64,000 bases of DNA from Lathyrus oleraceus (taxonomy: Eukaryota > Streptophyta > Magnoliopsida > Fabales > Fabaceae): positions 429,574,319 through 429,638,318 of the forward strand of contig NC_066584.1 in assembly GCF_024323335.1 (NCBI RefSeq), written 5' to 3'. The notes below the pieces were generated by a model. The model had not been told where the DNA came from and searched no databases. It saw nothing but the letters and a program-made list of their open reading frames with translations. A program made the translations under genes and the position numbers. Below are positions 1 through 64,000 of this stretch, one piece after another. How positions within the stretch are numbered: position 1 is the first letter of the stretch; every line of letters begins with the position of its first letter.

Positions 1-139
1 GAAAACTTCCTTACTTCAGAAAGCTCATGTTTCAGAGTCAACAAGAAATATTCTTAGAATCTAATCAAGAATTATGAAGACTTAAACACTTTAATATACA
101 TATTTTCATTCCAGACATAAATCCATAAATATTTTTTTT

Positions 140-828
140 AGAATGAGAACAAATCTATCTTCAGCAAAGGGTTTTGTAAAGATATCAGCTCATTGGTTGT
201 CTGTATCAACAAATTTTAGATGAAAAATACCCTTCTAAACATAGTCACGTAAAAAGTGATGTTTAATTTCAATATTCTTAGACCTAGAATGCAAGATATG
301 ATTCTTAGATAAACAAATTGCAGAAGTACTATCATAGAGAATAGGAATGTTAGTCTCAAATATCTGATAATCTTTCAGCTAACTCCTCATCCAGAGTATT
401 TGAGTGTTGCATCCAGAATATGCAATATATTCAACTTCGACTATTGAAAGCACAATTGTTGATTGTCTCTTGGTGAACCATGAGATCGGATTGTCTCCCA
501 GAAATTGACAACTTCTAGAAGTTCTTTTCCTTTCTATTATATCTCCAGCATAGTCAACATCGCAATAGACTACTAATTTGTATTCACTTGATTTTCTATA
601 AAACAAACCAAGGTTAGTAGTACCTTTCAGATACCTAAAGATTCTCTTAGCAATAGTTAAATGAGTTTCCCTAGGATCAGATTGGAAGAAATCATATAAG
701 CAGACACTAAATAAAGTATCAGGTCTATAAGCGGTTAGATAAAGGAGAGAACTTATCATACCTATGAATAACTTCAGATTTACCTTACTGCTTACCTCTT
801 CTTTTTCAAGAATACATGTATGATGCAT
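140..828 (-). pseudogene. copia RNase H domain (decayed)
   Basis: RNase H degrades the RNA strand of the RNA:DNA hybrid during reverse transcription. The frame opens with the RT-RNase H connector (SLLYLTAYRPD, then FRYLKGTTNLGL), followed by the RNase H core: the acidic first strand VVYCDVDYAGD, QFLGDNPISW and a degraded SIVEVEYIAYSGC where the family has the second acidic residue. It continues past the stop near 379 into ILYDSTSAICLSKN, then HHFLRDYV and the typical end FTKPFAEDRF near 160. It is in the same frame as the RT upstream on this strand (853-1857), separated by in-frame stops. Dead copy; identity confident. Confidence 0.85.
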
Positions 829-830
829 TG

Positions 831-1857
831 GAGTCTTTAATTGCTTACATTATTATAAGTTAAACTTCTTCAGAAGTTCCTTTGTATATTTTCTCTGATG
901 AATATATGTTCCTTCTGAACGTTGATCAATCTGGATTCTCATAAATAACTTGAGTTCTCCCATCAATCTTATTTCAAATTCTGCCTGCATTAACTTAGCA
1001 AAATCCTTGCACAACGAAGCATTAGAAGAACCTAAAATAATATCATCAACATAAATTTGCAAAACCAGAATATCATTCTTAAAGTTTTTGCAAAATAGAG
1101 TTGTGTCCACTTTCCCTCTAGTAAAATTATTTTCCAAAAGGAAGTTACTTAGTCTATCATACCAAGCTCTGGGAGCTTGTTTCAGACCATATAATGATTT
1201 TTTCAGTTTAAAAACAAAGTCAGGATTTAGAGAGCTTTCAAAATCAGGAGGTTGATGCACATATGCTTCTTCAGAAATATATCAATTTAAGAATGCACTC
1301 TTAACATCCATCTGATAAAGGATAATGTTATGATTCACTACAAACGAAATTAAGAGACAAATAGACTCTAACCTGGAAACTGGAGAAAAGGTTTTTGTAT
1401 AGTTTATACCTTTTTGCTGAATATAACCTTGTGCTACAAGTCGAGCCTTATTTCTGACAACCTCACCCTTCTCATTGAGCTTTTTTATTAAGACCCATCT
1501 GGTTCTAATGACATGGAAGCATTTTGGTTTTTGAACAAGATCCTGAACATCGTTTATGGTGAATTGATTCAATTCCTCTTTCATAGCCAGAATCCATTCA
1601 TTATCCAGAAGATCTTCATCAATAGATGTGGGTTCTATCAGAGATATAAAACCTAGAAAAGTATCTTCAGAAGGTTTAAATAAAGATCTAGTTCTGATTA
1701 GAGCATTTTTATCTCCTAGAATTAGTTCCTCAGAATGAGAGGTTTTTGATCTATTATTCTTCTGATGAGTTGGACCAATGACAACTTCTGGTTGAGTCAT
1801 ATCTAAGTCATTTGCTTCAGATTCTTTAGCTTTTCCTTCTGAGTCTTTTTTCTCCAT
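831..1857 (-). pseudogene. copia reverse transcriptase domain (decayed)
   Basis: RT copies element RNA into DNA inside the cytoplasmic particle. One minus-strand frame runs from 1857 to the RNase H with only isolated stops, one near 1270-1280 and two near 840. Visible motifs are NEWILAMKEELNQF near the start, TRWVLIKKLNEKGEVVRNKARLVAQGY, the segment FSPVSRLESI, YQMDVKSAFLN, KSLYGLKQAPRAWYDRL and the catalytic LQIYVDDIILGS. This is the canonical Ty1/copia RVT_2 layout. The integrase upstream is in a different frame, so at least one frameshift lies near 1850. Confidence 0.88.
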
Positions 1858-2797
1858 AATCCGTATCCTTGGATTCTGAAAGATTGATCTTTAAATCTGC
1901 AAATTTCTCAACTAGCTTTGACTTTCCAGGGTCAAGCTTATCATTGAATCTAACATGAATTGATTCTTCAACAATTTGTGTTTCAGTGTTAAAGATTTTG
2001 TAGCCTTTAGACAAGTCAGAATATCCTAACAATAAACATTTTTTGTGCTTTAGAATCAAACTTGCACAGATTCTTTTTAGTGTTCAACATAAAACATTCG
2101 CATCTGAAAGGATGAAAGTAAGAAATGTTGGGCTTTTTATTCTTCCACAATTCATAAGGAGTCTTACCCATAATAGGTCTGATAGAAATCCTGTTATGAA
2201 TATAACATTTTGTGTTAATTTCTTTTGCCTATAAATGCTTAGCCGTGTCAGTTTCTTGGATCATGGTGTGAGCCATTTCTTGCAAATTCTTATTCTTCCT
2301 TTCTACAACCCCATTTAGCTGTGGAGTTCTAGGACATGAGAAATAATGGGAAATTCCATTTGAATCAAAAATATTTTCAAAATTTTTTCAAATTCGCCCC
2401 CATGATCACTTCTGACTCTGACTATTTTGCAGTTCATTTCTATTTGCACTAGTGAGAAGACAGTAGAGAACATAGAATGTGACTCATCCTTGTGTTTCAA
2501 GAACTTTACCCATATCCAGCGACTATTGTCATCAACAGTGACTAATCCATACTTATTTCCATTGATAGAGGCATTTTTCAATGGTCTAAACAAATCAATG
2601 TGCAGAAGTTCTAACGGTCGAAAGGTAGAAACAACAGTTTTCACTTTGAAAGATGTTTTAGAAAACTTTCCTTTCTGACATGCTTCACAAAGAGCATCTG
2701 AAGTGAACTTCAGATTGGGTAAGCCTCTGACTAATCCAAGCTTATTTAGTTGAGAAATACTTCTTATGCTAACATGGACCAAACGTCTGTGACAGAC
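1858..2797 (-). pseudogene. copia integrase (decayed)
   Basis: Integrase inserts the cDNA into the genome. On the minus strand the zinc-binding region ends in CEACQKGK (about 2690), preceded by RLVHVSIRSISQL. The first catalytic aspartate lies in LLHIDLFRP and the second in VRSDHGGEFE. The catalytic glutamate context NGVVERKN is readable near 2305, in another frame from the first part, so a frameshift separates the second aspartate from the glutamate. The C-terminal GKTPYELW context lies near 2150. Further downstream, 1826-2059 carries the GYSDLSKGYKIFN segment that follows the core in this family. Dead copy. Confidence 0.82.
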
Positions 2798-3150
2798 CTA
2801 TTGCTCCTCATTAACAGACATTAGACATTTTACATTTTGATCCTCAAGACCAGAAAGTCTGATTTTGTAAATGTTGTTCTTTCTCTTTCCGTTAAAAAGG
2901 ATTGTACCATCTTTCTGACTAACAATCTTATAGGACTTTTGATTAAAAATGATATGATAACCATTGTCACTAAGATGACTAATAGACAATAGGTTATGCA
3001 TCAAGCCATCAACTAAAAGAACATTAGTAATAAAAGGAAGGTTATAGTTACCAATTGTTCTAGAGACAGTGATCTTTCCTTTCTAGTTTCCTCCGAAACC
3101 AACGAAGCCTCCAGGATTAAGTTCCAAATCTTGGAACATATACCTTATAC
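2798..3150 (-). pseudogene. copia GAG-pre-integrase region (decayed)
   Basis: The segment MHNLLSISHLSDNGYHIIF and the following short hydrophilic stretch match the GAG-pre-integrase domain that precedes integrase in Ty1/copia polyproteins. It is in the same frame as the integrase start, separated by one stop near 2795. Further upstream on this strand, 3005-3150 reads as the end of the protease/spacer area, but I could not identify a protease active site. No functional product is expected. Confidence 0.7.
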
Positions 3151-4011
3151 CCATCATGTGTCGTGAGCATCCACTGTCCGGGTACCATGACTAGTGTTTC
3201 AGCTGAGCTGTTAAGGATGTATGCAACATAAATTATTTTATCCTTAGGTACCCACTTTATGGGTCCTCTCTTGTTGGTTTTCCCAGAGTTTCTTATAACT
3301 TTTGGTCTTTTAGCAGAAGGATAATCATGAAGAATTTATGCATGATACTTAGGTTTCTGAACTAAGTTCTTATCTTTTGTATGTTTCTGTGTCTATGCAG
3401 AAATATCAAGCTCAGTGCCAGCAGGCACGAAATGCTCATAGAGAGGTTTTGGTTTTACCTTTTGACTTTCGTCAGGTTTTATAGTTTCTGTACAACCTAA
3501 ACCTTTCTTGACATTTTTGCTAACTCCATAGATCAGAGAAGCCATTTTACTTATATCTATGCTTTTAGTTAGAAAGTACATGAATGGTCTGTCATATCTA
3601 ACAACGCTATCAGTACCAGAAGCTTATGAGATTATTTCCTCCTCTAGTTTTGAATTTTTTTCTTTTTAAAGCAGAGTTGTTAATTTCTAAAGAAAATACT
3701 TTCTCATTTAGAGAGGAAATGTCTTTCTCAAGCTCACTGTGAGTTTCATAAGAAACCACTTGGACTTGTTTAAGGTGCTTGTATTTACTCTAAAGACTCT
3801 GCTACTTTTCCAGCATTTCAGAGAGACATGATTCAAGACAGGACGAGATAGGTTAGAAAATACCTCTACAGAATCAGAGTCAGATTATGATTCTGATAAT
3901 ACCTTATCTTCTGGTTCTTCAGAACCTTCAGGATCATCTATAGTTTCCATCAATGCAACATTGGGTTTTTCTTTGTCAAAATCTTCTTCTTTGGACTCTG
4001 AGTCATCCTAT
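3151..4011 (-). pseudogene. copia gag/protease remnant, poorly preserved
   Basis: About 860 bases of copia-derived sequence with several frame breaks. Short readable pieces (3393-3581 and acidic stretches near 3880-3980 rich in Glu/Ser/Asp) fit the linker between gag and protease in SIRE-like elements. I see no complete CCHC knuckle and no DTG/DSG protease motif. The low confidence reflects the lack of a diagnostic motif; assignment is mainly by position upstream of the integrase on the same strand. Confidence 0.45.
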
Positions 4012-4509
4012 GTAGCTTTTCACCAGGGTGCACCTGGGCACGATATTAAGAATTGTTATCCGCTGAAGTATGAGGTGTAGAAGCTTATGAAGAGTGGCAT
4101 GGTGTCTTTTGAAGACCGCACGCCTAATGTGAAGGCTAATCCTTTGCCCGCTCATGGGAATTATTCAGTGAACATGGTGGACAATTGTCCTGGTGAATTC
4201 AAATTTTTTGATGTCCGGTTTAACCGAAGATCTTTGGTGCAAATGCACAAAGATATTTGTTTGGTGAGTGACTGTGAACATGATCACGATGGTTGTGATA
4301 TTTGTAGTGTGAACCCAAGATGGTGTGGTGTAGTGAAAAGGGACATCCAGTGTCTGATGGATGAAGGCATGATCCAGATTGTTCAATCCCGTCATGTAGA
4401 TGATGACGTCAATGTCATAGTGCCCGTTTTTAAGCAATCAGAGCGGTTGGTGATCCAATAGGATAGCAGTAGCAGTAACAAGAATGTCAGCAATAGATCA
4501 GTATCGTCG
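4012..4509 (+). pseudogene. E1 gag C-terminus with zinc-knuckle remnant
   Basis: Gag packages element RNA in the virus-like particle. The frame starts mid-protein with a knuckle-like FHQGAPGHDIKNC whose first cysteine is absent at the junction with copia DNA. It continues as YPLKYEV, GMVSFEDRTPNVKANPLPAHGN, then CEHDHDGCDICSVNPRWC and DVNVIVPVF, wording typical of Ogre-type gag-pro. In-frame stops lie at 4078 (TAG, where relatives have Gln) and 4459 (TAG). The same frame continues into the protease exon, so there is no frameshift here. Confidence 0.8.
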
Positions 4510-5864
4510 TTGGTAATACGGTTAGTGGGCCCAGTCCTGTATGCATCTGATAAGGTTGTACCGTATCAATACAATGCTATGATGATAGAGAATGGTCAAG
4601 AGGTCCCGTTACCTACGACCAGTTCAGGGGTGAGCATTGCAGATATTACAAAGGTGACCCGCAGTGGTCGAGTTTTTGGACCGGTATTCCCAGAGAATAG
4701 AGAAGAAATAGTGGTTGGTAAGAGGGCGGAGGTGCCTATTGTAGATCCTGTTGGTTGTTCAAAGGATAAGTCTGGTGAATCCAGCAATTTGAAAGCCAAT
4801 GATGATGATGAGGTACTCCGACTGATTAAGAGGAGCGAATTCAATGTGGTTGAGCAGTTTCTCCAGACTCCCTCGAAGATTTTCGTGTTGTCTCTGCTTT
4901 TGAATTCTGAAGCGCACAGAGAAGAAGTCCAGAGAGTTCTTGAACAAGCATATGTGGAGCAGGATGTTACTGTGGATCAATTTGATCACATTGTGGCTAA
5001 CATCACTTCATGCAATAATTTGAGCTTTTGCGATGAAGAACTCCCTGAGGAGGAAAGAAATCACAATCTGGCTTTGCATATTTCGATGAATTGCAAAGAA
5101 TATGCTTTGTCAAATGTGCTCGTTGACACCGGTTCGTCACTCAATGTGCTTCTGAAGTCAACATTGTCAAAGTTATCTTATCAAGGAGCTCCCATGAGGT
5201 AAAGTGGAGTAATTGTCAAAGCTTTTGATGGCTCGCGCAAGACGGTTATTGGAGAAGTGGACCTTCTAGTCAAGATAGGTCCAAGTGATTTTCAAATTAC
5301 TTTCCAGGTAATGGATATTCACCCGGTCTACAGATGTTTATTGGGAAGGACATGGATTCATGAAGCAGGAGTTGTTACTTCCACTATGCATCAGAAGCTT
5401 AAATTTGTCAAGAATGGAAAAATGGTGATTGTGGGAGGTGAGAAGACGTTGTTGGTTAGCCATTTGTCATCTTTCTCGTATGTGGAAGCTGAGGATGAGG
5501 TTGGAACTCTGTTCCAAGCCTTATCTATTGATGCTGAGAAGAGAGTTGGGGCACCTATGTCCTCTCTAAAAGATGCTCAGAAGATTGTTGAAGAAGGTCT
5601 TGTTGATCAATGGGGGCGCGTGGTAGAGGCCTCCGACAATAAGGGAAGAACTGGTTTGGGGTTCCATAAGGGCTCGTCAACTGTTAGATCTGAAGAGATG
5701 CAACTTAGCTTCCGTAGCGAAGGGTTTATTCATGGGAATGAACAACACTTAGTTGTTGTGCTAGAGGACAATGAAGAGGAAGACTGCGCCAACCTTGTTA
5801 CGCATGGAGGGACATGCAACAATTGGACTGTTGTTGATATTCCTGTTATTTTGCATCGATCTAA
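4510..5864 (+). pseudogene. E1 aspartic protease exon
   Basis: The retroviral-type aspartic protease cleaves the polyprotein. The active-site motif VLVDTGSS is at about 5116-5139 (DTG at 5125-5133), and the second conserved patch PVYRCLLGRTWIH lies near 5320-5360. Upstream is the gag-protease linker with VTRSGRVFGP, and downstream an acidic tail (DNEEED) ending in VDIPVILHRS. One in-frame stop (TAA, 5200-5202) falls between the DTG loop and the rest of the domain, so the enzyme could not be made intact. The coding frame runs directly into a GT donor at 5865, which fits the spliced intron described for Ogre elements. Confidence 0.85.
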
Positions 5865-6115
5865 GTAATTTCTTTTATATTTTAAAATCCTTCTCCTATG
5901 CCTAAGGGAGAAGTGAACATTGTTTGGGCATTTTAAATTGATCATCAATAAAATTAATCATATTCATCCACATCTTTGATGTTTATTTTTACTTTTTGCG
6001 TTATTCTGAAAGTGGTAATCACAAAAAACATAAATAAACAATATAATTGTCCATCAGCATAATATTTGGTCACAAATTCACTTCTCTAAAATCAAAATAT
6101 CAAATCATTAGGCAG
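5865..6115 (+). other. E1 intron between protease and RT (Ogre-type)
   Basis: This 251-nt, AT-rich, GT...AG interval has donor GTAATT at 5865 and acceptor TTAGGCAG ending at 6115. Joining 5864 to 6116 restores one reading frame from the protease tail into the segment before RT (NPIEYND, then FPVFEAEEE), whereas unspliced reading hits a stop at 5866-5868. An intron at this position is an established hallmark of Ogre elements, where partial splicing controls gag-pro versus pol output. A 7-bp hairpin (CTTCTCC 5890-5896 with GGAGAAG 5907-5913) sits 25 nt after the donor and is repeated in E2. Confidence 0.82.
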
Positions 6116-7139
6116 GTTAGTTCCTAACCCCATTGAATACAATGATCCTTCTCCTTCTCCAAATTTTAAATTTCCTGTGTTTGAAGCCGAGGAGGAAAGT
6201 GATGTAGAAGTGAGTGAGGAATTGTCTCGTCTTCTGGAGCAAGATGAAAAGATTATTCATCCGTTTGAAGAACAGATTGAGCTAGTCAACTTGGGTTCCA
6301 AAGATGATGTGAAGGAAGTCAAGATTGGGTCTTGACTGTGTCCAGATGCTAAGAAGGGGTTGATTGATCTTCTTCGAGAGTATTCAGATGTGTTTGTTTG
6401 GTCCTATCAAGACATGCCTGGGTTGGATTCTGATATTGTGGAGCATAGATTGTCGTTGAAGCCAGAATGCCCGCCAATCAAGCAGAAGTTGAGAAGAACG
6501 CATCCTGATATGGCTGTGAAGATCAAAGAGGAAGTTCAGAAGCAGATTGATGTCAGTTTCCTTGTGATTGCTGAGTATCCGCAATGGGTGGCCAATATTG
6601 TGCCTGTGCCGAAGAAAGACGGAAAAGTCTGCATGTGTGTCGATTATCGAGATTTGAATAAAGCCAGTCCGAAAGATGATTTCCCTCTGCCACACATTGA
6701 TATGTTGGTAGACAATACTGCTAAATTCAAAGTCTTTTCATTTATGGATGGATTTTCCGGATATAATCAAATCAAGATGGCACCCGAGGACATGGAGAAG
6801 ACCACATTCATTATACCCTGGGGAACATTATGTTATAGAGTGATGCCTTTCGGTCTAAAGAATGTTGGTGCAACTTACTAGAGAGCAATGACTACTCTTT
6901 TTCATGATATGATGCATAAAGAGATTGAAGTGTATGTCGATGACATGATTGCTAAATCAATTTATGAAGAAGAACATGTTGAGCATTTGTTGAAGTTATT
7001 CCAGCGTTTGAGGAAGTATAAACTTCGCTTGAATCCCAATAAGTGTACTTTTGGTGTTCGTTCTGGTAAGTTGTTGGGCTTTATTGTCAGCGAGAAGGGT
7101 ATTGGAGTTGATCCTGCCAAGGTCAAAGCAATATAAGAG
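6116..7139 (+). pseudogene. E1 reverse transcriptase
   Basis: RT makes cDNA from element RNA. Domain landmarks in order: acidic N-terminal segment (6130-6330), FVWSYQDMPGLD, PIKQKLRR, the palm segment VPKKDGKVCMCVDYRDLNKA, SFMDGFSGYNQI, VMPFGLKNVGATY and catalytic YVDD at 6933-6944, then LNPNKCTFGV. In-frame stops are at 6334 (TGA), 6879 (TAG) and 7134 (TAA). The last two stand where relatives have Gln, consistent with C-to-T changes. There is no frameshift within the domain. Typical Tat RT length. Non-functional because of the stops. Confidence 0.9.
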
Positions 7140-7740
7140 ATGCTTGCGCCCAAAACTGAGAAGCAAGTCAGAGGTTTTCTCGGCCGCATGAATTATATTT
7201 CCAGATTCATTTCCCACATGACTGCCACATGTGCGCCTATATTCAAGCTTCTTCGGAAAGATCAGTCTTGTGATTGGACTGAAGATTTCCAGAAAGCATT
7301 TGATAGTATCAAAGAATATTTGCTTGAACCTTTGATTTTGTCACCACCTGTTGAAGGAAGACCGTTGATCATGTATTTGATTGTGCTAGAAAATAGTATG
7401 GGTTGTGTTCTTGGTCAGCAAGATGAGATTGGAAAGAAAGAATTTGCAATTTACTACCTCAGTAAGAAGTTCACCGACTGTGAGACTTTGTATTCTATGC
7501 TTGAGAAGACTTGTTGTGCATTGGCTTGGGCTGCTAAGCGTCTGTGCCAGTATATGTTGAATCATACCACTTAGTTGATATCCAAAATGGATCCAATCAA
7601 GTATATATTTGAGAAGCCTGCTTTGACTGGGAGAATTGCTCGTTGGCGGATGTTGTTATCAGAGTATGATATCGAATATCGATCTCAGAAAGCGATTAAA
7701 GGTAGTATCTTGGCTGACCATTTGGCTCACCAACCAATTG
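7140..7740 (+). pseudogene. E1 first RNase H (retroviral type, degenerate)
   Basis: Follows the RT connection (QVRGFLGRMNYISRFI, then PIFKLLRKDQ). The RNase H fold reads PLIMYLIVLENSMGCVLGQ, FAIYYLSKKFTDCE, then YSMLEKTCCALAWAAKRL. The usual first acidic residue (LYLDVSD in most gypsy elements) is Ile/Val here. Loss of the first RNase H active site is known in Tat elements, whose second aRNH is thought to supply the activity, so this need not be decay. One stop at 7572 (TAG, where Trp is usual) is decay. Confidence 0.82.
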
Positions 7741-8290
7741 AAGATTATCAGTCAGTGCAGTATGATTTTCCAGATGAAGAGATTTTGTACTTGAAAATGA
7801 AAGATTGTGATGAACCATTGCTAGGAGAAGGGCCAGAACCTGGTTCCCGTTGGGGCATGGTATTTGATGGAGTTGTTAATCAATATGGAAATGGAATTGG
7901 GGCAATAATCATTACTCCTCAAGGCACACATTTACCATTTACAGCTAGATTGACTTTCAAGTGTACAAACAACATGGCAAAATATGAAGCTTGCATTATA
8001 GGGCTTGAAGAGGCCATGAATCTCATAATCAACTATTTGGATGTCTTCGGTGATTCTGATTTGCTTGTGAATCAGATCAAAGGAGAATGGGAGACAAATC
8101 AACCCGGTTTAATACCATATAGAGATTATGCGATGAGGATTTCAACTTTCTTTACAAGGGTTGAATTTCATCATATTCCACGAGATGAGAACCGGATGGC
8201 AGATGCTCTTGCAACGTTGGCATCAATGATTGTAGTAAAGTATTGGAATGAAGTTCCCAATCTATCTGTAATGTGTCTTGGTAGGCCAGC
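7741..8290 (+). pseudogene. E1 second RNase H (archaeal type, aRNH)
   Basis: An extra RNase H between the first RNase H and integrase is diagnostic of the Tat lineage. Active-site positions are visible: Asp in WGMVFDG, Glu in KYEACIIGLEEA, Asp in VFGDSDLLVNQI, and Asp/Asn in HHIPRDENRMADALATLAS. It shares one frame with its neighbours from 7575 to 8582 and is itself unbroken. A closely related copy, on the minus strand, is in E3 (37601-38467). Confidence 0.87.
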
Positions 8291-9565
8291 TCATGCGTTT
8301 GCTGTTGAAGAGATCAAAGACGAGAAGTCGTGGTATTATGACATCAAGTGTTTTCTCCAAAGTCATATTTACCCGCCTGCGGCATCTTTGAAAGATAAGA
8401 AGACTTTGAGAAGATTAGCCGGTAATTTCTACTTGAATGGTGATATATTGTACAAGAGAAGCTTCGACATGGTTTTGCTCAGATGCGTGGATAGACACGA
8501 AGCAGACTTGTTAATGACCGAAGTGCATGAAGGTTCCTTTGGTACTCATTCCAATGGACATGCAATGGCAAAGAAGATGTTGTGAGCAGGTTACTATTGG
8601 CTGACAATAGAATTTGACGGTTGCAAATTTGTGAAGAAATGCCACAAGTGTCAAATTTATGCTGATAAGATTCATGTTCCTCCGACACTATTGAATGTTA
8701 TCTCTTCTCCATGTGGGGAATTGATATGATTGGGATGATTGAGCCCAAAGCTTCGAATGGACATCATTTCATTTTGGTGGCAATTGACTACTTCACAAAA
8801 TGGGTTGAAGCGGCATCGTATGCAAATGTAACCAAGCAAATCGTTGTAAGGTTTATCAAGAATCAGATCATATGTCGTTATTGTGTGCCAAGCAAGATCA
8901 TTAATGATAATGGATCGAACTTGAAAAACAATATGGTGGAAGCTCTTTGCAAAGACTTCAAGATTGCACATCATAATTCTTCTCCCTACTGACCCAAGAT
9001 TAATGGGGTTGTTGAAGCTGCGAACAAGAACATCAAGAAGATTATCCAGAAGATAGTTATCACGTACAAGGATTGGCATGAGATGCTCCCATTTGCTTTG
9101 CATGGGTATCATACATTTGTCCACACTTCAATAGGGGCAACCCCTTTCTCTCTCGTTTATGGTATGGAAGAAATGCTCCCCGTAGAGGTTAAGGTTCCTT
9201 CGTTATGTGTGCTCATGGAAGCCAAATTGACTGAAGCTGAATGGTGTCAGACCAGGTTTGATCAGTTGAATTTGATAGAAGAGAAGAGATTGACTGCCAT
9301 GTGTCATGGTCAGTTATATCAGCAGAGAATGAAGAAAGCTTTTGATAAGAAGGTCAAACCTCGAGTGTTCAGAGAAGGAGACCTTGTGCTCAAGAAGATT
9401 TTATCGTTCAAGCCAGACTCAAAAGGAAAATGGACTCCCAATTATGAAGGCCCATATGTTGTTAAGAGAGCCTTTTCAGGCGATGCATTGATTCTTCCAA
9501 CTATGGATGGTGAAGATTTCACTCGTCTTGTGAATGCAGATGCAGTCAAGAAATACTTCGCCTAA
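8291..9565 (+). pseudogene. E1 integrase
   Basis: Zinc-binding HHCC region: EVHEGSFGTHSNGH then KKCHKCQIY. The catalytic DDE core has Asp in MWGIDMIG, Asp in IINDNGSNLKN, and Glu in INGVVEAANKN. The C-terminal region runs MKKAFDKKVKPRVF, then KWTPNYEGPYVVKRAFSG, ending at 9565. Breaks: TGA at 8583 and TGA at 8990, both where Arg (CGA) would be expected, and a frameshift near 8700 between the zinc region and the first Asp. No chromodomain, as expected for Tat. Confidence 0.88.
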
Positions 9566-9585
9566 AAAAATATATATAAAAGAAC

Positions 9586-9756
9586 AACTCGCTAAGTTGA
9601 AAACCCGAAAGGGCGGCTTAGGCAAAAATGAGCGTCTCGGTGGATTGAAAACCCGAAAGGGCGATCCAGGCAAAAATTAGAGACATAAAACAGAAAGAAT
9701 TTCCCGATAAGTTGAGTACCCCACCTTGGGGCAACTTATGCAAAAATTAGGGATTA
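9586..9756 (+). other. Candidate three-hairpin RNA module downstream of integrase (E1)
   Basis: Three successive hairpins lie just after the integrase stop, each followed by GCAAAAAT. Hairpin 1: CTAAGTTG (9592) with CGGCTTAG (9614), top stem CCC-GAAA-GGG. Hairpin 2: outer GTCTC (9634) with GAGAC (9680), inner GGATTG with CGATCC, top stem again CCC-GAAA-GGG. Hairpin 3: outer TCCC (9702) with GGGA (9750), inner ATAAGTTG (9707) with CAACTTAT (9732), top CCCC with GGGG. Paired arms differ between hairpins but still pair. The same module is in E2 at 21762-21932. The pairing is directly visible; an RNA-level role is inferred. Confidence 0.7.
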
Positions 9757-11214
9757 TGGCAAGTAACTGCATTCTTCTGATCTTCAAGGTTTTGAAAACT
9801 TGTTTGAGCACAAGGGTTGACATCAGTTCATCTCCAGCAGCGGTCAAGAGCACAATGGATATCAAGAGTTGGTAGAAGGATTAAGGATCATTTGTATTCA
9901 ATGTAACCCTTTTCCATGTAAATTACCATTTTCAACTTTGTAAAATCTATGGATTCTTGTCATTTACAGACTACCATCCTATTAAATAAAGTTGAGCCTT
10001 TGTCCAAATTGTTTCTACTCTTATTTTACTTCAGCCAGTAGTTTTAAATTTTATTATGATCATTTTGAAATTAAACTTTTAAATAAAAATCAATTTTCTT
10101 TAATATATAAAAGCAAGAACTTTTCCAAAACAAGTAAAAAGAATATCAACAGCATTTCGGTAAAAAGCAAGTCCTTAAGTGTGAAGCATCTGAGGTTCCC
10201 CAAGCAATTAACTCTTAGGGTATCCCTATATGTTTGTGTTGATTCAGTTCCTCGGCGGAGTGTTCGATCCCCAGTGGAGCTTCTTTCTTTATCCCCAGCT
10301 GAGTTGGTTGCGGCGTGTCCTTGTCTCCAATAGAGTTTCGGCCTTCCTTAGTGGAGTTCGTATTTCCTCAACAGGTGGATCGTCATCAGGAGATGTTTTG
10401 ATCTTCCCCAGTAGATCGATTTGGTGTCCCCACTAATCGTCGTATCTTTGCTCCCCAGTCATAGTTTCCTCCTGGTGCCTGAGCAGCTTTTTTGTTCTTC
10501 CCCAGTAGGGTTGTCTCCCATTTTATGGTGTTGACCTAAAATTCCCCACAGATTTGGATGTTCTATCCTTAGCAAATCTCCTCCGTCTTTCCCCAACCAA
10601 GGTTGAGCCTTTGGGATTTTGATCTCTCTGTTCTCCAGTAGTTTGTCTCCATGATTTATGGATTGGCCGAGGATTGCATCGGTGGTTCAATTTCTTTGCG
10701 ACACCTTTTGTATTCTTTGTGATCGTCTTTGTCAGCATAATCATCATATACATATACATTCATATAATTTCATAATTGCATATTCACATATCTGATTAAA
10801 TTGTTGGTTTGAGACTCTCATTCCCCGTATGGCGGTACTTTATCCCCATACAAATCTGGTGTTTGTCCTCCTTCAACCATAGAGTGTCAGCCCCTTAAGC
10901 AGAAAGACTTTAACCTTTCTCTGTTTCCCCACTGAGTTTGTTTCCTCGTGGATGATTGTTATTTCAGTTTCCTCTCCAGTAAATTTTCTGGATGGAATTA
11001 CTCCCCTTGAGTTATGTCCTCAATGGGTTGAGGCTTGATTGACCGTTTTCTTTCTAACTCTTACCTAGATAGATATCTTGGTCCCCTAAGAATCTATTAC
11101 CCAGTAACTGGTAAAATCCTTCTTAGCTGGTAGTTTGTTACTTCTTGCCCATTACCCGGTAAAAGTACCCTTTTTCTCCTCAGCAGAATCCCTAGTGGAT
11201 CTATTCCTCGAAAA
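9757..11214 (+). other. E1 3' untranslated region, non-repetitive part
   Basis: No gene is supported here. The strand is T-rich with many short ccccag / ctcccc words at irregular spacing, which also characterise the E2 region 22300-24700, so it is homologous Ogre 3' UTR. A short conserved piece near 9760-10000 (GCAAGTAACTGCAT, then TCTATGGA.TCTTG) recurs in E2 at 21936-22145. I see no protein domain in any frame. Confidence 0.7.
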
Positions 11215-12115
11215 GTATATCCTTGATATGTTCATCCTAACCGGTGACTGATATCTTTTCTTCCCCGATGGAGTCTATCCTTGATATGTTCACTTTAACC
11301 AGTGACGAATATTCTCATCTTTGGTATTCTACCCAGTAAAAAGGTAGTTGTAATCCCTATTTTGTTCCTTGGAGAGTTAATCCTTGATATGTTCATCTTA
11401 ATCGATGACGGGTTCTCTTATCCTTGTTGGTTTTCTACCCATTAACCGGTAGTCGTAAATCCTACTTTTTTCTGTGCAGAGTCAATCCTTGATATGTTCA
11501 TTTTAAACGGTGATGGATTTTCTCTTCTTTGGTATTCTATCCAGTAACTGATAGATGTAATCCCTATTTTTGCTCCCCTTTTCAGAGTTTATCCTTGATA
11601 TGATCACTTTAACCGGTGACGGATTTTCTTTTTGATTGGTCTTCTACCCGGTAACCGGTAGTTATAAATCCTACTTTGTCCCCTCGCAGAGTTAATCCTT
11701 GATATGTTCATCTTAACCGATGATGGATTTTCTCTCCGACGGTTTTCTATCCAATTTACAATAGATGTAATTCCCCCCTTTTGTTTATTCAGTTGGTATA
11801 TCCTTGATATGTTCATCCTAACCGATGACGGGTATCCTCCTTAACATTCCCAGGCTAGTCTATCCTTGATATGTTCATCCTAACCGATGACGGATTTTCC
11901 TCCCTATCGAGTTTATCCTTGATATGTTCATCCTAACCGATGACGGATACTCTCACCCTTGGTCTTCTGCCCAGTAACTGGTAGTTGTAAATCCTATTTT
12001 TTGCAGTTTTTCCCCAGCAAGGCTATTCTTACCCAGTAACCGGTAATGAATACTCCCTCTTGGCTTCTCCTCAATGAATCATCCTTGATATGTTCATCTT
12101 AACCTATGACGGATG
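11215..12115 (+). repeat. Degenerate tandem array in E1 3' UTR (about 50-110 bp units)
   Basis: The phrase TCCTTGATATGTTCA followed by a variant of TAACCGATGACGG recurs about ten times (near 11220, 11278, 11384, 11488, 11591, 11697, 11808, 11863, 11917 and 12082). Spacings of about 105 bp and 55 bp suggest a unit and its half-length derivative. Between copies, CCAGTAACTGG / CCGGTAACCGG-type near-palindromes recur. Tandem repeats in the 3' UTR are a known Ogre feature and a source of satellite DNA. Confidence 0.85.
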
Positions 12116-12605
12116 TCCTCTCTGTCGGATCTTTATTATCTCCTTACCCAGTAACAGGTAGTAGATAATAGATTTCTACTCCTCCTGTGTTGAAGTTCTT
12201 TTTTCTCCTCATTTGAGTTGAGTGCGCATTTCCTTAGTGAAATCGTTGTTCCCCTGCATGAGTCGAATGCTTCAGTTTTTATCCTGATTTATTCGTATCC
12301 CCTGCAGATGTTATTTGTTTCCCCGGCTGATCCTTTCATTTTGTATGGAATTCCTCAAGTCCCTCAGTAGTTTTAAGTCGTAGCTTGGCCTACGCATAAG
12401 TCCCTTTTTATCCCCTAGAGTCTCTGTCTCCCCGGTGAGTTTTCCTTATGGAATGCATTGTGCTCCTATGGACTTTTGGTCTCTCTGACTTCTTTTCCTT
12501 TATGGAAATATCTCCCCACAGAACACTTTCTTTTGCATTCATATCAAATGCATCATGAGGTCTCTTAGGGACCAAAATTTGTTTCTCTATGTTGTTATTT
12601 AAGCC
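12116..12605 (+). other. E1 3' UTR distal part
   Basis: No gene. The last part (GCATCATGAGGTCTCTTAGG, then GACCAAAATTTG near 12550-12580) matches E2 at 26310-26345 almost exactly, showing that the sequence just before the PPT is constrained or recently shared. Confidence 0.65.
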
Positions 12606-12672
12606 CATTCTACTGATTCGATCCGAAGATTTTAACCTTCACCTCCTCAGTTAGAATGTCCTTAAATAGGGG
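12606..12672 (+). promoter_or_regulatory. E1 pre-PPT hairpin and polypurine tract, split by E2
   Basis: CATTCTACTGA (12606-12616) pairs with TCAG-T-TAGAATG (12647-12658), leaving one bulged base. The PPT follows as AAATAGGGG. A PPT is the RNase H-resistant primer for plus-strand synthesis and normally abuts the 3' LTR. Here the tract is cut after AGGGG (12668-12672) by E2; its last four bases CAGC and the LTR resume at 32897. The same hairpin and PPT occur intact in E2 (26367-26438). Confidence 0.8.
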
Positions 12673-15600
12673 TGTAAGACCCCAATTTTGGGCCCTAAGA
12701 TCCCTCATGGTCCATATCATTCATATCATGGCCTCAAGGATCATTGCATGCCCTAGCTTTCCTCCTAGTAGGTTGGTTGCCTTGTGGGTTGTTTCTTGAT
12801 CACCAAGCATACCTTGCATTTGTATATCTTTGCTTTCATATGTTTATTAACCAAAAAGTACAGAAATATTGTCAGTCTAACCTTGTTGCTTGCAGTTGAA
12901 GCAATCATCAGTAATTAGGTCAAAGATAGTCAACAGTCAGTCAAAGCAATGGATGGTGGCCATTCTTGCAGAATTTGGACACCATGATCAATAATCAAAA
13001 GTTCATACATCTTGGGACATCATTTGAAGTCAAGGTCTCAAGGAATTAGGGTTTGGATTTCATCAGAAGTGGTCCAGTCATCCAAAACCCTAGAAAAGTC
13101 AAACTTGGTCAACTGTGGATTTAATCAATGTTTTGATGGATAGAATTGATTTGAAGGAGCTCATTCATGCTTGTACAAGCCTCATCTATCATGCCAAACC
13201 TCATCATGGAAGAAAATCAAGTAAAATCAGAAATTTCCAGAAATAGAAAGTGGACCTGTAATTTTAACTGCCAAAAATGGAAACTTCTTGATCTTAAACT
13301 TACATCATGATACAAGCTTCAAATGAATTTTTGCCCAACATGAAAGTTGAAGATCTTGTTCTCCCATTTTCAAAAAGTCCAAGAACTCTCAAATCCCATG
13401 TGTGGTTGTCAAGATATGATCAAATCATTTTCACCAATTTTTGAACTTCAAAGAGCCATATCTCTCAAACCATAAGGCCAAATTTGGTGGGGTTTTTTCC
13501 TACAAACCACATTTTTCATCCCCTTTCCAAAAATATAAATTTCATTCATCAAAACCCTACCATTCAAAATGGCATTTTTGGACCTTTTTCATTTAAATTC
13601 AAAGTTTGACCAAACTTTGACTTTTTGATTCTTTGACTTTTTCTTGATTTGGCCAATTGGGAAATGTTCCATATATCATTTGTGATTTGCTCCAAGCTTA
13701 AAATCATAACCATACCACCATTTTACTACCATTTTGACACAAAGTGCATGATTTGGTATTTTTGCAAATGGGAGCATATAAGCAAAACAAGGACAGCAGT
13801 TCTGCAGCACACACAAAACAGCAAAAGCAAGGTCTGTATACAGCTGGTTTTAGGCCCATTCGACCACAAGCTTTACACCCTCCATTTCACTTGTGCACAT
13901 AATTAGCAATTGGCATTTTGATTCATAAAATTAAACTTGGATTAGCATGTGATAACGTGAGCTTAAACAGATGAATATAAGTGCATTTTTCTGCCATTGG
14001 CCAACCCTAGTTTTGCAGCCACCAACCAGAACACTCTCCTCTCTCTCAACTGCATTTTGGCTCGAGCAGCATTTTTACCAAAAACCCTCAAAGCACACAA
14101 GAAACCCTTGCTTCCTCCATCATCTAAACATCATTTGGGAGTGTTTTTGAGCATCATTTATCAACTGGAACCTTCCCTTTTGTTCTGCATCTTCAAGCAT
14201 ACAACAATGGCAGCTTGTGGTTTGGACACCTTCATGCTTTGCTGAGCTAGAAAAGCTTCATCATCCATCACTACAGAGCTTAAAGGCCAACTGTTTGAGT
14301 TCGAATCAACTAATACAACCCTGTTTCACATTGTCTTCAAAAACAAGTAAGCAATTCGACCTCAATCATTTGCCATGCCATGATGTATTTATGAAAGATC
14401 CTTTTGAGCTGGTTCTAACAAACTATAGCATGCTTAATTTGGTTGTGTTTTGGCAAAGAAATCTTGATTTTCATTTTTGTGTGCAAATACATTTTCTATC
14501 GATTTGTGTTGTTCATGATGATTTAATGAAAATGCACACCATATTCTTGTTGCTGGAGGTTTAATGATGATGTTAGCATGTTTGATTGTGTTTTCTGGGC
14601 ATTTGAAATTTTTGAGATGCATGATGATGAGTTTTTGCTGCTGCTGTTAAACACCACTCATGTCCAGAAATTCCCATGGATATACTTGTTTTGTTGTATG
14701 CTGTTTGTCTGTTTGCTGTGTGAACATCACCATGAATGCCTTGCTGTTTGTCTGTTGGTGTTGGAATGATTTGTTTTGAAGTTGGATAATGAACATGCCC
14801 TGCTGCCATGAAAACCTAACATATTTCCAGAAAAATCCAGCTTCATAGATGCATGTGTATTGGTTGCTGCTTTTGTTCTTGTTGCATGATAACATCATTT
14901 CTAATGCCCTGCTTTTGAATGGTGCTTTGTTTCGAATTTTGTTTATTAAAGATGATGGTGCTTGCTGCTATGCTGAGTATGCCCAGGAATTTTGCTTGAA
15001 TGCTGTATTGGTTTGTTGCTGTTTAGATGTACATGAGTATGGTTGCATCAATGTCTTTTTGTTTGTGTGCCTTTGCTGGGATTCATTTTTGATCGATTTC
15101 ATGAAGCTGAACATGAAGCCATGCTGTTGTTCTAAACCCTAAGGGTTTATGGTTGAAACCCAGAAAACTCGAATGCCATTGGCTGTTGTTGCCCAATTTA
15201 CTGTTTCATTGAGGGAGAGCCAATCAGGTTATTTCATTTGGCTGTGTGAAACGCGGGCGTTTTGATTAGTGAGCCCAGAATTACAAATTTGCCACGGTTG
15301 ACTTTGCTTTGACCACTATGCCATGCCTTTTGTTCATATTGCATCCAAATATCACTCAACTTCACAAATTCATTTCTCTTTCACATTTTTATCCAAAAAT
15401 CATGCAATTTTTTCCATCATGTTCATGAATGTGTCCTCTATTTTATTGTGAATTTTAATTAATTTTCCATTGGCTGGATTTTTAATGATAATTGATTTCC
15501 CAACATGTATGCCAAAATGATACCTTGTGCCATTCCTATTGTGAAATTGTCATGTTGTATCCATTGAGCTTGAAACTTTTTGTGGTGAAACTAGACACAT

Positions 15601-17269
15601 TGACCTTCATTTCCATATAAAGTTTGTGCATTTATCATTTGTGGATTGAGAGTTATGATTTTCTGAAGTTATGTGTTACATTTGGTGCTATATGAATGAC
15701 ATGCATTTTCACAAATTTTGTTCACATGCTTCCTTACATCCAAATGACCTCAAATTTTGCATGAATCATCTATCACATGTCTAGTTTGTGTATGAATTTT
15801 CTTGGAATTAATCTTACTGTTTTCCATTTTATTGTGAATTTTCTTCCATGCTTAGTCATTTGTTGACTTTTTGTGCTACACATTGCCAAATCTTTTGTGA
15901 AATTCTCATATCTTATTGTATGACCATGAAATTTCATATGTGATAACTAGACATCTTGCGCTTTGCATTGGTGTTAATCTCATTCATTTCTCTTCTGTTT
16001 TCAATTTGATATGATTTTTTGAAGTTGACCCATGCTTGTTGACTTTCACCATGCTTGCTTGAATTTGGTTTGACTTCATGATTTTACTTGACTGCCTTCC
16101 TCTCATCCAAATGCTATGAAATTTTACATGTCTACCATGCTAGATGTTAGGATTGAGTGTGATTTATTTCAAGATTTTTGAGATTGTTTGAGTTGACTTT
16201 TGAAAGAGGTCTTGCTGTTGACCTATTTGTGCTCTTTCTTGCCATGCTTTGCACTCTTTTGCATATGAAATGACAATGATGCATGATTTGATTATGAATC
16301 CAATTGAGATTGCTTATTTAAATGTTTGAACATGAATTGGGTTGACTTTCCTTTGCTGTTTGACTTTTTTCTTTCACCTTTGACCCTAGGCTAGTCCTAG
16401 TGGTCTTTTGAGCTTACAATTGAGCTATTGTTTCAGGTTAAGCACCAATGCCCCAAAGACCTTTCAAATTTGATTGAGTTAAAATTGTTTATCATGTGCT
16501 AACCTTTTGTTTTGTAGGTGTGACTCACATACTTGAGTCTTTGTGCCTTGCACAATTGGTCCCTCTGTGGTTGACTATTGGTTCATTTCCTTTTGATTTT
16601 GATTGTTGACTTGTTTACTAATGAGTTTGACTTTTTCAGGTACTTTAGTTGCTTAAGTTCTTTGAACTTGCTTGCTTTGCTATTTAGCAATTGCTTTTGA
16701 GGTATAATTACTTCTTCTTCATGTAGTCTGGAGACCCGGCCTGTTATTTGACCGGGCAAACTGTCTGAAGTCCTCCTTAAGAGGCAATGCCTGTGTGTGT
16801 TTAAAATTGTCCCAAGCAGGAAAAGTCCTTCAAGTAAGGCAATTGGTGGAAGGTAGGGATAAGCAATATATCCCCCACTATTCAGTGTGTCCTCTCTTTG
16901 CTCCCATTACATGGTTGAGGCATTGAGATAAAAACCCAAGATCTAATCGAGTCAATAATGTGGAGAGAGCTCCATCTTTCTGAGCTCCCATACTTTCTTA
17001 TATGCTCTCCCTGATCAGGGATAGAAGCAATGAGGCACACCCCTCATTCTCCTTTTCATCTGCTTCACCTTAGCCTCTCAATGGCAAGGTTAAGAGCGAC
17101 ATTTACCCATTACAGTGGACTTTCATAGTCAAACCCTCTTGTGTGAGCCCCCCTTGTTTGGCTATAGAGTGTGCTGTTTGATTCTCATTAACTGTTTGAA
17201 TGCTTCATATGCACTTGCTTGCTTGTATGTTATGCATTTATCATCATCAATTGCCATTAGTGCATGATC

Positions 17270-18110
17270 ATATCATTTGTCTGTGTGACTTTTATCATTG
17301 TTGTTTGCCCATTGAGGACAATTGTAAGTCCATTGCTTTGGCATTTGCTCCTATGATATGGAAGGATAGAGTGTAAGACCTCATTGGTCACTCATATCTT
17401 CTGTCTTATCTGTTTGTATGTGAGGACACAGTTATAAGTCCCTGTAAGTTGGCATCTGTTATCCTGTGATCATAATATGATCTGTTTGATGTTGTATGTG
17501 AGGTTGCAGTTATAAGTCCCTGTAAGTTGGCATCTGCTTTCCTGTGATCATAGGTTGTTTATCTGTTTGTGTGAGAGGTTGCAATTGTAAGTCCCTGCAA
17601 GTTGGCATTTGCTCTCCTATGATCACATGTTGTTTTGTTTGTTTGTATGTGAGGATACAACTGTAAGTCCCTGCAAGCTGGCATTTGTATTCCTAGGATC
17701 ATACTGTGGAGGTTAGAGTAAGCCCAGATAGATTGGCATCTGACCTCCATGTTTTGTTTTTGTTTGTTTATGTGAGGTTGCAACTGTAAGTCCCTGCTAG
17801 TTGGCATTTGCTTTCCTATGATCATATGTTGGATATTGGTATAAGTCCAGACAGATTGGCATCCGGTATCCAAGTTTCATTTTGTTTTAGGAGATTAGTG
17901 TAAGACCATTGAGTGGCATCTGATATCCTGTTCTGTTTTAGGAGACTGGTGTAAATCCATCTATTGGTATCCGGTATCCGCTTTTTATGTCTTTGCCTGT
18001 GGAGATTAGTGTAAGACCATTGAGTGGCCTCTGACATCCCGTTTTGTTTTAGGAGATTGGTATAAGACCATTGATTGGCATCCGATATCCGCTTTTCTTT
18101 TGCTTTGTTT
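17270..18110 (+). repeat. Minisatellite-like repeats inside E2 5' LTR
   Basis: Repeating sentences of the form TATGTGAGGTTGCA, TAAGTCCCTG.AAGTTGGCAT, CCTATGATCATA (units about 75-85 bp) change into shorter units GGAGATTGGTGTAAG, ATTGGCATCCGGTATCC (about 60 bp). The same array lies in the 3' LTR (31036-31876), in the E4 LTR (48410-48930) and reversed in the solo LTR (52745-53345), so it is ancestral to this LTR group. Confidence 0.8.
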
Positions 18111-18888
18111 GTTTATTATTATCCATTGCTATTCCAAAGGACACCCTTGAATCATCTGCTATATGATTTCAAGAAGTGAACCTTCTAAGAAGTTTTACAA
18201 TCCATCCCCATCCATTCATCATTCATTATGTCCTAAACCTTTTCACACTTTGACTTCAAACTTGACATAAGTATTGTGCAAACATCTTCATGTTTTCTAA
18301 CTAAAAACCTGGACCCAAGTCCTTGACTTTTTTCAAATTCCATTTCATAATACTTCTTTTGAATCAATCTTAATCATACTTTGACTTCATTTTCATAATC
18401 ACAATCAATTAACTTCACTCATTCACTTGTTTTGGCTTTGTCCATTGTTAATCTTTTCATGCATTAGCCATAGGTTTCAATTATCATTGTGGTTGATGTA
18501 AATCTTGCCTATCCTTAGTGAGTCGACAGTAAGACTTCCGTACTGAAAACAGGGCTAACCCCTCTAGTACGTCGAAGCTATCCTCGCATGGTGGATGTTG
18601 TTTTTGGTCGAGTGTTCTCCCATTGATAATGAAAAGCCTCAGTGCTTGTGTTTAAAACTGAATCCACCAACTTTTGGAAATCTTTTAGCCGAACTACGGC
18701 GTTTTGATCCTTACCTTTGATGGAAGGTACGTAGGCAGCGGGTTCATCCGTTCGAACACAAAAATAAATAAAACCCAATAACCCAATAATAAAATTTGTA
18801 CATTCTTTTCTCATCATCCCAATCATGTTTGCACAATACACATGTCATAACAAATAACAATTTAGCATAACAAGTGTGAAAAGGGCTC

Positions 18889-19060
18889 CCTAGGAGTACC
18901 TAGGACGTAGTGGGTGCCTAACACCTTCCCATTACGTAATTTACCCCTTACCCAGAATCTCTGATCTTTTTATTAGTTTTCTACGTGTAAAACTTCTTAG
19001 GCTTTTGTTCGCTTTTTAGCCAGTCCTTTGGATAAATAAAAGTGCGGTGGCGACTCGAAA
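18889..19060 (+). promoter_or_regulatory. Highly conserved block near LTR end (hairpin, polyA signal, PBS-like decamer)
   Basis: Contains CCTAGGAGTACCTAGG (18889-18904; stem CCTAGG/CCTAGG, loop AGTA), then GCCTAACACCTTCCCATTACG, an AATAAA hexamer and GTGGCGACTC near 19050, which equals the first ten bases of the PBS context. The block is recognisable in all Ogre-like LTRs here: 32655-32826, 37377-37555, 39478-39660 (reverse), 49697-49870 and 51805-51990 (reverse). The AATAAA suggests the 3' processing signal; the rest is unexplained. Confidence 0.75.
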
Positions 19061-19131
19061 TTTCAATGTATCTCTTAGCTTATGATTTAATCGATAGATC
19101 ATATAGCGACGAATACACCGCCACAGAAAAG

Positions 19132-19182
19132 TGGCGACTCTGCTGGGGAGATGTCACAGAAAAGTGGCGACTCTGCTGGGGA
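19132..19182 (+). promoter_or_regulatory. Tandemly duplicated primer binding site (E2)
   Basis: TGGCGACTCTGCTGGGGA occurs at 19132-19149 and again at 19165-19182, within a 33-bp direct repeat that begins ACAGAAAAG. The PBS is where the tRNA 3' end primes first-strand synthesis; the sequence complements a tRNA ending in GCCA, and Ogre elements are reported to use tRNA-Arg. E3 and E4 have only one copy. Confidence 0.9.
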
Positions 19183-20109
19183 ATATCTCACCAGAATCCT
19201 TGGTGGTATTGCCTACTTTTCACCCTTGTTGTGATATATGTTATTATTTGTTGTATGACATATTTTTGTACAATTTGGGATCACTGTATTGATTGTAATG
19301 TGTGAATTGCTTGATATACAATTGCTGGTTGCTTTGGTGATCTGTGAGATGAGTTCTGTACCCGAACTCGAGTGCTCTCTAGGATAGGAGAATGGCATAG
19401 TCTTGTTGACTGGTGTGGAGTATTCCTTAGCCAGTTGACTTGCGAGTCCATTCACTTGGTGGAGGTCATGTTGAACTAATAATGTCACACAAGTTATTTG
19501 TGGTTAGGCATTATTCTTTCAATCATGTTCCGCAGAAGCCAAGGACCTTAGTTTACCAAACCCATCTTGGCCTATTTTTAGGACCGTAGTGCGGAGGTCG
19601 TTCAGATGTCAGTTCTGATACGATTGTTACGCGATACTACACTCATAAGAGTTTCTCTTGAGAATATTCTTGGAATACGAGTATTCGTTCCTCCGATAAT
19701 ATTCGAAAGATGGAACGATGATTATGGGAACCTCTGGTAGAACATGTCTGGCAGGTTTAAACCCTAGTACACTCCCTTTGGGTGGTTCTTAACCGAGACT
19801 CCATGCTCGTGACTCTCAACAAACCCGTGATTCGTGGTTGAGTCGTTCAAACATTGTTAATATCAATGGATCCCGGATCAGGTGTAAAACCTAAAATCCA
19901 CCAAAGCGGCTGGTTGATATTAAGGATGTCCGAACCGGTTCATGTACCGTTAATATCAATGGAACTTGGGTGTCGATAAGGTGAAAACCTAAATCCACCA
20001 AAATGGATGATTGATATTAGGGATACATAGAGCTTTCCCACGACCTTTGTTTGGCGTGCTTTGCTTGATCCTTGAGTGTGATTGTTGCATTCATACATTC
20101 ACGCATTCA
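19183..20109 (+). other. E2 5' leader with two long hairpins
   Basis: Untranslated leader, homologous to 49961-50908 in E4 and 38500-39391 (reverse) in E3. Hairpin a: TTAATATCAA (19857-19866) with TTGATATTAA (19914-19923). Hairpin b: TAATATCAAT (19951-19960) with ATTGATATTA (20010-20019). Both enclose the phrase ...AAACCTAAA.TCCACCAAA. The leader should hold the packaging signal. No ORF of note. Confidence 0.75.
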
Positions 20110-20451
20110 TCCGCATTCATGTCATCAGAAAAAAGAAATTTTTCAAGGAACTCAAAGGAGTTTATTTGCAAAAATTCTCAAAACATGAAAAAACCGGGAA
20201 AATATTTTCACCTGATATATCTGATGAGATATTCTCATGTATGATCAAAATGCTTAAATATTTCAAAGTTTGCAAATAAAACCCTCGAGTTTCTTTGAAA
20301 TGAAAAACAAGCATATGCATAAACACTTCATGCATCATTTGCATAAACAGGTGTTTTATTTCGGTCTCCCGTCCTGTGGTCTGACCCTGCGATCTTCATT
20401 TATTTTGAAGACGCACTTTGCCGGTATTATACCAGAGCTATCTCTGCCGGA
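20110..20451 (+). pseudogene. E2 ORF1 remnant and unassigned sequence
   Basis: The first 170 bases match the start of the E4 ORF1 region at the DNA level (TTTTCAAGGAACT..A, GGAGTTTATTTGCAAAA), but the ORF1 body that follows in E4 is absent. Next comes 20280-20451, including CATATGCATAAACAC and ACTTCATGCATCATTTGCAT words, which I could not assign. Stop codons interrupt all frames, so no ORF1 product is expected. Confidence 0.6.
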
Positions 20452-20792
20452 TTGATGGATCATCCTGGGCAAGAGAGCTGTGAATTCAGAGGGAATTTGC
20501 CAGACCAAGTGCTTTTAATGGATTTATTCCTGTTGATGGATTTATTCCTGTTGATGGATTTATTCCTGGTTAACCATTCCCGGGCTGGCATTGGCTACTG
20601 TTCTGGGGCACTTAATGAGCAAGGTTTGTTCACAAGTGGAGGATTCATCCATGCTGATCAACCTGAAGAAGAGGAAGTTGCTGCCATCATTGAAGAAGAA
20701 GACGCAGAAGACTTGAACAATTTTGTTATTCCTGGTGGTGTCTGCCACAATTGGGTCGCTGTGGATGTTCCTACGGTCATTCATAAGTCAGC
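20452..20792 (+). pseudogene. E2 protease tail remnant
   Basis: The frame reads GIGYCSGALN, an acidic stretch EEEEVAAIIEEEDAEDL, and VIPGGVCHNW.AVDVPTVIHKS, which aligns with the C-terminal tail of the E1 protease exon (FIHGNE.., EDNEEED, VDIPVILHRS). The DTG active-site half is missing. Near its start the 18-bp unit coding MDLFLL is tandemly triplicated (20518-20571). The frame runs into a GT donor at 20793. Not a working enzyme. Confidence 0.8.
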
Positions 20793-21057
20793 GTGAATTG
20801 TTCATTTTATTTAAAACCCTTCTCCCATGCCAAAAGGAGAAGTGATGACATTGTTGGCAGCATTTAATACAATGATGTTTTCATTCAATTAATGCATTGT
20901 TCAACATTTGTTTTTCCATTTGTTTTCACTTTTTGCTTTTGCATGAAATCAGTGATCACAAAAAACCCTGAAAAACAAAAAAACACTTTTTCATCTGCAT
21001 AAATGATTTGCTTGTTTAAAATTCAAAAGCTTTTCATTATCCAGAATCATTATGCAG
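20793..21057 (+). other. E2 copy of the Ogre-type intron
   Basis: 265 nt, GTGAAT donor at 20793, acceptor ATTATGCAG ending at 21057. It aligns with the E1 intron and keeps the same 7-bp hairpin after the donor (CTTCTCC 20819-20825 with GGAGAAG 20836-20842), with a different loop. After splicing the frame is shifted by two bases relative to E1, so this copy no longer encodes a readable pol start. Confidence 0.75.
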
Positions 21058-21249
21058 GGATTTCTAAACCCATTGAATATAATGATCCAACGCCATCTCC
21101 CAATCTTGAAGTCCTTGTATTTGAGGCAGAGGAAGATGATGTTGAAAGGGATTCCTGATGAGATTACCCGCCTTCTTGAGCACCAAAGAAGCTCATTCAG
21201 CTGTATTATGAAAATCAGCAGAACAGTCAAACTGGGACACTACAAATGC
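21058..21249 (+). pseudogene. E2 pre-RT exon fragment
   Basis: Reads SKPIEYNDP.PSPNLE, matching E1's NPIEYNDPSPSPNF at the start of the second exon, then VFEAEE-like codons. Homology ends near 21180, before any RT motif. RT, both RNase H domains and most of integrase that should follow are absent. Confidence 0.7.
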
Positions 21250-21375
21250 AATAAAAAATAAATAAAAAAAAAAAATAAAAAAAAAAAGAGGGTGAAAAAG
21301 ATGAAAAAATCAAAAAAATCAGGAAAAAATTTCAAAGATTTTTCAAAAGAAAAAAGAAAATTATACCCTCAAGTC
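21250..21375 (+). repeat. A-rich filler at E2 deletion junction
   Basis: A low-complexity stretch of A runs broken by single T or G (about 21249-21290), followed by gaaaaa/tcaaaa words to about 21360. It has no counterpart in E1. It sits exactly where sequence jumps from the pre-RT exon to the integrase C-terminus, so it probably formed during the rearrangement that removed pol. Confidence 0.7.
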
Positions 21376-21379
21376 CCTA

Positions 21380-21719
21380 GTTGACTGATGCTGAATGGAT
21401 TCAGAGTCGTTACGACCAGTTGAATTTAATTGAAGAGAAGCGATTAACTGCCATGTGTCATGGTTAGTTATATCGGCAGAGAATGAAGAAAGCATTCGAC
21501 AAGAAGGTCAAGCCTCGTGTGTTCCGAGAAGGCGACCTTGTGCTCAAGAAAGTTTTGTCTTTCGCGCCCGATTCCAGGGGCAAGTGGACTCCAAACTACG
21601 AGGGTCCATATGTTGTTAAGAGAGCCTTTTCAGGCGGAGCTTTGATGCTTACAACAATGGATGGGGAGGATTTCACTCGTCCTGTGAATTCAGATGCAGT
21701 TAAGAGATACTTTGCCTAG
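21380..21719 (+). pseudogene. E2 integrase C-terminus
   Basis: Reads LTDAEWIQSRYDQLNLIEEK, one stop (TAG at about 21465 where E1 has Gln), then QRMKKAFDKKVKPRVF and GKWTPNYEGPYVVKRAFSGGA, ending AVKRYFA before the stop at 21717. It aligns to E1 9220-9565. The DDE catalytic core and zinc finger are missing, so it cannot integrate anything. Confidence 0.88.
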
Positions 21720-21761
21720 AAAAAAGTATATGCAAATGAAAAAAACAAAAAAAACAGAATA

Positions 21762-21932
21762 GCTCGCTAAGTTGAAAACCCGAAAGGGCGGCTTAGGCAA
21801 AAATGAGCGTCTCGGTGGAGAACCCGCGAGGGTAATTCAGGCAAAAATTAGAGACTTGAAAAAAAAGAATATATTTGCATCCCGCTAGATTGAGTACCTC
21901 ACTCTAGGGCAATCTAGGCAAAAATTAGGGAT
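21762..21932 (+). other. Candidate three-hairpin RNA module (E2 copy)
   Basis: Hairpin 1: outer GCTC/GAGC (21762, 21805), inner CTAAGTTG/CGGCTTAG, GAAA loop. Hairpin 2: outer GTCTC (21809)/GAGAC (21851), top stem CCC-GCGA-GGG, which swaps E1's GAAA for another GNRA-type loop; its inner stem is shortened. Hairpin 3: outer ATCCC (21879)/GGGAT (21928), inner CTAGATTG (21885)/CAATCTAG (21910), all eight pairs kept although three differ from E1. Each is followed by GCAAAAAT as in E1. Confidence 0.72.
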
Positions 21933-24824
21933 TTGGCAAGTAACTGCATCCCGACAAGACTTTCTGGTTCATCAGTCGTCATTTCGTCAGAGGATTCTCG
22001 ATTCGTCGTCAACTGAAGCTTCGGATACATCGAGATTCAAATTGGTAGAGAAAGGATCATTATGTTCAATGTAGCCCTCTTCCAATATATATCACTGATT
22101 TCAAATTTGTACAGATCTATGGAGTCTTGCCATTTGCAGGCTACCATTCCATCAAATCAATTTGAGCTTTTTATCCAATTATTTGCACTCTTATTTGTTT
22201 CAATTCAACAAATGTTTTGCATGTTTTAAATTGATAAAATGTCATTGTTTTAAACAAATCAAATTTTTCAAATCTTTGTTTTAAACAAAGTGAACATTCA
22301 CAAGATTGAAAGGATACTCAAGAATATCTCAGTGCTCTCCCAAGGGTGGCATGATTTCCAACAGGTAAGACATTGGTTCATATTCCTGGTTTGGTTGTAT
22401 CTTCTTTCTCTGGATCTTTGTTGGGGCTGTTCCTCAGACAGAGTTGTTGTTGGGGCTGTTCCCCAATACAGTCGCAAGTGATTTGTTGTTGAAGACTTCG
22501 CTTTTCTCCAGCAGCAGTTTTCCCAGCATGGGTGTTTCTTGAGAAGTTTCGGCGGTTGATGGTTTGTCATCTTGGTGCCCCGTCACTCTCTCCAGTGGGT
22601 CGTACCCCGGACTTTATTTGTCTCCTCAGCACAGTCATGAGTATAACTGATTGATTGATACTCCCCTCTGAGTCGCGAGTAGAACTGTTATTAATAGCCC
22701 CACCAGGGTTGCAAGTGGAGTTGTTACCTCTTCTCCCCATGCAGTGTGCCAGCAGGATTTGTCTGTTTCCTCAGCACGATCGCTTTCTTTTTGAAGATTC
22801 GGTAAGTCAGTGGTTTGATACCCGGTACTTTACCCTCTCCCCGGCGAAGTCGTCTGCGGAATTGTTGCTGTCTCTCCATCAGAGTTTTTCTCCTCAGCAG
22901 AATAGGATTTATTTTCCTATTCAGTGGTTGATTGGGTTGATATCCCAGTGTATTTGCAACCATCTTTTCCTCAGCTTAGTCTGCAGAGTGCTTGTTGTGG
23001 CAGTTTTGCCTGTTGAATACTCCTTCAATCCCCGATGTGGTCGGATGATGGCTCTAGCCTCCAGTGAACGGATTGATTTCCTGACTGTTTGTGATCCCCA
23101 GTAGAGTGGCTTATATTGCAGAATCTACTTGTTGTGATCAATTTGCTGTGTATATTCTCCCAAGTGGAGTGGTTCGTTGCAGAACCTACTTGTTGATCTG
23201 TCCTCCCTCAGTGGGTTGTTCCCCAAGAGAGTAGTCGACAGTTTTCCCCAATAGAGTTGCTTATGCAGTTAGATTCTATTTGGATGATATCATTCTCCCT
23301 CAGTGGGTTGTTCCCTAGTGGAGTTGTGTGGATTTGCTTCTACAGCAGTTTGTGCAATGCATCTTTTGTTTCTCAGTTGACACTGGGATCCCCTGCAGAT
23401 ATACTTTGGGACCTCTCTTGTTCCTCTACAGATTTGTCTTGGTGGCTGCTTTGCCCGTTGTGACTTTCTGTACCCTGTTGGGTTGTTTCCTGATATCTCT
23501 GTTTCTCTGCTTCTTCAGCAGTACCTGCAGATCTTTGCTTTACAGCACGTAGATCTCCGCAGATTGGCTCTCCAGCTGGTTTTTCCCCTGGAAATATAAT
23601 ACCGGACGTTTGGTTCCTGAACCTGTTTGTGTTAGAATTGTCTGTTTTGTCAGCATTCATCAAACATAAATCACGCATATTCATGCATATTCATAAAACA
23701 TTCAGATATTCATGTCGCATTGTTTGCCATATATCTTTTGTTTGTCGTGTCTCCTGCTATGGTGATATAGATCTCTTTACCGATCTCCCCAAGCAGATGT
23801 CGGGTGTTTAAAATCTCTCCATATAGAGTCAACCCCATAAGCAGAAAATGTTTGTCTTTCCTTCTGCAGTTCCCCACTGAGATATATCCTCGTGGATGAC
23901 GGTTTCTTCCGTTTCCTCCCAACACATATATTGGGATGGATTTTCCTATTTGAGTTACATCCTCATTAGGACGTGTCTTTATTCAGTCTGTCTTTTCGGA
24001 TTATCCCCGAATCGGCTATTTGTCAAATGTCTTGTGCTTCCCAGTGGGTTGTTCCCCAGCGGAATGTTTTGGGCCTCTGCCTACAAACCAGCAGTTGTAA
24101 GTCCTATCTTTCCTGGCTTTCTTAACAGAATTTGTGGTTATACACCTTTTATTCTCCAGCCAGAGTTTTGGTTTTCTACTTACTCCTGGTAGTTGTAAAT
24201 CCTATTTTCCTGCTCTTCAGCAGTTTGCGGTTTGTTATAAACCCTATTTTGGTTTCCCGTGCGGATTTGTGATTTGTTCTATCCCCACGCGGAGTTGTTG
24301 GTCTTCTACCCCGTATTCGGTAGATGTAAACCCTAATTTTTGTGGTTATCTTCATCTAGTCTTTGATGTTGATTTTCCTTTGCTTATATAAGTCGCTCAG
24401 ATCAGCACTTATATCCCTAGCAAGACTTTTGCGGATAATTGCCGTATGCTAGCAATTTTATCCCCAGTGGGTCTTTTCACCGTATGCTAGTGATTTGTTC
24501 CCCGGATCATTGGTTGTTTACCAGTGCATCCCCAGCTAGTCTTCTGTCGATAATTGCCGGATGCTTGCAATCTATCCTCAGCAGATCACCTTTCATTTAC
24601 CCTTCTGTTGGTAATGTCTGTTGCTCCTTTTGATTGGTCATCATTATATACCTATTCTGGTATCCCGATGCCTTTCTTTTCGGGTTTTTATCCTTAAACA
24701 ACCCAGTAACCGGTTCAGGATAATTTTCCTTGCGAGGTTATTATTCACGGTCTGCCGGTAATGAATAATATATCTCATGCGCTCTTTAGTTGGAATCCTT
24801 TGTTGATTTTCCCCAGCTGAGCAA
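21933..24824 (+). other. E2 3' UTR, unique and diffusely repetitive part
   Basis: No protein domain in any frame; open frames of 60-150 codons here are chance openings in T/C-rich DNA. Recurrent words (CCCCAGTGGGTTGTTCCCC, GTTGTTCCC, CTCCTCAGCAG) give a diffuse low-copy repeat structure. From 24710 on, ATTATTCA-CGG-TCTG-CCG-GTAA-TGAATAAT forms a 8+3-bp hairpin, repeated near 25673. Confidence 0.65.
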
Positions 24825-25615
24825 GATTCGTATTCTCTGTAGAATCGAATATCCATCCTTTAACCAGTTTGTGTTTAGGGTGATGAGTGTTTTGGAACAC
24901 ACACCAATTCACGTTTTTTGACCATCCTTTAAACAAGTCTGCTGTTCTAGCTTTCTTTCGGATGATGAGTGTTTTGGAACACACACCAATTCACGTTTTT
25001 TGCCCATCCTTTAACCAGTTTGCGTTTTGGATGATGAGTGTTTTGGAACACACACCAATTCACGTTTTTTGTCCATCCTTTAAACAAGTCTGCTGTTCTA
25101 GCTTTCTTTCGGATGATGAGTGTTTTGGAACACACACCAATTCACGTTTTTTGCCCATCCTTTAACCAGTTTGCGTTTTGGATGATGAGTGTTTTGGAAC
25201 ACACACCAATTCACGTTTTTTGTCCATCCTTTAAACAAGTCTGCTGTTCTAGCTTTCTTTCGGATGATGAGTGTTTTGGAACACACACCAATTCACGTTT
25301 TTTGCCCATCCTTTAACCAGTTTGCGTTTTGGATGATGAGTGTTTTGGAACACACACCAATTCACGTTTTTTGACCATCCTTTAAACAAGTCTGCTGTTC
25401 TAGCTTTCTTTCGGATGATGAGTGTTTTGGAACACACACCAATTCACGTTTTTTCAGCCATCCTTTAAACAAGTCTGCTGTTCTAGCTTTCTTTCGGGTG
25501 ATGAGTGTTTTGGAACACACACCAATTCACGTTTTTTGTCCATCCTTTAAACAAGTTTGCTTTCGCTCTCTTCAGGATGATGAGTGTCTTGGAACACAAA
25601 CCAATTCACGATTTC
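24825..25615 (+). repeat. Tandem array of a 151-bp dimer in E2 3' UTR
   Basis: A 35-bp core (GATGATGAGTGTTTTGGAAC then ACACACCAATTCACG) occurs ten times, alternating with two spacers: a short one (CCATCCTTTAACCAGTTTGC) and a longer one (AACAAGTCTGCTGTTCTAGC). The resulting 71+80-bp dimers repeat at exactly 151 bp (25038 to 25189, for example). The core holds a hairpin GTGTT-TTGG-AACAC. An eleventh core is at about 25818, after a duplicated flank. Confidence 0.92.
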
Positions 25616-26366
25616 GGATCTTATCCTATAAACAACCCAGTAACCGGTTCAGGATAATTTTCCCTTCGAGTATATTATTCACGGTCTGCCGGTAATGAAT
25701 AATATGTCTCGTTCACTCTTGGGTCAATCCTTTGTTGCTTTCCCCTCAGAGTAAGATTCGTATTCTTTGTAGAATCAAATATCCATCCTATAAACAAGTT
25801 TGCTTTCGCTCACTTCAGGATGATGAGTGTTTTGGAACACACACCAATTCACGTCTTTGGTCGGTCACCTGTTACATACCTACAACCCGGTATCCTTGGT
25901 GTTCCTTCCTGAGTTTGTTACCCTTGCCCGGTAACACCTCATTTTGCTTGTTACTTCCCCAATGAAGTTTTCCTTTTGCTTCTCCCCAGGAGTCAGCTTA
26001 TGTCTCTCCAATGGATTTATTTTCCTTTGGAATTCTTCCCCCCAGTGCGAGTCCTTTACTCCCCAGTGAGGTCTTTACGTCTGTTTTCTGTTATCCCCTA
26101 ATCAGAGTCGTGTCTTGTTCACGTTGTGTCAGTTTTGTTTATTCCCTAGTTTAGAGTCGTGTATTGTCCACACATTTCTTTTTCTTTTATTATCCCCATA
26201 GAGTCTTGTCAGAGTCTCTGCTCCTGGTGAGTGTACTACTCCGATGGATCTTCTTTTCTTCTGTGTGAATCATATTCCCCACAGAGTTTGTGTCTTTTGC
26301 ACGCATACATCTGCATCATGAGGTCTCTTAGGGACCAAAATTTGTCTCATTACTGTTATTTAAGTC
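25616..26366 (+). other. E2 3' UTR distal part
   Basis: Starts with a second copy (25640-25860) of the flank that precedes the array (24700-24860), so the array is enclosed by a direct duplication of about 150 bp. The remainder is T/C-rich without coding signal and ends with the GAGGTCTCTTAGGGACC phrase shared with E1. Confidence 0.65.
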
Positions 26367-26438
26367 CATTCTACCGCGTCGAGATGAAGATTTCTAAACT
26401 TCATTTCTCCGGCTAGAATGACCTTAAATAGGGGCATC
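26367..26438 (+). promoter_or_regulatory. E2 pre-PPT hairpin and polypurine tract
   Basis: CATTCTACCG (26367-26376) pairs with CGG-C-TAGAATG (26410-26420), with one bulged base as in E1; an inner ATGAAG/CTTCAT stem lies within. The PPT follows as AAATAGGGGCATC, ending directly at the LTR start at 26439. Confidence 0.85.
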
Positions 26439-29400
26439 TGTAAGACCCCAATTTTGGGCCCTAAGATCCCTCATGGTCCATATCATTCATATCATGGCCT
26501 CAAGGATCATTGCATGCCCTAGCTTTCCTCCTAGTAGGTTGGTTGCCTTGTGGGTTGTTTCTTGATCACCAAGCATACCTTGCATTTGTATATCTTTGCT
26601 TTCATATGTTTATTAACCAAAAAGTACAGAAATATTGTCAGTCTAACCTTGTTGCTTGCAGTTGAAGCAATCATCAGTAATTAGGTCAAAGATAGTCAAC
26701 GGTCAGTCAAAGCAATGGATGGTGGCCATTCTTGCAGAATTTGGACACCATGATCAATAATCAAAAGTTCATACATCTTGGGACATCATTTGAAGTCAAG
26801 GTCTCAAGGAATTAGGGTTTGGATTTCATCAGAAGTGGTCCAGTCATCCAAAACCCTAGAAAAGTCAAACTTGGTCAACTGTGGATTTAATCAATGTTTT
26901 GATGGATAGAATTGATTTGAAGGAGCTCATTCATGCTTGTACAAGCCTCATCTATCATGCCAAACCTCATCATGGAAGAAAATCAAGTAAAATCAGAAAT
27001 TTCCAGAAATAGAAAGTGGACCTGTAATTTTAACTGCCAAAAATGGAAACTTCTTGATCTTAAACTTACATCATGATACAAGCTTCAAATGAATTTTTGC
27101 CCAACATGAAAGTTGAAGATCTTGTTCTCCCATTTTCAAAAAGTCCAAGAACTCTCAAATCCCATGTGTGGTTGTCAAGATATGATCAAATCATTTTCAC
27201 CAATTTTTGAACTTCAAAGAGCCATATCTCTCAAACCATAAGGCCAAATTTGGTGGGGTTTTTTCCTACAAACCACATTTTTCATCCCCTTTCCAAAAAT
27301 ATAAATTTCATTCATCAAAACCCTACCATTCAAAATGGCATTTTTGGACCTTTTTCATTTAAATTCAAAGTTTGACCAAACTTTGACTTTTTGATTCTTT
27401 GACTTTTTCTTGATTTGGCCAATTGGGAAATGTTCCATATATCATTTGTGATTTGCTCCAAGCTTAAAATCATAACCATACCACCATTTTACTACCATTT
27501 TGACACAAAGTGCATGATTTGGTATTTTTGCAAATGGGAGCATATAAGCAAAACAAGGACAGCAGTTCTGCAGCACACACAAAACAGCAAAAGCAAGGTC
27601 TGTATACAGCTGGTTTTAGGCCCATTCGACCACAAGCTTTACACCCTCCATTTCACTTGTGCACATAATTAGCAATTGGCATTTTGATTCATAAAATTAA
27701 ACTTGGATTAGCATGTGATAACGTGAGCTTAAACAGATGAATATAAGTGCATTTTTCTGCCATTGGCCAACCCTAGTTTTGCAGCCACCAACCAGAACAC
27801 TCTCCTCTCTCTCAACTGCATTTTGGCTCGAGCAGCATTTTTACCAAAAACCCTCAAAGCACACAAGAAACCCTTGCTTCCTCCATCATCTAAACATCAT
27901 TTGGGAGTGTTTTTGAGCATCATTTATCAACTGGAACCTTCCCTTTTGTTCTGCATCTTCAAGCATACAACAATGGCAGCTTGTGGTTTGGACACCTTCA
28001 TGCTTTGCTGAGCTAGAAAAGCTTCATCATCCATCACTACAGAGCTTAAAGGCCAACTGTTTGAGTTCGAATCAACCAATACAACCCTGTTTCACATTGT
28101 CTTCAAAAACAAGTAAGCAATTCGACCTCAATCATTTGCCATGCCATGATGTATTTATGAAAGATCCTTTTGAGCTGGTTCTAACAAACTATAGCATGCT
28201 TAATTTGGTTGTGTTTTGGCAAAGAAATCTTGATTTTCATTTTTGTGTGCAAATACATTTTCTATCGATTTGTGTTGTTCATGATGATTTAATGAAAATG
28301 CACACCATATTCTTGTTGCTGGAGGTTTAATGATGATGTTAGCATGTTTGATTGTGTTTTCTGGGCATTTGAAATTTTTGAGATGCATGATGATGAGTTT
28401 TTGCTGCTGCTGTTAAACACCACTCATGTCCAGAAATTCCCATGGATATACTTGTTTTGTTGTATGCTGTTTGTCTGTTTGCTGTGTGAACATCACCATG
28501 AATGCCTTGCTGTTTGTCTGTTGGTGTTGGAATGATTTGTTTTGAAGTTGGATAATGAACATGCCCTGCTGCCATGAAAACCTAACATATTTCCAGAAAA
28601 ATCCAGCTTCATAGATGCATGTGTATTGGCTGCTGCTTTTGTTCTTGTTGCATGATAACATCATTTCTAATGCCCTGCTTTTGAATGGTGCTTTGTTTCG
28701 AATTTTGTTTATTAAAGATGATGGTGCTTGCTGCTATGCTGAGTATGCCCAGGAATTTTGCTTGAATGCTGTATTGGTTTGTTGCTGTTTAGATGTACAT
28801 GAGTATGGTTGCATCAATGTCTTTTTGTTTGTGTGCCTTTGCTGGGATTCATTTTTGATCGATTTCATGAAGCTGAACATGAAGCCATGCTGTTGTTCTA
28901 AACCCTAAGGGTTTATGGTTGAAACCCAGAAAACTCGAATGCCATTGGCTGTTGTTGCCCAATTTACTGTTTCATTGAGGGAGAGCCAATCAGGTTATTT
29001 CATTTGGCTGTGTGAAACGCGGGCGTTTTGATTAGTGAGCCCAGAATTACAAATTTGCCACGGTTGACTTTGCTTTGACCACTATGCCATGCCTTTTGTT
29101 CATATTGCATCCAAATATCACTCAACTTCACAAATTCATTTCTCTTTCACATTTTTATCCAAAAATCATGCAATTTTTTCCATCATGTTCATGAATGTGT
29201 CCTCTATTTTATTGTGAATTTTAATTAATTTTCCATTGGCTGGATTTTTAATGATAATTGATTTCCCAACATGTATGCCAAAATGATACCTTGTGCCATT
29301 CCTATTGTGAAATTGTCATGTTGTATCCATTGAGCTTGAAACTTTTTGTGGTGAAACTAGACACATTGACCTTCATTTCCATATAAAGTTTGTGCATTTA

Positions 29401-32400
29401 TCATTTGTGGATTGAGAGTTATGATTTTCTGAAGTTATGTGTTACATTTGGTGCTATATGAATGACATGCATTTTCACAAATTTTGTTCACATGCTTCCT
29501 TACATCCAAATGACCTCAAATTTTGCATGAATCATCTATCACATGTCTAGTTTATGTATGAATTTTCTTGGAATTAATCTTACTGTTTTCCATTTTATTG
29601 TGAATTTTCTTCCATGCTTAGTCATTTGTTGACTTTTTGTGCTACACATTGCCAAATCTTTTGTGAAATTCTCATATCTTATTGTATGACCATGAAATTT
29701 CATATGTGATAACTAGACATCTTGCGCTTTGCATTGGTGTTAATCTCATTCATTTCTCTTCTGTTTTCAATTTGATATGATTTTTTGAAGTTGACCCATG
29801 CTTGTTGACTTTCACCATGCTTGCTTGAATTTGGTTTGACTTCATGATTTTACTTGACTGCCTTCCTCTCATCCAAATGCTATGAAATTTTACATGTCTA
29901 CCATGCTAGATGTTAGGATTGAGTGTGATTTATTTCAAGATTTTTGAGATTGTTTGAGTTGACTTTTGAAAGAGGTCTTGCTGTTGACCTATTTGTGCTC
30001 TTTCTTGCCATGCTTTGCACTCTTTTGCATATGAAATGACAATGATGCATGATTTGATTATGAATCCAATTGAGATTGCTTATTTAAATGTTTGAACATG
30101 AATTGGGTTGACTTTCCTTTGCTGTTTGACTTTTTTCTTTCACCTTTGACCCTAGGCTAGTCCTAGTGGTCTTTTGAGCTTACAATTGAGCTATTGTTTC
30201 AGGTTAAGCACCAATGCCCCAAAGACCTTTCAAATTTGATTGAGTTAAAATTGTTTATCATGTGCTAACCTTTTGTTTTGTAGGTGTGACTCACATACTT
30301 GAGTCTTTGTGCCTTGCACAATTGGTCCCTCTGTGGTTGACTATTGGTTCATTTCCTTTTGATTTTGATTGTTGACTTGTTTACTAATGAGTTTGACTTT
30401 TTCAGGTACTTTAGTTGCTTAAGTTCTTTGAACTTGCTTGCTTTGCTATTTAGCAATTGCTTTTGAGGTATAATTACTTCTTCTTCATGTAGTCTGGAGA
30501 CCCGGCCTGTTATTTGACCGGGCAAACTGTCTGAAGTCCTCCTTAAGAGGCAATGCCTGTGTGTGTTTAAAATTGTCCCAAGCAGGAAAAGTCCTTCAAG
30601 TAAGGCAATTGGTGGAAGGTAGGGATAAGCAATATATCCCCCACTATTCAGTGTGTCCTCTCTTTGCTCCCATTACATGGTTGAGGCATTGAGATAAAAA
30701 CCCAAGATCTAATCGAGTCAATAATGTGGAGAGAGCTCCATCTTTCTGAGCTCCCATACTTTCTTATATGCTCTCCCTGATCAGGGATAGAAGCAATGAG
30801 GCACACCCCTCATTCTCCTTTTCATCTGCTTCACCTTAGCCTCTCAATGGCAAGGTTAAGAGCGACATTTACCCATTACAGTGGACTTTCATAGTCAAAC
30901 CCTCTTGTGTGAGCCCCCCTTGTTTGGCTATAGAGTGTGCTGTTTGATTCTCATTAACTGTTTGAATGCTTCATATGCACTTGCTTGCTTGTATGTTATG
31001 CATTTATCATCATCAATTGCCATTAGTGCATGATCATATCATTTGTCTGTGTGACTTTTATCATTGTTGTTTGCCCATTGAGGACAATTGTAAGTCCATT
31101 GCTTTGGCATTTGCTCCTATGATATGGAAGGATAGAGTGTAAGACCTCATTGGTCACTCATATCTTCTGTCTTATCTGTTTGTATGTGAGGACACAGTTA
31201 TAAGTCCCTGTAAGTTGGCATCTGTTATCCTGTGATCATAATATGATCTGTTTGATGTTGTATGTGAGGTTGCAGTTATAAGTCCCTGTAAGTTGGCATC
31301 TGCTTTCCTGTGATCATAGGTTGTTTATCTGTTTGTGTGAGAGGTTGCAATTGTAAGTCCCTGCAAGTTGGCATTTGCTCTCCTATGATCACATGTTGTT
31401 TTGTTTGTTTGTATGTGAGGATACAACTGTAAGTCCCTGCAAGCTGGCATTTGTATTCCTAGGATCATACTGTGGAGGTTAGAGTAAGCCCAGATAGATT
31501 GGCATCTGACCTCCATGTTTTGTTTTTGTTTGTTTATGTGAGGTTGCAACTGTAAGTCCCTGCTAGTTGGCATTTGCTTTCCTATGATCATATGTTGGAT
31601 ATTGGTATAAGTCCAGACAGATTGGCATCCGGTATCCAAGTTTCATTTTGTTTTAGGAGATTAGTGTAAGACCATTGAGTGGCATCTGATATCCTGTTCT
31701 GTTTTAGGAGACTGGTGTAAATCCATCTATTGGTATCCGGTATCCGCTTTTTATGTCTTTGCCTGTGGAGATTAGTGTAAGACCATTGAGTGGCCTCTGA
31801 CATCCCGTTTTGTTTTAGGAGATTGGTATAAGACCATTGATTGGCATCCGATATCCGCTTTTCTTTTGCTTTGTTTGTTTATTATTATCCATTGCTATTC
31901 CAAAGGACACCCTTGAATCATCTGCTATATGATTTCAAGAAGTGAACCTTCTAAGAAGTTTTACAATCCATCCCCATCCATTCATCATTCATTATGTCCT
32001 AAACCTTTTCACACTTTGACTTCAAACTTGACATAAGTATTGTGCAAACATCTTCATGTTTTCTAACTAAAAACCTGGACCCAAGTCCTTGACTTTTTTC
32101 AAATTCCATTTCATAATACTTCTTTTGAATCAATCTTAATCATACTTTGACTTCATTTTCATAATCACAATCAATTAACTTCACTCATTCACTTGTTTTG
32201 GCTTTGTCCATTGTTAATCTTTTCATGCATTAGCCATAGGTTTCAATTATCATTGTGGTTGATGTAAATCTTGCCTATCCTTAGTGAGTCGACAGTAAGA
32301 CTTCCGTACTGAAAACAGGGCTAACCCCTCTAGTACGTCGAAGCTATCCTCGCATGGTGGATGTTGTTTTTGGTCGAGTGTTCTCCCATTGATAATGAAA

Positions 32401-32891
32401 AGCCTCAGTGCTTGTGTTTAAAACTGAATCCACCAACTTTTGGAAATCTTTTAGCCGAACTACGGCGTTTTGATCCTTACCTTTGATGGAAGGTACGTAG
32501 GCAGCGGGTTCATCCGTTCGAACACAAAAATAAATAAAACCCAATAACCCAATAATAAAATTTGTACATTCTTTTCTCATCATCCCAATCATGTTTGCAC
32601 AATACACATGTCATAACAAATAACAATTTAGCATAACAAGTGTGAAAAGGGCTCCCTAGGAGTACCTAGGACGTAGTGGGTGCCTAACACCTTCCCATTA
32701 CGTAATTTACCCCTTACCCAGAATCTCTGATCTTTTTATTAGTTTTCTACGTGTAAAACTTCTTAGGCTTTTGTTCGCTTTTTAGCCAGTCCTTTGGATA
32801 AATAAAAGTGCGGTGGCGACTCGAAATTTCAATGTATCTCTTAGCTTATGATTTAATCGATAGATCATATAGCGACGAATACACCGCTACA
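26439..32891 (+). repeat. E2 3' LTR
   Basis: 6453 bp, the same length as the 5' LTR, ending CCGCTACA followed by the duplicated target AGGGG. It contains the same minisatellite-like repeats (about 31036-31876) and the conserved end block. Such low divergence between LTRs, identical at insertion, marks a very recent insertion. Confidence 0.95.
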
Positions 32892-35800
32892 AGGGGCAGC
32901 TGTAAGACCCCAATTTTGACCCTAATATCCCTCATGCATTTCCATCATAAGCATTAGCGTTGGGATCATACCTTGGCATCCTCCTTACCCATTTTCATTG
33001 GGTTTATTTTGGGAGATATCACCAAGCACTTTTATGATTATATCATACTTGTATTTTATCATTTCACTAACCAAAATACCAAAAATATGTCTTTGCATCT
33101 ATCTAACTCTTTTGTAGGAAGGGCATGATCTCATTGATTCATCAAGATCACATCTAGGGTTGAAGGCCCTCATGAACAAAGAGAACAACCAAGAATTGAT
33201 TCAAGAATGGTTATGAACATCATATATGAGTCCCAATGTTCCCTATATGTTATATTGATCAAGTTTTCTTCAAGAGTTTGAGGGTGATTTGCCTTGGAAA
33301 CCCTAGTTTGACTGGGTATCTTGAGTAACTTCTCCAACAAGCTATCTCACCAATTGATCAAATTTCTCAATGGATACTTCAAATTTCATCCTCTTATGCA
33401 TATATGATCTACCATGAGCCAATAAAGTCAAGAGAATTGGAAATTAGCAACTTGGTTGATGGTGGTTGGCCAGATGGATTCATCTGATCAAAACTGGGTC
33501 TCCCTAGACCCTATATCCTACAATTTTCACCATATGAGAATAATACTAAGCTAAAACTTACTCTAGATGACATTATAAACAACTTTCATGTTGAGACCTA
33601 GAGCTATTTTTGCTTGGAAAATCATTTTCTATGTTGAAACATTATAGGTCATTTTGTCTAAACCCTAATTTGAAAGTCAACTTCCCAAGGCCATGACTTG
33701 CTCAATTTTTATGAGATGAAAGATTTACAAGTTGCACAATTAAATTCAATGTTTCTAATTCAACATTGATGTTTGGAGTGGGAGCTAATTCAACTTTTTT
33801 GAGCATGTGATATGAGGCTACATTATAGGTCACTTTTGACCTATACCATTGATCAAGTGATTTTTTGAAACTTCAAAAATGCATAACTCTATCATTTCAA
33901 ATCCAAATGACATGAAATTGGTAACATTTTTAAGGTCTTTGAGAGAGCTACAACTTTGATGAATACAATTTTCTCATTTGAAGCTCCCATAAAAAGTTAA
34001 GCAAGGTGGAATATTGAGACATATGGCTTGACACTTAGAAACTTTTTGATATGTCAAATTTTTCCAAACTTCCACCTCAAATATATCCAAGTTCCAAGCT
34101 CCAAATGAAAAAGTGTCCAACATCAAACTTATTCCTCTTGATCTCACCTTTCCAAAGAGATCAAATTCATTCATTTTGGATGAGAAATGCATAGACTGCG
34201 CATGGCTTAAACAGGCTGGTATCATTTGGCATGGATCCAACTTCAAGCATTAATGTTCAATTGCCTTGCATTCCAAGCTTGCTTCAACACATCTGATCAT
34301 TCATTTTGGACTTCAAGTTATCAGTTCATGGGCCTATGTGCGCCCATACACCATGCTATCATCAATTTCCAAATTTGGAAGGTTGAAAAGAGTGTGCAAA
34401 TATCACATGGATTTGACTATAAATACAACTGCATTTGCTCAGAAATGACACATACATTGCGCCAGCTTTGAATCTCCATTGAGAACCCTTCACTCTCATA
34501 GAATAACCCTGATAAATTCATTTGAATTTGAGCTTGAATCTCCACTATTTTAGAATTCAATTCTCTAGGAGTCCATTGCTTCTAAACCTTTCCACTCCTC
34601 TCCTGCAAGCAATTGAAGTGAAGCCGGGCACAATTCAGATCAAGATCCATCGTGTTCAGACCTCCATTGAAGATAATTTGCAGAAATTTTAAACTCTTCG
34701 ATTCTCTCAATTTATTGCTCAATTTTATTGATTCTTGAGTTGTCTGAAGTCCTACCAATGTAGGCAAGAAGATTGAGTTGCTTTGAGGTCAAATCGAAGC
34801 AACTCGGATCATGCACCTCATCTTTCAATTCCATATATCTCTTAATATATTTGGAATTGGAGGAATTAGAGGTCATATTCGTACTCAGTGATGTTTTTTT
34901 CTTTAAGATCATGTCCTTGTTTCTCTTTTTGGTGATGGTTCATGTTAACCAGTCCGGTGGAGCTCACCGGAGAAGACAACCGGAACTCTGGCTCCGGTGA
35001 TGATGTGTCTTGAGTTTGAGCCACATGATCCATGTCTCACGTTTTAATCTTAACCGTTCCTTGTGAATACCATTTGTGCCACGCGGTTGACTCGGGTCTT
35101 TGTGGAACGCGCGTTTTGGATCATTAGATCTGCCACCTCAATTAATGAGGGAGATTTGATGGTCCACGTATTTTTGAATTTTTTTATTTTTGTTTTAATT
35201 GCATTTTCTTCAATAATTCATATTAAATTCAATATTGATCTAAAAAATATGGGACTTTCACCAAAAAATTCCAAATATTTTTCTCTTTCATATTCTGAAT
35301 TAAAATTATTTTTTGGATCATTATTAATATTTTTCATGAATTAATTGATTTTGCATTTGTTTTTAATTGTTTAAAAATATTTTTAAGTGTCCAAAAATTA
35401 TGAAATTTTTTCTCCAAGGTCCTTTGACCTTGTTTGACCTATGATAAATCTCATGGTAATTTATTTGGTGTTTGATGAGATTTTAGGATTTGGACAAAAC
35501 ATATTTGAATTTAATGCATTATTTTACTATTTTTAATTAAATAAATGTCATTTTAATTGTGTTGACCATTTGTATTGACTTAATTGAGTTTGATTATTTG
35601 GTGTTAGGCCTTGGTCAAGGTTGATTTGACTTTGTCAAGTTAATATCATTGGATTTAGGGGATTCATGGAATGTACATTCCATCTCCCAAAATGAATGAA
35701 TGATATTAATTTGGTAAAAGTACTCCTTTTACCAATTTGTGATCTCATTCATCCCCTTCCCTCTTCATCTAACTCCCCTTCTTTATCCATTCATTTTCAT

Positions 35801-37600
35801 TTGGCTAATGACATCTCAAAGTCCTAATGTTAGTTGATTGAAAGATTAAGATGAGTATGGATGAGATTAGGCCACACCTTTTTGCATATTTTTTATGTGT
35901 GGTATGTTTAATGAGCATAGTTCATAATACTATGTCTCCAACATGCATTAACACCAAAAGTCTATTGCCCGGCTTCAAATAGTTGTGACTTCTACATAAG
36001 TCCAATTATGATTGCTTAACATAGCGCTAAATTTGTGACACAAAAGGCATAAGCATTCTAGTTAGTGAAATTATAAGTCTCCCCTCTTCCATGGTATTGT
36101 GTGGAAACTTGGCCTTCTTTCCTTCCTTTGGAAGATGTTTTGGTTCAAGGATCCATGCTTATGGCAAGTGGGTTGAGTGTTCTCCAAAGAATGTCTTGAA
36201 ATCAAAAGCAAAACAAAACTAACTACTAACTTACTAACTATTAACTTTTAACTTCAAGTCTTTACTTTAATGCAATTTACTTTTAGCACTTTATTTCATT
36301 TGCCATTATACATATCATTCTAATTGTTTATGTTTATGTAATTTTTACTTTATCCATTTGGACCATATTGTGTGATATATTTTGTTTTGTGCTATTTTGC
36401 TTGTTTGTGTGGTCTTTGACCATTAATGTACATGATAACAACAAAAATCCTAAAAGACTTTTGAGTGGACTGTTGGTTTGATCTTGCCCAATTGGACTTA
36501 GAACTTAGGCAACATTCATTTGCTAATGGACTTGGCCAATGCCAATTTGTTGAAGAACCAAGTGCTTGCAATTTGAAGTTCATCTGATACATCATTCAAG
36601 ATCTCTCCAGTTCATCTACAACATTGATCATTGTTAAGCTATTATTTTGAACTTGTGACTTGTGGAATTCATCTGCTAAATGGGCTATTTTGAAGAAGAT
36701 CATGAAGTAGATAAGCTTGGATGAGGCCATCTTTATTTGATGCCTTTGCTCTTCAAGATTGATATAATTGTGCATTTGTGTGTTGTTTGATTCTAAAAAG
36801 TCCAAGGGAATTCCTGGTTTTTATTGACATACTTGCCTATTGGATTGCTACCTATTTGGTCAGATCTTTTCAACTTTAAACTTTTAATTTTGTGCATAGG
36901 ATAGTCTATTCATCTTATCCATATTTCTTTAATTTCAAAATCTCTCCCTCCATTTTCAAAAACTTCTTTGTGTGAACTACTTTTGTTCTAAACTTTGACC
37001 ACTTTTGCAAAAAAAATGGTAGAAACTTTGGCCTTATGCCATTGCATTTTCAAACTTATTTTCTTAAATCAAACTTGTAAATTAACTTAACTATATTTGA
37101 CTTAAACTTTCAAAAAGCTAAAAATAACTAAATCATTCAAACCAATTTTAGGCCTTTGTGCCTTTAAACTTAAATTTTGTTAAAACCAACACACTCACTT
37201 TGAAATTTATAGCACGAACTACGAGGTTTTGATCCCTCATTTTTATGTTGGTACGTAGGCACAAAATCGAAGGTCTTGTCAAACACAAAAATATAATTAA
37301 TGAATTCTTTTCTCATCCCCCCATTCTATTTGTTTGTAAACATCACTTTGTACAAGTACATATGCACACAAAAAGGGCTCCCTAGGAGTACCTAGGACAC
37401 TTTGGGTCCTAACACCTTCCCTCTGTGTAACCAACCCCCTTACATGTGATCTCTGACTTCTATTAGTTTTTATTTGAAAACTTCTTACTTTTGGGTTTTG
37501 TTCGCACTTTTTCCCCTTTTCCTTTGGAAACAATAAAAGCGCGGTGGCGACTCTTGTTAATTGATCTCTAGCTTATCCATAGCTTGATGATCATGAATTT
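32892..37600 (+). repeat. Target duplication, E1 PPT end and E1 3' LTR (truncated)
   Basis: AGGGG (32892-32896) and CAGC complete E1's PPT. The LTR starts at 32901 with TGTAAGACCCCAATTTTG but then reads ACCCTAATATCC, distinct from E2. It runs about 4.7 kb, including the conserved end block (CCTAGG hairpin near 37380; GTGGCGACTC near 37545). It breaks off near 37600, where minus-strand E3 pol begins, before its expected CA end. Confidence 0.85.
34418..34425 (+). promoter_or_regulatory. TATA box in E1 3' LTR
   Basis: TATAAATA in the context GACTATAAATACAACTGC, about 1.5 kb into the LTR, followed about 520 bp later by a GC-rich hairpin patch (34945-35005). Comparable boxes lie in the E4 LTR (TATATAA, 45509) and the solo LTR (TATAAAA on the minus strand, 56199-56205). 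Confidence 0.6.
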
Positions 37601-38467
37601 CCCATTACAATGAGTACCAAAGGAACCTTCATGGACTTCAGTCATCAACAGGTCTGCTTTGTGTCTATCCATACATCTGAGAAGAACCATATCGAAGTTT
37701 CTCTTGTAAAGCACATTACCATTAAGGTAGAAGTTGTCGGTTAATCTTCTCAAAGTCTTCTTTTCTTTCAAAGATGCCCTAGACGGATAAATCTGACTTT
37801 GGAGAAAACACTTGATATCAAAATACCATGGCTTTTCATATTTGACCTTTTCAACAGCAAACACATGAGTTGGCCTATCAAGACGCATCATAGCCAGATT
37901 AGGAACTTCATTCCAAAACTTCACCACAGTCATTGAAGCTAACATTGCAAGAGCATCTTCCATCTGGTTTTCATCTCAAGGAATATGATGAAACTCAACC
38001 TTTGTAAATAAAGTTGATATCCTCCTCACATAATCTCTATATGGTATCAAACCGGGTTGATTTGTCTCCCATTCACCTTTGATATGATTCATAACCAATG
38101 TCGAATCTCTATAGACGTCAAGATATTTGATTCTGAGATCAATGGCCTCTTCAAGCCCCATAATGCAAGCTTCATACTCAGCCATATTATTGGTGCACTT
38201 GAAAGTCAATCTAGCTTTAAACGGAAAATGAGTGCCTTGAAGAGTAATAATCATTTCCTCAATGCCATTACCATACTGATTAATAGCTCCATCAAATACC
38301 ATGCCCCAACAGGAACCGGGTTCTGTCCCTTCTTCAAGCAATGGTTCATCACAATCTTTCATCTTCAAGTACAAAATCTCTTCATCAAGAAAATCATACT
38401 GTACTGAATGATAGTCTTCAATCGGTTGGTGAGCCAAATGGTCAGCCAAGATGCTACCTTTAATTGC
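37601..38467 (-). pseudogene. E3 aRNH domain and start of integrase zinc region
   Basis: Reads ADHLAHQPIEDYHSVQYDF, WGMVFDGAINQ, AEYEACIMGLEEAIDL, TLVMNHIKGEWETNQPG and, after a TGA at about 37973 (where relatives have Arg), DALAMLASM. It continues VLYKRNFDMVLLRCMDRHKAD and breaks inside the HHCC region at EVHEGSFGTHCNG. It is very close to E1 7720-8560. First catalytic Asp and the Glu are retained. Confidence 0.87.
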
Positions 38468-39391
38468 TTTTTAAGATTGGTATTCCTTCTTTGTCTTTCC
38501 ATGTTTGAAAATTTGCAAATAAACCCCCTTAAGTTCCTTGAAAATTTTCTTCATTATTGATGATATGGATGCAAATGGGTGCATGAATGCATGAATGCAA
38601 CAATCACACTCAAGGATCAAGCAAAGCACACCAAACAAAGGTCATCGGATGGCTCGTATCATCCTTAATATCAATCATCCATTTTGGTGGATTATGGTTT
38701 TCACCTTATCAACACCCAAGTTCCATTGATATTAAGGATACATGAACGGATCAACCACGAATCAAGGGTTTGTTGCGAGTCACGAGCATGGAGTCTTGGT
38801 TAAGAACCACCCAAAGGGAGTGTACTAGGGTTTAAACCTGCCAAACATGTTCTACAAGAGGTTCCCATAGTCATCATCCCATCTTTCGGATATTATCGGA
38901 TAAACGACTACTCGTTTTCCAAAAATATTCTCAAGAGAGACTCTTATGAGTGTAGTGTCGCGTAACAGTCGTATCAAATCTTACATTTGAACGACTTCCG
39001 CACTACATCCTAAGAATATGCCAAGATGGGCTTGGTAAACTAAGGTCCTTGGCTTCTAAGGTCTATATTAGAAAGAGTAATGTATAACCACAACTTACTT
39101 GTGTGACATTATTGATCCCAACATGACCTCTACCAAGTGAATGGACTTGCAAGTCAACTTGCTAAGGAAAAACTCCACACAAGTCAAGAAGACTACGCCA
39201 TTCTCCTATCCTAAGTGCACTCGAGTTCCGTTATAGAACTCATCTCACAAAGATCACCAAGCATACAAGGAATTAATATCAAGCAAATCAATCATTACAT
39301 ACAATACAGTAATCCCAAATTGCATAAAAATATGTCACAAAATAATACAACAAGTATGAAAAGTAGGCAAAACCCACTAGGCAAATGTAAT
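38468..39391 (-). other. E3 5' leader with 15-bp hairpin
   Basis: Homologous to the E2 and E4 leaders. ATCCTTAATATCAAT (38661-38675) and ATTGATATTAAGGAT (38725-38739) form a perfect 15-bp stem around a 49-nt loop. One copy is present where E2 and E4 have two. The lower end contains the first codons of ORF1 before the deletion junction near 38467. Confidence 0.75.
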
Positions 39392-39409
39392 TCCCCAGCA
39401 GAGTCGCCA
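39392..39409 (-). promoter_or_regulatory. E3 primer binding site
   Basis: Reverse complement is TGGCGACTCTGCTGGGGA, six bases from the LTR end (TGTAGC on the plus strand at 39416). Single copy, identical to the PBS of E2 and E4. Confidence 0.9.
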
Positions 39410-39415
39410 CTTTTC

Positions 39416-42400
39416 TGTAGCAGGGTATTCGTTACCATTAGAGATATTGACTAAATCCAAGGTAAATCATACAAGTCGAGTCGCCACCGCACTTCTATTT
39501 ATCCAAAGGAATGGTTAGAAAGCGAACAAAAACCTAAAAGTTTTAACAAAAAACTAGTAAAAGAGAAACAGAGATCTGGGTAAGGGGGTTGGTTATGTAA
39601 TGGGAAGGTGTTAGGCACCCAAAACATCCTAGGTACTCCTAGGGAGTCCTTTTCATACTTGTTGTAAAGTTTGTTTGTTTTATGAAAGTTTATTTGTGCA
39701 AACATGATTGAAGGGATGAGAAGAGAATGTACAAGTTATTTACATTTTGTGTTTGGATGGATAAACCCATTGCCTACGTACCATCTTAAAGAAGATTAGG
39801 ATCAAAACCTCGTAGTTCAGGGTAAAAATCTCAAAATGAGTTGGTGAATTGATTGGTCCAAAAGCCTTAAGGTCTTTTGTTATCAGCGGGAGAAAACTCA
39901 ACCTAAAACCACAAATCCACCATGTGAGGATAGCTTCAACATGCTAGTGAGGGGTTAACCCTATAATAAGCATGGAAGACTCATTGTCCATCACTAAGGA
40001 TATAGGTGAGTATTACATCTACCACAAGGATAACTCAAACCTAATAGCTAAAGGTTATGAAAAAATTTGATTAAAGAAGTGGCCATTGGAACCACAAAAA
40101 AATATTTGAATGGGTTATATTTACCAATTAGAAGTATATACAAAATGGTCAAAGTTGACTTAATGGTTCAATTCAAAATAAGTGTTATGAAAAGAAAGTT
40201 TAAAAATCAAAAGCATAAGGCTTAGGTTTCTAATGTTTGAAAACAAGTGTTAAAAGTTTTAGCTTGGGTTAGAGTGGAGGGAAGAAGAAGAATGTCTAAG
40301 TCCTAAGTAAAGCAAAAGGTGAGGGATAAAGAAATAAAACCACAATGGAGTTCCTCTCTTGAGATCATATTGATGATCCAAGTAGCTCCCATCCTTTGGA
40401 ATAAGCAATCATACAAAGCATAAACTCAAGCAATCATCAATCAAGGTGAACTTGGAAAAAACTTCTCAATGCATCTTGGATCTCTCTCTCTTGGGAGCTC
40501 ATGGTAATGGTTCTTCAATTAAGCTCAAGTGGGAACCCCTAGCACAGGAACACACACATCAAAGAGTTTTATGAAACAAATCAAGAATGGACAAGAGTGA
40601 GTTTAGAGACTTGGCCCATATTCATCATTAAGGTCTTTTTGCTCCAATTTTGCATAGGGAATGTCCAAGAAACTAAGTCCATTTCTCCATTCTTTCCATA
40701 GGGAAAAATCCTAAGATCTAAGTCCACTTCTTTGCATTTGGTCCACAACAATCAAAACAAAAACACAAGCACAATAGTATATACACAATTATGTGCTCAA
40801 GTGAGCAAAAGGCAAATGGCATTAACATAAATATGTGCTCAAGTGAGCAAAGAGAAAAGCAAATGGATAATATGTGCAAGAATAGTAAATTGCATAAAAG
40901 TAAAGAGCAAAAAGTAAATGTTAATTGTTAATGGTTAGTGTTAGTAATTGGTGTGCCATAAGGCAAATTTAGCGTTATGTTAAGCAATCGTAATTGGACT
41001 TATGTAGAAGTCACAACTATCTGAGGCCGGTCAATAATAATGTAGGCAACAAACACAAGTTAGAAGTCTTGATTAGTGAACCAAGTTCCAACAACTTGCC
41101 ATGCCAAAAAGAAGAGAATTGATCTTGTATTGGTTTAAGTCTTTTCCATGATTTAGGAAACAACCTATCCTTAATGCAAAGCCATTCACTTGATCAATTG
41201 ATCAAGATGAATTAGATTTCAATCAAGGAAGATTAAGTCTCCCTAATCAATGCTAACTTATCAATCTTCAACTCATTGATCAAAAAGAAAGAAGAAGAAG
41301 AAGAAGAAGAAGAAGGAGATGAAGAATGGATAAGGAAATGGAAAGATCAAAATGCATCAAATGAAATAAGATGTACCTATACATATGTATTGACTAAATG
41401 ACATTGAAAGTCAAAGTCAAACAATGAGAAATCAGAAGTGGGATGAAGATTGGAGATCAAACAATAAGCATAATATTTTTGGTATTTTCAATATTAGAAT
41501 AAACTTGAATTAAAAATAAAAGAAAGGTCAAACTTCAAAATCACTTCAAATCAACCTTGAAAGGTCCAAGTGATTTATCCCAAGTTCAACAAGGTCAAAC
41601 TAAGTTTGACAAAAAAATTCAGCATTTTTAAAAGTCAGAAACTATTTTTAATCAATTAAAAATGAATAAAAATAACCTAATTGAATTAAAATCTCAAACA
41701 AATCTCAAATCAATTATAAAATTGATGAGAATATTTTTCATAGATCCATCATCATTCAAATAGGTTAGGAAAATATTTTTGTATTTTTTGAATATCAAAA
41801 ACTATTTAAAATGAATTAAAAATAACCAGAAAAGAAAAAACTCACAAAAAATATCAAATGACAAAATAAAAAATATTAAAAATCAGAAATAGAAACTAGA
41901 AATTATTTGAGGAAGAATGCAATTGGTCCCATATTTTTTGGATTTAAAATGAAGAAGATATGAATTTTTGAAAATAATGGAAATAAAAGAAATTAAATCA
42001 GAAAATCAAAAATGCCAAAAATCCAGAGGCGTCATATCTGGATTCATTAATTGACATGGCATATCTGAAGGCAGGGAGACGCGCGCGTATGGTGTACTTG
42101 AGTCAACAGCATCACACATAGCCTTTAAAAAAGTCATAACATTGGATGCATGAGATTGAATCTGGAAACAGGAATGGACGATCCTGATTGAATCTGGAGA
42201 CCAGACGGTGGCCAGCGCCACCGTCTTCTCCGGCCAACCTCTGGCCATGTCCAAAATTTGCAGAGCTTCAAATGGAAACCAAAACGCACGATCCATACAT
42301 CTTTGGAAAGCTGGGAGGATGTACATCATCCCTATGCCACTCAATTCCACTCTAGATCTCTATATTGAGAGAAATCAGAGATGGAAGTTTTGTGGTGTTC

Positions 42401-44216
42401 ATCATGAACTTAATAGATTTCAAAAATTAAATGCACAGTTATGATGCCTCTATTGAGAGGACTTCAGCCAACACAAGATCCAAGCAAATATGTCAATATA
42501 TGATGAGTTTCGAAGAAAATACCAATTGGAGAACAAACTTGAATTATGGAGATTTGAGCTTGATTCCTTGCTTTCTTTATCAAAACAGAAGATCAATGGA
42601 GTAAAGGATGAAGGTCTAGAAGCTTTAGATCCAAGGATTCAACCAGATGTAGTTGAATTTTGGATCTGAAAAAAAATGAAGAAAAGTGAAATAGCTTCTT
42701 TGGTGAGGTTGGGGAATCACTTCAGCAGGGTTTCATGTGCATGAAAGTTGAAGGCCTCCATGCATGGGCCTATACAGGCACATGGAGGGCCCAAAAGCCA
42801 ATGCAAATGGATGCTGAAATGATTTGGAGAAGGTTTGGACGTGTGGTTTGCACTCCAATTTGCATATGAAGTTTCACCATGTTGTGCATAATTGAACCAA
42901 AAACTTCTCCTCTTCGAAAATACCAATTGCCAAATCCAAACATGATCATGTGAGTAATGGTTGGAAAGGTTTTGATGTAAGGAACAATTTTTATGTTGGG
43001 CAAAAATCCATTTGAGGTGTGGAAATTGGTGAAATTGGAGTTTAAAGTGCAAGGTGCAAAACATGTAAAGGCAAAGTTTCTAAATTTGGCCAATGTTCAA
43101 GCCCTTCTGTTTTGATGATGCAAGCCTCAAATGAAAAAACCTCCAACCTAAAAGTTGTAGATATTTTCAATACAATCAAAATGGACTTAAATTTAGCATC
43201 ATTTGGGTTTTTGATGAAAGAGTTATGGGAACTTGAAGTTGGACTTTTTTGCTTTTCAATGCATTTGGCCCAAAATGACATATAATGTCTTGCATTATCA
43301 CATGTATTTACTTTGAGATTTTGAAATTTTGTTAAACATAACATTTGAAATATACATCTTAAGCTTTCCAATGCATTTGATCCCATCTCAAAATCATAAA
43401 AAATGAATGAGTTATGTCTTTGGGAAGGTGACCCAAAATTAGGGTTTCAGTAAAAATGACCTATAATGTCTTGGAATGGGAGATGACCATACAAGCTTCA
43501 AATCATTTTTTTATGAACATGAAAGTTGTTCATATTGTACTTAAGAACATTTTTTCTTTTGGAACCATATCCATTTGACCAACACATAAAAAGTTAGGTC
43601 TCAGTGCATTTCAGAATAGTCTGATGAATTGACTGATCAACTTCTCAAGTTCATGACTCATATCTTGATGAATTGATGATTGAGGACACTCAAATAAGTT
43701 CAAATATGCATGAAATGATGAATTAAAGAACTTCCCTTGATTGTATTTGACCATGGGCTAAGGTTGCTTCAAGAGCAAGGCATTGTGGTGCACAGATGAA
43801 TTAGGGTTTCTTTGGGGGCAAACCTCAAACCCTTTGACTAGCTTTGATCAAAATGATGAATTGAGATGCTAGGGAGGCATATTTTATGGATGAGAGATTT
43901 GGGAATCATTACCATGTTTGCTTTCATCTCCTCTTGGTCATGTCTTTGTACCAATGATCTCCTTGAAACTCTTGACCTTGTGATTGCTCAAGCTACAAAC
44001 AACAGATGTTAGTGACATATTTTTGTGCTTTTGGTTAGTAAACAAGAATGAGAAAAACAATGATATACATCTCAAGCATGCTTGGTGATCTCAAACCACT
44101 CACAAGAGGTCCCACCCAAAGGCAAAGGGAACCAAGATGCTAATGATCCTTGAGGCAATGCAAATGCAATGTTATGATGCCATGAGGGATCTTAGGGACA
44201 AAATTGGGGTCTTACA
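39416..44216 (-). repeat. E3 5' LTR
   Basis: 4801 bp, starting on the minus strand at 44216 with TGTAAGACCCCAATTTTG, followed by TCCCTAAGATCCC, and ending CCTGCTACA at 39416. Includes the conserved end block (39478-39660), an (AAG)n tract at 41286-41316 and a strong GC-rich hairpin (42204-42225). Open frames inside have no recognisable domain. Confidence 0.88.
42204..42225 (-). other. GC-rich 9-bp hairpin in E3 LTR
   Basis: GACGGTGGC-CAGC-GCCACCGTC is a perfect 9-bp stem with a 4-nt loop. On the minus strand it follows CCGGAGAAGAC, the same phrase found in the E1 LTR at about 34970, where a different but also self-pairing sequence follows (ACCGGA/TCCGGT). Confidence 0.7.
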
Positions 44217-44373
44217 TGATGGATGTCAGAGAACAGGTAACATATCAAAGAGAAATCAGATGTCTCAGAATGCCATGTTAGAGGTAGAACTGTCTGATGT
44301 GTTGGGAATAGATTTTATGGGACCTTTCCCACCGTCCTTTGGAAAGCAATACATTCTGGTCGCAGTTGACTAT
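44217..44373 (+). pseudogene. Integrase fragment of another Ty3/gypsy element
   Basis: 157 bp reading [14 protein letters not shown], then [19 protein letters not shown] and YILVAVDY in one frame. This is the end of the zinc region and the first catalytic Asp (GIDFMGP) of an integrase. The wording differs from E1/E2 and is closer to Athila-type or chromovirus-like integrases. It is the oldest layer here: E3's LTR abuts it on the left and E4's LTR begins after VDY on the right. Confidence 0.8.
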
Positions 44374-47300
44374 TGTAAGACCCCAATTTTGTCCCTAAGA
44401 TCCCTCATGGCATCATATCATATCATATCATATCATTGCTTCAAGGATCATTGTGCACCTTGCCTCCCTTCCCTATGGGTGGGTTGTCTTTTGAGAGTGG
44501 TTCTTGATCACCAAGCATGTTTTGCATATGTATATCATTGCTTTTCATTTGTTCATTAACCAAAAGTACAAAAATATGTCATCAAACACTTGTCTTGCAG
44601 ATGAAGCAATCTTAGGTCAAGACAGTCAAAGGCATCCATTGAGCCATAGATGGTGGCCATTCTTGAGAATTTGGGCACCATGATCATTCACAAGAGTTCA
44701 TATGTGCCATGACATCATTTTGAATCAAGATCCCAAGTGGTAGAGGCTTGAATTTCATCTGAGCATAGCCAGGTCAACTGAAACCCTAAAAAAGTCAACA
44801 CAAGTCAACTGTCAATTCAATCATGGATTTGAAGGTGGGAGATGGTTAGAGAGGCCTCATTCATGTCCATACAAGTCTCATTTGACATTTCAAACATCAA
44901 CAATGAAGAATTTGAGGTCAGATGAAAAGTTTCCAAAAATAGTAAGTGACCTGTAATTTGGAATTGCCAAAAATGGAAAGGTTTTCTCCTCAAGATTACA
45001 TCATCAATCAAGCTTCAAATGAAATTTTGTCCAACATGAAAGTTGAAGATCTTGTTCTCGCCTTTCCAAAAAGTCCAAGATCATTAATTTCTCATGTGTG
45101 GTTGAAAAGATATGGATCAATCATGGCCAAATGAATTTGAACTTCAAGCATGCATAACTTTTAAACCATAAGGCCAAATGGAGTGGTTCTTTTTGCAACA
45201 TTTTTCTCTTGATATGCACTATCCAAAACATGCATCATAGGCCATGAATTCTCATCACAAAAATATTTGGTTTTCCATTTGAATTTTGGAGGGAAAGTGG
45301 TAATTTGAATTTGGCTCATTGTTTTCACTTCCCACCACTTGCATTTGGATCAAAACAACATTTGAAGTGATTTCCAAGCCAAAATCGTGCACTGTTACAT
45401 TGCTTTTCCATGCATAAGGTGAATTCTCCAAATTGGCACATGCACCCTATCTTGCTAATTCCAATTGCCACAAGCTTAAGCATGATTAAGGATTGGATTA
45501 AGAGGGAGTATATAACCCTAAACATAATAGAATTCTGCAACCACACTTCACAAATCTCAGATCTAGAAATTTCCCTCCAATTTTCTCTCAAATTTTTCTC
45601 TCATTTCTTCAAATCAATTCACAAGCCATTGCTTAATTCATCACTATGAAGCATCACTGATCAAGATCCAAGCTAGATCCAGGCCAATTCGTGCAAACTG
45701 AAGCAGCTTGAAGCAAGAACACATCAATGGTGAATTCAGATTTCTGTGGAATTAAGCACGATTAAACCTTCATTCTTCATCCAATCAACTCTACAAACAC
45801 TTTGGAAGATCTGTTTGAGCTTCTCAAGACCTGAATCAAGTTATTCCAATTCTGTTTTCTCCAAGAGGTCAGAATTCGAACTTCTTCTTTCTTAAATTGA
45901 TTATGTGATAGTTGTAGATCTTGTAATGCTGGTGAAACTGAGCTTTGAATCATTGATTTCCATGCCAAATTGATTGAGTTATGCTGTTTTGAAGATTGAC
46001 ATGTGATTCTTCATTGCTTCGATTTGCTTTGTTTAGTTAGAATTAGGTTAAATTATGTATGGATTATGGATGTATGTTGCAAGATCTACACGATGATATG
46101 TTTATTGTCCATTTCTGTGAACATGTGTTCTCGAGGATGATGAGCATGATGAATACGCATGAAGAAGCTAGGGTTTATTTTCCAGAATTGCCTTTGATCC
46201 ATCCCAGCGCATTTCTGCATGCGTTTAGTTGTTTGTGATCATGCATTGGTCCATGTGGCGCTGGCTTGGCGTGTTGATTGGCTACCATTGATTCCCACTG
46301 CCATATCCGCTTAAGTGAAACGGTGTATTTCACTAGGAAACGCGCCTATTTCAAATTCTTCCTCAGTTCGATTCCAGCATATAGCATTCTTCCAAATTGC
46401 CTTTGCCTTTTATTTCATTTCTTCATCCATATTCATGCCATGCTCTTTCATGCTTTTTAATTTTTTCTTTCACTTTAAAAAATCATAACTCCATAAATAT
46501 TGATCCAAATAATGTGTGGATTTTTGCATCTTGTCCCTCATTGTGTCTACTATTTTATGAGCATTTTTCCACAATTTGTGCCTGGATGGATTTTAATTTG
46601 GCCTAGGGTTTGTGTATGCATGTCCAATTTGTACCTTGCTTGCCATATGCTTTGTGAAATGATGAGATTTAATCCAATGATTGCGAAATTTGGTATGCTT
46701 AAACTAGACATCTTGCTGGATATTTTGGTGTTGAGTTTGCAATTTTATCATTTGTGGTTGCTGAGATATGCTCATGTTAATGTAGGTGTGACAATGTGTG
46801 TCACACCTTTGCTTTCTCAACTTGTGTAACTTCTTTGCCATGCCAAATGAACTCCAAATGATTTGATTTTTTGTATGATGCTTTTTATGCATGATGTGGT
46901 TGATCATGAATATTTGTGGAATTTTTGGATTCATTTCTGATTTGTTTGGGATTTTTCTTGCTGGTTGATCATGTTTGAACTCTTGATTGGTCTTGAACTT
47001 CCATGATTTGGGAAATGATGGTTGTGTATCCTATGGATGTGAAATTTTGCACATTGTTTCTAGACATATTGAAGTTTATTGTGGCTTTAGTTTGAGGTCT
47101 TTACCATTTGTCATTTCTGTTTTAGGCCTGTCCTAAATTGGTGTACCAAATTGTGCCCTATTTGAGCTTGTTTGTGCCTACCTTGCCTTAGGGAATTTAT
47201 TTGCCATGCTTAAACTTGTCCAAATGCATTGATTTTTGGTGTGTTGATCATGTTGTGTGTTCTGTTTAGCCATGATTTTTCTTGAGATTAATTGGATCAT

Positions 47301-49936
47301 TTTTGAATTAATGTGCATTTGTTCATTATGTTGCTTCAATGTGCTTCCAATTTGCATACCTTGCCTTACTTGATTTGTGAAATGAATTTGGTTGATGCTA
47401 TTGACATGAGACCTTTTGGATTAGTTTCTTATTTGGTTTAAGTTGATTCATGTTAATTTTTAGCTTCTGTTTTAAATTTTTTCTCCATCTTTGACCCTAG
47501 GCTTTGACCTAGTGGTTTGCCTCTCATGTTTGAAGCTTTGTTTCAGGTTACACATTCAAGTTACACAATTGATGATGCCTCATCTTGAGAGCATTTGATA
47601 TTTGCTCTTGATTACTAATGTGTGTTTTGTAGTTTGATGTTGACTCCCTTGAGTTTTATTTGTGGCTTACACATTGTGTATATTGGTTATCTGTTGCATT
47701 AACTGTTGGTTGTTTGTCTGTATAGTTGTACTGATTTGTTTGATGTTTCCACAGGTACATTAGTTGCTTAAGTTCATTTTGAACTTGCTTTTTCTTGGTT
47801 GCTTAACCAATTAGGTATAATTTCTCTTCTTCATGTAGTCTGGAAGACCTACTGTTACTTGGTAGGCACCTGTCTGAAGTCCTCCTTAAGAGGCAATGCT
47901 TGTGTTTGTTTATCTTTGTGCCAAGCAGGAAAAGTCCTTTGATAAGGCAATTGGCAGATAAAAGAGATGTGTAATCCATATCCTGCTATTCAGTGTGTCA
48001 TCCCTTTGCTCACATTACATGTTGATGCATTGTGGATATTAACCCAAGATCTATAGAGTATTTCATTTTTGGAGAGAGTTCCAACTTTCTGAACTCCCAC
48101 ACTTTCTATCATCTGAAGCTCTCCCTGACCAGGGATAAGAGCTATGAGGCACACCCCTCATCTCCTTTTCATCTGCCTCACCTTAACTCTCAATGTTAAG
48201 GTGAAGAGCACCAATTACCCCATTCCAGTTGACTTTAAAGTCCAACCTTGTTTGAGCCTAATTGCTTGTGTATAGTGTGTGCTATTTGACTTGTTTAATT
48301 GCTTGATTCATCTGTACATGTTTGCTTGTGTGCTTTGTGCATTTATCATCATTAATTGTTCATTATTGCATGATCATTGTTCATATCTTTGTGACATCTT
48401 TGTTTGTCCATTGAGGAATCAATTGTAAGTCCATTTGTTGGCCATTGTTCCTATGATTTGGAAGGGATTGAGTGTAAGACCATTTATTGGCAACTTGTGT
48501 CCTCTTTGCTTATTGCTTTTGTTTGTTTGTTGTATGTGAGGATTCAGTTGTAAGTCCATGTTGTTGGCATTTGTATTCCTATGATCATCCTTTGGAGATT
48601 GGAATAAGTCCAGATAGATTGGCATCTGATATCCATGTTTTGTTTTGCCTTAGGAGATTGGAGTAAGTCCATATATTGGCATCTGGTGTCCTTGTTTGTT
48701 TTGGTTCTGTGGAGATTGGTATAAGTCCAGTTGATTGGCATCCGGTATCCACCTTTTTGTTTTGTTCTGCTTTGGGAGATTAATATAATTCCATTGATTG
48801 GCATCTGATATCCATGTTTGTTTTAGGAGATTGGTGTAAATCCATTGATTGGTATCCGGTATCCACCTTTATTTGTGAGATTGGTGTAAGTCCACTGATT
48901 GGCATCCGGTATCCATTTATTTTGCTTATTTGTTATTGCTCATTTGCATATTCCAAAGGAATCACTTGAATCATCTTCCATATGATTTCAAGAGGTGAAC
49001 CTCTAAGAAGTTTTACACTCCTTCATCCACACCCTTTTTGTTCTGAACCCTTTTCACTTGTTGATTTTTTAAATTTGAAATAAATATTGTGCAAACATCT
49101 TCATGTCTCTTCAAATTAGAAACCTGGACCTTAAGTCCTTGATTTTAAAACTTCACTTTTGATAACACTTCTTTCTGAATTGAATTCTAATCATACTTTG
49201 ACCATATTTTGTGAATACTCATAATCAATTAACTTCACTCATTCAATTGTTTTGTGGCTTTGTCCATTCTTGATAAGTTTTCATACATTAGCCATAGGTT
49301 TGATTTATCCTAGTTGGTTGATTTTAATCTCACCTTTTGTCCTTAGTGATTGAATTGTAAAACTTCCTTGCTTATTATAGGGTTAACCCCTCACTAGCAA
49401 GTTGAAGCTTTTCTCACATGGTGGACTTGTTGTTTGTATAAGGTTGAGTTTTCTCCCATGGATAACGAAAGACCTTAGGGCTTTTGTTTTAAAATTGAAT
49501 CCACTCATATTTTGGAAATCTTTTAGCCGAACTACAGCGTTTTGATCCTTACCTTCCATGGAAAGGTACGTAGGCAACGGGTTCATCCCTTCAAACACAA
49601 AAATAATAACTTGTACATTCTTTTTCTCATCTTCCCAATCATGTTTGCACAATATGTCATAAACAAATAAACTTTTTTATACAACAAGTGTGAAAAGGGC
49701 TCCCTAGGAGTACCTAGGACGTTTTGGGTGCCTAACACCTTCCCATTGCGTAATTTACCCCTTACCCAGATTCTCTGATCTTTTCATTAGTTTTCTATGT
49801 GTAAAACTTCTTAGGCTTTTGTTCGCTTTTTAGCCATTCCTTTGGATAAATAAAAGTGCGGTGGCGACTCGATTTCTTTGTATGCTTTGCTTTTGATTTA
49901 GTCAATAAATCATAAAGTGACGAATACACCGCTATA
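44374..49936 (+). repeat. E4 5' LTR
   Basis: 5563 bp. Starts TGTAAGACCCCAATTTTG; the end reads CGCTATA instead of CGCTACA, so the conserved terminal CA is TA here. A likely TATA box (TATATAA) lies at 45509-45515. Minisatellite-like repeats (TAAGTCCA..GATTGGCATC, 48410-48930) and the conserved end block (49697-49870) match the E2 LTR. Confidence 0.9.
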
Positions 49937-49942
49937 GAAAAG

Positions 49943-49960
49943 TGGCGACTCTGCTGGGGA
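49943..49960 (+). promoter_or_regulatory. E4 primer binding site
   Basis: TGGCGACTCTGCTGGGGA, six bases after the LTR end (spacer GAAAAG), single copy. Same tRNA specificity as E2 and E3. Confidence 0.9.
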
Positions 49961-50908
49961 TACAAAAGAATTCCTTGGTGGTATTGCCTACTTTTCACCC
50001 TTGTTGTGTGATATTGTTATTTGTTATATGGCATATTTATGTACAATTTGGGATAATTGTATTGATTGTAATGTTTGAATTGCTTGATATACAATTGTTG
50101 TTTGCTTTGGTGATCTCTATGAGATGAGTTCTATACCCGAACTCGAGTGCACCTTAGGATAGGAGAATGGCATAGTCTTCTTGACTGGTGTGGAGTATTC
50201 GTTAGCCAGTTGACTTGCGAGTCCATTCACTTGGTGGAGGTCATGTTGGATTAATAATGTCACACAAGTTATTTGTGGTTAGGCATTATTCTTTCAATCA
50301 TGTGCCTTAGAAGCCAAGGACCTTAGTTTACCAAGCCCATCTTGGCCTATTTTTAGGACGTAGTGCGGAGGTCGTTCAGATGTCAGATCTGATGCGATTG
50401 TTACGCGATACTACACTCATAAGAGTCTCTCTTGAGAATATTCTTGGAATACGAGTATTCGTTCCTCCGATAATATCCGAAAGATGGGACGATGATTATG
50501 GGAACCTCTGGTAGAACATGCCTGGCAGGTTTAAACCCTAGTACACTCCCTTTGGGTGGTTCTTAACCGAGACTCCATGCTCGTGACTCTCAGCAAACCC
50601 GTGATTCATGGTTGAGTCGTTCAGACAACCTTAATATCAATGGAACCTGGGTGTTGATAAGGTGTAAAACCTAAATCCACCAAAACGGATGGTTGATATT
50701 AAGGATGTTGGAGCCGGTTCATGTACCGTTAATATCAATGGAACTTGGGTGTTGATAAGGTGAAAACCATAATCCACCAAAATGGATGATTGATATTAGG
50801 GATACAATGAGCTTTCCCATGACCTTTGTTTGGTGTGACTTGCTTGATCCTTGAGTGTGATTGTTGCATTCATGAATTCATGCATTCATCTGCATTCATG
50901 TCATCAAA
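49961..50908 (+). other. E4 5' leader with two hairpins
   Basis: Homologous to E2's leader. Hairpin a has a perfect 12-bp stem, CCTTAATATCAA (50629-50640) with TTGATATTAAGG (50693-50704). Hairpin b is similar (about 50730-50799). No coding signal; the upstream ATGs are in short frames. Confidence 0.75.
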
Positions 50909-51737
50909 ATGAGAAAATTTTCAAGGAACTTAAGGGGTTTATTTGCAAAATTTTCAGACATGGAAAGACCAAAAAGGCATACAAAGAAGTACAGCTTTAG
51001 ACAGCCTGATGTGAAAGAGTTAAGGAATCTAACATCTTATGTATTAGATCCCTTGGGTTTCAAAGCTCGTTATGGGAAGCATCTGCCTCTGTTGACTACT
51101 CAGGTTGATGAGGGACTGATGAGTACTCTGGCGCAGTTTTATGATCCTCTATATCACTGCTTCTCTTTCCCGGACTTCCAGCTGTTGCCTGCCTTGGAGG
51201 AGTATGCTCATCTTATTGGGATCCCGATTCTGGATCAGGTGCCATTCAGTAGCTTAGAGAGTATTCCGACTGCTCGAGAGATTGCAAACTTGTTGCACAT
51301 AGATGAAGACTTGGTTAAAGCTAATCTGACTGTCAAAGGTGGAATTCAGGGTCTTCCTTCTGAGTTCCTCATTGCTCAAGCTACCATCTATGGGAAGGCC
51401 ATGAGTGAGGATGCCTTTGAGGCTTTATTTGTGCTGCTCATCTATGGGTTGGTGTTGTTCCCCAACATCGACAAATTTGTGGATGCGAACGCCATTAGGA
51501 TCTTTTCAGTTCTTAATCCCGTTCCGACTCTGTTGGGCGATGCCTATGTCTCTTTGCATCTGAGGAATGCGAAGGGTGGAGGAGTTATTGTGTGTTGTTT
51601 GCCTCTGCTATATAAGTGGTTTATTTCTCACTTACCGCAGACGGTCGCTTTCAAGGAGAACAAGGGATGTCTACGGTGGTCTCAGAGACTTATGTCTCTC
51701 ACTAATGATGATATCTCTTGGTATGATCGCGTGTATG
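50909..51737 (+). pseudogene. E4 ORF1 (Ogre-specific ORF upstream of gag), interrupted
   Basis: 276 codons open without a stop up to the insertion. ATG at 50909 or, more in line with the protein start, ATG at 50960 (MERPKRHTKKYSF). Motifs include LRNLTSYVLDPLGF, LLTTQVDEGLMSTLAQFYDP, CFSFPDFQLLPALEEYAHLIGIP, FEALFVLLIYGLVLFPNIDKF and CCLPLLYKWF. This matches the plant DUF7745-like family that I know as ORF1 of Ogre-type elements; its function is unknown. The frame resumes after the solo LTR at 57356 (VQIIDYCGEFPNVPLLGTCGG) and is cut for good by E5 at 57424. Intact apart from the insertions, so E4 was young when hit. Confidence 0.8.
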
Positions 51738-54700
51738 TGTAGCGGTGTATTCGTCGCTATATGATCTATTGGTTAAATCATAAGCAAAGCATACAATAAT
51801 TTTCGAGTCGCCACCGCACTTTTATTTATCCAAAGGACTGGCTAAAAAGCGAACAAAAGCCTAAGAAGTTTTACACGTAGAAAACTAATAAAAAGATCAG
51901 AGAGTCTGGGTAAGGGGTAAATTACGCAATGGGAAGGTGTTAGGCACCCACTACGTCCTAGGTACTCCTAGGGAGCCCTTTTCACACTTGTTGTAAAAGA
52001 TTGTTATTTGTTATGACATAAGTATTGTGCAAACATGATTGGGATGATGAGAAAAGAATATACAATTTTTTATTGGGTTTGAACGGATGAACCCGCTGCC
52101 TACGTACCTTCCATCAAAGGTAAGGATCAAAACGCCGTAGTTCGGCTAAAAGATTTCCAAAAGTGAGTTGGGTTCAATTTTAAACACAAACCCTAAGGTC
52201 TTACGTTATCCACGGGAGAAAACTCAACCTTATACAAATCACAAAGTCCACCATGTGAGAACAGCTTCAACTTGCCAGGGAGGGGTTAACCCTATAATAG
52301 GCAAGGAAGACTTACAATTCAATCACTAAAGACAGAAGGTGAGATTAACATCAACCACTAAGATAAATCAAACCTATAGCTCATGTATGAAAAGATTAAC
52401 AATGGACAAAGCCAAAACAAGTGAATGAGTGAAGTTAATTGATTGTGATTATGAAAGTAGATCAAAGTATGATTAAGATTGATTTGAAAAAAGTATTATG
52501 AAATGAGGTTTGAAAAAAGTCAAGGACTTGGGTCCAGGTTTTTAATTTGAAAACATGAAGATGTTTGCACAACATTTATGTCAAGTTTGAAATCAAAGTG
52601 TGAAAAGGTTTAGGACATAATGGGGATGAATGGATGAAGATGGATTGTAAAACTTCTTAGAAGGTTCACTTCTTGAAATCATATAGGAGATGATTCAAGT
52701 GTGTCCTTTGGAATGGCAATGAATAATAACAAACAAACAAGAAAGTCAACAAAAGCGGATATCGGATGCCAATCACTGGGCTTATACCAATCTCCTAAAA
52801 CAAAACTGGATATCAGAGGCCACTCAATGGTCTTACACTAATCTCCTAAACAAAAGAAATAAAAGGCGGATACCGGATACCAATAGATGGATTTACACAA
52901 ATCTCCTAAAACAGAACTGGATATCAGAAGCCACTCAATGGTCTTACACTAATCTCCTCAAAAGAAAACAAAGATGAAATATGGAAGTCACCTGCCAATC
53001 TATCTGGACTTAGGTTAACTCCACATATGATCATAGGAAAACCAATGCCACATTACAGGGACTTACAATGGATTCTCACATGCAAGAACAAAAGTAACAT
53101 ATGATCACAGGAAAGCAAATGCCAACTTACAGGGACTTATAATTGCAACCTCACATACAATCAAACAAAATATCTTATGATCATAGGAAAGCAAATGCCA
53201 ACTTACAGGGACTTATACTGCATCCTCACAAACAAACAAACCAAACAACAGAAGATATGAGTGACCAATGAGGTCTTACACTCTATCCTTCCATATCATA
53301 GGAGCAATGACCAAAGAAATGGACTTACAATTGTCCTCAATGGGTAAACAACAATGACAATATCACAAAGACAAATGAGATGATTGTGCATTAATGAGCA
53401 ATTAATGATGATGATAAATGCATGAAGCATACAAGCAAATATGTGCATATGAAGTAATCAATCAATCAATGAGTATCAAACAGCACACTCTATAACCAAA
53501 CAAGGAGGCTCATACAAGAGGGTGAGGCACTGAGGCCAACTGGAATAGGGTTCAAGATTTGCTCTTAACCTTGCCATTGAGAGGCTAAGGTGAAGCAGAT
53601 GAAAGGAGATGAGGGGTGTGCCTCATTGCTCTTATCCCTGATCAGGGAGAGCATTTCAGAAAGTGTGGGAGCTCAGAAAGATGGAGCTCTTTCCACATTA
53701 TTGACTCGATAGATCTTGGGTTTTGATCTCAATGCTACAACCATGTAATGGGAGCAAGGAGAAGACTCACTGAATAGTAGGGGATAGGTTGCTTATCCCT
53801 TTGATCTACCAATTGCCTTTCTTGAAGGACTTTTCCTGCTTGGGACAAATTTAAACACACACAAGCATTGCCTCTTAAGGAGGACTTCAGACAGTTTGCC
53901 CGGCCAAATAACAGGCCGGGTCTCCAGACTACATGAAGAAAAAGTAATTATACCTCAAAAGCAAATTGCTAAATAGCAAAGCAAAGCAATTCTAAGCAAC
54001 TAAAAGGTACCTGAAATGATCAGACAAATCAGTACACAGTTCAACAGTTTAAATCAGAAGGAAATGAATCAAACAGTTAAATCAACAAACAGAAGTGCAA
54101 AAGCACAAGACCCAACTCATATGAGTCATACCACCTACAAAACAAAGGTTAGCACATGATATATAATCAAGCTCAATCAAATTGGCAATGGTTTCTTTGA
54201 GGCATTGTTGCTTAACCTGAAACAAATGAACTCAACATAAGCCAAGAGACCACTAGGGCAAGCCTAGGGTCAAAAATAAATGATAAAAGTCAAAACAGCA
54301 AATGAAAGTCAACCAAAGTCAAGTTCAAACATTTGAGAAGCAAGCACAATTGGTTTCAAGCTCATATCATGTATTATCATCATTTTATAGACAAAAGGAA
54401 GCAAAACATGGCAAAAGAGAGCACATAGAAGTCAACAGAAATACTTGGCTCAAACCCAAACATAATCAATTCCAAAAATCACAAAATAATTCATGCTCAA
54501 TCACAATCCATAACATAGCATGCATATGAAATTTCAGCTCAATTGGATCATGGGAAGATAGTCAATTAAAATCAGGAAGTCAACACAATTTCAAGCATGC
54601 ACAAAGAAGTCAAACAAACATGTATCAACTTCAAAAAATCATAACTAAATGAAAACAGATGAGAAATGGATGGGATCAACACCAATGCAAAACTCAAGAT

Positions 54701-57350
54701 GTCTAGTATGCACATGTAAAATTTCATGATCATCCAATGAAGTATGAGAATTTCCCAAATGAAATGGCAAGATGTGTCACACAAAGTCAACAATTGACTA
54801 GGCAGGGAAGAAAAAACTCAAACAAATAGGAAATGGCACAATTAAATCCAGGAAAATTCACACATCAACTAGACATATAATAGAAGGCTCATGCAAAGTT
54901 TCACATTAATTGAATGTCAGGAAGCATGTCAATAAAAATCATGAAATTGCATAACATTGGTGTGACACAAATTGTCACACCCTACTTCAAAAATTCATAT
55001 CTTAACAACCACATATGATAAATTCAAGAACTCTACATCAAAACAAGCATGAATGAGTGTAGAATAACCACAAAAAATTTCAGGACCATTGGATACATCA
55101 TTATCATTTCACAAAAGAATTGGCAAAAGGTATGAAAAATGCATACATGAGCAAAACCCTAATGCCATTTAAAATTCGACCATGCAAAAATTCTGGAAAA
55201 ATCATGATGAAATACTAGACATCAAGATGAACACAATGCTGAAATTTTCATGAATTTTGGAATTGAAATGCACGAGTTATGATTTTTGTAAGATTGTGTA
55301 TCAAAGTGAAATAAATATTGAACAATAAAATGAATTAATTGATTTAATATGTGACCGATGGCAAAGTGGTAATATGTGCATCATTTAAATGAAACGGTGA
55401 GTATCGATGGTGATGTGGCACGCAGCTATAGGAACATGGCAATGCAACAGGGAATTCACGCAGAAAAACACAAATTCGACCAACACACGATCACACAAAT
55501 CTGGCAAAATGGAATTTAGGGTTTTGGTTTTACTGTTCATCATCATCAACCATCGTGAAAAACAATTTATCCCAGAAATGAACAATAGACATATCATTGT
55601 AATCAGCACGCAATGCATATCAACATGCTACCATCAAAATTCATTAACTCGAGCTAACCATCAAGAAATCATTCAAAACAATAATAACCAACAAACTTTA
55701 AACTCAGATTTCTCCCAGCACAGTTAACCATTTTCAATGATTCAAGGTTCATTGGAATCAGCCAAGCATAAACTATCTAAAGCATGGCATGGTTCTAAAA
55801 AGTAAGAGATGCGAAAACTGACCAATATTGAAGCTCAGTGATGATTTGGATGTTGTTTGCTTGCAAATCCTCAAAACAGATGTACATGAAGCTTCTAAAA
55901 GAAGAATGGCTGGAGAGTTCTAGCTTGGCAATGCTCAAAATGGTCCAAAACGAAATCTGCCATGGCTGCACCTTAATGAAGCAGAGCTGGAGATTGCTGT
56001 CACAGCTGGTAAACGGTGCCTCAAATAGCTCAAGAGTGACGGTAAATGCCAAAGCAAACAAGAACTAGCTCGAGCTCTCAAGGTTTTTTGCAGAATTTTG
56101 AAAGTGAAGCAAAAAATTTTGAGAGCAAAGATGATTTTTTTGTTAGGATGTCTGGCTGCTGCTAGCTCTCTAGGGTTTGTAAATGACAGAAAATAAGGTT
56201 TTATACTTCTGTTTTAACTTCCCTAATCAAGTGTTAAACAACATTAGCTTAAATGAACCATTTTGCTCACTTTGCTAATTTTCCAACATATGCACATGGA
56301 GGTGTAAGGTTCTGCACGAATTGGGCCTTGAGCATGTTTCAAATATCAATTAAAACAAGTTCCAAATGGCCAAATGTGCTGAAAATGTTTAATTCCAAAA
56401 GTCAACTTTTTGCACCACTTGAATTTTAATTAGACAAGTCCAAAAATGCCATTTTGCATGGTGAGGTTTTGGTGAAAGATGAATGCATTTTTGGAAAGAG
56501 GGGAACAAATGGAGCTTGTAGGAAAAAACCCCACTAAAATTGGCCTTGTGGTTCATGAGATATGGCCCCTTGAAGTTCAAAAAATTGTGAAAATGAATTG
56601 ATCATATCTTGCAAACCATACATGGGATTTGGGAGTTCTTGGACTTTTTGAAAATGGGAGAACAAGATCTTCAACTTTCATGTTGGGCAAAAATTCATTT
56701 GAAGCTTGTATCATGATGTAAGTTTAAGATCAAGAAGTTTCCATTTTTGGCAATTAAAATTACAGGTCAACTTTCTATTTCTGGAAATTTTCTGTTTGAC
56801 TTCAAATTCTTCCATGATGAGGTTGGACATGATATATGAGGCTTATATAAGCATGAATGAGCTCCTTCAAATCAATTCCCACCATCAAATCACTGATTAA
56901 ATCCACAGTTGACCAAGTTTGACTTTTCTAGGGTTTTGCATGATTGAAGCACTTCTGATGAATTCCAAACCCTAATTCCTTGAGAACTTGATTCCAAATG
57001 ATATCACAACATATATGAACCCTTGATTATTGATCATGGTGCCCAAATTCTGCAAGAATGGCCACCATCCATTGCTTTGACTGACTGCTGACTGTCTTTG
57101 ACCTAATTGCTGATGATTGCTTCAACTGCAAGCAACAAGGTTAGACTGACAATATTTTTGTACTTTTTGAATGATAAACATATGAAAAGCAAAGATATAC
57201 AAATGCAAAGTATGCTTGGTGATCAAGAATCAACTCATAAGGCAACCTACCCACTAGGAGGGAAACTAGGGCATGCAGTGATCCTTGAGGCCATGATATG
57301 ATATGATATGGGCCATGAGGGATCTTAGGGCCCAAAATTGGGGTCTTACA
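51738..57350 (-). repeat. Solo LTR of an Ogre-like element inside E4 ORF1
   Basis: 5613 bp, minus strand, from TGTAAGACC... at 57350 to ...CGCTACA at 51738, flanked by the 5-bp duplication GTATG (51733-51737 and 57351-57355). No internal region remains. Its start reads GGGCCCTAAGATCC like E2, so it is a related family, diverged from it. A minus-strand TATA box (TATAAAA) is at 56199-56205, the repeat block at 52745-53345, and the conserved end block at 51805-51990. Solo LTRs arise by recombination between the two LTRs of an element. Confidence 0.93.
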
Positions 57351-57423
57351 GTATGATACTGTGCAGATTATTGATTATTGTGGTGAATTCCCTAATGTGC
57401 CTCTTCTTGGTACATGTGGTGGG
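57351..57423 (+). pseudogene. E4 ORF1 continuation between two insertions
   Basis: After the GTATG duplication the ORF1 frame goes on for about 22 codons (IIDYCGEFPNVPLLGT) until E5 begins at 57424. This 73-bp strip between two independent insertions shows both hit the same gene. The last five bases, GTGGG, are the candidate target duplication of E5. Confidence 0.8.
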
Positions 57424-58721
57424 TGATCGCTCGACTGGGTGAGTCGAGAATGGGATACAAACTGCAAGTGCACAGTTCTATCGCGTAGTTTTAAAAGATA
57501 TCGATCCCACAGGGACTTATGAATCGATATACCGTTATCTAAAGTTACTACGTAAATCTAAGGTGAAGATGTTTGATTGTTTGGGGGAAAACTAAGAGCT
57601 AAACTAATGTCTAGATTAAATATTAATAAAACGGATATCGGTATGTAATTCGTCAAAACTAGGGAATCAAGTCTTTGTCGGTTTCTTGGTTTTAAAATGA
57701 ATCGTTTCGGTTAACTTTATTGGTTAAAGGTTCTATCTCAAACTCTCGCTCTGTTGAATAAACCATGATTTTATATTAATGTTGCTGTCACTTATAATTA
57801 AGTCAAAAACCATATTTTGAAAACAATAAAGTTGCAGAAACTCTTTTCAAGAAAATACTGACCGTTTTAAACACCCTTATCTCAAACTCTCGCTCTGTTG
57901 ACTTAGGTTATATAATTAAATCCAAATGCTTAACTCTCGTCCTCACATTCAATCTTTAAAAATACTTTTTGGAAAAGGTCAGAATTTAATTAACTCTAAA
58001 ACTTGCTCTCGCCCTGATCTAGAATTAATGCCTAACTTACACTGTCCAGTTAAAATCTCAAACTCTCGCTCTATTGATTTTAACTTCTCTATGTCTTTTA
58101 CTTTTGTAAAAAATCTTGTTATTAAACCTGTAAGTTGAGACCATAAAAAGATTGATTTTGATTTTAAGTTTAGATAAACCGACTCAGTCTCGATCCCTTA
58201 TTCTGCTTACTTTACATACCGATACCTAGGCAAATTAGCCAGACATGCTAAATAAACAAGAATTTATATCATGCATAAACAGACTCATTCCAGGCAGGCA
58301 ATATGAATAAACAATAGAATAAAACATACAAAATTAAATAGCAATTAAAGAACCTGAATGCGTAATACAATGGTCTTGAACACTCCACCACAAGCCGGTA
58401 GGATTTGTTCTTGGATTCTTCAATTAAACCGTAAAATAAATCAAGGAAATAAAACTCGAATATAACGTAAGGTTAAATCCGGTATAAAGCTGCACAGTAG
58501 TTTCCGGTGTAGAAACTATTATGCGAAAAATATCTAAAAGCTAAAAACGGGAAAGATAAATTGCAAGGGAAAAGGGAAAGTAAAGCTTGCAAAAGAAATA
58601 AATAAAATGAACAATGCTGGAAAGGAAGAAAATTAAGCAAAGGCGTGAAAGGAAAATTTGGCAGAGCTTTCGCAAAACTGAGCGTGCAAAAACTTGTGTC
58701 GACGGCAAAGAGAGGAGATGG

Positions 58722-58730
58722 CTATTTATA
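58722..58730 (-). promoter_or_regulatory. E5 LTR TATA box
   Basis: Minus-strand TATAAATAG. It lies about 140-230 bp downstream (in transcription direction) of the TGACG palindrome cluster and would start the genomic RNA. Confidence 0.7.
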
Positions 58731-58868
58731 ATAGCCTTGGTAACTGCCTTGCGTTTCCTACGAGTCTTCAGCATGGCTAAATACACGGCTTGAGAATAGG
58801 ACACGAAATCCTCAACGTTACTTCCATTCTTCTGAGAGCGTAACTTGCGCCAAAAAGCTAGTGGACTG

Positions 58869-58954
58869 GTGTGACGCTCGTCACACCATGTGTGACGTCC
58901 GTCACAAGGCTACTTCGCGTGACGCTCGTCACAACCCTTGTGACGCCCGTCACA
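58869..58954 (-). promoter_or_regulatory. Cluster of four TGACG-NN-CGTCA palindromes in E5 LTR
   Basis: GTGTGACGctCGTCACAC (58869-58886), TGTGACGtcCGTCACA (58891-58906), GTGACGctCGTCAC (58919-58932) and TGTGACGccCGTCACA (58939-58954). Centres are 21, 27 and 21 bp apart, about two helical turns, so all sites face the same side of DNA. TGACG is the core recognised by plant TGA-type bZIP factors (as-1 element); an enhancer role is inferred. Confidence 0.75.
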
Positions 58955-59187
58955 GGGGCAACTTGCGCTTCCTTTTGGGCTGGGCTTGGTCTTGGTTATT
59001 TGTTTTCTTTTTATTGCTTTTTACACCTCCTTTTCTTCCCTTTTTCACTTTTGCTTCAAAATGGGTACCTGATGTAAATAGAAAAGAAATACTGCATAAT
59101 ATCTGATAAAATGGGATAAATTAAAGTAAATGATAATATAATCTAATTAAATTAAGTCTTAAAATGTGATATAATTTCATGTTATCA

Positions 59188-59227
59188 AACTCCCCCATAC
59201 TTAAATCTTTGCTTGTCCTCAAGCAAA
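59188..59227 (-). promoter_or_regulatory. E5 polypurine tract and adjacent hairpin
   Basis: Minus-strand PPT AAGTATGGGGGAGTT abuts the LTR. Immediately upstream is an 8-bp hairpin: on the plus strand TTTGCTTG (59208-59215), loop TCCT, CAAGCAAA (59220-59227). A related pair with different arms but the same loop lies at 60205-60242. Confidence 0.85.
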
Positions 59228-60204
59228 ATTCAGTATAGAACTTGTTAAAAGTTTTAGCCAGATGAAATTTCAAAGCACACCTCAATTCGTACTAGGTTGC
59301 GAATGGATTTTTGTTTAGGAGGATTTTGAGTTTAATCTTGACATCAACAACTACCGTTACAACTTAGATAACCCTACTTTTATGCCAATCAGTTATAAGT
59401 ACCCTATGATAGCTATCCTGGTTCCTTTAGTCTTATTTTACCCGTTTTCATTCTAGCGAAATCACATTAAGCCCTTTATCTTTTCGCGCACATAGTGGAG
59501 TAACCGGTTAGTGATTATGATCCGCTTTTAGCTAGAAGTTCTGGTACATAAGTCGGATAACTTCATTATTCAGTCCATTGCAAATTGCGGGGGATCGGAC
59601 CGTAGTCCGCCCTACCGAGTTCAGTACCAGATTCCTACTGAACCAACTCATAATGGATCTTTCGTATTGTGCTTTTGCATGATCTGCAACCTTTAGATTA
59701 AATGATCTGGTAAGGATCACCTAATTTAATTAGTGCATTTCTTGATATCTTTATATATTTTAGGTTACTTTGGGGATCATTCACTTATATTCATCGGCTC
59801 TCCACGTAGTTTGCTATTAAGACGGTGCTGACTTCTGTATAAACTACTTGGGGTTGCCATAGAACTAAAAGTTCGAGGAATTGGTATAATAGGTACTTAT
59901 CCTGATCTAACATATTGAGGTTCTCAGAGCGTTGTTACGGTAGTGGTTTTGTTTTGATCTCACTCAAGTTTTATAAAGTAAGCAACCTTTATACTTATTG
60001 GGTGTGTAAAAATTTTTGTTATGGCTCAGGAAATTGAGGGGAATAGATAATAGAAAATTTTCACACTTAGGAACTTAACTTAAAATAAATATATATTATA
60101 ATAATAATTTTTTTTTTTTTTTTTTCATAATAAGAAGGGGAAATAACAATGAAAGGGAAAATAACATACTTGAAAAAAAACTGAGAATGGAAAGAATATT
60201 GTTT
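59228..60204 (-). other. E5 3' untranslated region with hairpins
   Basis: No ORF of note. Two clean stem-loops: CGGAC-CGTA-GTCCG (59596-59609) and GTTCAGTA (59619-59626) with TACTGAAC (59636-59643) around a 9-nt loop. An 18-T run (60108-60125; A18 on the minus strand) lies near its start. The rest is AT-rich. Confidence 0.65.
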
Positions 60205-60242
60205 CCCCCCCATACTTAAACTAAACATTGTCCTCAATGTTT
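60205..60242 (-). promoter_or_regulatory. Second PPT-like tract with hairpin (E5 internal)
   Basis: Minus strand AAGTATGGGGGGAAAC preceded by hairpin AAACATTG (60223-60230), loop TCCT, CAATGTTT (60235-60242). It matches the layout at 59188-59227 but sits about 1 kb upstream, just after the 433-aa ORF. It could act as a central PPT or be the trace of a duplication. Confidence 0.7.
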
Positions 60243-60301
60243 TAAGGAAGTGAAATACAAGATGGAAAGGAAAAAAAAAAAAAAAAAAAAAAAAATAACA
60301 A

Positions 60302-61603
60302 CTAAGGCTGCCTTCCGCCTCTGGTTCTTGGACCTGGTGATCTTTGACGTATGTCTAAGTTGTCGAACCTGTTGAACAATTCAGTAAACCGCTGGTCGGT
60401 TATGGCATTCCGAGCGTCCTGTTGCTGTTGCATTTGACGCATCATCTGCATCATCTCCATATTCTGTGCCTGCATACCATCGATAGCATCCATAATGTCA
60501 TCGTTGGTCGCAGGCCTTCGTCGTCGACGACGTTGGGAGGATGGGCCGGCTGCATTACTGGAAGGGTTTAGCGGGACTGATTGTTGTGTTGGCGGATGAT
60601 CACTTTGTTCCGTTTCTTCAAACTCATCTGTTTGCTGGTTTGTTTGTGAAGGCTCGGTGGTTTCAGGAGCGCTAAGATCGTAGAGGTGGCGGTCGGGGTT
60701 TGTGACATCAGTTAGGGTGGTATTGGGTAGCACAACACTCGGGACTGCTTGGTTGTTCACCATAAGATAATAGCCTCCGCCTACTCTGTTTTTAATCAGG
60801 CGGCTGGAGCGGCAATAGCTGATATCCATAGACAGGGGAGGTAGGGATTCTAAAGTTTGGAGTTTATCCCCTAGGTTCAGGCCAAGTGCTATGGAGGTTA
60901 TTAATCCACCAATTATAAAGGGTTGCCGGCCTCTAGCACATAAGGTGCGGATATGATGAAAGAGAAAAGAGGCGGCGTTTACCTTAGTATCCGGTTCGAA
61001 AACGCACTGGAGGAAAAATAACTCCTTCGAGTTAACCTTACTGTTGTTTGGTCTTCCAAAAAGTGTGTTTTGCAGGATACGGAGAAAATAACGGATGGTG
61101 GGGTTATGGATGTGGGAGAGAAGGAGTTCTTCCCAGTTGTAGGTATTTATACCGGAAATTTTCTTAAAAAGATCGAAGACTAGAACTGTGTTCCAGTTTG
61201 AGGTTGGAGGGATTCTGGCATGCAGCAGACCTTCTGTGGGAAATTGTAGCATGGCACTCAATTGGCGTTGGGTTAGAGAGTACTCGGTGTTAAACATACG
61301 GAAGGTTGCCGTACCGGTTAGAAATTCACCTTCACCGGCGGGAGTGGTGTAGTCGTAAGAACTTAGGAATTCTAAGGTTAGGGAAGGGTAGGTGGGTTGG
61401 TTATGGGTGCAAAGGAAGGTTAAATCGGCTTTACGGAGCATCCACTCGATACCTTGGAGTAAGCCCAATTGTTGTAAACAAGTTAAATCGGGGTACCTGG
61501 TGGGAGCGACGCCTCGCTGTTGGAAACGCTCGAATTGCTCTTGCTGATAGTTGTCATCTCCGGATCGGAAGATGATATTTCCGAAATTTTGATTGCCCGC
61601 CAT
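60302..61603 (-). CDS. ATHILA ORF-1-like protein, 433 aa (downstream copy)
   Basis: An intact frame from ATG at 61603 to TAG at 60302. The N-terminal 300 residues carry the motifs TLEFLSSYDY, FRMFNTEYSL, IHNPTIRYFLRIL..TLFG, QPFIIGGLITSIALGLNLG, shared with the neighbouring 434-aa ORF and with the plant retrotransposon family known as ATHILA ORF-1. The C-terminal part is Ser/Thr/Gln-rich, then basic (RRRRRRP) and a Met/Gln-rich, probably coiled-coil segment (MQAQNMEMMQMMRQMQQQQ). No transmembrane segment or signal peptide is evident, so it does not look like an envelope protein despite the env position after integrase. Its own TATA box and palindrome cluster lie upstream. Function unknown. 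Confidence 0.8.
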   Translation of the reverse strand: MAGNQNFGNIIFRSGDDNYQQEQFERFQQRGVAPTRYPDLTCLQQLGLLQGIEWMLRKADLTFLCTHNQPTYPSLTLEFLSSYDYTTPAGEGEFLTGTATFRMFNTEYSLTQRQLSAMLQFPTEGLLHARIPPTSNWNTVLVFDLFKKISGINTYNWEELLLSHIHNPTIRYFLRILQNTLFGRPNNSKVNSKELFFLQCVFEPDTKVNAASFLFHHIRTLCARGRQPFIIGGLITSIALGLNLGDKLQTLESLPPLSMDISYCRSSRLIKNRVGGGYYLMVNNQAVPSVVLPNTTLTDVTNPDRHLYDLSAPETTEPSQTNQQTDEFEETEQSDHPPTQQSVPLNPSSNAAGPSSQRRRRRRPATNDDIMDAIDGMQAQNMEMMQMMRQMQQQQDARNAITDQRFTELFNRFDNLDIRQRSPGPRTRGGRQP

Positions 61604-61698
61604 TGTGATGAATTTTTGAAGGGATGATTTGGAAAGGAAAAGAAGTGTGTTTGATATGAGAGAATTGTTTTGTGGTGAATGAAGGAGGTTTTGGTAGG

Positions 61699-61706
61699 TA
61701 TTTATA
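61699..61706 (-). promoter_or_regulatory. Internal TATA box ahead of the 433-aa ORF
   Basis: Minus-strand TATAAATA in CCTATAAATACC, 96 bp before the ATG at 61603, giving a short plausible 5' UTR. It resembles the LTR box (TATAAATAG). Confidence 0.65.
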
Positions 61707-61799
61707 GGAGAAGGGTTGGAAGGTAGAAAGAAAAAGTGGTTGAAAAGTAATTAAGTGTGGTAAATGAAAAATGAATGGGGAATGTAAAAAAATCAAAGT

Positions 61800-61930
61800 G
61801 TAACGTTCGTCTCCAACGGCTCCTTAACGTTCACTTGTCTGAAGGGCGTTACGCTCGTCACAGGGGTGTGACGTTCGTAACAGGCGTTTTGCGTGCCGTT
61901 CGTCATGGAGTGTGTGACGCTCGTCACACC
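61800..61930 (-). promoter_or_regulatory. Cluster of six TGACG-type palindromes upstream of the internal TATA box
   Basis: Six sites, one perfect (GTGTGACGctCGTCACAC, 61912-61929, identical to the LTR site at 58869) and five degenerate, with centres near 61806, 61830, 61854, 61874, 61899 and 61920. Spacing is 20-25 bp. Together with the TATA box this repeats the LTR promoter design inside the element. Confidence 0.7.
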
Positions 61931-62252
61931 TCCTTTTTGGCAAGGCTTCAGTGGCGCTTCACAGAATTACTTTGGCGTATTTTAATGTTTTATTTTGCTT
62001 ATGATCAGTTTAGTATGCAATTTTAATGCAATGTGCACGCTTACTTGCTTTGTATAATGATAATAGTAGGTAACAACAGTAGAACATAATAGCCATCGCA
62101 TAATAAAATTAATTAAACAGCTTCAATAAAATTGATCATAAAGTATTACAGGGAAGGAAAATAATGAAATGAAACAGAAATAAACATGAATTCAAACAAC
62201 ATTAATGAAAAAAAATCTAGCCTAAAACTAAATAACTTAGAAAGAAATATAA
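61931..62252 (-). other. E5 spacer between the two ORFs
   Basis: AT-rich, no coding signal and no clear repeat beyond the palindrome cluster at its edge. It would be the 3' UTR of the 434-aa ORF or the upstream part of the internal promoter. Confidence 0.5.
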
Positions 62253-63557
62253 CTAAATTCCATCTATCTTCGGATCTCTGGCCGGAGGAGCAAAAGAGTT
62301 AACATGATGCCGTAACATACGTAACTGACTTGCCGTTCTGCTCATGCATTCTAGGATTTCAAGTCTCAAGTTATGGAAATCTTCCCTGAGGGCGTCTTGC
62401 TCTGACATCAAGGCTTCAATGACTGTTTTAATATCTGTTCCTGGCATATGATGTCGGAGATCAGGCATGACTGATTCTTCGGTCAGGACAGGCTGAGGAG
62501 GAGGATCAATATCATAGTAGCCGGAAGGTGTCTGAGGGTCAGACTCAGCAAGAGAGATATGGTCAACATAGTGCTCATAGTCGTCACAAATCTCATAATC
62601 CTGGATGGATTCAGTGGATCCAGCCGGAGTTGGGGTTTCATTCAGGTTATAGAGCCAGTTCCTTTGATTATGAACACTAGTTCTAGGATCGGGCATGGTG
62701 AATAGGCAGAGAACCTGGTTATCAATAATAAGCTCGAACTCATCAGACCCTATGTTTGCTATAAACATAGTGTTGAAGAGGAAGGGTATACTCATAGTAG
62801 TAATGCCACAAAAAGGGTTAAGGTCAAGCATAGGCTGACGTAGTCCAATAGCATTACCTATCATAGTGATCAAACCGCCTATTCTAATGGGTGCTCGCTC
62901 ATCCTGGATAAGGTGGTCCAAATTAGCTAACATAAAAGTAGCACCGTTTACTGGACGGTTCTGGGAAGCACAAAATATGATGAAGAGTTCATCACGTGAA
63001 ACTGAAGTACTATTTGGCTTCTTCCCAAATAAAGTGTGGGTCAGGATCTTATGGAAATAGCGAAAAGCCAGGTTATGTATGTTTCCAGAGAGAAACTCAT
63101 GTTCTTCGGGCTCATCATTTCCAGTCAGCTTACCCCAAAAGTGTTCAAGCTCTCTATATTCAAAAAGTTCTTCCTGGCTTACAGTGAATGTATCAAAGGA
63201 GGTAGGAAAACCCAAAAGGTTGGTGAAGTCTCTAATATTAAATTGGTACTCCATATTGAACATTCTGAACTGGATAAAACCTCTGCTAATTCCTTTTCCA
63301 TGGCTAGGTAGATAGATTAATGAACTAAGGAATTCTAGTGTGAGTCTCCGGTAGGTGGTGAAATGTCTCAGGATAGGGGAGGTCTCCCATCCTATCTGAT
63401 TCAGCAAAAACAGGACACTCTGTCTCAGTCCAAGGGCAGTCATAGCCCAATCATCAGCATATAAACTAGGTAGCATCTCTCTAGCGGCTAGTTCTTCAAA
63501 CTTTTGTTTCTGAGCCATTCCTCTGAACTTGATACCCATACGATCAAAATGTCCCAT
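62253..63557 (-). CDS. ATHILA ORF-1-like protein, 434 aa (upstream copy)
   Basis: An intact frame from ATG at 63557. Motifs parallel those of the 433-aa ORF: TLEFLSSLIYL, FRMFNMEYQFNIRDFTNLLGFP, IHNLAFRYFHKILTHTLFG, FCASQNRPVNGATFM, APIRIGGLITMIGNAIGL. The C-terminus is acidic, then Leu/Met-rich and likely coiled-coil (EALMSEQDALREDFHNLRLE). The two proteins are clear but distant paralogues, so the duplication is old. It follows the integrase stop by 270 bp and has only an AT-rich TATATATA near 63640 upstream, no palindrome cluster. No membrane segment is evident. Function unknown. Confidence 0.8.
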   Translation of the reverse strand: MGHFDRMGIKFRGMAQKQKFEELAAREMLPSLYADDWAMTALGLRQSVLFLLNQIGWETSPILRHFTTYRRLTLEFLSSLIYLPSHGKGISRGFIQFRMFNMEYQFNIRDFTNLLGFPTSFDTFTVSQEELFEYRELEHFWGKLTGNDEPEEHEFLSGNIHNLAFRYFHKILTHTLFGKKPNSTSVSRDELFIIFCASQNRPVNGATFMLANLDHLIQDERAPIRIGGLITMIGNAIGLRQPMLDLNPFCGITTMSIPFLFNTMFIANIGSDEFELIIDNQVLCLFTMPDPRTSVHNQRNWLYNLNETPTPAGSTESIQDYEICDDYEHYVDHISLAESDPQTPSGYYDIDPPPQPVLTEESVMPDLRHHMPGTDIKTVIEALMSEQDALREDFHNLRLEILECMSRTASQLRMLRHHVNSFAPPARDPKIDGI

Positions 63558-63828
63558 CTGGTTAGTGTTAACTAGAGAAAAGAAACATGAGTTTAAGTCA
63601 GGATTTGGCCAAATGCCGAAAGAAGAAAAGAATTATTATTATTATATATAGATATATTTTTTCTTTTTGAATAAATCAATAATGAATACTAAATAGAAAT
63701 TAAAAGAATAATTAAGAGAAAAATAGAGAAATGATAATAATAATAGAATAATAAAATAACAGATTAATTTGTGGGTTGTCTCCCACTAAGCGCTTTGTTT
63801 AAATGTCGCAAGCTCGACAAAGAAACTG

Positions 63829-64000
63829 TTAAATATAGTCTATGAGTCCTGGGGGCGTTTCGTCTAAGTGTAGAATTTGCGAATCCTCGTTGGTTTCCGC
63901 ATAGTGATAATGTTTCAGACGTTGCCCGTTTACGGTGAACGGTTCTGTAGATTGTCCTTTTATTTCTACCGCTCCACTGGGAAAGATTTTAGTGATATGA
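63829..64000 (-). CDS. E5 integrase C-terminal end (partial)
   Basis: The minus-strand frame reads ITKIFPSGAVEIKG, PFTVNGQRLKHYHYAE and ends LDETPPGLIDYI with TAA at 63829. The V.K.FP.GAVE...F.VNGQRLKHY pattern is the C-terminus of Athila-type Ty3/gypsy integrases. The upstream part is outside the window. It fixes the element's strand and shows that both ORFs lie downstream of pol. Confidence 0.8.
   Translation of the reverse strand, partial: HITKIFPSGAVEIKGQSTEPFTVNGQRLKHYHYAETNEDSQILHLDETPPGLIDYI

Follow-up and report, generated by a model that had tools for sequence, protein, structure and literature searches.

Does the short stretch behind the integrase frame of a pea (Lathyrus oleraceus) retrotransposon, in which three similar hairpins follow one another, form a selected RNA structure, and what might such a structure do for its element? 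The stretch lies in the window, a sequence of 64,000 nt of pea DNA that carries two related host elements, here called E1 and E2. A protein of pea (P0001) matched the integrase tail of E1 at 100%, and related integrases outside the legumes were matched in Theobroma and Gossypium.

Host elements and anatomy of the hairpin array

The domains of E1 follow in the order RVT_1, RT_RNaseH, RVT_3, and rve, that is, reverse transcriptase (RT), RNase H, second RNase H, and integrase core. PMC6317226 names as a mark of Ogre, shared with Retand, an additional RNase H (aRH) placed after the first one and ahead of the integrase, as found here. By this domain order E1 is classified as a Ty3/gypsy retrotransposon of the Ogre/Tat type, as the original prediction had assumed. 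The interior of E2 has no counterpart of E1 6209-9227, which comprises most of the region from RT to integrase; it still has the integrase tail, interrupted by an in-frame stop, together with the final stop and three hairpins. Between the array and the LTR lies a non-coding interior of 2.9 kb (E1) to 4.5 kb (E2). The E1 interior abuts the LTR at 12673, with CCTTAAATAGGGG before TGTAAGACC, the same as before the E2 3' LTR (12600-12690 and 26370-26456). Because the E1 interior passes straight into the LTR at this point, the two elements seem to have one LTR in common, in the order LTR, interior, LTR, interior, LTR. The putative primer-binding-site word AAAGTGGCGACTCTGCTGGGG occurs twice behind the E2 5' LTR, 33 nt apart (19128-19181); for Ogre, PMC2206039 gives a primer binding site complementary to tRNA-Arg.

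Table 1. Positions in the window of the integrase ends, LTRs, primer binding site, and hairpins of E1 and E2.
Feature	Position	Strand	Description
E1 integrase, C-terminal part	8993..9565	+	ends KKYFA + stop TAA (9563-9565); core domain in preceding frame
E1 hairpin 1	9588..9632	+	inner TAAGTTG/CGGCTTA; bulge AAAA; CCC-GAAA-GGG, then GGCAAAAAT; outer CTC/GAG
E1 hairpin 2	9633..9684	+	inner TGGATTG/CGATCCA; CCC-GAAA-GGG; GGCAAAAATTA; outer GTCTC/GAGAC
E1 hairpin 3	9700..9755	+	inner TAAGTTG/CAACTTA; bulge AGTA; TGCAAAAATTA; outer TCCC/GGGA
E2 5' LTR	12673..19120	+	starts TGTAAGACCCC; directly behind 3' end of E1 interior
E2 primer binding site word, first of two copies	19128..19148	+	
E2 integrase tail fragment	21468..21719	+	open after in-frame stop; ends KRYFA + stop TAG
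E2 hairpin 1	21763..21807	+	identical to E1 hairpin 1 (45/45)
E2 hairpin 2	21808..21855	+	5' arm shorter by 4 nt; loop GCGA
E2 hairpin 3	21877..21933	+	inner TAGATTG/CAATCTA, with compensatory changes relative to E1 hairpin 3; outer ATCCC/GGGAT
E2 3' LTR	26439..32886	+	equals 5' LTR at 6444/6448 positions

The three-hairpin array spans 9588-9757 in E1 and 21763-21935 in E2, and its first hairpin begins 22 nt and 43 nt, respectively, past the integrase stop. Each unit has an outer stem of mainly YCYC/GRGR type and an inner stem of 7 bp whose sequence varies freely while its pairing is kept. A 4-nt A-rich bulge with a short top stem is usual, and the single strand GGCAAAAAT on the 3' side hardly varies. 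The original prediction had drawn three hairpins with outer, inner, and top stems from the E1 sequence; all of these are present at 9588-9755, except that hairpin 1 has only a short outer stem (CTC/GAG, with one more possible pair, G-U), which the E1 minimum-energy fold lacks. Its other details were recovered as described, namely the shared word GCAAAAAT after the inner stem, the GAAA loop in hairpins 1 and 2, and the change of hairpin 3 between E1 and E2 from ATAAGTTG/CAACTTAT to CTAGATTG/CAATCTAG, in which three pairs are exchanged on both sides.

The E1 hairpins match each other at only 64-76%, in short stretches. Between E1 and E2, hairpin 1 is conserved at 45/45 positions and hairpin 3 at 45/64, compared with 285/341 columns in the integrase tail and 55/109 columns in 9777-9876. 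The folding energy of the array had a z-score of -2.06 in E1 (7/200 shuffles folded as well) and -1.38 in E2 (21/200), and single hairpins ranged from -1.08 to -3.07 on the sense strand. Folding energy alone is weak evidence for the array, and the case therefore rests on covariation and conservation. A covariance model built from the six window hairpins scored those same hairpins, by construction, at 57-78 bits. With both strands searched and filters off, no further match in the window exceeded 12 bits (E 0.72), and this model found no second array in E1 or E2.

Some other features of the window were noted in passing. A second conserved non-coding block follows the module at 9877-10029 (in E2 to about 22196), where E1 and E2 are alike in 116/155 columns; it is also visible in the translation of another protein match, P0217. 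A third Ogre-like element has, downstream of its LTR and primer site, a 277-aa frame with a DUF7745 domain (50909-51739), and L057, one of the sampled pea loci described below, has a close relative of this frame upstream of its pol. On the minus strand, frames at 379-1890 resemble pieces of Ty1/copia pol by eye, and two long frames of 433 and 434 aa lie at 60302-61603 and 62253-63557.

Occurrence of the array behind Ogre integrase ends

We sampled further pea DNA as 30 stretches of 10 kb (300 kb), whose round-number positions were fixed beforehand: 20 on C6, the contig of the window, and 10 on C1-C5 and C7. The covariance model detected arrays in four of the 30 stretches: L053 and L057 with three hairpins each, L054 with two, and L040 with three by the model (one at E 0.23) and four by eye. 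L054 had one more weak match (15.8 bits, E 0.083). L040 is divergent, in that the hairpin top is a plain A-rich loop in two of the four; it keeps the stem, GGCAAAA, and the outer stem. Its four inner stems are all different and all paired (TGGAC/GTCCA, CGAACC/GGTTCG, CAAGTCG/CGACTTG, and TGGACTG/CGGTCCA). Lesions occur in some units: E2 hairpin 2, in which 4 nt of the 5' arm and some of the stem are missing, L053 hairpin 1, and L054 hairpin 2.

In the window and the sampled loci, an array stood behind all five Ogre-type integrase ends (E1, E2, L053, L057, and L040), with three or four hairpins in each copy. The gap from stop to first hairpin was 14, 33, and 5 nt in L053, L057, and L040, in addition to the two window copies. 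An extra L053 integrase fragment on the other strand, which ends after 27 residues of the query, was left unscored. None of the six integrase ends of other lineages (L036, L043, L051, L058, and two in L060; 25-34% identity) had an array, the best match being at E 0.84 with filters off. The hairpin array is thus tied to Ogre elements (5/5 Ogre ends, 0/6 others), and annotators could use it to locate where pol ends in Ogre copies. L054 has an array and no upstream integrase match at E 1e-3.

Two of the other-lineage integrase ends, at L058:7404-7450 (+) and L060 about 8143-8094 (-), share the frame end VNGQRLKHYH, which we take to be Athila-like. Within about 150 nt these ends have hairpin-like words of their own, GTCGAGCTTGCGAC / GTCGAGCTTACGAC and GTGGGAGACAACCCA / GTGAGAGGCAACCCA; in this sister lineage the position may be taken by another kind of structured element (n = 2 copies).

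We also searched a protein collection with the joined module peptides as query and used the best 120 of 131 matches. All 12 organism-assigned ORFs among the matches listed came from Medicago truncatula, and a third protein search gave six more matches, two of them already known and one from Medicago truncatula. Array DNA outside pea was sought as well: among viral contigs, 33 pattern matches had no module-like continuation by eye and a stricter pattern gave none, the genome-contig pattern gave none, and integrase searches yielded none.

Three hairpins were found in 72 of the 120 ORF strands, and neighbouring hairpins were exactly 48 nt apart in 96/240 cases and 63-70 nt apart in 88/240 (redundant ORFs from the best 120 of 131 matches are included in both counts); the E1 distances are 48 and 67. 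In 15 ORFs with an integrase-end anchor, the first scored hairpin lay 12-76 nt behind the anchor, where the scored first hairpin of P0202 is probably the second and the anchor of P0218 may be due to chance. The integrase frame continues into the module in seven of these 15, in a collection where only ORFs are detectable. P0217 carries two arrays about 580 nt apart.

Selection on pairing in the sense-strand RNA

In the window set of six hairpins (five distinct), 98.5% of the cells were paired, and the covariation score was 0.367 vs 0.235 for shuffles (0/500 as high). In this same set, further pair types were not above shuffles (480/500 as high), and the number of pairs with two-sided changes was not clearly above them (107/500). 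With the sampled pea loci there were 18 hairpins, 14 of them distinct, and 87 of 92 inner-stem cells (94.6%) paired in these. The 92 cells with letters comprised 77 Watson-Crick pairs, 10 G-U, no A-C, and 5 others. Two-sided changes occurred at all seven inner pairs, at pair 12-27 by way of one hairpin only. When whole 3' arms were swapped among hairpins, a mean of 79.8% and a maximum of 91.0% paired, so that 94.6% was never reached (0/5000); the swaps gave 22 G-U and 13 A-C per round, vs the observed 10 and 0.

A plain MAFFT alignment of all 18 hairpins gave 90.4% pairing vs 78.6% and a covariation score of 0.547 vs 0.330, both unmatched in 500 shuffles; in the hairpin alignment the 5' arm is wrongly placed in two rows (hairpin 2 of E2 and of L057). 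Further pair types in this set were not above shuffles (96/500). From the MAFFT alignment, RNAalifold predicted exactly the inner stem, unprompted. The outer helix had 4-6 pairs in all 18 hairpins, in each case as the best of 18 registers tried.

The ORFs were back-translated, and hairpins were placed by the bulge, the CCC-loop-GGG, and GGCAAAAAT alone, without using the arms. Among inner cells fixed on both sides, 299/321 paired (138 unique hairpins in 83 ORFs, from the best 120 of 131 matches, counted without rows P0001-P0120). Whole-arm swaps within the reading frame gave 80.6% with a maximum of 85.3% (0/2000 as high), and slid registers gave 10-50%. Pair 7-32, for example, was A-T in 31 of the ORF hairpins and G-C in 27. 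The ORF counts include only rows with an anchor score of at least 21 (27 and 31 in repeats), and damaged hairpins are under-represented in them because of this threshold. The ORF rows are related to each other and, as the pea module was the query, comprise only its likeness. Pair 5-34, which paired in 30 and failed in 66 determined cells (threshold 21), was left out of the inner stem for both the 299/321 and the 87/92 counts; when it was included, the ORF total was 330/420, vs a shuffle mean of 69.7% and maximum of 72.5%. Outer pairs in the ORFs were mixed (paired/not: 52/19 at 2-44, 33/8 at 1-45, 8/31 at 3-43, and 33/10 at 3-45) because the register differs between hairpin types.

The bias between wobble pairs identified the strand. 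Cells with a single base fixed on each side in the ORFs comprised 201 Watson-Crick pairs, 43 G-U, 6 A-C, and 10 others, compared with about 75 G-U and 32 A-C in the swaps. A G-U in one strand is an A-C in the other; since G-U exceeded A-C, the selected molecule is the sense RNA. Both in pea DNA and in the translated ORFs, pairing was retained while the sequence changed, which bears out the proposal that the covariation reflects selection on RNA structure, and in the wider alignment, with arm swaps and slid registers as the null, the pairing was not lost in most copies. These controls exclude chance pairing. Against this null, the hairpin array of Ogre retrotransposons was shown to be an RNA structure under selection on the sense strand.

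Two other accounts of the same pattern are very improbable. If the array acted at the DNA level, as inverted repeats that are bound by protein or recombinogenic and whose RNA fold is a by-product, two-sided changes would likewise arise, but DNA pairing would treat G-U and A-C alike; the toleration of G-U (43) and avoidance of A-C (6) on one strand only, together with 10 vs 0 in pea DNA, disfavour a DNA-only function. An account by drift and common descent alone, or by a coding tail that continues pol, is equally hard to credit. The copies are indeed related, the single-sequence z-scores are modest, some units have lesions, and the frame of some ORFs continues from integrase through the array, all of which such an account would explain; the two-sided changes at all inner pairs without any A-C and the four distinct paired stems of L040 speak against drift, and a coding tail is disfavoured by the stop ahead of the array in 5/5 copies and by the indels and stops between E1 and E2 that spoil all frames.

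Candidate functions of the array

The array matched no known RNA family: Rfam 15 gave no gathering-level match in the window and only a miRNA match of E=4 at 9560-9780. No transport-element family was matched either in Rfam, which may not hold a family for each transport element. The parts of the literature searched contained no description of the hairpin module, of which older Ogre papers may hold an earlier mention, and the raw hairpin words were matched there only in papers on other subjects. For plus-strand priming, one of the roles put forward originally, nothing was seen in favour; what selection maintains is a group of stems rather than a purine tract.

Very probably, the array is a cis-acting element, of some kind, of Ogre's own RNA. 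Its retention in the pol-deleted E2 and in L054, which lacks an integrase match, suggests that it acts in cis. The E2 LTRs differ at 4/6448 positions, so few of the mutations are younger than the insertion, which would be recent. E2 probably moved in trans when it was already defective, with its array intact, although LTR conversion could mimic such youth; the E2 deletion appears to be older than its insertion.

By analogy, the array is quite possibly, though short of probably, an element of the constitutive-transport type for the nuclear export of intron-containing Ogre RNA. We rank this reading first because of the partly spliced Ogre intron and the transport elements of IAP and musD. According to PMC6317226, the intron that separates gag-pro from pol is spliced out of only some Ogre transcripts, and PMC12786077 describes export of mouse IAP and musD RNA via RNA transport elements. 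Unspliced Ogre RNA would serve gag-pro and should also be the genome; since it carries the intron, it would have to escape nuclear retention. RNA-binding proteins, of the host or of the element, would bind the A-rich strand that flanks the inner stem, and several hairpin units together would raise the affinity and lead to export of the intron-containing RNA. As expected of a transport element, the array is a conserved structured RNA outside ORFs and on the sense strand. To our knowledge, transport elements come from animal elements only. For RNA export of plant LTR retrotransposons, the review PMC12786077 reports that no direct study exists. The position of the array right behind the stop codon counts against export, as it fits a role in stability or termination as well. 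So does the continuation of the integrase frame into the module in seven of the 15 anchored ORFs, in a collection that can show ORFs only.

Two rival roles would account for other parts of the evidence. It is rather unlikely that the array is a packaging or dimerisation signal, bound by Ogre Gag to select genomic RNA for virus-like particles. The row of several hairpins and the constant 48-nt spacing of the first two (96/240 neighbour distances) suit this role, as does retention of the array in pol-deleted E2 and in L054, which a trans-mobilised element would need; the place behind pol is left unexplained by it. Packaging signals of retroelements are usually near the 5' end, and those of retroviruses consist of several hairpins close together, a likeness to the array, which differs in standing at the pol end. 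Unlikely, too, is a post-termination element that would guard the RNA, with its very long 3' untranslated part, against nonsense-mediated decay or modulate pol termination. The distances behind the stop (5-43 nt in 5/5 copies) and behind the anchor (12-76 nt in 15 ORFs) and the 2.9-4.5 kb of non-coding interior that follow agree with it. The second array of P0217, about 580 nt on, and the L054 array without integrase indicate that an array does not always stay near the stop. A plant assay (PMC6277124) points both ways: a structured readthrough element behind the stop and a frameshift element stabilised a decay-sensitive reporter, yet protection was also given by an unstructured stretch at this position and was abolished when a hairpin was inserted there.

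Taken further, the export reading would place the array in an RNA family of its own, in which plant Ty3/gypsy retrotransposons carry a transport (or packaging) element built from several hairpin modules. It would export intron-containing Ogre RNA via a plant factor at GGCAAAAAT-flanked stems and be present in a large share of legume Ogre copies; this fuller proposal is possible but doubtful. If such a transport or packaging family is real, legume genomes hold a vast reservoir of binding sites for a plant factor; Ogre-like elements were estimated at 20-33% of the pea genome (PMC2206039). A structure whose pairing selection maintains, at the edge of the hypervariable 3' region, points to a life-cycle step for which no player has been described, and the array of roughly 170 nt provides a defined bait for the protein involved and makes the export question testable with reporters.

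Among known systems, the CTE of Mason-Pfizer monkey virus sits in the 3' non-coding part. Like this CTE, the mouse IAP RTE, and the musD MTE (the latter two in PMC12786077), the array is a structured RNA of a retroelement whose genome exits the nucleus unspliced, and, if it does act in cis, a cis-acting one. Unlike them, it consists of similar hairpins, 2-4 in succession, bearing the GGCAAAAAT strand, and lies in a plant element. It shares with the Rous sarcoma virus RNA stability element the place behind a stop codon and ahead of a long untranslated stretch, with such closeness to the stop in 5/5 copies; it differs as a hairpin array that is present also away from integrase, in L054 with no integrase upstream.

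PMC7004042 describes the Ogre/Tat 3' region as hypervariable and rich in tandem repeats. The array resembles these repeats in having repeated units in the same region, whereas their sequence and monomer length vary between elements and the hairpins keep structure, order, and spacing. In E2, tandem copies with a 151-nt spacing occupy 24853-25605 in the 3' untranslated part; satellites are said, in the same paper, to arise from tandem repeats of this kind.
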